Assembly: GCA_039720395.1 (NCBI GenBank)
Contig: CM077826.1
Span: forward strand, 38,840,790-38,904,789
Source: Liquidambar formosana
Taxonomy: Eukaryota > Streptophyta > Magnoliopsida > Saxifragales > Altingiaceae
Direction: 5' to 3'
Length of the DNA stretch: 64,000 bases
Both the position numbers and the translations under genes were made by a program. The notes beneath the pieces are model-generated. The model was not told where the DNA came from and ran no database searches. It saw nothing but the letters and a program-made list of their open reading frames with translations. Below, one piece after another: positions 1 to 64,000 of the stretch (positions are counted from its first letter, which is position 1; each line of letters starts with the position of its first letter).

Positions 1-468
1 CCAATTTTTGACTTCTGAGGTGCTTGGACATTTAGAGCTTGCTTAATGCATTGAAATTGATATTCCAAGAAAACAACTATAAGACCAAATCTAAAAGCTA
101 CATGGTTAAAACCTGTTGACTCAAAAGCTTGTTTAATCCATAAATAATTAAGCTTACTACTAGTAGTTTTTAAGATAGACCATGAAATTTAGGCCTTCCC
201 AGCATGGCAAATCATAAAATTAAAAAAGAATGGGCCAAGTATATAAACATTGATATAAACACCATGAAAATAATGATCTTTTATAGACCTATGAATTAGT
301 AGAGTGGACCTTGATGGTTGGGCCAGTCCATTCTCAAAATCCTTTAATTTATTATTTTGACATAATATAGGTCCATGTATGTTAAAATGTCCAAGTATGT
401 GTTGGGTTTTATGGGCCCAATACTCAACATATATTATAGGTACCTTTAACACAAATGGGCTTAGTGAC
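1..468. other. no supported gene; 3' side of LINE-like pseudogene
   Basis: AT-rich DNA lying downstream (on the minus strand) of the LINE ORF1-like frame. A 119-codon minus frame at 189-548 overlaps the end of that frame but matches no domain I recognise. No reverse transcriptase (LINE ORF2) is visible, so if this was a full LINE its ORF2 lies outside the window or is lost. Confidence 0.5.
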
Positions 469-1233
469 TCAATATCCAGAATGTACCTGAATAGGAGATC
501 TAGATTTCTCTTGAGAAAGATCTGTTTGGTTGACGTAATGTTTTGCATCAGCTAGATCCTTTGATTGAACTTTATCACTTCCATGGCTTTGATGACCTCC
601 ACGTGGTAGTTGAGTTACCACTTCTTCTTGTCCTCCATCTACTTGTTCACCGACTTTCAAACTCACTAATTTCCTTTGAGTCGACTCATCTAGAGGTGAG
701 TTGACTCGGTATATTTTCGATTTATTGTAGCCTCCACGACTAAATTTGCTTCTCGCCGACGATTGAAAAAGATCCCCTCTAGCATGCCCTCCGCAGGCTA
801 ATGCTCTACTTGGATTGATAATTTGCCTGCCAGAGCTACCAGATTTTTGGTTCGAATAAACTGGAATAAACTCATCAGAGTCATTCATCAACCCCTTATA
901 GGATTCCATTGATGGGAAACCCGTTACATCAATATTAGACTTCAAGGTTGTAAGATTTTCAGATTTAGCACCAGGAACAATTTCAATCCATAGAGTATCT
1001 TCCATATTCTTACTAGAACTACAGTCGACAACATATTGAGCATCTTTTTGCCTATGAAATTCAATTTTGAAAAGACGATAAACATCTTTACTCTTTGGTC
1101 TAATATCACACTGATTGAGTCTATGGTCAGGATTACCACAGAAGAAGCAACCTTCTCTGATATTTTCATATGTAATGTACCTAGTGTGTATAGTCCCTTT
1201 CTTGAGATATTTTGCATCTTGCAAGAGAGGTTT
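469..1233 (-). pseudogene. LINE ORF1-like protein, C-terminal half (CCHC knuckle)
   Basis: This minus-strand frame carries a clear zinc knuckle, CFFCGNPDHRLNQC (C-x2-C-x4-H-x4-C), at about 1106-1149, followed by a low-complexity polar tail. The knuckle sits where plant DUF4283/zf-CCHC_4 proteins have it; these are ORF1 proteins of L1-like plant LINEs and bind nucleic acid. The N-terminal half is 22 kb away at 23652-24303. The two halves read continuously across the 5-bp duplication GGTTT (1229-1233 and 23652-23656), so the gene was split by insertion of solo LTR A'. It was already decaying: the other half has two stops and a frameshift. A LINE origin is inferred from the domain pair; a domesticated DUF4283 gene is the alternative. 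Confidence 0.8.
1229..1233. repeat. target site duplication GGTTT (left copy)
   Basis: Five-base direct repeat matching 23652-23656. It brackets the whole nest 1234-23651 and marks the insertion of solo LTR A' into the LINE-like gene. Confidence 0.9.
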
Positions 1234-3539
1234 TGTGAACCCACGAAAGCGGCCCACAAGGATTGGCGAAAAAAGATTAGGTTTGTTTGAAAAAAGAAGA
1301 AAGGAGTCGTCACCTTATTTTTAAAGGAAACATGGAAAACCCTAAAAACAGTTTGTTTTAAGAAAACAATTTGAATGACTCCATATTTAAAAAGGAAAGG
1401 CAAAAACAAGTCTTTTGGAAACCAAAGAAATAGGGGATTTGGAGGCTAAGTTATGACATGGGAAAGTTCTAGGCAAAGCCTATAGGTACCCATGTCACCC
1501 TTTCGGTCTCTTAGTTTATTTGGGCTAAATTAAAGTCTTTTCAACATACAAAATCAATATATATCATCACAAGACAGCATGCATAACATATATTTCATTC
1601 ATCCATCCATGCATAATAAGCAAATAAAGCAAAGAAAAACCAAAACAAAACAGAACAGAAAACTAGGATACTTGGATCCTAGAATGGACTTGAGCCTCAA
1701 GATGAGTGCCTACGTACCATGCAACGAAATACATGGATTAAAGTCCACGTAGTTTGAATAGAATTAGGGTTAAAACTTAACACAAATCTATGGTAAAAAC
1801 CCTAGGTTTCCTTATTTGAAAGGGAATTAAATAAACCAAGTTTGAATTTAGGAAAAACTTCCACAAGATGAAAACTTTAATAAAAAATTAGAATTTTATT
1901 TAACAAGGAATCCTTTGATTATGACCATAGACTCATATTAAGAAGAAACCCTAGGAGGGAGGAGGGAAAGAGTTAAGAATAGAGAAAGGTGAAATGGGGC
2001 ACCTTCAAACCCACTTACCTTAGTGCAATAACTCTAAGCAGTAGCAATTTTAAACAATAACAGCCCTTTTTGTAATAGGACGATTATCACACCTATTTGC
2101 ACCCTTACATGTGCTCAAAACCATGCAAAAACAACAATATGCAAGTCTGGACAGAATAGTATCATGGCCTAAAATCATCCACTAAACATGCTAACAGCAG
2201 AAATAGTGAATAAACATAAACCCTAATGCAATCCTAGAACCATATCATGCATTAAAAAAAAAATCCTAAAATCAATTACATGAATGCAAGGAGATAATCA
2301 TTATTACTCTATATGCAAAACATATACAGTAACCATGAAGAAAAACCAATAAAAAACCCCACTTTAACATGCTATATGAAACTAACCTAAAACAAGGACA
2401 ACGGAAATCCTGAACTCACAAACATGCTTAAAAACACATAGAACAGCCCTAAAACATACTAAACTCATGATAAACAGAACTTAAATCATGCATATTAACC
2501 AACTAAAGCTATAACACATGATAAAAATCCTAACTTTAACATGCAATGATACTATTCTATATGAAACTCTACTTTAAGCATCAATAGAACTGAAGAATAC
2601 CTTAGGCGGAACTTCCTTGCTGCTGTAGAGACCTTCCTCTTAACTTGTGGATGACTTGAATCAAGCTTCTTCAATGTTACAGCAGGAACTCCAACTCTCC
2701 TTTAGCTCTCTCTCTTTTATTCTCTCTCAAATTAAAAAAAGTAGCTCTAGGTGCCTCTAATTACCTCTAATTGCCTCCTCTAGTGTTGAAGTATAGGGGG
2801 TATTTATAGAGTTTCATTAGGATAAACCAATGGCTGGGATTAAAACCCTAGAAATTAATCTAAGGGTTATTAGAGACTCCCTTGGTGCTTAAGTAACTCA
2901 AAAGTTACCAAAAACTAGAAGGAAACATGTCCAAAAGAGTCCAAATACGTCAAAATAGATAAGTGTCCGCTTCAGCAACGAAGTAGAGCAAAAATAGGAA
3001 AGTGCTCTCGGGTGACTACCAGGGCCTGGGCGGCTAGGTGGTCACCCGAGCTCACTTCAGCTTCCCTCATTTTTTGGACTCCTCCTTCTAGAAGTGTTTC
3101 AAAGGTCAAATCAACTTCGATTTTGATGAAACAAAAGCCAAAACGACCTTGTTTCGATGAGGAATACATTTTTGAACATTTTAGGGTGAAAACCACTAAC
3201 CATCGGGGCATGGTCAGGTTTGACAAAGGTGGTTGATCGCTATGCTCTACCTTTGCAAAGCATAGGTATGTACATAGGATCAAACTAAATGCTTTCTATA
3301 TCAAAATTAAACTTTCTAAAACACTTTTAAGGATAAAATAAAGACTAATTCAAGTCAATTTGAAAAGATTTAGTCGGTAATTGTGAGTCAATTTGAGCTA
3401 ACCCAAAGAAGGGTCAGTTAACCAGCTTGAACTATATCGAGCAATTTTAACCCTAAGCTATTGATTCATCGAATTGAACCTAGAAATACCTTATATGCAT
3501 CAATATGAACTCCAATTGACAATTTGGAGATCATTTCAA
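1234..3539 (-). mobile_element. solo Tat LTR A' (minus strand), main segment
   Basis: Minus-strand LTR of the same broad family as the D and Tat-A LTRs. Its 3' terminus reads TGTGAACCC on the plus strand at 1234. Its 5' terminus is at 23651, where the expected terminal CA has become TA. Head and tail align by eye with the Tat-A LTR, but the middle differs. Tail modules are present: a 10-nt primer-site-like block at 1303-1312 (one mismatch), a hairpin at 1454-1497 and the CTACGT hairpin at 1709-1755. A TATA-like box is at 2800-2809 (minus). No internal region or second LTR lies between the duplications, so it is a solo LTR. It is interrupted by solo LTR B1. Confidence 0.85.
3007..3050. promoter_or_regulatory. 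inverted-repeat cluster upstream of A' LTR TATA
   Basis: Arms CTCGGGTGACTACC and GGTGGTCACCCGAG pair at 13 of 14 positions around a GC-rich centre. It lies about 200 bp upstream (minus strand) of the TATA-like box at 2800. A near copy lies at 17997-18053, upstream of the antisense ORF of Tat-A, and another in LTR D at 39317-39347. Confidence 0.65.
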
Positions 3540-5353
3540 GGTCATGTCACGACCCAAATTAATTAAGCCGTGATCAATAATAATAAAACGAGCTTTATTT
3601 TAATAAATTCTTTTGATAAAATGTGGATGACACGTGTTAAAACCTCAACCATTTTAAAATTTTCGGCATGAACCATCCATAGATAGGACATACCATCATA
3701 AAGACCTGTTATAAAAATCCATACATAAAAATTTCCATGTCATCCATAAGTATGGTATCATCCCATGCATCGCATTCCACGTATATACAACATTAAATAA
3801 TTACAATTACAACCCTGATTAAATTTACATTTACAATTCTGATTTAATTACATTAATAATTAACATAAAGAAATTTCCATTAAGAACATCTTACGCCCAA
3901 GATAGCAAAACCAATCCCTGGATTATCTGAAAAACATTTAAAATAATAGGCGTGAGTCCGATGACTCAGTAGATACAATTTGACATAGTAAACTAAAGCA
4001 ATGATATAAATAAAACCCATTATATCATTTAAAGCAAAATATACTAACCAAGTATATTACAAATCCCAAAATAAGTTATAACCCATAACTTAAAATAAAT
4101 AATGCATAATGCCCAATGCATGTGACTCATGTCCAATTTACATTAAATCCATTTATTACCGACCACTCCCGCAGGAGTCTTCGCGCGGAAATGGAGGATT
4201 TAAACCCAACCTCCAAGAGGACAACACAAGGGTTCCTACCTGGAACCGGAAAGTAGCCTTTGATTCGGGAACACAAGGGTTCCTACCTGGAACCGGAAAG
4301 TACCCCAGGACCAAAGGAATGGAAAACACCGCAAAGTCCCATTGACTGCAAGTAGTCCAATTCCAATGACCCCTTTTTATGCAATACTTTTACCCAGTAT
4401 TCATTAAGTCCATTTAATGCATGATTATGCCCAACATGCAGTGCGATAAACCATAAAATGATTTTATAACCAAAATCATCTCCAAAGTATGCTATATAAG
4501 TCATAATCAAATAACATCATAATTATACCCAAAATTGTAATAAACAACATAATTTCTCATTATGATTATAACCTTAAAATCATAATCGAAAACCTCGCAT
4601 AAACAGGGAAAGTAACCGTAAAATCCCTACATCTATATTCCATAGGATGTATACAATTGACCAAACTTATTAATAAACATAATTCCAATTTATGTTGTCA
4701 AATACCCAAAGTTCTCTTTCAAGATTTATTCCATAAATCATTTATATACATATTCTAAGCCCATGAATACCAATTACTATGATAATATATACCATATTAT
4801 CATGTCAATAGTTTAAACCTATGTAAGTTGCACCTACCTCCATGAAACGTGTAGAAAAATGCAATCTTGATGTGGTGAGTGTGTAGATCCAAGCCTAGGA
4901 TGCACATGTAAGCCCCCAATCCAAGCCCTAGCTCCTAAATGCCATGCTTGATGAAAATAATGGAGATTCCAACTCCAAAATGGGACCAAACCTCACAAAT
5001 ACCATGAATAAACACAAAATGTAAGGATATGATAACCCAATCCCAAAAGGAATGAAAACCCTAACTTTATACATGAGAAATTACCTTTCAAATCCGAAAT
5101 AGAGGTAAATCATGAGTGAATCCAAGCTAGAAATGTCGAAATCCAAGCTCCCTATGCATGAAAACCCATAAAAATGGAGGGAGAAGCTCTTTCTCTCTCC
5201 ACCGTCCCCTCTCTCTTTCTCTCCTATCCCCTCTCTCTCTCTATTTTGCTAGAAAGATGGAGAAGGGTCTAGAATATCATAGGTGAAAGGGTTTATATAG
5301 AAAAAGGGGGCAAAAGAGTCATTTTAACCATATATTAAAACTGTCCGCCGACA

Positions 5354-5502
5354 CTTTCAGACGGTTGAAAAATATTTTCAGCCGGCTGAAATGCCTAACA
5401 CAAAATAACCCTTCTCTGGAATTTTCAGTCGGCTGACATGAACTTTCAGCCGGCTGAAAATTGACTTTCAGACGGCTGAAACATGTTTCAGCCGTCTGAA
5501 AT
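5354..5502. repeat. cluster of TTTCAGCCGGCTGAAA-type palindromes in LTR B1
   Basis: Six or more near-copies of a palindrome centred on CAGCCGGCTG or CAGACGGCTG lie just upstream (minus strand) of the TATA-like box at 5291. In the sister copy B2 the equivalent place (50714-50814) holds a different palindrome, TAGTCGACTA. Confidence 0.8.
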
Positions 5503-5681
5503 ACACAGACAGCCCAAAAATAAACAGTCAGTCAGCAACTCTTCATCAGCACAGACATCAGCCTTATTTTCATCCAAAACATTTAAGTAAATCTTCTCCA
5601 TTTTTACTTTAAGTTATTTAATGAAAATAAGCAAATAACCCCCCATTTGAATCCAAATAAAATATCAGAAAAATCAAATAC

Positions 5682-5686
5682 CCAAT
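5682..5686. repeat. target site duplication CCAAT (left copy)
   Basis: Perfect match to 23008-23012, immediately flanking the TG...CA termini of Tat-A. Confidence 0.95.
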
Positions 5687-6280
5687 TGTCACACCCCATT
5701 TTTGCACCACCTTACTAGGGCTCATCATTTCATGCATGTTTTTGTTTTGTTTTTGAGTCTAGTCACTTGCATTAGGTTTTTAGGGTCACAAGGACAATGG
5801 ATATGAATTTTGGTTCAAATTGGAGTTGATCTTGAGGAATAATAAGAGCTTTTATGACTTGAGGGGCATATTCGTCTTTTAAGTCCCAAACTTTTTATTT
5901 GACCTTGGAATGATCTCCAAATTGTCAATTGGAGTTCATATGGATGCATAGGAGGTATTTCTAGGTTCAATTTGATAAGTCAATGGCTCGGGATTAAAAT
6001 GGCTCAATACAGTTCAAGTTGGTCAATTGACCCTTCTTTGGGTTTGCTCTAATTGACTCTCAATTACCAACCAAATCTTTTCAAATTGACTTTAATTAGT
6101 CATCATTTTACTCCCAAAAGTGTTTCATGAAGTTCAATTTTGATGTGGCCCTGATGATGAGTTTAGTGTGGTTATTTACGGATTATCCTTGAAGAATTAG
6201 TGCGAATCACAGCATGAGATTTTTGGTTAAAATGAAAAGAAAATTATTTTATTAAATTAGTCATTTTTATCATGACACTA

Positions 6281-6340
6281 ACACATGTACGTATGTGATG
6301 AGTGTGTGTACGCACATACGATACATGTGCATGCGTGTTA
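6281..6340. promoter_or_regulatory. palindrome cluster upstream of the Tat-A TATA box
   Basis: Overlapping palindromes of the CATGTACGTATG / GTGTACGCACAT / ACATGTGCATGCGTGT type lie about 140 bp upstream of the TATA box. The same cluster lies in LTR F at 55956-56016. Confidence 0.6.
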
Positions 6341-6480
6341 GCGGTCAGTCTCCCAATTTTTGTAAAAGACAGTTTCCTTTTCCTATTCAGATTAGAAGTC
6401 TTTTATCATTATAAAATACCTTTTGATTATTCTCCAAGGAAACCTAGTCCAGGAAGGAAAGGGAAACTCTAGATTTCAGC

Positions 6481-6488
6481 TATAAATA
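6481..6488 (+). promoter_or_regulatory. TATA box of the 5' LTR
   Basis: TATAAATA follows AGC and precedes a CT-rich stretch. It is repeated at 21013-21020 in the 3' LTR and about 41739 in the solo LTR, and mirrored in LTR F (55805-55814, minus). A transcript start about 30 bp downstream is inferred. Confidence 0.7.
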
Positions 6489-7948
6489 CTCTCTTAATGT
6501 CTTTAAACAAGGGAGAGAGGAGAAGAGGGTTTGGAGGGAGTGAAATTCGTCATAATTCAGCAGCAGATTTTCTGAAAACCAGCAGTCGTATTTTAATCAT
6601 AACTTTTTCATCCGAAGTCAGAATTTGATGAAATTGGTCTTGTTAGAAAGATAATTCAATTCTCTACAACTTTATATTTCACAAGCTTTGTCCAAATCCA
6701 ACGTTTTCATACCCAAAAACGCGATTGAAGTTGCTGCTGCTGCAAAGTGACGAGAATCACTTTTTCTTTTCTCTTATTCTCTTTTTGTTTTCTATTTCTT
6801 TTCAAAGTTGAGTGAGTTTTGATCTCTTTGCTGTGATACCACTTTGACAAAGAGGAGGATTCGTGTTGGTTTGATTCACTCTAAAGACCTGAGGAGCCAC
6901 GAACAATTACAAACACAAGGAAGGCCTTTCCTAAGGTATTCTCCTTCTCTATTCAAGCTTAAACTAGGTTCTCATATGGGTTAGGCCTATTGCATGTTAA
7001 AGGTAACCTTTTTATCATGTATTAACACTCTAGCTAGTTAATATACATGGAATATCTATTTTTTATCTACTGATTAGCATGCTTTAGGGCTGTCCTTTAG
7101 GTTTTTAATGCATAGTTGTGATTCTTGTGCTCCTGTTTGTCCTTGTGCTAGGATTAGTGTCATTGCATGTTAGAGTTAGGATTTTCATCATGTTATATTG
7201 CGTTAGTTAGTTAATATGCATGATTTAATTTCTGTTTAGTTTGGTTTTAGCATGATTAAAGTATGTTTTGTATGTTTTTAAGCATATTTGTGAGTTTAGG
7301 GTTTTAGAGTCATTGTTTCGTGTTTGTTTTCATATAGCATGATAAAGTAGACTTTTTTATTTGGTTTTTCTTCGTGTTTGCTGTATATGTTTTTCATATG
7401 GAGTAAACATGATAGTTTTGCATGCATGTTAGTATGTTTTAGGGTTTTTATGCATGATATGGTTCTAGGAATATGTTAGGACTTATTATTGTTCGCCGTT
7501 TTTGCTATTGGCATGCTGAGTGGATGATTTTAGGTCATAATACTATTCTGTCCAGATTTGCATGTTAGTGTTTTTGCATGGTTTTGAGCACTTGTAAGGG
7601 TGCAAATAGGTGTGGTATTTGTCCCATGGCAAATAGGGCTGCTTATGTCTGAAATGGCTAAATGCTTGGAGCTAATTGCGCTCAGGTAAGTGGGTGTGAA
7701 GGTGCCCCAATTCACCTTTCTTCTTAACTCATTCTCTTCTCCCTATTTAGGGTTAATTTTTAATATGATCCTATGGTTTAATTAGAGGTTTCCTTAACCA
7801 ACAAAATTCTGGTTTTTATTAAAGTTTCCATTTTGTGGATTTCTTTCCTAAAATCAAACTTTCTATCATATTCAACTCTTTTGATCAAATAAGGAAACCT
7901 AGGGTTTTTACCATAGGTTTGTATTAGGATTTAACCTTAGTTCTAATC

Positions 7949-7996
7949 GAACTACGTGGACTTTGATCCATGTATTTCGTTGCATGGTACGTAGGC
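7949..7996 (+). other. conserved CTACGT hairpin in LTR (motif H1)
   Basis: Outer stem CTACGT/ACGTAG; inner stem CCATG/CATGG. Equivalents occur at 22481-22528, 43200-43247, 37555-37601 (minus) and 1709-1755 (minus), and with different inner stems at 16290-16414, 56333-56369, 58003-58041 and 61334-61372. See findings. Confidence 0.7.
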
Positions 7997-8212
7997 GCTC
8001 TTCGTGAGGCTCAAGTCCGTTCTAGGATCCAAGCATCCTAGGTTTATTTATGTTTTCTTTTCTTCTTTTTATTTTCTGTTTTTATTTGCTTATTATGCAT
8101 GGATGGATGAATGAAATATATGATATGCATGCAATTCTTGTGATGATATACTTGCTGATTTTTGTATGGAAAGACTTTAATTTAGCCCAAATGAACTGAG
8201 AGACCGAAAGGG

Positions 8213-8256
8213 TGACATGGGTGCCTATAGGCTTTGCCTAGAACCTTCCCATGTCA
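8213..8256 (+). other. conserved hairpin near LTR 3' end (motif H2)
   Basis: Outer stem TGACATGGG/CCCATGTCA encloses GGTGCCTA and ACCTTCCC. The core occurs in every Tat LTR of the window: 22745-22788, 43465-43508, 37296-37340, 1454-1497, 54863-54893 and 59961-59992. Confidence 0.7.
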
Positions 8257-8478
8257 TAACTTAGCCTCCGAATCCCCGATTTCTTTGGTTTTCAAAAGAT
8301 TGGTTTTTGCCTTTCCTTTTTTTTATGGAGTCATTCAAATTGTTTTCCTAAAACAACCTGATTTTTAGGGTTTTCCTTGTTTCCTTTAAAAAATAAGGTG
8401 GCGACTCCTTTCCTTTTTCTTTTTCAAACCCACTTTCTTTTCAATCCCTCGTGGGCCCAATTTCCGGGGTTCACAGTT

Positions 8479-8497
8479 TGGCGACTCCACTGGGGAT
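8479..8497 (+). promoter_or_regulatory. primer-binding site, tRNA-Arg
   Basis: TGGCGACTCCACTGGGGAT starts three bases after the LTR. It is complementary to the 3' end of plant tRNA-Arg(ACG) including CCA, as I recall that tRNA. Tat/Ogre elements are known to use tRNA-Arg. The first ten bases also occur inside the LTR at 8399-8408. Confidence 0.85.
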
Positions 8498-9352
8498 TTG
8501 TGGGCTAGACTCTATAAAGTTTGATTGGGCTAAGTTAATTTCTTATGTTTAATTAAAATAAATCACATTGCATCCGCTTGATTGTATGCTTTCATTTATT
8601 GCATTGTGTGCGCAAATTCTTGCATGCTAGGATCGATGTCCCTCGATGTATCCTTGCCAACGATCGGCCTAGTCTCAACCTTGGTTTTCCTGATTCCATG
8701 TGTTGGGGCGAAAGCTATCAACCTCTCTTGCCTAGTACCCTTGGGCTTGCCCTTGGGTATATTAAATGAGTTAATCACATACTGCTGGACCCACGCGGCG
8801 TTCCTGATGCCACATGTGGTTAGGTATAAGGATTGCTCAAGCAAGTGAAGGACCCCAGCCTACCCTTATCATTAGTCCATATAGACAGACTTGTAGGAAA
8901 CTACGGTCTCACCTTTATGCACCCACAATTGTTTGTAATGATGCTATGCCGTGTTTGTGGTGTAAGGCTTTATATCTTATGCCCTTAACATAGACCTTTA
9001 AACCCTAACCTTCGTTAAGGTCATGGGTTAGGAGGAATAAGTTAAGGAAATAGGATGTAAAGTTATGTTTGTGATGTGCTAGTCCTAGGGGATTAATTAA
9101 ACCTAATTGAAGGACTCTATACCCTATTCTTTTAAAACATACCCTTAATCCATAACCCTTGTAAAGGTAATTGGATAAAAGGAATGAATTAATTGAACAT
9201 GGTGTAGAGATCGAGTTCATTAAGGAAAATATGGAGGTTTAGGACAAGTCCTTAGGCTAAAGGTTAAAACTTTTCTATCCATAGACGTGCTGGCTTGGAT
9301 CCGCAATCCGCAAGGGCGTCTAGTGAGTGTTGAATCTACCCATCAGACAGAC
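8498..9352 (+). other. Tat-A 5' untranslated leader
   Basis: About 850 bp between primer site and gag ATG. Short frames at 8578-8848 on both strands have no recognisable domain. No gene supported. Packaging or dimerisation signals would be expected here, but I cannot point to one. Confidence 0.6.
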
Positions 9353-12079
9353 ATGGCCGACGAAAGAACTAGTGAGGGGCACTTTGACCTTGAGGCTTGC
9401 CTGAAAGCCATCATGACCAAGCTTGACCATACCGCCGAGACATCTGATACCGCATTGAGAATGGCTCAAGAGAACCAACAGAAGATGGCGGATCTTGAAC
9501 AAAATGGCTCTAAGGCCCATTCCTCGGGTATACCTCATGGGGCCGGCACCGAAGAGGGACCTCAATCCAATGAGAACACCAAGACAAGGGGGGAAAGTAG
9601 CTCGAAACCTGAGGTCATTAACCTAGAAGGGGAAGCCAAGGGGAAAGGTACTAGCAGTGATTCCGTGTTAGCTAGCAAGGTAGAAGCATTGGAGAGAACT
9701 ATAAAAGGGATTCGTAGGGCTGATGACATGGTCGATGTGCGGACTCTATCTCTGTTTCCAACAGCTCGTATTCCACTACAATTCAAGATGCCGGAGTTAG
9801 AAAAGTTCGATGGGACGGGTTGCCCTAAGACTCATTTGAAGATGTATGTGCGAGCTATGCACCCTCGAGGGGCTACTGACGAGCTTTTAGCTCAAATGTT
9901 CCATGAAACCTTGGCCACTTCTGCTTTGAAATGGTTCTTGTCCTTGGATGAGAATAGGACCCGGACCTGGGAAGACATATGCAATGAGTTCTCGGAGCAC
10001 TACAAGTACAACACAGAGGTGGATGTTACTCGAAGGGACCTGGAAACTACCAAGCAAGGGGCTCATGAAACTTTCTCCGCTTACATTACAAGGTGGAGAC
10101 AAAAGGCGTCGAGAATGACAGATAGGCCAAATGAGGAGGACCAAATTCAGCTGGTGGTTAAGAACTTGTTGCCTGTGTATCACAAGCACTTATTTGCCCA
10201 TTATTTCCCAAATTTCAAAGCTCTCATTGGGGCTGGGACGCAGGTTGAAGATGCTATCAATGATGGGACAATCAAAACTGAGGAAGTGAGGAGTCGCAAG
10301 ACAAACTTTACTGGGAGGAACAATGCCGAGGTCAACACCATAACTCAACCCATCCAACCCTTCTCTCTCAATGATGTCAACCCACCTCGCCAATTCACTG
10401 ACCTATTCATGCCACTCGAAAGAGTCCTTGAAAAGCTCATAAGTCGTAACCTATTGAAGCCACTTGACCCAAGACCTCCACCAAATCCCTTACCCAAGAG
10501 CTACAATGAGAATGAGTACTGCAAGTACCACCAATCCAAAGGCCATGCCACCAATCGCTGTATTCGCCTTCGCCACCAAATCCAAGACCTCATTGATAAG
10601 CAAGTCATTTCACCACCAACCCGTCCAAATGTCACCCGTAATCCTCTCCCGTCTCACAACAACACACCCCCACCTAACACCATAAATGCCATTGGGGTTG
10701 AATCCTTTCGCCCTCGCCGACCCATAAGACAATACACTCCACTCACCATGACCTTAACCCGTCTCTTCACCATTTGCCGTAATAACAGCCTTATCATGCC
10801 ACTTCCACCAAAGCCAAGGCCATCAACCCCTCACCAATATTGCCAATACCATCGTGCACCCAGCCATGACACCGAGGCTTGTTCTATACTAAAGAAGATC
10901 ATTCAAGACCTCATTGACCAAAAAGTTTTGTTGTTGCCAAAGAAATCTATCCAACAAGAGCTGAAAGAAAGATATGAAGCAGGGGATCCTCAGGTTGGCC
11001 TATTAGGTCAATCATCGGGGAAATTTGATTACTATGTGCTGTACTCAAGCCCAAGTCCGATATCAGATGAGCCGATAGTCCCTTCAGGTTGGGATGACTT
11101 GCCGACAGAGATGGAGAGCATTGACATGATAGAATGGGATGACTTAATGAATGACTCCGAGGAAGTCCATGACATATGGGCTAGCGATGATGAGTTGGAC
11201 CATATAACCAGAGGGGGTCGTCATTTCAAGCCTCCCCACCTAGAGTCTGAAAATCCATTGGAAGATTTGGAAGGGCAGAGGCGCCCTAGCTTGCAAGAAG
11301 AAGAGGATAAAGTGCTTAGGCAACTGAAGAAGACCAATGCCAACATCACTATTTGGGGCTTGCTCATGGCCTCGCATAAGCACAGACAGACCGTGTTGAA
11401 ACTGTTGAATCAGATACAAGTGCCTGTTGACACATCCCCCGAGGGATTGGTACATTTGGTGAATCCAACTCCTAAGAACTCAACTATCGTGTTCACCGAT
11501 GTAGACCTACCTAAAAGCGGGCCGAGCCATTCTCAAGCTCTCTATGTGACCATTGACACTATGGGGAAGAGGGTTCCCACCGTTCTTATCGACAATGGGT
11601 CCGCACTGAATGTATGTCCTCTCCGAACTGCCACTGTTTTGGGTTTGGGACCCACTGATTTCACGCCATCTGGGCAGACCGTAAGAGCTTATGACAACAC
11701 CCGCCGAGAAGTAATAGGGGTAGTTACTTTGCCTCTTATCATGGGACCCACTGAATTTAGGGTAGAATTTCAAGTGTTGGATGTGCCATCATGTTTCAAC
11801 TTGTTGTTGGGCCGACCTTGGATCCATCCTGCTGGGGCTGTGCCATCTTCACTCCATCAAAAGGTGAAGTTTCCTTATGAAGGAGCCATAGTAACGCTTC
11901 AAGGGGACTATGAATTGAAACTCGCAGGTGTGCCTATATGTGAGATACAACCCGAATCAGCAGCGATACCGCTATCTGGGTTTGACTATGTCCAATGCAT
12001 TGAGAAAGAGCTCGAAAAGGGTGAATTAATACCCTTGGACTTTTCCCCCATGGCAACTTGCATGTTGGTGAAATCATGA
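9353..12079 (+). CDS. gag-pro: Gag-protease polyprotein of Tat-A
   Basis: This 908-residue frame encodes the particle protein and aspartic protease. The frame is open from 9287, but the first ATG is at 9353, which I take as the start. A Retrotrans_gag domain spans roughly residues 145-285, with the signature FDGTGCPKTHLKMY and a WF(L)SLDE segment. Two nucleic-acid-binding knuckles begin at residues 390 (CKYHQSKGHATNRC) and 497 (CQYHRAPSHDTEAC); both are C-x2-H-x4-H-x4-C rather than the usual CCHC. The protease active site is DNGSALNV at about residue 747, where other families have DTG or DSG. The frame ends in TGA after overlapping the G-patch ORF by 22 bp. No internal stop is present. Confidence 0.93.
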   Translation: MADERTSEGHFDLEACLKAIMTKLDHTAETSDTALRMAQENQQKMADLEQNGSKAHSSGIPHGAGTEEGPQSNENTKTRGESSSKPEVINLEGEAKGKGTSSDSVLASKVEALERTIKGIRRADDMVDVRTLSLFPTARIPLQFKMPELEKFDGTGCPKTHLKMYVRAMHPRGATDELLAQMFHETLATSALKWFLSLDENRTRTWEDICNEFSEHYKYNTEVDVTRRDLETTKQGAHETFSAYITRWRQKASRMTDRPNEEDQIQLVVKNLLPVYHKHLFAHYFPNFKALIGAGTQVEDAINDGTIKTEEVRSRKTNFTGRNNAEVNTITQPIQPFSLNDVNPPRQFTDLFMPLERVLEKLISRNLLKPLDPRPPPNPLPKSYNENEYCKYHQSKGHATNRCIRLRHQIQDLIDKQVISPPTRPNVTRNPLPSHNNTPPPNTINAIGVESFRPRRPIRQYTPLTMTLTRLFTICRNNSLIMPLPPKPRPSTPHQYCQYHRAPSHDTEACSILKKIIQDLIDQKVLLLPKKSIQQELKERYEAGDPQVGLLGQSSGKFDYYVLYSSPSPISDEPIVPSGWDDLPTEMESIDMIEWDDLMNDSEEVHDIWASDDELDHITRGGRHFKPPHLESENPLEDLEGQRRPSLQEEEDKVLRQLKKTNANITIWGLLMASHKHRQTVLKLLNQIQVPVDTSPEGLVHLVNPTPKNSTIVFTDVDLPKSGPSHSQALYVTIDTMGKRVPTVLIDNGSALNVCPLRTATVLGLGPTDFTPSGQTVRAYDNTRREVIGVVTLPLIMGPTEFRVEFQVLDVPSCFNLLLGRPWIHPAGAVPSSLHQKVKFPYEGAIVTLQGDYELKLAGVPICEIQPESAAIPLSGFDYVQCIEKELEKGELIPLDFSPMATCMLVKS

Positions 12080-12612
12080 GCAGGATGAGTTTCTTCCCAG
12101 GCATGGGGCTAGGGCGTCGCCAACAAGGGATCCCTACGTCTATTCAAAGCCGTGTCACCTCATATACTTTTGGGTTAGGATATGAGCCCTCCAAAAATGA
12201 TTATGCGGAAATGCTGAAGAGGAACAAAGAGAAAGTAAGAGCCAAAGTCGAGGGAAGGGTGCCAGACCTGAAGATCTCGCCATATCGACCTACTTTGAAT
12301 GGTTACTTCGTCAAAGAAGGGGATGATTTTCTATATTGCGGGTTTCCAGAGCCCACCTTTGACCAAGCTACCAAGATCCGAGTTCCGGGTTTTGAAATCT
12401 TCTTCACCGAATGCTATCCAATCACAGCTGAAATGGTGGATGATGATGCCATCAATGATGAGTTCTGGGAAAAGAAAGAGGAGGACTGGGCAGAGAACCT
12501 TGATACGGGGGCTATGACTGAAATGTTCCAAGACATGATCCTCGCCGTGGAAGACTCGACCATTGAAGAACTCCAGGGTTCATCCATAGCCATGCTACCG
12601 TGCCATTCCTGA
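12058..12612 (+). CDS. G-patch ORF downstream of protease
   Basis: The 184-residue frame begins with a G-patch-like core, FFPGMGLGRRQQGIP, a glycine-rich motif found after the protease in Tat-lineage polyproteins and in RNA-binding proteins. It overlaps the end of gag-protease by 22 bp in a different frame. So either a frameshift mutation has separated it from the protease or it is made by frameshifting. The rest is acidic (DDDAINDEFWEKKEEDW) and recognised only as Tat-type. The frame ends at 12612; homologous-looking coding sequence continues in another frame to about 12689, which suggests a second small frame break. Confidence 0.75.
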   Translation: MHVGEIMSRMSFFPGMGLGRRQQGIPTSIQSRVTSYTFGLGYEPSKNDYAEMLKRNKEKVRAKVEGRVPDLKISPYRPTLNGYFVKEGDDFLYCGFPEPTFDQATKIRVPGFEIFFTECYPITAEMVDDDAINDEFWEKKEEDWAENLDTGAMTEMFQDMILAVEDSTIEELQGSSIAMLPCHS

Positions 12613-12689
12613 ATTGGTACCTTGAATGTGGTGTCATTGCGGAGATCCATGAAGAAGAAGACCTTGGCCTACCTGATAGCAGCTTGTAG

Positions 12690-12856
12690 GTGTCTTAGTT
12701 TAGTAATATTTCCCTAATTCAATAAGATGTATCTACTTTACTCACTTTGTGGAGTCATAGTATTGATACAGATTTGTTTGTTTTCCTTCTTTCTTTTGTG
12801 TGTCATTCCCATTATTCCTAGTCAATAAAGTGTGCTTTCTTTATCTATATATGCAG
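12690..12856 (+). other. candidate intron between protease/G-patch and RT
   Basis: A GT at 12690-12691 and a T-rich tract ending in TGCAG at 12852-12856 could bound a 167-bp intron. Ogre-type Tat elements are known to splice between protease and RT to make a continuous Gag-Pol. The exact sites here are inference. Confidence 0.4.
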
Positions 12857-12875
12857 TGTCTCTTTTCTCTCCTCT

Positions 12876-15800
12876 ATGGATATTTATGGCATGGATATAG
12901 ATCCTAGGAACGATGTCCCCCCGGAGCTCGTTGAGCAAAGGAAAAGGGGCGTCACCGAACCTAATATGGATGAATTGGAATCAATCAACTTAGGGACGAA
13001 TGAATTGTCAAGAATAGTTAAAATTGGGAAAACCCTCTCCCCCGTTGAAAAAGAAAAGATGATCTCTCTCTTGAAAGCCAACATTATGGCTTTTGCATGG
13101 TCTTATGAAGACATGCCTGGCATCGACCCCGATATTGTGCAACACTATATCCCCACTAATTCCCTAAAGAAGCCGGTAAAGCAGAAACTCAGAAGATTAA
13201 AACCAGAATGGGCTCTAAAAGTAAAAGAAGAGGTAACTAAACAACTAGACGCGGGTTTCCTCCAAGTTGTGGAGTACCCCGAGTGGTTGTCGAATATAGT
13301 GCCTGTGCCTAAAAAAGATGGGAAAGTGAGGATGTGTGTCGACTTCCGAGATCTCAACGCCGCGAGCCCTAAGGATGACTTTCCTTTACCCCATATCGAC
13401 GTGTTGGTAGATAGCACGGTGGGACATGCACTCCTCTCCTTCATGGACGGATTCTCCGGGTATAACCAGATAAAGATGGCGCCTCAAGACATGGAGAAAA
13501 CAGCCTTTATCATGCAATGGGGAACGTACTGTTACAAAGTAATGCCTTTTGGCTTAAGAAACGCTGGGGCTACTTACCAAAGAGCAGCTACGACCCTATT
13601 GCATGATATGATCCATAAGGAAGTTGAGGTTTATGTCGATGATATGATCGTAAAGTCTGTGGATAGAGAAGGGCATTTCAAGGCACTAGAGAAATTCCTA
13701 GAGCGAGCAAAAAAGTACAATCTCCGTCTCAACCCACAGAAGTGCGCTTTTGGTGTCACTGCAGGCAAGTTATTGGGGTTTATGATCACTCAGAGAGGTA
13801 TCGAAGTGGACCCAGGGAAGATAAAAGCTATTGTGGAGATGGAGCCGCCTAGCACTGAGAAGCAGATCCGGGGTTTTCTGGGAAGAGTTCAATACATAAG
13901 CCGATTCATTGCCAACTTGACCATGGTTTGCGAACCAATCTTCAAATTGCTTAAGAAAGGTGTGCCAAAAGTATGGAACGAAGAATGCCAAGAGGCCTTT
14001 GAGACCATTAAGAGATACTTGAGCAATCCTCCAATCTTAGTTCCCCCACGGCAAGGTGCGCCACTTTTGTTATACTTAACGGTCACCGAAACCGCGACGG
14101 GAGCTATGTTAGCTCAATATCTTGAAGGGTCTACAAAGGAAAATGCCATTTATTACTTAAGCAAGAAAATGACAGACTATGAAGTGAAGTACAATGCAAT
14201 TGAAAAGGCTTGTGTGGCACTAGTATGGGCGACGCAGAAACTCCGGCACTACATGATGTCCTTCGAAGTGTTCTTGATAAGTCGCATGGACCCGTTGAAG
14301 TACCTGGTAGAAAGACCAGTATTGTCATTCAGAACTGCTCGATGGTCAATTCTCCTCAATGAATTCGACATCAAGTACGTGAATCAAAAGTCTATCAAGG
14401 GAAGCGTCATCGCAGACTACCTAGCCAGCTGTCCGGTGTCATCATCTGCTCCGTTCAACGATCAATTCCCAGATGAGGACGTGCTAGAGATTGGTAGAAA
14501 AACTTGGAGAGTATACTTCGATGGGGCAGCCAATAAGAAAGGTTATGGGATAGGAGTCCTGCTGGTCTCACCCGAAGAGGCATTTACACCGTTGGCGGTC
14601 AAGTTGGGGTTCGAAGCCACCAACAACATTGCTGAATATGAGGCCTGTATCCTAGCATTGGAAGCGGCACTTGAATTGGGGATCAAAGAATTAGAAGTGT
14701 TCGGGGACTCGGCGCTAATCATTTGTCAGATAAAAGGGGAATGGAAAACTCGAGATGAGAAGCTGCTACCCTACCATGCCTATCTGGAAGCTCTAACCAA
14801 GGAGTTCTCAGAGATAGAATTTAACTACCTTTCAAGGAACAAGAACCAGTTCGCCGATGCCTTGGCGACCCTAGCATCCATGGTGGAGATACCTGAAGGG
14901 GGAAATGTGAAGCCGTTGGTGATAGAATGCCGAGACAAGCCTGTGTACTGTTGTGCAATCCGAGGAGGAGAGGTAAATGATGGCCGTCCGTGGTTCCATG
15001 ACATAAAGAAGTTCATTGAAGAAAGGGAATACCCAGAAGGAGCATCTCGTATCGATAGAAAAACCCTAAGGCGGTTGGCGAGTCACTATGTACTTTGTGG
15101 AGGAAAGCTATATCGGAGATCATACGACGGGATCCACCTGCTGTGTGTCACCGAGGAAGAAGCCGAGCATCTGATTAAAGAAATCCATAAAGGGACAGGG
15201 GCTCCGCATATGAATGGCTATATGTTAGCTAAGAAAATCATGAGGTTAGGCTATTATTGGTCTACCATGGAAAGAGACTGCCACGCACATGTCAAGAAGT
15301 GCCACAAATGCCAACTGTTCGCCAGTGGACAACATTTGCCTTCTATGCCTTTAACAAGTATGTCGTCACCATGGCCATTCGCGGTATGGGGGATAGATAT
15401 CATCGGACAGATCAAGCCAAAGGCGTCAAATGGGCATGAATACATCCTGGTTGCCATCGACTACTTCACTAAGTGGGTGGAAGCAGCGTCCTTCAAGACC
15501 TTGAATTCCAAGAAGGTAGCACAGTTCATACAGCACAGCATCATCTATCGATATGGGGTACCGCATGAAGTTATCTCAGACAATGGCCAGCACTTTCAAA
15601 AAGAAACCCATGAGCTCTTGCAAAAGTACGGCATAGTTCACCATCTGTCATCACCATACCGTCCTCAGACTAATGGAGCGGTGGAAGCAGCTAACAAGAA
15701 CATCAAGAAGATACTACAGAAGACTGCGGACTCGCACACAGACTGGCATGAGAAGTTGCCATTGGCTTTATGGGGTTACAGAACATCAATAAGGTCGTCA

Positions 15801-16235
15801 ACAGGGGCTACCCCTTATTCTCTAGTTTATGGAATGGAGGCCGTGTTGCCAGTTGAATTGGAAGTTCCTTCACTAAGAGTTGCCGTGGAGAGCCAGATAA
15901 CAGAAGTGGACTGGGTTAAGAGCCGCTATGATGAGTTAGCTTTGCTGGATGAAAGGCGTTTAAGGGCGCTGTATCATGTTCAGGGGTATCAATGGAGAGT
16001 TGCCAGAGCATTCAACAAGCATGTCAAAGATCGAGGTCTAAAGAAGGGGGATGTAGTGCTGAAAGAAATCAGAGCTCCAGTGTTCGATCCGCGGGGAAAA
16101 TTCAAGCCAAGTTGGGGTGGGCCATACATTATCAAAGAGATATTGCCAGCAGGGGCTGTTCGCCTCATGGATTTAGTTGGAATTGAGTTCGCTCGTCCAA
16201 CTAATTTGGACCAATTGAAAAAATATCATGTTTGA
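12876..16235 (+). CDS. pol: Pol: RT, RNase H, second RNase H, integrase
   Basis: An uninterrupted 1,119-residue frame. The reverse transcriptase has YVDD at residues 253-256. The first RNase H (about 390-490) is degenerate: LYLTVTETATGAML stands where the first catalytic Asp is expected. A second, archaeal-type RNase H (about 545-675) keeps its acidic set: FDGAAN, AEYEA, GDSAL, ADALA. This doubling is characteristic of Tat. Integrase has an HHCC finger (H about 771, CHKC about 809) and the DDE triad (GIDIIG about 839, SDNGQHF about 901, NGAVEAANK about 935). The C-terminal GGPYII segment is near 1081. The upstream ATG may be internal to a spliced polyprotein. All catalytic motifs apart from RNase H 1 look intact. 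Confidence 0.95.
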   Translation: MDIYGMDIDPRNDVPPELVEQRKRGVTEPNMDELESINLGTNELSRIVKIGKTLSPVEKEKMISLLKANIMAFAWSYEDMPGIDPDIVQHYIPTNSLKKPVKQKLRRLKPEWALKVKEEVTKQLDAGFLQVVEYPEWLSNIVPVPKKDGKVRMCVDFRDLNAASPKDDFPLPHIDVLVDSTVGHALLSFMDGFSGYNQIKMAPQDMEKTAFIMQWGTYCYKVMPFGLRNAGATYQRAATTLLHDMIHKEVEVYVDDMIVKSVDREGHFKALEKFLERAKKYNLRLNPQKCAFGVTAGKLLGFMITQRGIEVDPGKIKAIVEMEPPSTEKQIRGFLGRVQYISRFIANLTMVCEPIFKLLKKGVPKVWNEECQEAFETIKRYLSNPPILVPPRQGAPLLLYLTVTETATGAMLAQYLEGSTKENAIYYLSKKMTDYEVKYNAIEKACVALVWATQKLRHYMMSFEVFLISRMDPLKYLVERPVLSFRTARWSILLNEFDIKYVNQKSIKGSVIADYLASCPVSSSAPFNDQFPDEDVLEIGRKTWRVYFDGAANKKGYGIGVLLVSPEEAFTPLAVKLGFEATNNIAEYEACILALEAALELGIKELEVFGDSALIICQIKGEWKTRDEKLLPYHAYLEALTKEFSEIEFNYLSRNKNQFADALATLASMVEIPEGGNVKPLVIECRDKPVYCCAIRGGEVNDGRPWFHDIKKFIEEREYPEGASRIDRKTLRRLASHYVLCGGKLYRRSYDGIHLLCVTEEEAEHLIKEIHKGTGAPHMNGYMLAKKIMRLGYYWSTMERDCHAHVKKCHKCQLFASGQHLPSMPLTSMSSPWPFAVWGIDIIGQIKPKASNGHEYILVAIDYFTKWVEAASFKTLNSKKVAQFIQHSIIYRYGVPHEVISDNGQHFQKETHELLQKYGIVHHLSSPYRPQTNGAVEAANKNIKKILQKTADSHTDWHEKLPLALWGYRTSIRSSTGATPYSLVYGMEAVLPVELEVPSLRVAVESQITEVDWVKSRYDELALLDERRLRALYHVQGYQWRVARAFNKHVKDRGLKKGDVVLKEIRAPVFDPRGKFKPSWGGPYIIKEILPAGAVRLMDLVGIEFARPTNLDQLKKYHV

Positions 16236-16285
16236 GGCCTGCTAGGTTGAAAACCCGTAAGGGCGGCCTAGGCAAAAGTTAAGGC
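16236..16285 (+). other. conserved post-pol block shared with element F
   Basis: About 50 bp right after the pol stop, containing GCTAGGTTGAAAACCC and GGGCGGCCTAGGCAAAAG. It can fold through CTAGG/CCTAG and CCC/GGG pairs. The same block is at 57683-57735 on the minus strand in element F, which has no pol. Confidence 0.7.
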
Positions 16286-16289
16286 ATGA

Positions 16290-16353
16290 GAACTACGTAA
16301 GACCTGATTCTCCATTCAAAAAAAAAACAAAAAAAAAAAAAACAAAAAAAAAC

Positions 16354-16389
<36 letters not shown>

Positions 16390-16414
16390 AAAAAACCATG
16401 GAGATATGTAGGCA
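16290..16414 (+). other. H1 hairpin whose loop holds an A-rich tract
   Basis: Outer stem CTACGTA with TATGTAG; inner stem CTCCAT with ATGGAG. Between the inner arms lie about 75 bases of almost pure A (16318-16395) with scattered C and G. Confidence 0.7.
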
Positions 16415-16562
16415 ACCCATAAAGTTACCTTGGGTGCGGTCTAAATTAAACAAGAAAATCCCAAATTTGATTTATTATTGGCAATTTATTCAAAACTAAA
16501 ATTGATTGACATAGCAATTCATTGGTATTAAGTAAAAGAACTGTAAAAATGCCATAAATATC

Positions 16563-17853
16563 CTATTCTATTTTCTTGAGCCTCTTTGCAGCTCGCTCCT
16601 CAGCTTTCTTCTTCTCTCTTTCATGTCTTCTTTTCTTCCTCAAGTCATGTTCATAAGCTGCTGTCACTGCTTCCATAATATCTTCTCTGCAAGGTCCAAG
16701 TTCGTTGTTCTTGATAAGTCCAAAAATCCTTTCTCTTCGAGTAGTCTCTCTCTCACCTAAATTGCTTTTCAACCATTCCTTATACTCGGGGCTCATCATA
16801 TACGGACCATCAGTATTCGTAACTTGGGTTAGTATCAACTTGTTAGGCCATCGGTCCTTCGCCCAAGTCACTACAGAAAGACCCGCAGGCACCACAGGAT
16901 AGTCACTTTTCAAGGAAGTAGGTGTGGTTTGCATGGCGCCCATCTGACGCAGAACCCTTGAAGGCCAATAGAAGGAAGTAGACCTCAGTCCTATGAGTCT
17001 CACCATGGCGCATCCAGAAGTCCGCAGAAGCACCTGGTCACTGCAGCCCCATATGAATACAAACCACTTGACACTCCTCTAAGAAAGGGTTTGGTAGTAA
17101 CCTAGCCAATCTCTCAATGAAAATTGCCCAGGTAATTCAATGCGGCGAAGGCAGTAATGCTGGGGCTTGTATGGTGTAATGGCAACTGGTGACAAGAAAT
17201 TCAGTCTTTCAAGCAACCACATCTGCAGTAGAATGGGGCTACCTCCTAAAGGAACCTTTGGGTCCTCATGAGTTTTATCCAAACCATTCAGGGTTTCAGC
17301 TAGCACCATGGGAAACAAGTTATGACCCTTGGCAAGGAGAGGAATCAAGTCACAGATTTGAACGGGAACATGTGGAGTACCAGTGGAAATAAGAAAACGA
17401 CCAATGAGGCAAAAGGCAAGTGCATGCTTAATAGGAAAGGTAAAATTCAGAATACCTTTACTATCACAAGCTAAAAAAAGAGGTTGCCAATTTCATCAAG
17501 TCTACCATATGGTCCTTTACAAACGTAGAGGCATATTGTGAGTGAATCCCAAGTAGATTGGAGAAAGAAGTAAGAAAGCTTGGGCGAGGAGTAGGGAGAA
17601 TGAAAGGACCTACCGTTGAAACTCCATACAATGCACAGAATTCCTCCATGGTTGGGCACAGTTCTTCATAGTTGAAGCGGAACACATGAACTTGAGGATC
17701 CCAAAAATATGTAGCAGCAGTCAAGAGGTTCGTTTCAAGCCTCACATGCCTCAAGGAGAGCAATGGATCCAAGCCAAAGCACTTGAACTCAGATTTTGCT
17801 TCAGCACTCATAACTCTCAAAAACCCTCCTAAAAATTTGTCTAGAGCCTCCAT
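16563..17853 (-). pseudogene. antisense ORF with plant mobile domain (DUF7745-like)
   Basis: On the strand opposite to gag-pol lies a coding region starting at ATG 17853. Its N-terminus contains FWDPQVHVFRFNYEELCPT followed by MEEFCALYG, typical of the transposon-borne plant mobile domain (DUF7745/PMD). A middle segment has GSPILLQMWLLERL. The C-terminus is a charged helix ending about 16563. The frame breaks at a run of seven A at about 17474-17480 and again near 17050. Similar antisense ORFs between integrase and 3' LTR are known in Tat elements; their role is unknown. The breaks suggest a pseudogene, unless introns explain one. Confidence 0.75.
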
Positions 17854-17900
17854 AATTTCTAATGAATGAATACAAGTAGGTTTAGGAACCTCTTGGATGT

Positions 17901-17910
17901 GTTTTTATAG
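17901..17910 (-). promoter_or_regulatory. TATA box of the antisense ORF
   Basis: CTATAAAAAC on the minus strand, about 50 bases before the ATG of the antisense ORF and 90-150 bp downstream of the inverted-repeat cluster at 17997-18053. It suggests the antisense gene has its own promoter. Confidence 0.65.
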
Positions 17911-17996
17911 GGAAAAGGTCACAAATCCAAGTTCAAATAGGAAAAAACCCATCAGAATAGGAAGTTTCCTATTCAAAGTGGGATTTCCGCTTCGGG

Positions 17997-18053
17997 CTCG
18001 GGTAACCACCCAGGCCTAGGCGGCTAGCCTCCCGAGGCCTGGTGGTCACCCAA
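17997..18053. promoter_or_regulatory. inverted-repeat cluster upstream of the antisense ORF
   Basis: GGGTAACCACC pairs with GGTGGTCACCC around AGGCCTAGGCGGCTAG. It closely resembles the clusters upstream of the TATA boxes in LTRs A' (3007-3050) and D (39317-39347), not the cluster now in the Tat-A LTR. Confidence 0.65.
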
Positions 18054-18344
18054 GCCACTTTGTTTTGGTTTTGCTTCTCGCTTTGTCTCGCCTTGACGCG
18101 TGATCAAATCTCCTTCCAAATGAGATATTCAACACTTTTTGAGCTTAAAATCAATCAAATTCCATCTTGAAATCAATTCCTTGAATTGATTTTATGTTCA
18201 AAAGGGTTGAATATATTTCCCCTGTGTCATGCCAACTCAAGTGACAATGTGTTAAGACACTTTCCTCTTGCACCATGCTTGTTTAATCTTGATAAATTGA
18301 TCATATATCCTCATGTCAAATCTTGATTTTTCATCTCACTTGGT

Positions 18345-20081
18345 TGAATGTATTCATCACTTGAATATATTCTTCCATTTCAAAAGTGTATTCACCCTTT
18401 GAATATACTCCTCAGTTTCAAATTCTTGATTTTCCATCCCACTTGGTTGAATATACTCATCACTTGAATATATTCTTCCATTTCAAAAGTGTATTCACTC
18501 TTTGAATATGCTTCTCAGTTTCAAATTCTCATTTTCTATCATACTTGGTTGAATATATTCATCACTTGAATATATTCTTCCATTTCAAAAGCATGTTCAC
18601 CCATTGAATATGCTTCCTAGTTTCAGATCCTCATTATCACTTACTTGGTAAAATATATTCATCGCTTGGGTATATTTCTCCATTTCAATGGTATATTCAT
18701 CACTCGAGTATACTTCTCAGATATTTTGTCACTTACTTGGTTAAGTATATCCATCGCTTGGGTATACTTCTCCATTTTAATGGTATGTTCATCACTTGAA
18801 CATACTTCTCAGATCATTTGTCACTTACTTGGTTAAGTATATCCATCACTTGGGTATATTTTTTCCATTTCAATGGTATACTCATCACTTGAGTATACTT
18901 CTCAGATATTTTGCCACTTACTTGGTTAAGTATATCCATCGCTTGGGTATATTTCTCCATTTCAATAGTATGTTCATCACTTGAACATACTTCTTAGATT
19001 ATTTGTCACTTACTTGGTTAAATATATTCATGACTAGAATATATTTCTCCATTTCAATGGTGTACTCATCACTTGAGTACACTTCTCAGATTATTCTCTA
19101 TCTTACTTGCTTAAGTATATCCATCGCTTGGATATATTTCTCTATTTCAATGGTATGTTTATCACTTAAACATACTTGTCACTTACTTGGTTAAGTATAT
19201 CCATCACTTGGATATATTTCTCTATTTCAATGGTATGTTTATCACTTAAACATACTTGTCACTTACTTGGTTAAGTATATTCGTGACTAAAATATATTTC
19301 TCCATTTCAATGGTGTACTCATCACTTGAGTACACTTCTCAGATTATTCTTATCTTACTTAGTTAAATATATCCGTCGTTTGGATATATTTCTCCATCTC
19401 AATGGTATGCTCATCACTTGAGTGTACTTCTCAGCTTACTTGGTTAAATATATCCATCACTTGGATACATTTCTCCATTTCAAAAGTATGTTCATCACTT
19501 GAACGTACTTCTCAGTCTTTTTCAATCATTAAGTATACTCATCACTTGAGTATATTTCTCAGCATCTTTTTCATCACTTGGTTAAATATGTTCGTGACCT
19601 GAATATATTTCTCCATTTCAAAAGTACACTCATCACTTGAATACACCTCTCGGATTATTCTTATCCTACTTGGTTAAAGATATCCATCGCTTGGATATAT
19701 TTCTCCATTTCAATGGTATGCTCACCACTTGAGTATACTTCTCAGATTTCATTCTCAGATTACTTGGTTAAATATATTCGTGACCTGAATATATTTCTCC
19801 ATTTCAGTGGTATACTCATCACTTGAGTATACTTCTCAGATATTTTGTCACTTACTTGGTTAAGTATATCCATCGCTTGGATATATTTCTCCATTTCAAA
19901 GGTATGTTCATCACTTGAATGTGCTTCTCAGATTTCATTCTCATCACTTGGTTAAATATATTCGTGACTAGAATATATCTTTCCATTTTAAAAGTATGTT
20001 CATTCGTAGTGGCTTGAATATGCTTCTCTTATCAATTCTCAACCCTCAGTGGTTTAAGTATACTCATGACTTGAGTACACT
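18345..20081 (+). repeat. 3' region hairpin array of Tat-A
   Basis: A tandem array with a repeat of about 92 bp, each holding two short hairpins with a TCACT or TCGCT loop. Stems differ along the array but stay self-complementary: TATACTCA/TGAGTATA, TATGTTCA/TGAACATA, TGTACTCA/TGAGTACA, TATGTTTA/TAAACATA, TATATCCA/TGGATATA. Spacers carry TTCTCCATTTCAA or TTCTCAGAT. Frames of about 62 codons inside it are repeat artefacts. Confidence 0.9.
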
Positions 20082-20203
20082 TCCTTATTTCAGTCTCAGG
20101 TTTTCAACCTCCCATCATTGTTGGTATCAGTGTGTGATTTCTCCGGGCTTCTTGGCAAAAATGGGTTGTTCTTTATCATTGGTTCACAAGTGTAACTTGT
20201 TCG

Positions 20204-20218
20204 CCAATGAGGGGCTTC
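20204..20218 (+). promoter_or_regulatory. polypurine tract of Tat-A
   Basis: AATGAGGGGCTTC ends at the first base of the 3' LTR. The core RRGGGGC followed by 3-4 bases and TG is also found next to LTRs D, F and E (minus strand), so the plus-strand primer site is conserved. Confidence 0.75.
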
Positions 20219-23007
20219 TGTCACACCCCATTTTTGCACCACCTTACTAGGGCTCATCATTTCATGCATGTTTTTGTTTTGTTTTTGAGTCTAGTCACTT
20301 GCATTAGGTTTTTAGGGTCACAAGGACAATGGATATGAATTTTGGTTCAAATTGGAGTTGATCTTGAGGAATAATAAGAGCTTTTATGACTTGAGGGGCA
20401 TATTCGTCTTTTAAGTCCCAAACTTTTCATTTGATCTTGGAATGATCTCCAAATTGTCAATTGGAGTTCATATGGATGCATAGGAGGTATTTCTAGGTTC
20501 AATTTGATAAGTCAATGGCTCGGGATTAAAATGGCTCAATACAGTTCAAGTTGGTCAATTGACCCTTCTTTGGGTTTGCTCTAATTGACTCTCAATTACC
20601 AACCAAATCTTTTCAAATTGACTTTAATTAGTCATCATTTTACTCCCAAAAGTGTTTCATGAAGTTCAATTTTGATGTGGCCCTGATGATGAGTTTAGTG
20701 TGGTTATTTACGGATTATCTTTGAAGAATTAGTGCGAATCACAGCATGAGATTTTTGGTTAAAATGAAAAGAAAATTATTTTATTAAATTAGCCATTTTT
20801 ATCATGACACTAACACATGTACGTATGTGATGAGTGTGTGTACACACATACGATACATGTGCATGCGTGTTAGCGGTCAGTCTCCCAATTTTTGTAAAAG
20901 ACAGTTTCCTTTTCCTATTCAGATTAGAAGTCTTTTATCATTATAAAATACCTTTTGATTATTCTCCAAGGAAACCTAGTCCAGGAAGGAAAGGGAAACT
21001 CCAGATTTCAGCTATAAATACTCTCTTAATGTCTTTAAACAAGGGAGAGAGGAGAAGAGGGTTTGGACGGAGTGAAATTCGTCATAATTCAGCAGCAGAT
21101 TTTCTGAAAACCAGCAGTCATATTTTAATCATAACTTTTTCATCCGAAGTCAGAATTTGATGAAATTGGTCTTGTTAGAAAGATAATTCAATTCTCTACA
21201 CCTTTATATTTCACAAGCTTTGTCCAAATCCAACGTTTTCATACCCAAAAACGCGATTGAAGTTGCTGCTGCTGCAAAGTGACGAGAATCACTTTTTCTT
21301 TTCTCTTGTTCTCTTTTTGTTTTCTATTTCTTTTCAAAGTTGAGTGAGTTTTGATCTCTTTGCTGTGATACCACTTTGACAAAGAGGAGGATTCGTGTTG
21401 GTTTGATTCACTCTAAAGACCTGAGGAGCCACGAACAATTACAAACACAAGGAAGGCCCTTCCTAAGGTATTCTCCTTCTCTATTCAAGCTTAAACTAGG
21501 TTCTCATATGGGTTAGGCCTATTGCATGTTAAAGGTAACTTTTTTATCATGTATTAACACTCTAGCTAGTTAATATACATGGAATATCTATTTTTTATCT
21601 ACTGATTAGCATGCTTTAGGGCTGTCCTTTAGGTTTTTAATGCATAGTTGTGATTCTTGTGCTCCTGTTTGTCCTTGTGCTAGGATTAGTGTCATTGCAT
21701 GTTAGAGTTAGGATTTTCATCATGTTATATTGCTTTAGTTAGTTAATATGCATGATTTAATTTCTGTTTAGTTTGGTTTTAGCATGATTAAAGTATGTTT
21801 TGTATGTTTTTAAGCATATTTGTGAGTTTAGGGTTTTAGAGTCATTGTTTCGTGTTTGTTTTCATATAGCATGATAAAGTAGACTTTTTTATTTGGTTTT
21901 TCTTCGTGTTTGCTGTATATGTTTTTCATATGGAGTAAACATGATAGTTTTGCATGCATGTTAGTATGTTTTAGGGTTTTTATGCATGATATGGTTCTAG
22001 GAATATGTTAGGACTTATTATTGTTCGCTGTTTTTGCTATTGGCATGCTGAGTGGATGATTTTAGGTCATAATACTATTCTGTCCAGATTTGCATGTTAG
22101 TGTTTTTGCATGGTTTTGAGCACTTGTAAGGGTGCAAATAGGTGTGGTATTTGTCTCATGGCAAATAGGGCTGCTTATGTCTGAAATGGCTAAATGCTTG
22201 GAGCTAATTGCGCTCAGGTAAGTGGGTGTGAAGGTGCCCCAATTCACCTTTCTTCTTAACTCATTCTCTTCTCCCTATTTAGGGTTAATTTTTAATATGA
22301 TCCTATGGTTTAATTAGAGGTTTCCTTAACCAACAAAATTCTGGTTTTTATTAAAGTTTCCATTTTGTGGATTTCTTTCCTAAAATCAAACTTTCTATCA
22401 TATTCAACTCTTTTGATCAAATAAGGAAACCTAGGGTTTTTACCATAGGTTTGTATTAGGATTTAACCTTAGTTCTAATCGAACTACGTGGACTTTGATC
22501 CATGTATTTCGTTGCATGGTACGTAGGCGCTCTTCGTGAGGCTTAAGTCCGTTCTAGGATCCAAGCATCCTAGGTTTATTTATGTTTTCTTTTCTTCTTT
22601 TTATTTTCTGTTTTTATTTGCTTATTATGCATGGATGGATGAATGAAATATATGATATGCATGCAATTCTTGTGATGATATACTTGCTGATTTTTGTATG
22701 GAAAGACTTTAATTTAGCCCAAATGAACTGAGAGACCGAAAGCGTGACATGGGTGCCTATAGGCTTTGCCTAGAACCTTCCCATGTCATAACTTAGCCTC
22801 CGAATCCCCGATTTCTTTGGTTTTCAAAAGATTGGTTTTTGCCTTTCCTTTTTTTTATGGAATCATTCAAATTGTTTTCCTAAAACAACCTGATTTTTAG
22901 GGTTTTCCTTGTTTCCTTTAAAAAATAAGGTGGCGACTCCTTTCCTTTTTCTTTTTCAAACCCACTTTCTTTTCAATCCCTCGTGGGCCCAATTTCCGGG
23001 GTTCACA
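20219..23007 (+). repeat. 3' LTR of Tat-A
   Basis: Same length as the 5' LTR; I counted about 18 substitutions by eye and no gaps. It contains the same TATA box (21013-21020), hairpins (22481-22528, 22745-22788) and primer-like 10-mer (22931-22940). Followed by the duplication CCAAT at 23008-23012. Confidence 0.95.
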
Positions 23008-23012
23008 CCAAT

Positions 23013-23434
23013 ATATCAAAATCTCATTTCCAAGTTTTAGTACAAAATCCGTCGCCCGACAGATTTTCCTAAAACAAACATGTGAGGAAACTAATCCAAA
23101 CATGCTAATAAAATCCCATAAAATCACCAATGTCTTATAATATTATAAACTCCCATTACCGCCAAAAATTATCCTTTAAAACGAAGATTTACGAAAATTC
23201 ACTTTTTCCCCATACTTAGCCAAATTTCAGCAGCTTAAACCCTTAAGTTGCAAATAAGGCTAAACGCACCCGAAAGATACTCAATGCATAAAACAAGCAT
23301 CAAAACACATCCAACATCATAATATTATACACATGCATTACCCATGCATGAAGTCATTCGAAAAATCAAGGGATTAGCTACGTTAACCATAAATTAAACC
23401 CTTAATACCCTGTTTAAAAGTTACGGGTATTACA
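23013..23434 (-). mobile_element. solo LTR B1, second segment
   Basis: Remainder of LTR B1 beyond the Tat-A insertion. It matches the end of B2 (about 50760-51179), ends in ACGGGTATTACA, and is followed by the duplication GGTCA at 23435-23439. Confidence 0.85.
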
Positions 23435-23439
23435 GGTCA

Positions 23440-23651
23440 AATGAAAAGTTTGTGACCTAAAAGACAATTATGCCCCTCAAATCACAAAAGCTCTTGTTAT
23501 CGTTCAAGATTAACTCCGAATTGAACCAAAATTCATATCCATTATCCTTGTGACTTTAAAAAACTAATACAAGTGACTAGACTCAAAAACAAAAGAAAAA
23601 CATGCATGAAATGACGAGCCTTAATAAAGTGATGCAAAAATGGGGTGTGAT
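23440..23651 (-). mobile_element. solo LTR A', 5' end segment
   Basis: The head of LTR A' on the minus strand: it aligns with the first 200-plus bases of the Tat-A LTR read from 5687. Followed by the GGTTT duplication at 23652-23656. Confidence 0.85.
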
Positions 23652-24303
23652 AGGTTTCCTAAGATCCACAAGAACACAAACTCTAGCAAAAACACATTTG
23701 TCCAAGATAAGAGAAGCTTCATCAATCTTTAAGACTGTTCCTATATCATTAAGAATTTTTTTGAAGACAAATTTTTACACACATTTCAATTGGAACAGCT
23801 GGAATGCGTATCCAGAGAGGGGAATGAGTTACCTGCACCATTAACGAGTTAAAATCTGGTATCCATTTTTCTAGCATAAAAACTTGATGTTCTATATACC
23901 AAGGTCATTTTTGCCAGACAAATTTGTAATCAGCATCATTCATAAACTAGACTAAGAAGAAATCATTACCTATAGGAGTGAAAATTACATCTCTTTTGAC
24001 CTCGTGCCAATTCCTCATCATGTTGGCCGTTACAACCTTTAATGGGACAACTTCCCTAAAAACTTTCCTGATCAAACTAAGAATTTTTAGATCATCGCTG
24101 ATATTAAGATCTTCATCTACAATTTCTGGAATAGCTGGATCATTATTCACTGTAAACTTGGGATTGTTGATTGTAGTAGCTTCAATGCAAGATGGAGCCG
24201 CTTCATGCGGGTCCAAATGGGAATTGTTACCCTGAAAGGAATGAGTGATCAATTTCTGGAAGTCTATAGTCTTCGTCTCCAAGATCACCAAGTGAACTTG
24301 CAA
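23652..24303 (-). pseudogene. LINE ORF1-like protein, N-terminal half (DUF4283)
   Basis: The minus-strand frame 24303-23947 gives a DUF4283-like start, with DLKILSLIRKVFREVVP and then MRNWHEVKRDVIFTPIGND. Beyond its stop the same reading continues with the family's WIRIPAVPIEM-type segment. It contains two in-frame stops and one frameshift before 23657, where it meets LTR A'. The C-terminal half with the zinc knuckle is at 469-1233. DUF4283 proteins of this type are ORF1 of plant LINEs. Not functional. Confidence 0.75.
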
Positions 24304-24844
24304 GAAAAATAGTTTAAAGTAAGCAAACCAATAAATAAGAGGCTGAGAATTTAAAAAGCCAAAGGAAAATGAATAAAATATAATAGATCATATATGTCTT
24401 CGAAAAAATGTTGAGCAATCTCGATTATCGTTTAACGTAGTTTGCCATTGCTTCCATCTAATCTCCAGAGTCACCATTGGTTTATCTTTTGGTTCGATAA
24501 GAGTGCAAAGACTGTAATGGGTAGATGTAATGATCACACTACGACCACTTCATTCCAAGTCTAATGCTACAATTTCTCCTGCGAAAACCCTGCTTTATGT
24601 GCCAATATCTACTAATCATCCAAAGTAATTGCCTTTTTTGCTGATTTCCACCGTCGAAATTCCATAAAAAGCCGATTAGAATCCCAAAGACCACTAGTAC
24701 CTTCAACGTGACCTGAGGGAGAGTTCTCTTCATTTGAGTTCATATATCTCTGTTCGGCTTATTGGAGTTTCTTTCCTAAATAATGTTATTTTAATAAATT
24801 ATTCTTACATTAGATTAGGTTAGTTACAATTTTTTTTCTAGAAG
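24304..24844. other. no supported gene (5' side of LINE-like pseudogene)
   Basis: A 64-codon minus frame at 24539-24733 matches nothing I know. It could be the leader of the LINE-like unit. Confidence 0.4.
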
Positions 24845-25698
24845 AAGCTATTTCCACAGCCTTTTTAACTTCATCCACAACCCTCTTAATGGTCCTGTTG
24901 ACATTTGAATTATTTTTACACAAAAAACTCAACTAATCCCATAATACCCAATTTACTTTTACTACATATCTCTCAATGCACTTTCACATGTTCAGCCTTC
25001 CTCGTCTAAATTCCCATGTTGCTCCCTTCACAAGTGGAGCACAAACTAAAACTACTACTGCATAAAAGGCCATTGCTATAGGATCACGTGCGACATCTGA
25101 TTGCTCAACACTTGGGATAGTAATAGGTGTAGATGGAAGAATAGGCAACAAATACAAGTTGACTTGCGAGACTCGGTTAACCAAGGGAAAATTCAAGTTG
25201 ACTTGTAAGACTCGGTTAGCCAAGGGAAACATGAGGCCTAAGCCAACATAAAAATGCCACTTCCCTTCAAGCCTAAACCTGAACCAGACAGATGGAAGAC
25301 GATGGAAACTTGCATGGCAGTGAAAGAGGATTGCAATACAAGTGAAATCTTCAGCCAAGTTTGTCAAGAGGCTGTACAAAGCATGCCCTTTATATGTAAG
25401 GACTCCTTTCTAAAACCCACAGTGTGAGTTAGGAATGGAATTATCCAAGATCCTACTAACCAAAATGAGGCAATCCAAGGGAGTATAACCTACATAACCA
25501 AACATTAGTAGTTTACTACCCTTGTGTGATGCTATTTCCACATAATTTTGGCTGCGGGTGTGGAAATGCATTAGGAAATATTTAATTTAAATAAGGGTAA
25601 ATTGGGTATTATAGGATTATTTGAGCCTTTTGTGCAAAAGTAACTCAAAAGTCAACAAAATCATTAAAAAGGCTGTGGATGAAGCCAAAAAGGCTGTG
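24845..25698. mobile_element. inverted-repeat DNA element, possibly MULE-like
   Basis: Terminal inverted repeats of about 115 bp: 24845-24960 reads like the complement of 25595-25698, both starting AAGCTATTTCCACAGCC and both containing AATACCCAATTTAC. Long inverted repeats suggest a Mutator-like or foldback element. The 635-bp interior has a 131-codon minus frame (24984-25379) of unknown identity, perhaps a captured fragment. The T-rich flanks hide any target duplication. Confidence 0.65.
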
Positions 25699-26388
25699 GA
25701 AATAGCTTTTCCCTTTTTTTTTTCTCCTCATAAGTCTTTGTACACCTTGTCAATATGCCACATGGGTATAATGGGTCCCCACGATAACGTACATTAACTT
25801 AAAACCATAAAACCGTCAATACAGCTGATGGTTTTATTCTTAAAAATCAGCAGTGGTGGAAACAACGAGTGGTGTGTATAGTGAAAGGGGGACAAAGAGG
25901 GTGAGTAGCTGGAAGAACAAAAGGAAAAAATAAATGGGAATTTTGGTGGAATCCCCTATGTATGAGTCCTTTTATAATAGGCCGTATAAAAGAAACAGTT
26001 TTGTCAAAACACCTTTTAACCATATACAAACAAAATTGCCCCTAATTTTCAATTTGAATAGATTTTTAACGATGCCATCCTACTATTAAGGCCGAAAATC
26101 AGGGATTTAATATCCATTTTTTCTAGCGACGCATATGGATGAGAATCCCTCATATCGACGGAAAGTCTGAGAAAATCTGAAAAACCAAAATTTTCTTCTC
26201 CAATGGCAACTGGACCTTCTCCGACCACCGTCCCACCATGGTTGTCATCTTCTTCTTCATAGCTTTATCTCTTTCTCTCTCTCCCTCTCTCTCTCTCTTG
26301 CTGCCACCTTTCTTCTTCTTCTTCTTCTTTTCTCATTTTTTTTTTCTTCTTCTTTCCCACAAGATCTATTGCTAGGGCCAAAAAAGAT
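25699..26388. other. no supported gene; CT-rich tract
   Basis: Contains a CT/CTT-rich low-complexity run at about 26268-26345 and one arm (25876-25901) of a 26-bp inverted repeat whose partner is at 28688-28713. Nothing coding is supported. Confidence 0.5.
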
Positions 26389-26855
26389 GAATTCCAAGGT
26401 ATACATATTCAAAGCAGTAATTTAGACATTAGTATCATACTCTTTAGTGAAACAAAAATATGATAACAGATACGTACCAACACAAAATGTTAGTTGCACA
26501 TAACAGTATACTATTCCATATTAAAAAAAACATAACTACAATTACACTGTTACCAAAATATAGTGTGCAACAGTATCAACATACTGTTAGAATATGAATT
26601 CTAACATTGGGTTACAGTATCATCATACTATTTGAAACAAAAATATGAATTCCAAAGTATACATACTCAAAATAGTACTATAGATAGTAACATGATACTT
26701 TTAGCGTAACAAAAACATGCTATCATGTACATACTAACTCGAAAATATTAGTTGCACAGTAACAGTGTATTGTTTCATATTAAAAAAATACAACTACAAT
26801 TATATTGTTACAAAAAATAGTGTGCAACAATAACAATGTACTATTGGAATAAGAA
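26389..26855. repeat. 257-bp tandem duplication
   Basis: Two diverged copies of an AT-rich unit start at GAATTCCAA, at 26389 and 26646. Both contain TTAGTTGCACA, CATATTAAAAAAA and TAGTGTGCAACA in the same order. The second copy ends near 26855. Confidence 0.75.
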
Positions 26856-26934
26856 AAATAGTCAATAAGTTTTCTAGAACCAATCATACACCCCAAAAAT
26901 GAAACATATTTGAAGTTGTAAACAAAGACACACG

Positions 26935-26937
<3 letters not shown>

Positions 26938-26974
<37 letters not shown>
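26938..26974. repeat. (AC)n microsatellite
   Basis: About 18 uninterrupted AC units. Confidence 0.95.
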
Positions 26975-26978
<4 letters not shown>

Positions 26979-27003
26979 AGTAGATATGGAGTTTGGAGAT
27001 AAA

Positions 27004-27043
27004 AAGAAGAAGAAGAAGAAGAAGAAGAAGAAGAAGAAGAAGA
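27004..27043. repeat. (GAA)n microsatellite
   Basis: About 13 uninterrupted AGA/GAA triplets. Frames across it are low-complexity artefacts. Confidence 0.95.
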
Positions 27044-28839
27044 CAATGACATCTATGGCAGGACAGTGGTCGGAGAAGGTTCGATCGCCGTTAGAGAAGA
27101 AGGTTTCGTTTTTCAGAAAAAGAACAAATCTGAAGTTGGAAGAAGGTGTCGCCGTCGGAAAAACCCTATGAAAGCCACAGGAGAAGCTCCTGCATGTTCC
27201 TAAAAAAAAGAAAAAAAAGGAGCTCAGCGGGAGGGAGAAGGTATATCTAGGGGAAGAGGAAGGAGAAGGAGATGGGGAAGGAGATGTGGGATGAGAGATG
27301 TTGCAGATGAAAACCCAAAAAAGGGAAAAAAAATGGAGATATTGATGGGAAGGAAAAGTAGATCGTGGGGAGAGCATAAATCATGGGGAGGTACTATTGG
27401 AATTAAAAAAAAAAAAAAAGATTTCCTTATGCAAAAAGAATCTTTTAAAAAAGGGGATATGGAGTTAAAAACTCTTATAGTGGGGTTTTGGTTAAAAGTA
27501 GTCCCCTAATAGCGGTAATTGCAAATTTCCTCAAAATAAAAATAAAAAAACACAACGAAGAATAGTGGGTCGTATTCCAATTATGATCTGGGTCTAAAAC
27601 TAAAGGTGGGTCTTATTATAGAATGACGAGTTCAAATGGCGGCTCGGTAACACTTTTTCTCTGTAAAGATGTCTTGGCCAGCGATGTTTTCATTTAGATC
27701 TAAAGTAGGTGGATTGAAAGGAATAATGGTATTGATGACAAAAAATCGCCAACAATCAAGATCTGCATATCCTCACTTCCTCTTCGACTATACCTACAAA
27801 ATAAAGCTCAAGCGCCCAGTAGGTCACCGATAGGAGCCCTTCCAATGCTTAAGTCAGTGATCAGAAAGTAAACGTGGAATCTAGAATGTGAGTGCAGCAT
27901 ACTTTGTATAGTATGGAGCTCCTTATTTGTAGTTGCTCCTAATTAGATTAGAAAGGTAGAGTCTTAGTAGGACTTGTTATTTGAGATAGAGTTGAACTCA
28001 AATTGATAACATCAATCCTTTCATTTGGGAATAGATAATTGTATAATTAAAATATTGCTTTATTTCGAGTCCACGTGTCATCCCTATAATGGGTGATATT
28101 TTCCCCCACCATTGTTGTGTTGGCTATTTTTTGTCATCAACAAATGGGATATGTCATCGTTAAGGAACTAGAAATGGGATCTGCTTCAAAATCCAAATCT
28201 ATTAGATATATAGCTTATCCTTTCTTTAAAACCCTAGATCTAGTCTAAAGGGGATTGTTTCGGCGACAACAATATGGCCAAGAACCCATGGCTGACTACC
28301 CCTATACCTAAAATTACTGCTGACGTGGCCAAAAACGTATACCCACATCACCTTACATCTCTATGTTTTTCCACAATAATTAAGGTTAGCAGGGAGAACC
28401 TATGACCAACTCTTGCTGCACAGGAAAAAAATGGAATAACAAGAAGCCACATCCCCTATTTGTAGACCTTAGATCTAAACACAAAAATCCATGATTGTTG
28501 TCGATGACAAAATGTGCTTTACCGGCATGTTTGTTGCCAATGAAGAAAATTGACGAATGCCGGTGATGACGAATAGTGGGAGGTTTATCAACAGTGGGGG
28601 TTAGGGTTTCACATCGATAGGGGAGATAGGAAGTAGATTTAATGTGCTTTATTGGCATATCCCATTGTTGAGTTCTTCCACTCACCTCCCTCTTTGTCCC
28701 CCTTTCACTATACCTATCCATTCTTTATTCGGGGCTTTTGCCACAAGTCCATATTATAAAACTTATGAAAGCATAAGGACACAAGAGATTCTTATGCAGG
28801 TATAAGTACACCTTAAATTATTTTCGACCAAAATACCTT
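27044..28839. other. no supported gene; short inverted repeats
   Basis: A purine-rich segment is followed by unclassified DNA. TTGATGACAAAAAAT at 27732 recurs inverted at about 28122-28144 (22 of 23 bases over the longer match), a possible small inverted-repeat element of about 410 bp. A 111-codon minus frame (28386-28721) has no recognisable domain. Confidence 0.4.
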
Positions 28840-29324
28840 TGTTATTTTCTACTAAGGGCATATCTGAGATTTTGATGATAACAAAGGATCAATGTCAGTA
28901 CTAATAGTTTAAATGTCAAGTAAATGATCAAAACTAGGTACTCAAGCTCAAATCAACTCAAGCATAAGCTTAAGGATACAATCATCTTTAATTTCAAGAG
29001 TTGTAAGGGTTGTGTGAACCCTAATGAGACAAGAGTGTTTTGTTTTAGAAGAGAGCTTCTCTTTGTAAAGGTCTAATCTCCACCCTTGAAGGAGATTGTG
29101 ATAGTGGATTGAGGAACCCTCAACTGGAGCTCTTGAGGCGAGGACATAGGGGAGAGGGCTGAACCTCATTAAATCTTGTGTTTGCATTCTCTTACTCATT
29201 CTCATTATTGCTTATTGTTGAATTTTCTCTTATTTGCAATAATCTGAATTTTAGTTTGTTATCATAGTTTTATTTGGCTATAAACCCTATTCACCCCCTC
29301 TAGAGTTGTATACTTGGGATAACA
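28840..29324 (+). repeat. 5' LTR of C1 with internal deletion
   Basis: Its ends match the 3' LTR, but the segment equivalent to about 35505-36245 is gone. That segment includes the palindrome cluster and the TATA-like box. A small hairpin (CTCC/GGAG stem) is at 29075-29097. Confidence 0.85.
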
Positions 29325-29326
29325 AT

Positions 29327-29338
29327 TGGTATCAGAGC
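29327..29338 (+). promoter_or_regulatory. primer-binding site, initiator tRNA-Met
   Basis: TGGTATCAGAGC, two bases after the LTR, is the classic plant copia primer site complementary to initiator tRNA-Met. Confidence 0.92.
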
Positions 29339-29380
29339 TTAACCTCTAATATTTGACATATTTGTCTTACGAGGAACGAT

Positions 29381-30290
29381 ATGGCAAACTATAGTGGTAA
29401 TGGATTCACCGAAAGATAATCGTTCAATAGACCACCTCTTTTAATGGAAATGCTTCTTTGGTCCCTACTAAAGTGGTAGATGGTGTTTTACTTCCTAAAG
29501 TTCCACAAGAATACACTAGTGCTGATCACAAGTCACTTGAACTAAATTCTAAGGCCATTGGTTTATTATATTGTGCTTTAACTAATGATGAATTTAGCAA
29601 AATCTCTAGGTGCATTAGCGCCAAAGAGATATGGGATACTTTAGAGGTCACCTAAGAAGAAACCTCTCAAGTAAAAGAAGTAAAGATTAATATGCTTGTT
29701 TGTGAATATGAATTATTCCAAATGAAAAAGGATGAATTATAAATCCTTTGAATTCTTTTGGCAAAATCTATACAAACTCTGAATTGGTGAGAAAAATTCT
29801 TAGGAGCTTGCCTAAAGAATGGGATACATTCACAACGACTGTGCTTTAATCGAAAGAACTTGGCTCAATGACTCTAAGTGACCTTGATGGAAATCTGGTT
29901 ACTAAGAATTTGTGTTCAAAGCATGTGAAGTAAGTGAAAGCAAGCCTTTCAAAGGCTTGGCATTCAAAGCTTCACATGATGAAGAAGAACCATCAAATGA
30001 AGAATGTGAAAATGAGGAAGATGAAGATATAGCTTTCATATCTCAAAAGCTCAAGAAGTTCTTTATTAGGAGAAATCAAGGAAGAAGAGTCAACAAGGGT
30101 GACTTATCCAAAAGAGCTTCAAATAGAGGGGAGACCTCTAATAGAGAACCTCAAGTATGTTTTAAATGCAAGAAACCCAGACACATCAAGATGAATTATC
30201 CTCAACTCAATAATAATTACAATAAGACAAGCCACAACAACAACTTTAAGGACAATAGCAAGTTCAAGAAGAAGGCTTTCACCGTCACTT
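29381..30290 (+). pseudogene. C1 gag
   Basis: From ATG 29381. Recognisable pieces are at 29458-29655 and 29912-30292. The zinc knuckle at about 30161-30205 reads CFKCKKPRHIKMNYP: the last Cys is replaced by Tyr. Interrupted by several stops and frame changes. Confidence 0.85.
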
Positions 30291-30364
30291 AGGATGATGA
30301 AGCAAATAGTGATGAAGATGATGAGGAGATTTCTTATGATTAAGAGGTTCCAAATTTTTGTCTC

Positions 30365-30787
30365 ATGGCAAAGGAAGATGAGGTATGCTTGAAGTCTTCA
30401 AGTAATAAGAAATGGTTTCTTGATAGCGGATGCTTAAGGCACATGACGGATGATAGATCAAAATTCATCTCTTTGAAGCCCAATGACGGCGGCTTCGTGA
30501 CATTTGGAGACAATGCTAAAGGTAAGATAATTGGCATTGGCAAGGTTGGTAAAAATTCCTCATTTTGTGTTGAAAATGTTTTATTAGTTGATGGTTTAAA
30601 GCATAATCTCCTTAGCATTAGTCAATTGTGTGATAAAGGTTATAGGGTTACTTTAAAATCTAATAAGTGCATAATTGAGGATGATAATAAGACCCTATTT
30701 GTTGCATATAGGATTGGTAACATCTATACTATAGAGTTTGAAAAAATTACATTACAAAATGTACATTGCTTCTCCGCTTTAAAATAA
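30365..30787 (+). pseudogene. C1 protease
   Basis: The WFLDSGCLRHMT motif contains the catalytic DSG of copia aspartic proteases, near residue 17 of the open frame. The frame runs on towards the pre-integrase region and then meets a stop. Confidence 0.85.
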
Positions 30788-31749
30788 TTTGTTATGGCAT
30801 AGAAGACTTGGATATGCAAGTATGGATTTTATTTCAAAACTTTCTAGGCATGAACTTGTAAGAGGTTTACCAAAAGTATAATTTACAAAAGATAGAGTTT
30901 GTAATGCATGCCAATTTGGAAAACAAACTAAGTCTTCCTTCAAAACAAAAACTCATATTTTAACTACAAGACCTTTGCAACTTATTCATATGATTTTATT
31001 TGGACCTATTGCTATTGCAAGCTTTGGAGGAAAGCACTATGCATCTGTGATTGTTGATAACTACTCTAGATACATATGGGTGTTCTTCCTTGCATATAAA
31101 TAAAAGACTCATGCTATATTTGTAACATATTATAGAAGAGTTCAAAATGAGAAAAGCTATACCATTACATATGTTAGGAGTGATAGGGGGAGTGAATTTG
31201 TCAATAAGGATATTGAACATTATTGTGATGAGAATGGCTTTGGTCATAATTTCTCTACTTATAGAACTCCCCAACAAAGTAGTGTGGTTGAAAGAAAGAA
31301 TAGAACACTTGAAGAAATGTCTATAACCATGCTCAGTGAATATTCATTACCTCAATATTTTTGGGCCGAGGCCATTAATACTTCATGCTATGTAATGAAT
31401 AGAGTTCTATTAAGATCCAAAATTGGTAACTCTTTATGAATTATGGAACGATAAGAAACCTAACATAGGTTACTTTAAAGTTTTTGATTGTAAATGCTTT
31501 ATATTGAATAATAAAGATAAACTCTCCAAATTTGATTCTAAATCCGATGAAGGTATATTTCTTGGTTATTTTATGAAAAGTAAAGCATATAGAGTTTTTA
31601 ACAAGAGAACATTAACCGTTCAAGAATCCATGCATGTTGTAATTGATGAAACTAATCCTCTTGCCACAAAGAGAAATGTGGATGATGATGATGATATAGG
31701 TATAAGTTTGCAAGAACAAGTTGAAAACTTGAATCTCAATGACAAGTAA
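30788..31749 (+). pseudogene. C1 integrase
   Basis: Pre-integrase finger remnants (CNACQFGKQTK) and the integrase C-terminal part (YELWNDKKPNIGYFKVFDCKCF, 31423 onward) are visible in broken frames. Several stops. Confidence 0.8.
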
Positions 31750-31979
31750 GACCCAAAAGACAAAGGCAAAGAGAAAGAAGAAGATGAAGTCATTGAAGTC
31801 AAGAAACCAGAAGAACAAGTAGAAATTGAAAATGCTCCACTTCATTTGGATGTTACCAAGACTTGGAAATTTGTGAGGAATCATCCTAAAGATTAAATCT
31901 TAGATGAACCCTTACGTGGGGTAAGAACTCATTCTTCTATGAGAAATATTTGTGATCATCTTGCATTTCTATCTTAAAT

Positions 31980-32750
31980 TGAACCTAAAAATATTAATGA
32001 GACCAAAAATGATGAATCATGGGTTCTTGCTATACAAGAAGAACTCAATCAATTTGAAAGGAATAAGGTTTGGACGTTAGTTTCTAGACCACATGACCAT
32101 GGTGTAATTGGAACAAAATGGGTGTTTAGAAACAAAAAGAATGAATCCGAAATTGTTATTAGAAACAAGGCTCAACTTGTAGCCTAAGGTTATAATCAAC
32201 AACAACGAATAGATTATGATGAAACCTATGCTCCAATAATAAGACTTGAGGCCATAAGAATGTTACTTGCATATGCATGTCATAAAGATTTTAAATTGTT
32301 TCAAATGGATGTCAAAAGTGTATTTTTAAATGGTTTTATAGAGGAAGAAGTTTATGTAGAACAACCTCCCAGTTTTGAAAGTCATGAATTCCCAAATCAT
32401 GTTTTCAAACTAAATAAAGTTTTATATGGTTTAAAACAAGCTCCTAAAGCATGGTACGAAAGACTTAGTGGATTTTTACTCAAAAATAGTTTTAAAAGAG
32501 GAAAACTTGATACCATACTTTTCATTAAAACCATTGATAATGATATGCTTCTAATTCAAATCTATGTTGATGATATCATCTTTGGATCCACTAATGAGAA
32601 TCTTTCCAAAAAGTTTTCTAAGATCATGTAGGAGGAATTTGAGATGAGCATAATGGGAGAATTGGAATTTTTTCTTGGACTTCAAATTAAACAAATAAAG
32701 GAAGGAATTTTCATTAATCAATCCAAATATGTCTAAGATCTACTCAAAAA
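31980..32750 (+). pseudogene. C1 reverse transcriptase
   Basis: The open piece 32260-32631 includes FQMDVKSVFLNGFIEEEVYV, LYGLKQAPKAWYERL and the intact active site YVDDIIFG. Stops flank it. Confidence 0.88.
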
Positions 32751-32759
32751 GTTTGGATT

Positions 32760-33450
32760 GGAAGATGGAAGAAAATTTTTTACTCCCATGAACACTTCTA
32801 TCAATTGACAAGGATGAAAAGGGAAAAACTGTTGATTAAAAAAAGTATAGAGGTATGATTGGTAGTTTGCTCTATTTGACCGCAAGTAGACCTGATATTA
32901 TGTTTAGTGTTTACTTGTGTGCTAGATTTTAATCATATCCTAAAAAATCTCACATGCTTGCCATTAAACATATTTTCAAATATTTAAGTGGCACAATTAA
33001 TCTTGTCTTATGGTTTCCTAAATTTACATATTTTGATATGCTCAACTATTTGATGCGGACTTTGCCAGTGGCAAAGATGATCGCAAAAGCACTAGTGGGA
33101 CTTGCCATTTCCTAGGTCATTCTTTAGTATCTTGGTTTAGTAAGAAACAAACATCAATAGCACTTTCAACTACTGAAGCCGAATATATTGCGGCTGATAG
33201 TTGTTGTGTACAAGTGTTGTACATGAAACAACAACTTAAGGACTATGGATTTCACTTTAATCACATACTCATTAAATGTGACAATACTAGTGCTATTAAC
33301 TTGACCAAGAACCCCATACAACACTCACGAACTAAGCACATTAAGATAAGACATCATTTCATAAGAGACCATATCCAAAGAGGTGATGTTGAAATCGATT
33401 TCATAAGTATCGACCATCAATTGGCCGATATCTTCACTAAACCCGTTTAA
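32760..33450 (+). pseudogene. C1 RNase H
   Basis: STTEAEYIAADSC and CDNTSAINLTKNP motifs, ending in HQLADIFTKPV, identify the copia RNase H. Broken by stops upstream of 33214. Confidence 0.85.
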
Positions 33451-33724
33451 GAAGATCGTTTTAACTTCATTAAACGAAAACTTGGCATGTGTTTGATAAA
33501 TAATGTGATACATTGGTGATTCATATGCATATTACATGTTTAAATGCCTATACATGATGAATTTTGTGCTACATGAACATATAATTGCTTGAATTAATGA
33601 ATTGATGTTAAAATGCATGCATTTCACATATTTCAAAACTTAATTTATGATGAAACATGTTTATATGATGATATTTGTTGATAAAATGCTGCAAATATGG
33701 GCTATATGTGCATTATGTTACTTG

Positions 33725-33820
33725 TAGTCGACTATATGATAGATGTAGTTGACTACATCAAGCCATATTTGGCTACTGGTTTTTGCAGTCGACTACATCC
33801 ATCATTTAGTTGACTACATG
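33725..33820. repeat. TAGTCGACTA palindrome cluster upstream of the C1 extra ORF
   Basis: Four copies of GTAGTCGACTAC or a TTGACTAC variant lie about 165-260 bp before the extra ORF. The LTR of the same element has the same cluster at 35868-35952. Confidence 0.8.
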
Positions 33821-33984
33821 TGTCGGGCTTGGCCAATTAAACCCATTTTCCATGATTTTTTCTCTTATTCTCACATCTCTTTCTCTCTAGTCGTCTAAAT
33901 TTTCTCTCCCTCATTTCCACTCTTCACCATCCTTCAAATCCTTTAAAATCTACCCCTTCTACACCATTCTATTGCTTCCACAAC

Positions 33985-34935
33985 ATGACACAACGCACGG
34001 AAAAGCTTCTCAAAGCATCCATGGATGCTTTTAGAGCTCAAACCAAATGCAAAAATGCTCCGAGAAGTTCTCAACCCCTTCCACTCCACCCATCACACAA
34101 TCCTCAAGAAAACCTTTTCACTAACAAGAGAGATATTCTAAGGCCAAGCATAATGATAATGGCTTATGCAAAGATGTTGCTACCCTCAAGAAATATCAAG
34201 ATTTCTACAAGAAACATCGGGTTGAGTTTTGTAAGATTGTGTCCTTTGAGTTCTTTGATGATCAACGAATTTTCATCTTAAATCTATTTAAGGCTATTGG
34301 ATGGAATTTCTTTCTCACATTGAACAATACTTACTACCCTAGGCTTGTTAGGGTTTTCTATGCGAACTTCAAATTCACTAATGATCATGGGTTAAAGGAA
34401 CACCCATTCATCTATGCATATCCACTATTGCTGCTATTTTTAATCTTCTTACTGAAGACACTATTCAAAACTTTAACACTCATGGTTGGACTATTTAATC
34501 CAACTTCAATAAAGTCTAGGCCCTTCAACAAATTTGCAATAATCCAACTATTCAACATGCTTTGTTTTTTCTGTGAATGACATGACTATCATTGCTCGAA
34601 CATCTATGATGAGGCTAACCTGAAACGAATGAAGTTCGTTCAGAATGCCAATGGTGATTAGACTTGAGATCCAAGGCTTGTCTAACAGTCTCATGAGGAG
34701 GATCCCATGGATGAGGAACATGAGGATGAGCTGCCATAGCAGCCTCAAGATGAACAAGTGGAACCCCCAAGCCTCCAGACTGTAGTGAATGCTATTGGGT
34801 CACTTCAGGTTTCTATGACCCAAGGTTTTCAAGAAGTTGGGACCCGCCTCATTGATCTTGAGCGTCGCCAGGGGCGTGTGGAAGACATTCTTCAGTGCTA
34901 TGCACCATCATTTCCACCACCATCTGAGAATTAGC
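33985..34935 (+). pseudogene. C1 extra 3' ORF (env-like position)
   Basis: Starts MTQRTEKLLKASMDAF and continues in broken frames (34239-34580: FEFFDDQRIF, then an AIGW and FYANFKF segment). The pattern resembles the 'putative plant transposon protein' domain (PF20167 from memory) rather than a viral envelope. C2 has the same ORF at 52816. Polar and acidic segments end near 34935. Non-functional here. Confidence 0.65.
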
Positions 34936-35356
34936 TCTCACTTTTTGTCTAATGACAAAAAAGGGAGAAATATGTTGGATGTTTTGATGTTTATCTTTTT
35001 TGAACAATGGTTGTTAGTACTTCATCTCCTAATACTTTATCTTTTAAACAAATGGTTGTTTTGAGTTACTTTATTTTATTTTTATTTTGTTTTAAGCTTT
35101 TATACTTTTATGAACAATGTCTATAGTTTCTTTGATAACTATTGATATCAGATTTAGTCCATGGCTTGTGCATGTCGTGTATGAGTGCCATTTGATCAAT
35201 GCTTTATATTTTGCTTAATAATTCATGGATATATTGATGTTATCTTAAAACCAATATGCATAAATTGAGGGGGAGCTTTTGCTCTATATATCCATTCATA
35301 TATACTGTTGATTTCATAAAACATCAATGGTTTGCCATCATCAAAAAGGGAGAAAT
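34936..35356 (+). other. C1 3' untranslated region and polypurine tract
   Basis: Non-coding. AAAAAGGGAGAAA at about 35344-35355 directly precedes the 3' LTR and is the likely polypurine tract. A similar purine run lies at about 34957. Confidence 0.6.
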
Positions 35357-36590
35357 CGTTAAACCTAAGGTTTTCAACCAAGGGCATATCTGAAATTTTG
35401 ATGATAACAAAGGATCGATGTTAGTGCTAATGGTTTAAATGTCAAGTAAATGATCAAAGCTAGGTACTCAAGCTCAAATCAACTCAAACATAAATTTAAG
35501 GATAAAATGAATCAAGCATGGACTCAATGAAGCTTAAAGGCATAATCACGCTATAGAACTCAAAGCTTATGCTCAAAACATCAAAGACAATCAATCATGA
35601 TTCAATGAGAGCATAAAAAGCAAGTAAAAGACCTACAAGCACCTCAAGTCATGCAAACATCTTCAATAAAGTCATATTTAGGCTACAAGTGAGGTTTTAG
35701 GTTCCCAAATGTAAATAATTACTTATGACTTTGCTCTATTAACCTAGATGGACCCTAGGACTCTTAATTAAACTGAATTTATAATTAACTAGAGGCCTAA
35801 GTTGATACAAATTAAACCAAGTATTGAAAATACATGAAAAAGGGGCTAAACTTTGATAAACCAAGGTTTAGTTGACTACATCATGAGAAATGGCCTAGTT
35901 TTGGTTACTGATATTTGTAGTCGACTACCTGAAGACTTATAGTCGACTACATTGCTCGAATGGGCTATAACAGCTAGTTTTTTGAAAGCCCAATAGTGCA
36001 TTTATTGCCACTAAACGACTCTTTCCCGACATTTAATGCTTGTAATGGCCATATTAGGCCAAATGGGTATATATACAAACATTCAAACTCATTTATGAGT
36101 ATCAATACAAGTGCAATCAATTCCTATCCTTATTGAAAGAGCTTTCAAGCCCTAATTTTCAAAGATCATTCAATTGAGCAATTAGTAGAAGTTTGTTGAG
36201 CATTCAAGTGTTGTAGTTACTCCTAAGAGAGATTGTTTACGACAAATCATCTTCAATTTCAAGAACTGTAAGGGTTGTGTGAACCTTAGTGAGGCAAAAG
36301 TGTTTTGTCTTAGAAGAGAGCTTCTCTTTGTAAAGGTTTGATCTCTACCTTTGAAGGAGATTATGATAATGGATTGAGGAACCCTCAAGCGGAGCTCTTG
36401 AGGCAAGAACGTAGGTGAAAGGGTCAAACCTCGTTAAATCTTGTGTTTGCATTCTCTTACTCATTCTCATTATTGTTTATTGTTGAATTTTCTCTTATTT
36501 GCAATAATCTGAATTTTAGTTTGTCATCATAGTTTTATTTGGCTATAAACCCTATTCACCCCCCTTTAGGGTTGTATACTTAGGATAATA
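35357..36590 (+). repeat. 3' LTR of C1
   Basis: 1,234 bp; the first TG has become CG and the terminal CA has become TA. It has the palindrome cluster (35868-35952), a TATA-like TATATATAC at about 36067 and a hairpin at 36340-36362. Confidence 0.85.
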
Positions 36591-36595
36591 ACCTT

Positions 36596-37081
36596 CCCAA
36601 GCCCTATCCACCCTTCTACCTTTATTTTTTTGTAGCCAAACACACTAACAGATCAAGCTCTTCTCTTAAACCATCATAAGCTTTGCCTTTCATCAATGAT
36701 GTTGATTGGCGACCACAGTGTGATAACCTGCAAATCCATTAACAAGAGGGAAGAGTCGTTGCATATGTTCAACACCAAAGGAAGCAACACGCCCTACCAT
36801 TCCCCCCCTTTTTTTTTTCCAGATTTGGTGCCTATGGTGGTGGAGAGAGAAAGAGAGAGAGATTATTGACATGACATCTATCTAGCTAACTCAAGTGTCA
36901 TCATTGTCATTGGTGGTGGTAACGGAGAGAGGAAATCAAAGAAGATAGAAAGGAGTCGATTTCTGTAGATCTTGGATTTCAAAGAGAGGAATGGAAGTAT
37001 TTACGATTGAACCTCATCTAAAATTTGGACAATGGGAGATGGGTTGCCTTGTAAGAATCTCTAAATACCTCTAATACCCTC
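36596..37081. other. no supported gene
   Basis: Unclassified spacer between C1 and element D, with a short C/T run and GA-rich sequence. Its last five bases, CCCTC, flank LTR D; no matching copy was found. Confidence 0.4.
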
Positions 37082-40055
37082 TGTGAACCCACAGAAAAGC
37101 GCGCGGAGCCCACAAGGGTTTGGCAGAAAAAATATATAAGGGGTTTAAAGACAACAAACAAGAAGGGAGTCGCCACCTCATTTTTTAGGGAAAAGAGGAA
37201 AACTACAAAAATGTTTTATTTTCAAAACCACATGACTCCATTAAAGGAAAAGCAAAGTCTTTGAAACCAGAAAATTGGATCCAGGGGCTAAGTTACGACA
37301 TGGGAAGGTTTTGGGCAAAAGCCCATAGGCACCCACATCGCCCGAGTTGGTCTCTTAATTTAATTGGGCTAACTTAATATCTTTTCCACTCAAATATCAT
37401 CACATATCATCACAAGGCAGCATGCATATCATATATTCCATCGAATCATCTCATGCATAATCAAACAAATAAAACAAAGCAGAAAAAAGAAGAAAAGAAA
37501 AGAAAAACCTAGGATACTTGGATCCTAGGACGGACTTGAGCCTCACGAAGAGCGCCTACGTACCATGCAGCGAAATACATGGATCAAAGTCCACGTAGTT
37601 CGAAAAGAATAGGGTTACAACCTAATACAAACCTATGGTAAAAACCCTAGGCTTCCTTATTTGAAAACATATTGATTTAATCCAAAACGGAAAACTTCCA
37701 CAAGAGGAAAACATTGATAAAAACCAGAATTTATTATGGAAGGAAACCTTTGATGATTACCATAAGCTTGTATTAAGAAGTAACCCTAGGAGGGAGAAGA
37801 GAAAAGAAAGAAAAAGAAAGGTGAATTGGGGCACCTTCAAACCCTACTTACCTGAGCGCACAAGCTCCAAACATTAGCCATTTCAGACTATAGCAGCCCT
37901 ATTTGCAATAGGACAAGCATTGTACCTGTTTGCACCCTTACAAGTGCACCAAATCATGCAAAGAAAGCAATATGCAAATCTGAACAGAACCTTGACAAGG
38001 CCTAAAATCACCCATTAATCATGCAAACAACAAGAATAATGAATAACTAAGGACTCTAACTCAACCCTACATGCAATGACTCGACTAACATGCATAAAAA
38101 CCTATGAAAGACACACTAACAAGCATGGGAGACTCCAATAACATCAATAAACATGATAACAAAGCTCATTCTAACCAAAAAGATGATATTTCATGTAAAA
38201 TATGAAAATAGGCCTCCCTACGGCGAGCTTTCTTAAGCGAAACTATCCTAAGATAATTTCACGTAAGAAAGTCGTTATGGGGAGGTGCAATCAGCATATC
38301 CTACGTAAAATATATACCCTAGAACACAATAGAAGTGATTTCATGCTTAAACACATCACAGAAGGCTCTCATGCAAAACCTTACTCAACGAAAAGGATAA
38401 TTATCCTTAGAAAAGGATAATATCTCCAAAAACCCTGTAAAATATACTATATGAATGCAAACCTAGCATGATTCAACTATATGCAGCATATATAAAATGA
38501 CTATGATGAGCAACAACTCAAAAAGCTAAGCTAAGCATGCTGTATGAAACTTGTACGATTTCAGGGTTATCGAAACCCTAATCTCACAACTATGCATTAA
38601 AACCAATGAAACGACTCTAAGACATGCTCAAATTATCATGAATATCATTCATATAGCATATATTGACTAACAAGAACATCAACTCATGACAATAATCACA
38701 GCAACCTAAACATGTGAACTATGCATGATTTAAGAAGATAGAGCGAATCAGGCTATCAAATCCTTGGTAAACCAGGGATTATCAAGCATATAAAGCCACA
38801 AACTATCCTAAAATCATTCATATACTATCCTAAAAACATGGAACTAACCTAACATGTGGAGCTATATCATGCACTAGAACCACCATAGAAGAAGAAGAAG
38901 AAAGAGAAGCAAGAGAAGCAGAGAATTCATGTTCAGCACTAAAGGGATAGGCTTACCTCTTGTAGACTCTTCCTTGTCTTCAAACCTCTTGTTTCCTTGC
39001 TTGCTTGGGGTTGAAGAGCCTCCTCTTGAAGTCCTTCTAGCTCTCCAAACTCGTAGCTCCCTCTCTCTCTAAGTGTAAAGTGCAATTAACCTCCCCCTAT
39101 GTGCTGAATATCATGTCCTTTATATAGAGAATTGACCCCCTAAACCAATGGCTAGGATTAATTCATTAAATAATGATCCTAGGGCTATTAGAGACTCTCT
39201 TGGTGCTCAAACAACTCAAACCTACACACTCCTAAGCTCAGACAAGTTGTTTTGGCGGAGGAAACCGTCAAAAGAGGGATAGAAGAGTCAGAGTTTGACT
39301 TAAAGAAGGACTCCTTGGGTGACCAACTAGGCCTGGACGGTTACCCGAGGGTCCTCTATTTCCGCTTCGGTTTTGACTTCCACTTGCTTCAGAAGTCCTA
39401 AAATCTTCAAATTAAGTCCGATTTTGACGAAATAAAAGCCAAAACGACCGTGTTTCGAAGGGGAACACATTTTTAGGCATTTTAGGACAAAAATCCTCAA
39501 CCATGGGTGCATGGCTGGGTTTTACAAAGGTAGTTAACCATGGTGCTTCACCGTCGCTAAGCTGGGTTTGTACACAAGGTCGAACCGAATGCTTTCCCAA
39601 TCGAAAATTGATCTTTCTAAACATGTTTAGGACATAAATAAAGCCCAATTGAAGTTAATTGAGAGAAAATTGGTTGGGTCTTATGAGTCAATTTGAGCAA
39701 ACCAAGAAAGGGTCTTTTAGCCAACCCGAACCATTACGAGCCGAATTGATCTTAAACCATTAATTCATGAAATTGAACCTATATATGGACTCTATATAAC
39801 CATATGAACTTGATGGGATGACTCGGGATTCATTCCAAGGTCAAATGGAAAATATACGGCTTAAAAGACGATTATGCCCTTGAAGTCGCAAAAGTTCTTA
39901 TTGACTATCGAGATGAACTCCAAATCACTTCAAAATTCATACACATGATATTCAATGCTATAGAAACTCAATGCAAAAGACTAGACTCAAAAAGGACTCA
40001 AAATCCTACATGAAATGATATGTCCTAGCTAAGGTGACAAAAATGGGGTGTGACA
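37082..40055 (-). repeat. 3' LTR of D
   Basis: Minus-strand LTR of 2,974 bp. It has the primer-like 10-mer (37166-37175), hairpins H2 (37296-37340) and H1 (37555-37601), a TATA-like box near 39119-39126 and an inverted-repeat cluster at 39317-39347. It lacks the F-like block of Tat-A. Confidence 0.85.
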
Positions 40056-40122
40056 GAAGCCCCTCATTGGTGAACAAGTTTCACTTGTGAGCCAATGATC
40101 AAAGAACAACCCATTTTTGTTT
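40056..40122 (-). promoter_or_regulatory. polypurine tract region of D
   Basis: On the minus strand GAGGGGCTTC abuts the LTR, preceded by a segment nearly identical to 20150-20218 of Tat-A. Confidence 0.75.
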
Positions 40123-40678
40123 GATGGATTAACCACATTAATACCAACAAACTCAAATGGAATCAAAAGGATGGACTTCGTTATATCCAAGCATGCGACG
40201 ATTTCATCGAAACTAATAATTGATTGCATACCAACATTCGTTGGTGCGCTCATGCAAATGCCTTTACCATGCACTAATTGCATTAGTGATATAACAACAC
40301 ATTCTTGCTTGATGGATTAATCTCATTAATACCAACAAACTCAAATAGAACCATAAGGATAGACTTCGTCATATCCAAGCATGCGACGATTTCATCGAAG
40401 CAAAGAATTGATTGCATACCAACATTCGTTGGTGCGCTCATGCAAATGCCTTTACCATGCACTAATTGCATTAGTGATATAACAACACATTCTTGCTTGA
40501 TGGATTAATCTCATTAATACCAACAAACTCAAATAGAACCATAAGGATAGACTTCGTCATATCCAAGCATGCGACGATTTCATCGAAGCAAAGAATTGAA
40601 TGCATTTCTATGCATGCCAACATTCGTTGGTGCGCTCATGCAAATGCCTTTACCATGCACTAATTGCATTAGTGATAT
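40123..40678. repeat. 188-bp tandem repeat with hairpins (D array 1)
   Basis: Three units starting at 40123, 40311 and 40499. Each has perfect hairpins: ACCAAC/GTTGGT, CACTAAT/ATTAGTG around TGC, and CGAT/ATCG around TTC. Confidence 0.88.
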
Positions 40679-40749
40679 CCACATGGTCTTCTCATGATGC
40701 AAAGCTAGTTGCACTAGTGCATCACAAGGTACCCTACCAATCTCATTGG

Positions 40750-40955
40750 CATTCTCAAAATGAGTTATTTCATAACTCATAAATCATCATTTTATGTGAA
40801 TTATTGGTGAATTGAATGTCCATCAATTCAAAACCAAGGGCATTTCATGCCAGTCTTACTGGGGATAACAAATGTGGTGAGTTATTTCATAACTCATGAC
40901 TCATCGAATTATGATTTCATGCCACTTTCAGTGGAAAAAAACAAAGATATGGAGT
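40750..40955. repeat. D array 2, left part
   Basis: GAGTTAT/ATAACTC hairpins around TTC and CCAC/GTGG hairpins; the array continues at 43724 beyond the solo LTR. Confidence 0.8.
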
Positions 40956-43723
40956 TGTCACACCCCATTTTTGCACCACCTTACTAGGGCTCATCATTTC
41001 ATGCATGTTTTTGTTTTGTTTTTGAGTCTAGTCACTTGCATTAGTTTTCTAGAGTCACAAGGACAATGGATATGAATTTTGGTTCAAATTGGAGTTGATC
41101 TTGAGGGATAATAAGAGCTTTTGTGACTTGAGGGGCATAATCGTCTTTTAAGTCCCAAACTTTTCATTTGACCTTGGAATGATCTCCAAATTGTCAATTG
41201 GAGTTCATATGGATGCATAAGAGGTATTTTTAGTGTCAATTTGGTAAGTCAATGGCTCGGGATTAAAATGGCTCGATGTAGTTCAAGTTGGTTAATTGAC
41301 CCTTCCTTGGATTAGCTCTAATTGACTCACAATTACCAACCAAATCTTTTCAAATTGACTTTCATTAGTCATCATTTTGTACCGGTTGTCATCTTAAGTC
41401 CCGTGGCCCTGATGATGAGTTTAGTGTGGTTATTTACGGATTATCCTTGAAGAATTAGTGCGAATCACAGCATGAGATTTTTGGTTAAAATGAAAAGAAA
41501 ATTATTTTATTAAATTAGCCATTTTTATCATGACACTAACACGTGTACGTATGTGATGAGTGTGTGTACGCACATACGATACATGTGCATGCGTGTTAGC
41601 AGTCAGTCTCCCAATTTTTATAAAAGACAATTTCCTTTTCCTATTCAGATTAGAAGTCTTTTATCATTATAAAATACCTTTTGATTATTCTCCAAGGAAA
41701 CCTAGTCCAGGAAGGAAAGGGAAACTCCAGATTTCAGTTATAAATACTCTCTTAATGTCTTTAAACAAGGGAGAGGAGAAGAGGGTTTGGAGGGAGTGAA
41801 ATTCGTCATAATTCAGCAGCAGATTTTCTGAAAACCAGCAGTCGTATTTTAATCATAACTTTTTCATCCGAAGTCAGAATTTGATGAAATTAGTCTTGTT
41901 AGAAAGATAATTCAATTCTCTACAACTTTGTATGTCACAAGCTTTGTCCAAATCCAACGTTTTCATACCCAAAAACGCGATTGAAGTTGCTGCTGCTGCA
42001 AAGTGACGAAAATCACTTTTCTTTTCTCTTGTTCTCTTTTTGTTTTCTATTTCTTTTCAAAGTTGAGTGAGTTTTGATCTCTTTGCTGTGATACCACTTT
42101 GACAAAGAGGAGGATTCGTGTTGGTTTGATTCACTCTAAAGACCTGAGGAGCCACGAACAATTACAAACACAAAGGAAGGCCCTTCCTAAGGTATTCTCC
42201 TTCTCTATTCAAGCTTAAACTAGGTTTTCATATGGGTTAGGCTTATTGCATGTTAAAGGTAACTTTTTTATCATGTATTAACATTCTAGCTAGTTAATAT
42301 ACATGGAATATCTATTGTTTATCTACTGTTTAGCATGCTTTAGGGCTGTCCTTTAGGTTTTTAATGCATAGTTATGATTCTTGTGCTCCGGTTTGTCCTT
42401 GTGCTAGGATTAGTGTCATTGCATGTTAGAGTTAGGATTTTCATCATGTTATATTGCTTTAGTTAGTTAATATGCATGATATAATTTCTGTTTAGCTTGG
42501 TTTTAGCATGATTAAAGTATGTCTTGTGGGTTTTTAAGCATATTTGTGAGTTTAGGGTTTTAGAGTCATTGTTTCGTGTTTGTTTTCATATAGCATGATA
42601 AAGTAGACTTTTTTATTGGTTTTTCTTCGTGTTTGCTGTAGATGTTTTTCATATGGAGTAAACATGATAGTTTTGCATGCATATTAGTATGTTTTAGGGT
42701 TTTTATGCATGATATGGTTCTAGGAATATGTTAGGACTTATTATTGTTCGCTGTTTTTGCTATTGGCATGCTTAGTGGATGATTTTAGGTCATAATACTA
42801 TTCTGTCCAGATTTGCATGTTAGTGTTTTTGCATGGTTTTGAGCACTTGTAAGGGTGCAAATAGGTGTGGTATTTGTCCTATGGCAAATAGGGCTGCTTA
42901 TGTCTGAAATGGCTAAATGCTTGGAGCTAATTGCGCTCAGGTAAGTGGGTGTGAAGGTGCCCCAATTCACCTTTCTTCTTAACTCATTCTCTTCTCCCTA
43001 TCTAGGGTTAATTTTTAATATGATCCTATGGTTTAATTAGAGGTTTCCTTCATAAACAAAATTCTGGTTTTTATTAAAGTTTCCATTTTGTGGATTTCTT
43101 TCCTAAAATCAAACTTTCTATCAATTCTCTTTTGATCAAATAAGGAAACCTAGGGTTTTTACCATAGGTTTGTATTAGGATTTAACCTTAGTTCTAATCG
43201 AACTACGTGGACTTTGATCCATGTATTTCGTTGCATGGTACGTAGGCGCTCTTCGTAAGGCTCAAGTCTGTTCTAGGATCCAAGCATCCTAGGTTTATTT
43301 TTGTTTTCTTTTCTTCTTTTTCTTTTTCTGTTTTTATGTGCTTATTATGCATGGATGGATGAATGAAATATATGATATACATGCAATTCTTGTGATGATA
43401 TACTTGCTGATTTTTGTATGGAAAGATCTTGATTTAGGCCAAATGAACTGAGAGACCGAAAGGGTGACATGGGTGCCTATAGGCTTTGCCTAGAACCTTC
43501 CCATGTCATAACTTAGCCTCCGAATCCCCGATTTCTTTGGTTTTCAAAAGATTGGTTTTTGCCTTTCCTTTTTTATGGAGTCATTCAAATTGTTTTCCTA
43601 AAACAAACTATTTTTAGGGTTTTCCTTGTTTCCTTTAAAAAATAAGGTGGCGACTCCTTTCCTTTTTCTTTTTCAAACCCATTTTCTTTCAATCCCTTGT
43701 GGGCCCAATTTCCGGGGTTCACA
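40956..43723 (+). mobile_element. solo LTR of Tat-A family
   Basis: 2,768 bp, TGTCACACCCC to GGGGTTCACA, flanked by GGAGT (40951-40955 and 43724-43728). More diverged from the Tat-A LTRs than these are from each other. Its F-like block starts earlier (41378, including TACCGGTTGTCATCTTAAGT) and ends near 42168. Formed by recombination between the LTRs of a full element. Confidence 0.93.
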
Positions 43724-44215
43724 GGAGTTATTGCATAACTCATGTATCATTTCATGTGAAATTGTGATTTCATGCCACTTTCTGTGGAAACAACAAAGAG
43801 AGGGAGTTATTTCATAACTCATGAATCATTTCATGTGAAATTATGCCACTTTCTGTGGAAGTAACAAAGACAGGGAGTTATTGCATAACTCATGAATCGT
43901 TATTTTATGTGAAATTGTGCCACTTTCTGTGGAAGTAACAAAGACGGGGAGTTATTGCATAACTCATGAATCGCTTCATGCCACTTTCTGTGGAAGTAAC
44001 AAAGATAGGGAGTTATTTCATAACTCATGAATCGTCATTTCATGTGAAATTGTGCCACTTTCTGTGGAAGTAACAAAGATGGGGAGTTATTGCATAACTC
44101 ATGAATCGTCATTTCATGTGAAATTGTCTTTATCACATGATATGAGACCCAATTGCAAGTCAATTGATTCAAAATCAAGCTCATTTCTTATCATTTTATG
44201 TGAAACTATCCTTAT
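43724..44215. repeat. D array 2, right part
   Basis: Repeats of about 65-90 bp, each with GAGTTAT/ATAACTC (loop TGC or TTC), ATTTCA/TGAAAT and CCAC/GTGG hairpins. Confidence 0.88.
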
Positions 44216-44422
44216 CACATGGAATGACATGTAACTGTTTTAAAAGCACTTAATTTTCTCAAATTCATAATTTTTCATATTGTTAGATAAAAACAGTTAC
44301 ACTGGTTCAATGTAACTATTTTTTTATTAAAAAAAAATTGAAACTCCAATAAAAACAATTCAATTTAATTTTTTTAAAACAATTACATTTAGTTGTTTTA
44401 AAACAATTACAATGATTCAATG

Positions 44423-45196
44423 TGTTAGACATAAGGTTTTCAACCAAGGGCATATTCGAGATTTTGATGATAACAAAGGATCGATGTTAGTGCTAATGGT
44501 TTAAATGTCAACACAATGATTAAAGCTAGGTACTCAAGCACAAATCATATCAAGCATAAGCAAGGATCAATTGACTCAATTCAATGAACTCAAAGAAGCA
44601 ACAATGACATATTCATGACATGATACATCAAGTACAAGTTTAGGAGGACATCAAGGACTAGCATAAACACAAGTGAGCAATCATTAGAAGAGAGTTGAGC
44701 TTTCAATTGTTGTATTTACTCTTCCAGAGAGATTATTTAGCAACAAACAATTTCAAATCATTGTAATTAAGGGTTGTGTGAACCCTAGTTGTTGAGCAAG
44801 TGTTAGTGAAGAACACTTGGGTTAAGGTTTGATCTCCACTCGTGAAGGAGATTGGTGAAAGGTTTAATCTACACCTGTGAAGTAGATTGGTGAAAGGTTT
44901 GATCTCCACCAGTGAAGGAGATTGTGTAAAGGTCTGATCTACACCCGTGAAGTAGATTGTTATAGTGGATTGTGGAATCCTTAAGCGGAGCTCTTGAGAT
45001 GAGGATGTAGGTGGGAAGGCCGAACCTCGTTAAAACATCTTTTGCAATTTCTCTCCTTTAATCTCTTTATTGCTTATCTTGCTTGTTACATTGCAAATAT
45101 TATTTGTTAGCAATAATTGTTTTTGAGATTGCATTAATTCCCATAATTAACTTTAAAACCCTATTCACCCCCTAGGAATTTTCACCCAAGCTAACA
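44423..45196 (+). repeat. 5' LTR of C2
   Basis: 774 bp, ending CTAACA. Compared with the C1 3' LTR it lacks the palindrome/TATA segment. It carries a fourfold 35-bp hairpin repeat at 44831-44958. Confidence 0.85.
44831..44958 (+). repeat. four 35-bp hairpin repeats in the C2 LTR
   Basis: Hairpins at 44831, 44866, 44901 and 44936. Stems alternate ATCTCC/GGAGAT, ATCTAC/GTAGAT, ATCTCC/GGAGAT, ATCTAC/GTAGAT around ACnnGTGA loops. C1 has a single copy. Confidence 0.88.
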
Positions 45197-45198
45197 AT

Positions 45199-45211
45199 TG
45201 GTATTAGAGCC
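45199..45211 (+). promoter_or_regulatory. primer-binding site of C2, one mismatch
   Basis: TGGTATTAGAGCC is the initiator tRNA-Met site with C changed to T at position 7. Confidence 0.85.
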
Positions 45212-45252
45212 TAACCTCTTACATTTGACATATTTGTCTTATGAGGAACGAT

Positions 45253-46590
45253 ATGGCTGGCTATATGGGAAATGGATTTGTCGAGAGACAATCTTCTAAT
45301 AGACTACCTTTATTTAATGGAGATGCTTCTCTATCTAATTTATGAAAAATTAGTATGTGAATTTTTATTCAATCTACTAGCTATGAACTGTGGAATATCA
45401 CTTCCAAAGGCCCCTTTGTTCCAACTAAAGTCGTAGATGGTGTGACCAAGCCTAAGACTTAAGAGGAATACACTGTTGTTGATCTCAAATCTCTTGAATC
45501 AAACTCTAAAGCCATGAACTTGCTATATTGTGTTTTAACTAATGATGAGTTTAGCAAGATCTCTAGGTGCAAAAGTGCCAAAGAGATATGGAATGCTTTA
45601 GAAATAACCCATGAGGGAACTCCTCAGGTTAGGGGAGCAAAAATCAATATGCTTATACATGAATATAAATTGTTTGTCATAAAAAAGGATGAATCAATTA
45701 AAGAAATGATTGCACATTTCAATGCCATTATAAATTCTTTGAATTTTCTTGGTAAGATATATAATTGACACTGAATTGGTAAGAAAAATACTTAGGTGTC
45801 TGCGAAAGGAATGGGATTCTTTCACCATAGCTATAGTTCAATCAAAAGATCTCGACTCTATGACTCTAAATGATCTCGATGGAAATCTTGTCACTCAAGA
45901 GCTCACCTTCAAAACAAGAGAAGCACTTGAAGGCAAAGCCACTAGGAGCATGGCTCTTAAAGCCTCATACAATGAAGAAGAATAACAACATGAAGAGTGC
46001 AATGATGATGATGAAGACATGGCCTTCATTTCTCACAAATTCAAGAAGTTCTTCCATAGAAGGAATTAAGGGAGAAAATTCAACAAGGGAGATTCCTCCA
46101 AAATATTCCAAAGTAAAGGAGAGACATCCAATAGAGACTCTCAAGTGTGCTTTGAATGTAAAAAGCCTAGACACATCAAAATGAATTGTCCCTAACTCAA
46201 CAACAACAACTATAAAGATAATAGGAGGCCAAAGAAGAAAACCTTCACCATCACCTGGGATGAAGAAGCAAATAGTGACGAGGAAGAAAAGGTAGCCTCT
46301 TGTGATCAAGAAGTGGCAAACTTTTGTCTTATGACAAACAAAGATGAGGTAACAATTCCTAACAATGATCTTCCCACTTATGATGAATTGCAAGAAGGTC
46401 GAGAAGAAATTCTTATAGAATTAAAAAGAGTTGTTTTAAAAAACAAAGATTTCAAAAAGACTATCATTTCCCTCAAAAATGAAATAAGTGATTTGAAAAA
46501 TGAAAATCTTGATTTGAAAAACCAAATAGAACAACCTACCATTATTTCTCAATCTAATGTTGATATTATAAAAGAAAATACTTAAAAAAA
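45253..46590 (+). pseudogene. C2 gag
   Basis: Frames 45514-45768 and 45749-45985 give the copia gag core (NDEFSKISRCKSAKEIWNAL). An intact knuckle CFECKKPRHIKMNCP lies at about 46147-46191. A coiled-coil-like Lys/Glu segment follows (46313-46585). Several stops. Confidence 0.85.
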
Positions 46591-46984
46591 AAAAAGAAAA
46601 AAGATTGAAGATTTGACTAATACCTTAGCTAAGTCTACTTATGGAAGAGACAACTTAGATAAGATATTAACAAGTCAACGATGGTGCTTTGATAAAGCGG
46701 GCATTGGCTATAAAGAATATGTTAAACAAAAATCTTATATAAATTTCTTTCCTAAGCCAAAAGTTAATAAGCCTCCGGGTGAATTGCACTTATTGCAATA
46801 AGAATAGACATAATTATCGCTCTTATAAGATAACGAGAAGACCTAATGGTAACTCCAAGAAGGTGTGGGCTGTTAAGGGAACTATCTCGCGTATGGCTAA
46901 CCCAATTGGACCCAAGAAAATATGGGTACGAAAGAAAGTTACTTGAAATTGTTTTTTAGGTTTGTTTGAAATCTTCAAGCAACG

Positions 46985-47350
46985 AGAAATGGTTTCTTGA
47001 TAGTGAATGTTCAAGACATATGACGGGAGATAAATCAAAATTTATTTCCTTGAAACCTAAAGATGGTGGCTTTGTGACATTTGGAGACAATGCCAAGGGT
47101 AAGATAATTGGTAGAGTAAGGTAAGAAAGAATTCCTCTCTATGCATTGAGAATGTCTTACTTGTTAATGATTTGAGGCATAATCTTCTTAACATTAGTCA
47201 ATTATGTGATAAAGTTTATAGAGTTACATTTAAAGCTAATAAATGCATAATTGAGGATGTGGAAGTAGACCAAGTTCTATTTGTTGCATATAAGAATAGT
47301 AACATCTATGCTATAGAGTTCGAAGAAATGGCATTACAAAATGTACAATG
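46985..47350 (+). pseudogene. C2 protease with altered active site
   Basis: The motif reads KWFLDSECSRHMTGD: catalytic DSG has become DSE. Downstream sequence matches the C1 protease. A frame break occurs near 47115. Confidence 0.82.
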
Positions 47351-47359
47351 CTTTTCTGT

Positions 47360-48295
47360 AATAAATGAAAACCAATGGTTGTGGCATAGGAAACTTGGAT
47401 ATGTAAGTATGGATTTGATTTCAAAACTTTCAAAGCATGAACTTGAAAAAGGTTTACCAAAAACAAAGTTTGTCAAAGATAGAATTTGTAGTGCATGCCA
47501 ATTTGGAAAACAAACCCAGTCTTCTTTTAAACCAAAACTTGTTATTTTCACAACTAAACCTTTACAACGATGGCACATGGATTTATTTGGACCAAACACT
47601 ATTACTAGTCTTGGTGGAAAGCGTTATGCATTTGTAATTGTTAATGACTACTCTAGATATACATGGGTGTACTTCTTTACACACAAAAGATGAGACTCAT
47701 ACTACATTTGCTACATTTTGTAGAAGAATCCAAAATGAGAAGGGTTATACAATTAGCAATGTAAGAAGTGATAGGGGGAGAGAATTTGAAAATGAAGATG
47801 TTGAAAAATATTGTGATAAAAATGGTTTTGGAAATAATTTCTCCACCCGTAGAACCCCTCAACAAAATGGTGTTATTGAAAGAAAAAATAGAATTTTAGA
47901 AAAGATATCAAAGACTATATTGAATAAGCATTCATTACCCGAGTATTTTTGGGCAAAAGCTATTAATACTTCATGCTATATAATGAATCGAGTGCTTTTA
48001 AGACCTAAGTTAGGCAAGACTCCCTATGAACTATGGAATGATAGAACACTTAAAATTAGTTATTTCAAAGTCTTTGGTTGTAAATGTTTTATATTGAATG
48101 ATAGAGATAAACTTTTCAAGTTTGATTCTAAATTTGATGAAAGAATTTTTCTTGGTTATGTTTTAAGAAGCAAGGCTTATAGAGTTTTCAATAAACGAAC
48201 TTTAACTGTGCAAGAATCTATACATGTTATTTTAATGAAACGAACCCCCTTCCCACAAGGAAGAATGTGGATGATGATGATAACGTTGTTATAGA
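47360..48295 (+). pseudogene. C2 integrase
   Basis: HHCC finger (WHRKLGY ... CSACQFGK), core segments WHMDLFGP and RRTPQQNGVIERKNR, and the C-terminal YELWNDRTLKISYFKVFGCK. A frameshift near 47690 separates two otherwise long frames (47172-47693 and 47638-48294). Confidence 0.87.
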
Positions 48296-48721
48296 TTTGT
48301 AAGAACAAGTTTAAAACTTAAAACTCAATGATGCTCAAGATAAAGGTAAAGAGAAAGAAGAAGATAAAGTCATTGAGATAAAAGAGGTGGAATAGGAAGA
48401 ATAAGAAAAAGCTCTAATCCACCCAGATGTAACAAAGACTTAGAAATTCATTTGAAATCATCCTACAGATCAAATCTTAGGTGAACCCTCACGTGGGGTA
48501 AAAACTCGATCCTCATTTAGGAATATTTGTAATTATCTTACTTTTATATCTCAAATTAAACCTAAGAACATTAGTGAGGCCAAGAATGACGAATCATGGG
48601 TACTTGCCATACAAGAGGAACTCAATCAATTTGAAAGGAATAAGGTTTGGACCTTGGTTCCTAAATCTAGAGATCATGGTGTAATAGGCACTAAGTGGGT
48701 CTATCGCAACAAGAAAGATGA
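48296..48721 (+). pseudogene. C2 linker and start of reverse transcriptase
   Basis: A degenerate acidic linker, then the RT start (WVLAIQEELNQFERNKVWTL-type, about 48597-48660), cut by solo LTR B2 at the duplicated GATGA (48717-48721). Confidence 0.8.
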
Positions 48722-51179
48722 TGTCACGACCCAAATTAATTAAGCCGTGATAAATAATAATAAAACAAGCTTTTTCTTTAATAAATCCTTTGATAAAAAC
48801 GTGGATGACACGTGTTAAAACCTCAACCATTTTAAAAATTTTTTCCTTTTTTTTTTTTGGACATGGCCCATCCGTAGATAGGACATACCATCATGAAAAC
48901 CTGTTATAAAAATCCATACATAAAAATTTCCTGTCATCCATGAAAGTGGTATCATCCCATGCATCGCATTCCACGTATACAACATTAAATAATATAATTA
49001 CAACCCTAATATAATTTACATTTCCATTGGCCATCGGCTCCAATAAAATTAATGAAATACATATTCTCCCCATGAAAATACATTAATAAACCACATTAAT
49101 AAATCCCAAGTAAGCGTGCCTCCGCATAAACTTCATGTCCTGTAATACTGAAAAGCATTTAAAATAATAGGCGTGAATCCGACAACTCAGTAGATACAAT
49201 TTAACATAGTAAACTAAAGCAATGATATAAATAAAACCAAATATATTATTTAAAACAAAATATACTAACCAAGTATATTACAAATCCACAATAAGTTATA
49301 ACCCATAACTTAAAACAATGATGCATAATGTCCAATGCATGTGACTCATGTCCAATTTACATTAATTCCATTAATTACCGACCACTCCCGTAAGAGTCTT
49401 CGCGCGGAAACGGAGGATTTAAACCCAACCTCCAAGAGGACAACACAAGGGTTCCTACTTGGAACCGGAAAGTAGCCTCTGATTCGGGAACACAAGGATT
49501 CCTACCTGGAACCGGAAAGTACCCCAGGACCGAAGGAATGGAAAACACCGCAAAGTCCTATTGACTACAAGTAGTCCAATTCCAATGACCCCTTTTTGTG
49601 CAATACTTTTACCCAGTATTCATTAAGTCCATTTAATGCATTATTATGCCCAACATGCAGTGTGATAAACCATAAAATGATTTTTAACCAAAATCATCTC
49701 CAAAATATGCTATATAGCCCATAATCAAATAACCTCATAATTATACCAAAATTATGATAAATAACATAAACTTCCATTATGATTATAGCCTTAAAATCAT
49801 TATCGAAAAACATCAATTAAACATGGAAATTAACCACAAAATCCATACATCTATATTCCATAGAATGTATAAAATAAACCAAAATTCGTAAAGAACATGA
49901 TTCCCAAATTAGATTATCAATTATCCATAATTTCATCCCAAGATTTATTCCATAAATCATTTATATACATATTCTAGGCCCAAGAATACCAAATACCATG
50001 ATAATATACCCCATATTATCATGTCAATAGTTTAAACCTATGTAAATTGCACCTACCTCAACCAAATGTGTGGAAAATGCATTCTTGTGTGTTATGGGTG
50101 TGCAAACCAAGTCCTAGCATGCACATGCAAGCTTCCAATCCGAGCCCTAGCTCCCAAATGCCTTGGTTGATGAGGATAATGGAGATTCCAACTCCAAATC
50201 ACCATCAAAACTCCTAATATGCATAAATAAACCCATAAATATAAGAAAGAGACGATAAACCATCAAAGGAATACAAACCCTAACCCTTAAGTGTGAGAAA
50301 ATACCTCTAAAACGCAAAGGAATTGGTGAGGATGAACATCCATGCCCAATCCCACGAAGTCCAAGCTCAACCCACCAAGAGCAAGCTCTAAGAACACATG
50401 TATGAGCCCAAACAAGAGAGCCTAAATCCAAATGCCATGAATGATGCTCCCTTATGCCATCCAAGAGTGAACCCTAGCTAGAAATGGAGAGAAAGTACCC
50501 AAAAATGCATAAACCCCATGTAAATTGAGGAAAAAAACTCATCCAAACACCCGTTCTCTCCCCTACGTCCTCTCTCTCTCTCTCTAGCTCTCTCCCAAGC
50601 CAAAAACCAGATCTAAAGCCCCCCAAGGTCGGGTTTAAGGGTATATATAAAGGGGTGGGGGCATAAGGGTCAATTCACCCCTTAAAAAATCTGATTTTTA
50701 GCCATTTCGAGAGATTTAGTCGACTAAATATTTCAAGATGTCTATTCTGTTTTATGTAGTTGACTGCAACCTTACTTATAGTCGACTACAAACTTACTTG
50801 TAGTCGACTACAACTTGCTGAAATGGCTATAAAACTCTCAAGATTGATAAAAATGGAATCTCCTTCCATTCTAATTCATCTCAATTCCCAAAATACTCAA
50901 TCCCAAGCCATAAAATACATTTAAAACATTCCTCAATCATAATACAACCCAATAACAATAAAAATAAAATATTAGCTATTTAACCATTAAATTGCAATTA
51001 AGGCCGAACATACACATAGGATACTTGATGCATAAAAACAAGCTTCAAAACACATACATTATCATCATATCATACAAATGCATTACCCACACATGAGGAA
51101 ATCCAACAAATCATGGGATTAATTATGTTAACCATAGATTAAACCCTTAATACCCTATTTAAAAATTACGGGTGTTACA
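48722..51179 (-). mobile_element. solo LTR B2
   Basis: 2,458 bp, TGTCACGACCC to GGGTGTTACA on the plus strand, flanked by GATGA (48717-48721 and 51180-51184). Orientation is inferred as minus from TGTAACACCC at its right end and a TATA-like box near 50641-50652. No coding potential; frames at 50147-50464 are shadows. Confidence 0.92.
50714..50814. repeat. TAGTCGACTA palindrome cluster in LTR B2
   Basis: Four copies (one with TTGACTGC), placed upstream (minus) of the TATA-like box. LTR B1 has TTTCAGCCGGCTGAAA instead. Confidence 0.82.
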
Positions 51180-51790
51180 GATGAATCCAGAGTTGTTATT
51201 AGAAACAAAACTCGTCTTGTAGCCCAAGGTTATAATCAATAATAAGGAACTGATTATGATGAAACCTATGCTCCGGTAGCTAGACTTAAGGCCATTAGAA
51301 TGTTACTTGCATATGCATGCCGTAAAGATTTTAAATTATTTCAAATGGGTATCAAGAGTACATTTCTAAATGGTTTTATTGAAGAAGAAGTTTATGTTAA
51401 ACAACTTCCTAGTATTAAAAGTTATGAATTTCCAAATCATGTTTTTAAACTAAGTAAAGTTTTATATGGTTTGAAACAAGCTCTTAGAGCTTGGTATAAA
51501 AGACTTAGTGGATAATTACTAAAAAATGGTTTTAAAATAGGGAAACTTGACACCACACTTTTTATTAAAACCATTAAACATGATATACTTCTAGTTCAAA
51601 TATACGTTATTGATATCATCTTTAGTTCTACTAATGAAAACCTTTGCAAAGAATTTTCTAAGATAATACAGGAGGAATTTGAAATGATCATGATGGGAGA
51701 ATTGTCATTCTTCCTTGGACTTCAAATTAAGCAAACAAAGGAAGTGACATTCATCAATTAATCCAAATATGTTAAAGACTTACTCAAAAA
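51180..51790 (+). pseudogene. C2 reverse transcriptase, remainder
   Basis: FKLFQMGIKSTFLNGFIEEE and LYGLKQALRAWYKRLSG are clear (51300-51515). The active site YVDD has become YVID near 51603, so it could not polymerise even without the stops. Confidence 0.85.
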
Positions 51791-51797
51791 ATATAGA

Positions 51798-52320
51798 TTG
51801 GAAGATGGAAGAAACTATGCTACTCCTATGAGTACATCCATCAAGCTTAACAAGGATGATAACGGTAAAAACGTTGATCAAAAGAAGTATAGAGGTATGA
51901 CTGGTAGTTTACTTTATTTAACTGCCAGCAAACCTGATATTATGTTTAGTGTATTCTTGTGTGCTATATTCCAATCATATCCTAAAGAATCTCATTTGAA
52001 TGCCATTAAATGTATTTTTAAATATCTATGTGGCTCAATCAACTTAGGATTATGGTATAGTCGATTGAGGACTTTGGACTTCACTATGATCACATTCCCA
52101 TCAAATGTGATAACACAAGTGCCATTAGTCTCACTAAGAACCCCATACAACATTCACGAACTAAACACATTGAGATTAGACATCACTTTACTCGTGATCA
52201 TGTCCAAAGAGGAGATATGGAATTTGATTTCATAGGTACCGACCATCAATTGACTGATATCCTTACTAAATCCCTTCAAGAAGATCGTTTTAACTTCATT
52301 AAACGAGAACTTGACATGTG
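51798..52320 (+). pseudogene. C2 RT end and truncated RNase H
   Basis: The open frame from 51798 reads through TGSLLYLTASKPDIMFSV. At about 52062-52075 it jumps to the RNase H C-terminal part; compared with C1 (about 33035-33240) the segment with AEYIAAD is deleted and the frame shifts. The end matches the HQLADIFTKPV region. Confidence 0.82.
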
Positions 52321-52552
52321 TTTGATGAATGATGTGATACATTGATGATTCAAATGCATATTACATGTTTAAATGCGTATACATGATGAATCTTGTGCTG
52401 TATGAATGAAAAAATTGCATAATTTGATGAATTGATGTTCAAGTATGTGCATTCAATGATTTAATTGCTTAATTTATGATCTAGCATGTTTATATGATGA
52501 TATATGATCATTAAATGCATGATTTGTGGGCTATATGTGGTTTTTACCACTT

Positions 52553-52650
52553 ATAGTCGACTACACAGTAGGGTGTAGTCAACTACATGGGTGCAAAATG
52601 GCTATTGATTTTTGGAGTCGACTACACCCCTTGGGATAATCAACTATAAG
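52553..52650. repeat. TAGTCGACTA palindrome cluster upstream of the C2 extra ORF
   Basis: Four copies or variants, about 170-260 bp before ATG 52816, as in C1. Confidence 0.8.
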
Positions 52651-52815
52651 GCTCGAGTTTGGCTTAAAAACCCCAATTTCTCACATTTTACCTCATTTTT
52701 CACATTTCTCTCTCTCTCTAGTCGCCTATATCCCTATTTATCTTTCTCAACTCTCCACCAAACTCAAATTCCTTCAAAATCTATCACTTTCCTTCTATTC
52801 TAATCCTTCCCAAAT

Positions 52816-53830
52816 ATGACTCAATGCACAGAGAAGTTGCTTAAGGCTTCAATGGATCCTTCTAGGGCTCAAACCAAGCGCAAGGGTGCTCTGGGGAGTT
52901 CTCAACCCCCTTCATCACCCCTACCATCAAATCCACAAGAAGAACCATCTCACCAAGAAGAAAGGTGCTCAAAAGCAAAGCATGGGCAAGAAGGATTGTG
53001 TAAGAATGCCAAAACTTTCAAGCTATAACAAGATTCGTTGAAGAAATGCCATGTTGAATTTGGTAAGATTGTTTTCTTCTAATTCTTTGATGGCCAAAAC
53101 ATCTTCATTGAACCTCTATTTCGCGCTATTGGATGGGCTCACTTCATCACCCTCAATAACACTTGCTATAATCACCTTGTGAAAGTGTTTTGTGCCAATT
53201 TTCACTTCATCGAGGATCTTGAGATTGAATCTTGGGTTAAGGGTACACCAATTCATCTCAAAATCTCCACCATTGAAACTCTCTTTCGATTGCCAACCTC
53301 AGATACCATTCAAAGCTTTAACACTCATTCATAGATAAATTGAAATGATTTCAACAAAATTGGGGCACTTAAACTAATTTGCAATGATAACACGATTGAC
53401 AATCTTTTTCTTCCTACGGTCAATCCAATGACTATCCCTACTAGGCTTATTCACCATTTCATTACATATAATCTTATGCCTTGTCCGAGAAGTCGTTCTC
53501 ATGTTGGGTACATAGATATCTTCATCATTTACTGTGTTCTAACTGGCATGAAGCTTGATTTGGCTCATATCATCCTTTACCGCATGCATAACTGTGTCAT
53601 TAAGAAGACAGGTGTTCTTCCCTATGGCAATGCTCTCACCACTATGTTCTAAGCCTTTAATGTGAATCTTAGCAATGAAACTGGGATTTATGAAGACAAG
53701 AACTTGGATTTCTATGATGAGGCCACCCAGAAGCGTACGAAGTTCATTAGAGATAACAATGGCTTATGGATTTGAGAACCACATGTTGGGCAGCAACCTC
53801 CACCCGAAGATGAGCCAATAGATGAGCAGC
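52816..53830 (+). pseudogene. C2 extra 3' ORF (env-like position)
   Basis: Starts MTQCTEKLLKASMDPSRAQT. The piece 53428-53652 (RLIHHFITYNLMPCPRS ... KKTGVLPYGNALTTMF) matches the pattern of the plant-transposon-protein domain common in such ORFs (PF20167 from memory). Several stops. No signal peptide or membrane segment typical of an envelope is evident. Confidence 0.7.
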
Positions 53831-53902
53831 ATGAACCTTAGCAACCCCAGCAGCTGCAAGAGGAGGACATTGCACCACCTACCCTTCAGATAGTGACGAT
53901 TG

Positions 53903-54706
53903 TGTTAGGATTATGCCTTAGAACCAATCATAGAGATGATTGTTTAGGGATTAGGAACAATCATTTGATTTCATTTATATATGTCACATTTATTATTGAT
54001 TTAATAAAAAGGCTTATTCTATTATGTTTATGTGCATCATTTATGTTTACATAATATGTCTATGGAGTTAGAGTTGAGAATATGAAATTACAAAGGGTTG
54101 TAATTTTGAGACTGTAAATATATACTAAACTCCTAAAACATTCCTAGTTGAAGGTTCATTATGATGGATAGTAATGAACTATAGGACTAGCACTTGTTAG
54201 GTTGACTCTATGGGAGGATAGCTGGTCTCAAGCTATTTGTGTGGAAACACTACAACCAACAAGTGGGTGCCTATTATAAGAATAGGTACACTGAATGTGA
54301 CCAAAGATATAAGATAAACTGAATGCAGTTTTAATCTACCTGTTAATCAGTTTCTCATTGTTATAGTGGTACAAGTAATCCTTAGACCTGAGATACCATA
54401 GCTGTCTTATGCATATAACTTTAGAAGTTTGATATCACTAAGTGTAGATCCTTCTAGGGGTCTGTAAGGGTGTTCATTGGCCCTATTGCTATGTGTGTGA
54501 AGGCATACGAGTGATTAACAAGGAATCCATCACTCTAAAGAAAAAGAGAGAGAATGTTTCATATATCATTTAGTGATATAATTCATTAAATTCATGGGCC
54601 TATGGTAGAATGAATATGGAAAGGAGTTTCCATAAGTTCATTATTGAGTCAATATTCATGATTGAGTATAAAGTAATTGAACTAAAGACTTAACAGACTT
54701 CCATGT
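53903..54706. mobile_element. G: probable LTR fragment of another family
   Basis: Begins TGTTAGGATTATGCC at an abrupt break in C2 (left flank GATTG) and is cut by LTR F. Non-coding, AT-rich. It looks like an LTR start, but no second copy is in the window, so this is tentative. Confidence 0.4.
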
Positions 54707-56191
54707 TGTGAGCGCCACGCCCTAATACCACATAGCTCGAGAATACGCATTAGCCTCAAAGGACTAACACGGAGAGGAGTCGCCACCCAATATTGGGAAC
54801 GAGTGAACCCTAGCAGGGTCTAACTCGTCATAACCAGAGATTCGGGTTCGGAGCTAGGGTACGCCGCTGGGAAGGTGTTAGGCACCCAGCTGCGCCCAGT
54901 CAGAACCGGCCCCCACACGTGATTGATGGCTTTAATTAATCTAAATATTTAACTAGAATCAACCCTACTCATTCAACCACAGCAGCACACAAATTATGAT
55001 GATATGATGGAGACAAGAGATATAAAACAAACATAAAGAAATGACCATGCAAATTAATTAACTATCATAATAAATACAGTAAAGAAAGAAACTGTCTGCC
55101 AAGGTAAGGTGCGTACGCATCACTGATTGGTGCGTACGCATCACTGATATATGCGTATGCACCGAATAGGCATTTCACGCAGAATCACAGAACTCACATA
55201 TCAGTCTACATCATGCATCCCAAAATAAATAAAATAAAACTAAACCTAAAAACAAATAAATACAAATATAAAAACTAAACCTAAATCATGCTAATCATGC
55301 TTTAGACAAAAATAAAATAAAATAAAAATAATAAAAAGAAGAACTAAAATAAAAGCTAAATAAAAGTAAATTTACCGATTTTGTAATTGTTCGTGGCTCC
55401 TCAGGTCTTTAGATTGAATCAAACCAACACGAATCCTCCTCTTAGTCAAAGTGGTATCACAGAAAAGAGATCACAACTCACTCAACTTTGAAAAGAAATA
55501 GACAACAAAAAAAAAGAACAGGAGAAAAGAAAAGTGATATTCGTCACTTTACAGCAGTAGCAACTTCAATTGCATTTTTGGGTATGAAAACGTTGGAATT
55601 GGACAAAGCTCGTGAAATATAAAGTTGTAGAGAATTGAATTATATTTCTAACAAGACCAATTTCATCAAATTCTAACTTCGGATGAAAACGTTATGATTA
55701 AAATACGACTGCTGGTTTTCAGAAAATCTGCTGCTGAATTATGACGAATTTCACTCTCTAAAAACCCTCTTTTCCTCCTCCCCTCTCTTAAAGACATTAA
55801 GAAAGTATTTATAGCTGAAATTTGGAGTTTCCCTTTCCTTCCTAGACTAGGTTTCCTTTGGAGAATAATCAAAGGATATTTTATAATGATAAAAGACTTA
55901 TAATCTGAATAGGAAAGGGAAATTGTCTTTTGTAAAAATTAGGAGACTGACTGCTAACACGCATGCACATATACCGTATGTGCATACACACACTCATTAC
56001 ATACGTACACGTGTTAGTGGCATGATAAAAATGGCTAATTTAATAAAATAATTTTCTTTTCATTTTAACCAAAAATCCCATGTTGTGATTCACACTAATT
56101 CTTAAAGGATAATCCGTAAATAACCATACTAACCTCATCATCGGGGCCACGAGACTTAAGATGACAACTGGTACAAAATGGGGTGTCTACA
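54707..56191 (-). repeat. 3' LTR of F
   Basis: 1,485 bp; on the minus strand TGTAGACACCCC to GCGCTCACA. It holds the primer-like 10-mer (54776-54785), hairpin H2 (54863-54893), palindromes GGTGCGTACGCA (55108-55164), a TATA box (55805-55814, minus) and a second palindrome cluster (55956-56016). 55381-56184 is the counterpart of 6145-6913 in Tat-A. Confidence 0.85.
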
Positions 56192-56210
56192 GTTGCCCCT
56201 CTTGTGGCTG
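56192..56210 (-). promoter_or_regulatory. polypurine tract of F
   Basis: On the minus strand ACAAGAGGGGCAAC abuts the LTR. Confidence 0.7.
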
Positions 56211-56332
56211 AGTTTTGCATTGCAATACGAAAGTCAAAAGCTTGAAAAGACAAAACATTTTTCCAGTTGGCAACTCAAAGTCCACACACACACACACACA
56301 TGCAATAATGTCGCGCTAGACTCAACTGACTA

Positions 56333-56369
56333 CCTACGTACTCCTCAGAGATTAGACCTAGCGTAGTTC
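56333..56369 (-). other. H1 hairpin in the F 3' region (first)
   Basis: Outer stem CTACG/CGTAG; inner stem CTC/GAG. Same architecture as 7949-7996 with a different inner stem. Confidence 0.65.
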
Positions 56370-56437
56370 ATGCAAAATGATGGGGCACTCAGTAAGTAAT
56401 TTCTCGAAACTGCCCACCAAAAAAGATCAACATGGAA

Positions 56438-56892
56438 ATTTTATTCCTTTCCTGGGGAATAAACAAGAGGTTTCATCCCTTTCCTGGGAAATGAATAAGA
56501 AAAGACTAATGATAGAAACTTTATCTATTTCCCTGTAGATAAAGGTATAATCCCTTTCCCTGTAGATTATAAACAAACATAGAAGATCCCTTTTCCTGTG
56601 GATCATAAGCAAATATAGAAAACCCCTTTTCCTGTGGGTCACAAACAAACATAGAAGACCCCTTTTCCTGTGGATCACAAGCAATCAGAGAAGACCCGTT
56701 TTCCCATGGGTCACAAATATAGAAGATCCCTTTTTCGGTGGATCACAAGCAAACATAGAAGATCCCTTTTCCTGTGGATCACAAGTAATCAGAGAAGACC
56801 CCTTTTCCTATGGGTCACAAGCAATCAGAGAAGACCCCTTTTCCTGTGGGTCACAAGCAAATAGAGAAGACCCCTTTTCCCGTGGGCCATAA
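56438..56892 (-). repeat. F hairpin array 1 (CTTTTCCTGT loop)
   Basis: About a dozen hairpins share a CTTTYCCTGT-like loop, with stems TTATTCC/GGAATAA, CTTTATCTA/TAGATAAAG, TATAATC/GATTATA, GATCC/GGATC and GACCC/GGGTC. Confidence 0.9.
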
Positions 56893-56911
56893 GCCTGAAA
56901 ATAGTGATAAA

Positions 56912-57276
56912 GTGCCTCTAAAGGCGAGTAAGAATTCTATCTAGAAATCAAACCCAAAGGTGTCCATCTGGACAGGCAAGAACTCTATCTAAAATTCAAA
57001 CCCAAAAACAATGATAAGATGCCTCGCAAGGCGAGCAAGAATTCTATCTAGAATTCAAACCCAAAGGTGTCCATCTGGATAGGCAGGAACTCTATCTAGA
57101 GTTCGAACGCAAAAACAATGATAAGATGCCTCGCAAGGCGAGTAAGAATTCTATCTAGAATTCAAACCCAAAGGTGTCAATCTGGACAAGTAGGAACTCT
57201 ATCTAGAGTTCAAACCCAAAAACAGCAATAAGATGCCTCGCAAGGCGAGTAAGAATTCTATCTAGAATTCAAACCC
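56912..57276 (-). repeat. F hairpin array 2 (ATCT loop)
   Basis: Tandem unit of about 110 bp. Hairpins: GAATTCT/AGAATTC, GAACTCT/AGAGTTC and GTCC/GGAC, all around ATCT, plus CTCGC/GCGAG around AAG. Confidence 0.9.
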
Positions 57277-57682
57277 AACGACCATGAATGCAGCAAACTA
57301 GCCAAGTAATTAATAGAGAATATATCATGAGAAATACCTCATCCCTTTCATAGGGAATGCACATGAAAACATCAAAGCACTCAAATGCATATGGATGCAG
57401 ACCCTATTTCCAGGAATAAACAACAAGAACAAATCTTAGTCTAAGGGATGAGCAAAAACATGACTCACAGAACAAGCCAAACAAGTACAAGAAGAGAAGA
57501 CTCTCAAGACATGATAAAGAGGATATTGATTCATGAAATCACAACGGATAATCTCTGAAATGTTCTTTTACTTTGGAACACATCCTTTACAAGGTTCACC
57601 TTGCCCCTTGTTCAAAATTCTTCCTTCCATTCTTATCATTTTCTTTTCACTTTCATTTTTCATTTCTTTTCCTTCTTTTTTT
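57277..57682. other. F 3' region, no gene
   Basis: Non-coding. Further loose hairpins of the CATCCCT...AGGGAATG type occur near 57340; a CT-rich tract lies at 57590-57680. Confidence 0.5.
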
Positions 57683-57735
57683 CAAGCCCTAACTTTTGCC
57701 TAGGCCGCCCTTTTGGGTTTTCAACCTAGCGGGCA
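57683..57735 (-). other. post-pol conserved block in F
   Basis: Minus-strand counterpart of 16236-16285 in Tat-A. Confidence 0.7.
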
Positions 57736-58002
57736 TCTTCTTTCTTATTTCTTATCCAATTCAAACCAGTGTGATATTCGCCCACTAATGACCCCATCTG
57801 CATTTCCAAAAGATTATTTTCACCATCATAATCATATCTTCTCAGTGGCATTGAACTGCTTAAAACCTTCTTCATAACATGGTAAACATTAATAAAGTGC
57901 TAATCTTTCTATTTGAATTATCAATGGTTCAACTTTTTAACACATGAGTCTTTTGCACATGCCCTTGCATGAACAATGATGTGGCTGCACCTCTAAAGGT
58001 TG

Positions 58003-58041
58003 CCTACGTACCCAAAAAAGGGATCAAGCCTTATGTAGTTC
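58003..58041 (-). other. H1 hairpin in the F 3' region (second)
   Basis: Outer stem CTACATA/TACGTAG with inner stem ATCCC/GGGT around T6. Confidence 0.65.
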
Positions 58042-58764
58042 ATTAATATATATTTGAACAACTTCAATCAATCAGAGAGGACTTTTATTTGGACTGTAAT
58101 GTAGGCTCGGAGTTCTAGGCTCAAGAAAGGATGGATATTAAAGGCTCAAGTTTAATTTCAATGGGTTCCTATCTGTCAAGGATTACTTCATCACTGCTCA
58201 TTTCACTTTCCAACTTGGCACTTCACTTGCTATATTTCACTTGTGCATCTTTTCTTTCATTTTCTTTTCATCTCTTATGTTTCTTTTTTGTTTTTCTCAA
58301 AATTTTTTTTTTTCATCTTTCTTTCTATTTCAATGGTTTATACACCACTCCTTCTTTTAAACAAACCTCTCTTTAAAATTTGCCCCTAGTGTGGGGGTAA
58401 CCTTGATAAGGGTATCAAAAATGAAATTATTCAAGCTCAAAATGGCTAGCAAGTGATTTTTCTTTTCTTTCGAAGGATAGCAGAAATGATGGCCTCTCTT
58501 CATTTTGATTTCCATTGTTCGCAGTTCAAGCATTAAAAAAGGCAAATATGTTAACTCATGTGTTAGGAAAGCAAACTATATCAAACCCTTGAGAAAGCAA
58601 GCAATAAATTAATGCAAACCATTCATTGATAATCAAAAGAAACAATCATACCAAAATAATTATCCCAAACCATAAAAATCCAACCAAACTAATCAATTAT
58701 TCAAATAATGTCTTAAAACCATGGAGACTAAAAGAAACTAAGCAATCCTCTACTTTCAAACCCA
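58042..58764. other. F, region between gag and 3' block
   Basis: Where pol would be expected. T-rich plus-strand sequence with no RT, RNase H or integrase motif; frames at 58131-58376 and 58357-58545 are low-complexity. Confidence 0.55.
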
Positions 58765-59792
58765 CTATGTCCCATTTGCATATGGAGGTGGCATGGCGTG
58801 GTGGTTTGGGAGTGGATTCATCGCTGTATTTGGTTCTTTTGGCCTGGGGAGCTTCTCTGAATCGATCATATCCTGAATGGTGTGGCGAAGACGACCGCAC
58901 CTATCTGTGTGATGACCATTACTCTGGTGAAAATCACAGTACTCATTCTCATTGTAGTTCAGTGCTGACTTGTTGATAGGAGTAGGATCTAGCGGCTTGA
59001 ACTTTCCTCTTTTCACTAAATTTTGGAGGGCTGTAGATAGAGACACACTAAATGAAGAGAACTCCCTAAGTCCACTACGAGGATTAAATGCATTAACCTT
59101 ATTAGCTTTGTTGCCATTACTTGCACTGAAGCTGCTAAATCCATACGTGCGCTTCTTCCTATCATTCTTATTAATTAGCCCACTATCCATGCCATCCTCA
59201 ATTTGTATACTAGCATCGTATAAGTCTTCAAAGGTCCTTAATGGAATAGGCATCAATGGTCTTCCAAAAGCTGGTAGAAGGTTCTTCACAATCATGCGCA
59301 TCTACTCCTTCTCAGTTGGACGATTGGGCATTTTAACAGCTTTAGCCCTCCACCTCATTAAGAACTCCGAGAATGTCTCATTACTCTTCTGCTTTGTAGT
59401 CTCCAAATCTTGTAGAGTTACATCAAGTTGGGCATTGTAGTTGTAATGGTGCATGAACTCCATTGCTAGTTCTTTCCAGTCTCAGGTCTTTGCAATGTCC
59501 AAGGAAAGGTACCAATTTACAGCATTGCCATTAAGGGTCCTTGGGAAACAATGCACAATCTTCTCTTCAAAAAGCCCTATAGGTTTCATTGCCAGAATGT
59601 ATTGCTTCAAATGATTGCGAGGATTACCAGTCCCATCAAACACATCTATTTTAGGCATTTTGAATTTCGGGGGTAGTTAGACGTCAGGAAATGGACATAA
59701 TTCATCCATGTCTAACATGTACTCTTCAACACCTTGAGACTTCTTCAAAATAGTCTTCATCTTTTCCACCTCAGTAGAAATGTCTTGCACCT
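58765..59792 (-). pseudogene. F gag, N-terminus cut by element E
   Basis: The open frame 59301-58765 contains MRMIVKNLLPAFGRPLMP and a knuckle CDFHQSNGHHTDRC (C-x2-H-x4-H-x4-C as in Tat-A), then RLRHTIQDMIDS. Upstream the Retrotrans_gag core continues (FDGTGNPRNHLKQYI about 59640-59600) with three stops. Homologous to Tat-A gag. No protease follows. Confidence 0.85.
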
Positions 59793-61194
59793 TGTAAGTG
59801 CCGTGTCCTAACCACGCCGGCTTGAGAGTACGCCACTAACCACGGATGATTAGAGTGGAGAGGGAGTCGCCACCCGATTTTGGCCTCAGGAACCAATTGA
59901 CCCCTAGCAAGGGCCCAACTCGTCATTACCAAAAGAATCAAGGTTCGGAGCTAGGGTACGCAGATGGGAAGGTGTTAGGCACCCATCTACGTCTGGCTAA
60001 AATCCGGCCCCCCACACGTATTTATTGGCTTTAATTAAAAGGACTCAACTGAATTCGGCCGTTAACCAAACATTTATGCAAAACCACACAATGGCACACG
60101 ATGATAAGAGGTAACAAAGAGTTAACAAGAAAATATACGTACATGAAAGAAGACTCGAATTTAAAATAAATACTTACACTGCCTGTAAGAGAGAAAGAAA
60201 AGCATGATTAATCTGAAAAGGCAAGGTCGTGCATGCACATGCATATGTTATGCACGTACGTGCATATCATATGTACGTACGAGCACATCCTCTGGCTACC
60301 ATGTTCCATGCCTCAATTACACCTATTAAGCCCCTACGATGTGCTCGAAAGCCTATGAGTGATCTAAGCATGATCCAAAAATAGTGAAAATGCCTCAGAT
60401 CTAAATATTATGGATATATGATGAGATCGGAAATGAATTGACATAGCTATACATATGAATGAGCATGTCAGGGTGAGAATATGGCATATATGTTGGAGTT
60501 AATGAACAACTATGCTATAAAATGAATGAGAAGTTTATTCCTAATTCTTAAATGCAGAAATGAATCAATATGGGTTAATCCTATATGCATCTTAAATATA
60601 GGCCATGAATGGAGAGTATCATGAAGCAAATGTTACATTTATTTCATGCGATATCTTAGATGGTAATCATAAATCATTGATAAAAACGAAATAGAGGTCA
60701 GAAACCATTACCCTTAGGTACGAACAGTAGCAATCCCTTCGCAAACTCGACCTTCGGACTTCACGCAAACACGGTTTAGCAATCTCTGGTTTTCTTTCAG
60801 GGTGGAGGCTAGATCCCAAAAAAAGGTCCCCTCTCCTGAATGAAAGTAGGGTATTTATAGATGGTGATTAGGGTTTAGGTTGGGATTTATTAGGGTTTTC
60901 TGGCCGCCATCCAGTAGCTGTCAGCGCGGTGTCTCTATAAGGTAAGAGCTGAGTTGGGGGGAAAAAGACTTTGGGAATTCAAAATGAAGGGTACGCACGC
61001 ACGTGCCAAGGGGATGCACGTACGTGCATAATATACACATGTACGTGCATGGGGTTTCTCATGACGTGGGGAGTCTTATTGGGCCTGCGTAAGTCTGTTG
61101 GGCTTGTCTGTGATGGTCTTGTCACTGCTGCCCTTCATCATTGGGCTTAAAAGGTGGTTTGTGGCATCAAGGGGTATGAAATGGGGTGTTAACA
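59793..61194 (-). repeat. 3' LTR of E
   Basis: 1,402 bp, minus strand; TGTTAACACCCC to GGCACTTACA. Primer-like 10-mer at 59863-59872, hairpin H2 at 59961-59992, palindromes at 60228-60292 and 60990-61050 (TGCACGTACGTGCA type) and a TATA box at 60851-60860 (minus). The tail resembles LTR F. Confidence 0.83.
60990..61050. promoter_or_regulatory. palindrome cluster upstream of the E LTR TATA box
   Basis: ACGCACGCACGTGC, TGCACGTACGTGCA and CATGTACGTGCATG lie 130-200 bp upstream (minus) of the TATA box at 60851. Related palindromes are at 62067-62094 and 62698-62755 near the antisense gene. Confidence 0.65.
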
Positions 61195-61333
61195 GTTTGC
61201 CCCTTCTTTTGATTTCGCTCGTACGGCGAACGGAATTAAAAGACCTTAAAACACTCATTTCGGACCAATTGGCCCCACAAACCTAGGGGAAGTAAATGCA
61301 TGTATAAGGTCGAATTAGGGGGGTGCCCAATTT

Positions 61334-61372
61334 CCTATGTACCTCCAATGAGGATCAGGCCTACCGTAGTTC
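61334..61372 (-). other. H1 hairpin in the E 3' region
   Basis: Outer stem CTACGGTA/TACATAG; inner stem CCTC/GAGG. Confidence 0.65.
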
Positions 61373-61428
61373 GAAGTGCATGGAAACGTTCCTTCGGGGC
61401 AATCGAAAGGCAACGCATTGATTAGGAA

Positions 61429-62040
61429 TTAAACTTTGAATTGGGAATTCACGGGATGAATTCCAATTTAATTCGGGTTGATTAAATCAAATTAGAGATT
61501 CACGGGATAAATTTTAATTTAATTCGGGTTGATTAAATCAAATTAGAAATTCGCGGGATGAATTCCAATTTAATCCGGGTTGATTAAACTTCGCGGGGTG
61601 AATTCCAATTTAATCTGGGTTGATTAAATCAAATTAGAAATTCGCGGGATGAATTTTAATCTAGGTTGATTAAACTTCGCGGGATGAATTCCAATTTAAT
61701 CCGGGTTGATTAAATCAAATTAGAAATTCACGGGATGAATTTCAATTTAATCTGGGTTGATTAGACTTTGAATTGGGATGAATTCCAATTTAATCCGGGT
61801 TAATTAAATCAAATTAGAAATTCACGGGATGAATTTCAATTTAATCCGGGTTGATTAAACCAAATTAGAAATTCACGGGATGAATTTCAATTTAATCCAA
61901 GTTGACTAAACTTCGCGGGATGAATTCCAATTTAATCCGGGTTGATTAAATCAAATTAGAAATTCGCGGGATGAATTTCAATTCAATCCGGGTTGATTAA
62001 ACTTTGGATTGGGAATTCGGGAGATGAATTTTAATTTAAT
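61429..62040 (-). repeat. E hairpin array
   Basis: Repeats of about 50-70 bp. Hairpins GGAATTC/GAATTCC and GAAATTC/GAATTTC around RCGGGAT, plus TTGATT/AATCAA and TTTAATC/GATTAAA. Some units are disrupted by small deletions. Confidence 0.87.
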
Positions 62041-62066
62041 CTGGGTTTTTGGAAGGTCTATTTGAC

Positions 62067-62094
62067 TGTGCACGCGCGCACGGGGTGCGTGCAT
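62067..62094. promoter_or_regulatory. palindrome cluster upstream of the E antisense gene
   Basis: TGTGCACGCGCGCACGG and GTGCGTGCATG lie about 115-140 bp before the TATA box at 62207. Confidence 0.55.
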
Positions 62095-62206
62095 GGCTCG
62101 AATTAAAAGGATTTATCAAAATGATGCCGTTTTGAAACTAATTATGGGGAATACGAAAAGGCGCGAAACCGTTGGCATTCTACCCACGTTCATTATTCCC
62201 GACGTC

Positions 62207-62216
62207 TTTATATATC
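62207..62216 (+). promoter_or_regulatory. TATA box of the E antisense gene
   Basis: TTATATATCC followed by a CT-rich leader; the first ATG is at 62316. Confidence 0.6.
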
Positions 62217-62315
62217 CACCATCCTTCTCCCCGTTCTCTTCATTTCCTCCCAAACTCCTCCATCTCTTCAACCTCTAAACCCCTCCATTTCCTTAACTTC
62301 CTCTGTCTTTCTCTT

Positions 62316-64000
62316 ATGGCACCGAAGAGGCAACGCACCACTACTAAGACCGGCCCTTCATAACCAGGCACGGCACCATCGCGGGACTCGAACGAACTTG
62401 GAAGACCTGCCATCCAGTGGTGGAGGCCTCACCCACGCCTCACATGAAATGAGGGCGGCATCTTGCTGCGCCCCATAGAGCACCTTTCTCACCTTACTGC
62501 CCAAGGACGGGTATGTGAAAAACTTTTGATTCTCTTTATTCTGAACTTGTCTATTTCGTGCAAAATTTGAATCTCTTTACTTGGATCCTTCCCCTTCTGG
62601 ACAAAGTTTCAATTTTTATTCTTGCATCTGAGTAAAAAAAGGCTAAAAAGGGGTTTAGACGTGTGAAGGAAGACGTAGGGGAAGGATCACAGGATGAGGT
62701 ACGTACGCGCCTAGCTAATGCACGTACGTGCATTAGGTATGTGTGCACGTACACGTCCTGTGATTTAGCGCAGAAAACTAGAAAAATGAAGGAGGGAGGA
62801 AAGAGGAAAAGAAATGAACGATAATTGGTCAAACGAGCTCATACCTGTGCTGTGTTTACCTGTGGTGCAGCTGCCAAATTTGCTTGTTACCCGCGGTAGT
62901 ATGGGGAATGCGAAGGCGTGGTGGGGCCGGCTCACCAAGGAGACAGACGAAGGCCTTGGTGTCTGGAGCTGGGTTTGGTACGATTATCGCGGGGCTGGCG
63001 GATGACAGCGATCGCGCCCTTGTGCACTGCTTAGCCGAGAGGTGGTGGGATACTACCCACACTCTCCATATCGCAGGTCGAGAGCTGATCCTTACCCCTT
63101 ACGACTTCTACCGACTGATGGGCTTGCACATGGATGGGGTACCTCTTCCCTTTGACCACGACGAGAAGGAGCGGACAGTCATCTCCAGGGAGTTACTGGG
63201 GATAAAGTATGATGGTGCATCCATCTATATTCTCGATGTTCACGACAATTTCACCTCACGAGGCCAGGGCACAGCAGCTCAGTGGATTCAGATGGCTCGT
63301 GCGTACATCCTATTTTTTATAAGGGGATATCTGGTTCCGAACTCATCTCAGACCGTGCCATTCGGTTGGTTATTGGCCTTGCGACAGTTATGCCGAGCGC
63401 GCGAGTACAGCTGGGGCGCGGCGGTATATGGCCATGTGATTTTAGCTATGGATTCCATGAGTTGTATGGCCACCAAATCTGTGGTTAGTCACTGGCGCGT
63501 CTGGGTGGTGAGTATCTTATTTCTCATTTTGCTTTTATGCATTTAAATTGGTATGCTGAACCCTTATGTTTTCCTGTATGTATCATTCCAGCTGTAGGTG
63601 CGTTAGTATCTCCGTGACAACCTTGACTCGCCGATGGACAAGCATGACTACTGGAGTTCTCGGAGGTTCCTGGATCAGATGACCGTTGACCAGGTATCAT
63701 TATTGTTTTCCTCTTTTTTTTTTTTCTTTTTTTTTTTTGGAGAAACAACAACGATAGCCCTGTGTATACAGATTGTCCCTTGCCCCTGGGTTAGCCAGCC
63801 AGTACGTGCTCCCGTCGAGTGGGATGCCGCAGCCCAGACTCTTTCCACCTTGTCTACCGTCTTCAAGTGCCCCGGGGTCCGTTCTTTTTATCTGGCGGAG
63901 AGAGTGGTCTGGCAGATTTCTGATATAGGTGTTACAGACCTTCTTGTCCCAGTGGATCCTCCTTGCTTTGTAGCATTTCCTACTGAGGCCATTGCTCATG
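62316..64000 (+). pseudogene. plant mobile domain gene (antisense gene of E), multi-exon
   Basis: Plus-strand gene inside minus-strand element E. Exon 1 is about 62316-62511 (starts MAPKRQRTTTKTGPS; stops present), with a GT donor after GACGG. Exon 2 is 62871-63507, open, with GLADDSDRALVHCLAERWW and LTPYDFYRLMGLHMDG, typical of the plant mobile domain; it ends at a GTGAGT donor. Exon 3 is 63598-63693, exon 4 63772 to the edge; all junctions are phase 0 with AG acceptors. Exon 3 has an in-frame TAG at 63604-63606. Plant mobile domain proteins are widespread in transposons and in host genes such as MAIN; function here is unknown. The stops suggest decay. Confidence 0.8.

Follow-up and report, generated by a model that had tools for sequence, protein, structure and literature searches.

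Why does a plant retrotransposon carry, ahead of its 3′ LTR, a long run of short hairpins whose two arms change together? The question is raised by array A, which lies in a 64,000-nucleotide stretch of the Liquidambar formosana genome (hereafter the window). Positions 5687–23007 of the window are one LTR retrotransposon with both ends intact. Its two LTRs are 2789 bp each, and its features are as follows.

5682–5686 and 23008–23012: 5-bp target-site duplication CCAAT that flanks the element
5687–8475, plus strand: 5′ LTR, beginning with TGTCACACC and ending with TTCACA
8479–8496, plus strand: putative primer-binding site, PBS-like TGGCGACTCCACTGGGGA
9287–12079, plus strand: gag ORF, with Retrotrans_gag (PF03732)
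12876–16235, plus strand: pol ORF, with RVT_1, RT_RNaseH, RVT_3 (second RNase H), Integrase_H2C2 and rve in this order
17464–17853, minus strand: antisense ORF, with DUF7745 (PF24924)
18045–20154, no strand assigned: variable slot between the antisense-ORF region and the stretch adjoining the polypurine tract, without BLASTN homology (at least 60 bp) to sister elements in the surveyed 200 kb
18346–20082, plus strand: array A, 37 hairpin units
20177–20209, plus strand: stem-loop CATTGG..ACAAGT..ACTTGT..CCAATG, adjoining the polypurine tract
20210–20218, plus strand: putative polypurine tract AGGGGCTTC, before the 3′ LTR and labelled by position
20219–23007, plus strand: 3′ LTR, 99.3% identical to the 5′ LTR (17 mismatches in the first 2554 aligned positions)

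By its sequence, the host of array A is classified as a Ty3/gypsy LTR retrotransposon of the Tat lineage (Ogre/Retand-type). Its pol contains RT, RNase H and integrase in Ty3/gypsy order, and RVT_3 lies at pol residues 548–666, between RT_RNaseH (395–497) and Integrase_H2C2 (759–815). The second RNase H was recognized as RVT_3; its designation as “archaeal” type is a label from descriptions of the lineage. A second RNase H domain between RNase H and integrase is given for the Ogre/Retand group in the accessible part of PMC6317226, and the element was therefore grouped with Ogre/Retand of the Tat lineage. Retand elements contain an antisense ORF between pol and the 3′ LTR, according to the portion of PMC11963269 at hand, and such an ORF is present here (17464–17853, minus strand). 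The same portion reports a TRP28 (PF04195) domain in the antisense ORF of 97% of Retand clusters. TRP28 gave no match at an E-value of 0.001 in either antisense ORF of the element (16563–17033 and 17464–17853), so that we do not file it as Retand; the ORF at 16563–17033 has no Pfam match. The array is abundant: when 718 Mb of the genome were searched and the best 40 candidates scored, at least 40 places (the window included) matched the 879-bp query 18637–19515 over its full length at 98% identity or more. Searches for relatives of the RT confirmed none in viral contigs or prokaryote genomes. A known RNA family was rejected as an identity for array A, since no match in 16200–22800 reached its gathering score against 4227 Rfam families at E up to 1. 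The sole match, mir-1781 at 18117–18219 (25.5 bits against a gathering score of 68), lies outside the array.

The unit of array A is 27 nt long and consists of an 11-bp stem and a 5-nt loop. Two kinds of unit alternate, H1 (AARTATATYCA/TGGATATATTT-like) and H2 (GGTATRYTCA/TGARYATACT-like), and the start-to-start spacing is exactly 38 nt in 16 of 36 gaps and 39 nt in one. Units were collected with a profile made from 30 hairpins found by pairing, which was used for a similarity scan of 18300–20110 that brought the number to 37; only 7 of these were added by similarity, and most units were thus first found by pairing. The units provide 407 pair cells, of which 341 are Watson-Crick, 40 G.T, 11 A.C and 15 other, the last including 11 T.T cells at the outer end of H2. 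No stem pair is invariant. When the 3′ arms were permuted among units 2000 times, 288 ± 6 Watson-Crick cells were obtained (maximum 310). Hairpins are also far more frequent than in shuffled sequence: 18301–20100 contains 18 perfect stems of at least 7 bp, against 0.7 in 30 shuffles, and 32 against 6.4 when G.T is allowed.

A pair-count test on 33 distinct rows with 500 shuffles gave a similar picture. Standard pairs reached 93.7% (shuffled 88.0 ± 0.7), the covariation score 0.417 (0.293 ± 0.016) and the number of cells altered on both sides 35 (11.3 ± 3.9), and none of these values was attained in 500 shuffles. Pairs with change on both sides numbered 8 against 4.8 (8/500); the count of further pair types was ordinary (17 against 16.2; 191/500). 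Sliding one arm by 1–3 bases reduced pairing to 20–51%. Unit-wise consensus folding of the array found that 6 of 14 pairs covary. The preliminary description, which had noted about 1.7 kb of hairpins whose stems change in matched pairs, is borne out by the 37 units and their 341 Watson-Crick cells against the permuted 288 ± 6. It had also spoken of a fixed five-base loop, TCACT/TCGCT, which is nearly true of length but not of sequence. A free hairpin search found a loop of 5 nt in 31 of 34 cases and of 7 nt in 3. Loop sequence is less constant, with TCACT in 20 of 37 units, TCGCT in 6, TGACT in 4, TGACC in 2 and five others once each, so that 11 of the 37 deviate.

Further arrays lie elsewhere in the window.

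40105–40678, minus strand: array F, 188-bp repeats adjoining a copy of the polypurine-tract stem-loop
43772–44125, minus strand (strand taken from L041): array D, built of 74-bp repeats that contain GAGTTAT/ATAACTC and further hairpins; L041 has a related array
56440–57280, minus strand: array B, in another Tat-like element, with a ten-base loop ACAGGAAAAG, varying stems, and GAATTCT/GAACTCT hairpins
61439–62047, minus strand: array C, 51–52-bp repeats that contain hairpins, ahead of a PPT/LTR-like junction; L038 and L043 have related arrays

Array B is a second covarying family and is unrelated to array A. Its stems in the window and in pieces L049–L071 include GACCC/GGGTC, GATCC/GGATC, TTTTATCC/GGATAAAA, TCTGATCC/GGATCAGA and TGTAATCT/AGATTATA. 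We assembled 24 copies, namely the window and 23 of 39 other scored places, which are partly downstream stretches. They contain 126 ten-base-loop hairpins with 46 distinct arm pairs; only hairpins with the exact loop were kept, and the conservation of the loop follows from this anchoring of the search. Watson-Crick pairs occupy 236 of 368 cells, compared with 191 ± 6 (maximum 211) in 2000 permutations. Pair 5 occurs as G-C, A-T and T-A, and the changes thus include transversions.

Among the other families, arm permutation gave no clear excess in G, where forms are few (G_CAGT, 5 distinct arm pairs, z 1.8; G_GAT, 8 distinct arm pairs, z 0.5). B2 gave z 2.0; the patterns used for B2 and G_GAT also caught misregistered sites. 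Unit-wise consensus folding yielded no structure for B1, B2, C and G2, because the units were cut at or inside hairpins, and a structure without covariation for D and G1. In E, represented by three sequences, 1 of 6 pairs covaries; besides E, this procedure detected covariation only in A. At 43714–43772, the end of an LTR (TTCACA) directly abuts array D, where a PBS-like site would be expected, which suggests a nested or solo LTR next to the array of another element.

Hairpins of other kinds were also observed. Four 35-bp repeats at 44829–44960, flanked by putative copia-like ORFs, carry GATCTCC..GGAGATT alternating with AATCTAC or GATCTAC..GTAGATT around the loop ACC.GTGAA, with a paired double transversion from C-G to A-T; another type of LTR element may hold covarying hairpins here. 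L036 (6900–9400), and also L037, L040 and L041, contain short perfect hairpins with loops such as CTCC, CTCT and CACT and quite different stems, in what appears by eye to be putative copia LTR and leader sequence; there is no ORF of at least 150 amino acids in L036 or L037. The dense run in L036 was rejected as a tandem array, as its hairpins are dispersed. More generally, perfect hairpins are more frequent in 500-bp windows of this genome than in shuffled ones: 78 of 1035 overlapping windows (L029–L048 and the window) contain at least four, compared with 0 of 259 when every fourth window was shuffled.

What do related elements carry at the place of array A? All array comparisons were made within one species. 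BLASTN of 16201–20260 and the 3′ LTR against 200 kb of the same genome (L029–L048) showed that homology to sister elements runs through the antisense-ORF part and ends at about 18032–18045 in L030 (74.7%), L045 (75.4%) and L048 (75.8%), and at 17970 in L042 (70.3%). It restarts at 20154–20156 with the polypurine-tract side, which is common to L041, L045 and L047 (87–88%); L029 showed no homology on this side. Between these limits, 18061–20153 had no match of at least 60 bp in L029–L048. Four sister elements in the 200 kb share both sides or the first side with the array-A element and carry unrelated arrays in the slot. L045 and L047 have an array of 80-bp hairpin repeats there, and the L047 array matches 40 places in the genome at 97% or more. 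L041 has array D, and L029 has TTAGGGTTT/AAACCCTAA and ATGATTGGTCA/TGACCAATCAT hairpins. The LTR of L029 is 97% identical to that of the array-A element, and the RT of L048 is 96.7% identical to that of the array-A element over 420 residues.

Perfect hairpins of at least 7 bp are concentrated in these slots. The array-A slot contains 9.0 per kb and other slots and 3′ pieces contain 0.7–15.4, with the lowest values in L042 (1–1453, 0.7) and L048 (1–2214, 0.9), the latter a part that holds antisense-oriented ORFs. Coding parts contain 0.1 (array-A gag-pol), 0.0 (L048 pol) and 0.3 (L042 pol); the single hairpin in array-A gag-pol, against a shuffled mean of 3.2, is no excess. As a control, we considered 18 tandem arrays of at least 200 bp in the 200 kb and the window, of which 11 were assigned to slots, 5 to LTRs and 2 to neither. 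Slots were assigned by BLAST and neighbours, array D of the window by its similarity to L041 and array F by its stem-loop. Nine of the 11 slot arrays exceeded shuffles in perfect hairpins (fraction at most 0.02 of 100), the others being those of L038 (0.53) and L041 (0.28), which were not enriched. The five LTR arrays contained 0, 0, 0, 0 and 1. Of the two in neither class, L032 1659–2291 was hairpin-rich (6) and L032 5054–5274 had none.

Two further sets of repeats were seen in this survey. Tandem arrays of 172–182 bp in the LTRs of related elements (L044 8829–9605, L046 6469–7239, L047 5272–5872 and L031 5624–6249) are without perfect hairpins. Repeats with GTTGCAATA..TATTGCAAC or TGCAATA..TATTGCA hairpins, in L032 (1659–2291) and L033 (7751–9500), have no element assignment. 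The stem-loop beside the polypurine tract is present in the elements of A, F (window 40065–40097, reverse strand), L041, L045 and L047 and absent from L029. Common to elements with unrelated arrays, it may guide plus-strand priming.

Non-Watson-Crick pairs of a structured RNA array should mainly be G.U on the strand that is transcribed. We classified isolated non-Watson-Crick stem positions by a mismatch-blind, strand-neutral rule, with each array read in the sense of its element. The ratio of G.U to A.C was 18:3 in A, 14:4 in B (4 loci), 18:2 in C, 1:4 in D, 1:0 in F, 10:2 in G and 4:6 in L029, or 66:21 over the seven families, with 78 other mismatches. In the controls it was 188:221 (100 kb of genome on one strand, L031–L040, which include Tat elements and the L038 array), 8:13 (gag-pol) and 8:3 (3′ LTR). 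For 66:21 a binomial test gives P 1.4e-6, which is an underestimate because cells within a family share ancestry; counted by family, G.U prevails in five and A.C in two, and one of the five is a single cell. Whole-array composition predicts ratios of 0.93 (A), 1.82 (B), 0.65 (C), 1.13 (D), 1.42 (F), 1.80 (G) and 0.75 (L029). In array A the preference is partly a matter of arm base composition, as permuted arms give 68:36 compared with the 40:11 observed. Array-A forms seen at least four times account for 44 G.U and 12 A.C cells; substitutions leading to forms seen one to three times comprise 18 G.U, 13 A.C and 7 other mismatches. In array B, pairs 1–5 of the 46 forms from 24 copies contain 14 G.U and 16 A.C, and the ratio is 5:2 in the 16 forms common to at least two copies. 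The preference on the sense strand is thus present in A, C and G, mixed in B, and absent from D and L029.

Folding of the transcript, which the preliminary description had proposed, was carried out on 18820–19190 (371 nt). The sense RNA reached –106.3 kcal/mol (z –11.1), its centroid containing each of the 8 hairpins, and the antisense RNA folded more weakly (–84.6 kcal/mol, z –5.9). Values for whole stretches are crude, as they rest on 12 shuffles each: on the sense strand, G and D fold better than their shuffles, and there is no clear gain for B (z +1.9), F (–1.6) or two of the three C arrays (–0.7 in L038, –1.5 in L043). L029 folds better, relative to shuffles, on the antisense strand. Overall, the G.U excess in A, C and G and the better sense folding of part of array A lean to selection on the sense strand.

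Young copies of array A offer a view of recent change. We compared 21 copies at 96% identity or more, leaving out L015, L018, L021, L022, L023, L026 and L027. The share of variants that fall in stems showed no significant difference between variants confined to one copy and common ones (Fisher P 0.15). Already among single-copy variants, stems are hit less often (26 in 814 columns) than the remaining sequence (76 in 821), a deficit for which selection acting after insertion would not account. Double compensating changes occur at 19721/19733 in 1 of 21 copies and at 19870/19880 in 2 of 21; exchange of units could be an alternative source of these.

Such double changes are what one would expect if one arm were copied into the other. 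A growing strand could switch template within a hairpin during reverse transcription or DNA replication, as proposed for RNA hairpins in the part of PMC8794818 consulted, and stems would then be perfect without having a function. Array B speaks for this mechanism: its stems differ radically around one loop type (GTGATCC, TTTATCC, TATAATC), which would be hard to reach by stepwise selection, and the larger B set has no G.U preference (14:16). However, copying is blind to the kind of mismatch and predicts about as many G.U as A.C, contrary to the 18:3, 18:2 and 10:2 observed in A, C and G. By itself it also leaves unexplained why gag-pol has no excess of hairpins and why the LTR arrays are nearly free of them. 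We regard arm copying as fairly unlikely, with a chance that is nonetheless substantial; it remains the main rival because B is mixed and D and L029 lack the preference, and above all for B with its radically different stems.

Could the pairing simply be inherited? An ancestral palindrome, duplicated in tandem and followed by drift and unit exchange, would yield hairpins for free and under no constraint. The arrays are indeed tandem repeats whose stem types are inherited, and whole-unit variants distinguish the copies. We inferred a tree from the 37 units, each taken with 8 nt of sequence to either side, and on it let sites evolve independently, every column having its own rate and base frequencies; a pair was scored as covarying when at least two Watson-Crick types were each seen at least twice. 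In array A, 7 of 11 pairs covary, compared with 1.6 ± 1.1 in simulations that take the units as tree-like and ignore the unit exchange suggested by the copies (0 of 1000 reach 7). The excess holds within each kind of unit: 3 pairs against 0.3 in H1 (0.3% reach 3) and 4 against 0.6 in H2 (0 of 1000). All covarying pairs of array A are transitions, and hairpins within one array share ancestry, so that these counts lack independence. The Watson-Crick total taken by itself stands out less, being reached by 1.9% of simulations for all units, 4.1% for H1 and 3.2% for H2. Changes per column average 2.6 in stems and range over 1–4 in the loop and 1–6 in the flanks. Because stem columns change about as often as the loop and flank columns, the stems are not frozen but move in pairs. 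In array B, 5 of 8 pairs covary, compared with 1.6 simulated (0.4% reach 5), and the Watson-Crick total is reached by 4.8% of simulations.

The preliminary description had named neutral simulation as the test on which its claim should fall if covariation were no greater than in simulated repeats, and the excess persisted. Its argument that plain tandem duplication does not explain paired change, which leaves either selected structure or copied arms, is upheld by arm permutation, tree simulation and pair counts in A, and the same is seen in the unrelated array B. Duplication would, moreover, need a separate palindromic founder for each of the non-homologous slot arrays, and the LTR arrays received none; we consider it improbable. 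Least probable are palindromes that act as double-stranded DNA, namely sites for a dimeric protein, perhaps in a promoter of the antisense ORF 17464–17853, whose start lies 500 bp from array A, the array being upstream of the ORF, in the manner of the repeated palindromes of Sirevirus LTR boxes that are read as control sites in the portion of PMC2829016 seen: a sequence-specific site should keep its arms but no stem pair of array A is invariant, and a duplex has no strand yet on the sense strand A, C and G have more G.T than A.C, so that we rejected sites for a dimeric factor as the main reading.

Taken together, the hairpins exist, their stems covary beyond a tree-based null in two unrelated families, and the slots of sister elements hold non-homologous, mostly hairpin-rich arrays. 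Selection for hairpins in sense RNA or plus-strand DNA is indicated by three observations: the arms change in pairs, three families show the strand preference, and unrelated hairpin arrays replace one another. The two fit equally, as plus-strand DNA would tolerate G.T as well; that the selected strand is the sense strand is supported in part. We favour the reading that, in the genomic RNA of a Tat-lineage element, array A forms a series of short hairpins within the 3′ region, kept by selection for their fold in the sense strand, and put its probability at roughly 0.55.

How might such hairpins be used? The preliminary description had named packaging, dimerisation and a small-RNA decoy as guesses. 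Many similar hairpins could form a multivalent binding site for a protein of the element, the simplest candidate being Gag, when the RNA is packaged, with the antisense-ORF protein as another. The stems would need only to pair, and their sequence could drift and whole arrays could be replaced. By analogy with the coat-protein hairpins of RNA viruses, and with Gag and the antisense-ORF protein as the element's own candidates, such a binding site may be the likely use, a suggestion that we regard as somewhat doubtful. It is slightly less of a reach, though still tentative, to speculate that the “hypervariable” 3′ arrays of Tat elements form a module defined by structure alone, a hairpin cassette rebuilt repeatedly from unrelated sequence. 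The cassette would probably offer Gag or the antisense-ORF protein an assembly platform with many sites, and would also provide the source shape of the plant satellites arising from these arrays. Such rebuilding would be feasible because the requirement would extend only to repeated hairpins whose loop is specific to the family.

Should these be hairpin arrays kept by selection, a large stretch of abundant plant retrotransposons that looks idle would have a role open to testing, and the covariation would indicate which paired changes can be tolerated. The arrays would also lend themselves to a comparison of selection and template switching as sources of compensating changes. Macas et al. 2009 is cited on the hypervariable 3′ tandem repeats of Tat-lineage elements in this literature (PMC7004042, PMC11963269).

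Array A can be compared with several known systems. Tandem repeats occur commonly in the 3′ region of Tat elements, have no known function and give rise to plant satellite DNA, as stated in the parts of PMC7004042 and PMC11963269 available to us. The hypervariable 3′ repeats of Ogre/Retand described there share the lineage and the place of array A (from pol or the antisense ORF to the 3′ LTR), and their sequence differs between families, as it does here. They are treated there as tandem repeats of unknown or recombinational origin, whereas the repeats described here are hairpins. In text searches of these two sources, “hairpin” was absent from both, and “palindrom” was absent from the former and confined to a reference title (2 matches) in the latter. 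The preliminary description knew of no account of such a structure, and the top matches of open-access literature searches likewise contained no report of hairpins or covariation in Tat 3′ arrays, with position and tandem nature already described. As far as these sources go, the presence of tandem arrays at this position in Tat elements was known, and their hairpin nature and covariation appear to be new.

Other comparisons concern the hairpins themselves. The enod40 study, related but different, deals with stem-loops related to plant tandem repeats and transposons that were taken up into an RNA gene (PMC10578108, in the part seen). The template switching of PMC8794818 resembles arm copying in that copying one arm produces paired changes; it is proposed for DNA replication in RNA genes, and “reverse transcri” and “tandem” gave 0 matches in the text searched. 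The boxes of Sirevirus (Ty1/copia) elements are like array A in that a short dyad is repeated many times within an LTR retrotransposon of plants. In the accessible text of PMC2829016, however, they lie in LTRs (some also near ENV), share a core, CGG-CCG, in all but Tnd-1 and are discussed as sites that control transcription, whereas the arms of array A vary yet stay paired. The packaging signals of single-stranded RNA viruses and hepatitis B virus, in the partial sources consulted, consist of many hairpins with a recognized loop that are read by the coat or core protein, and the likeness to array A lies in the many hairpins. Those signals are dispersed and their protein contact has been tested, whereas array A forms one tandem block and is known here from its sequence.
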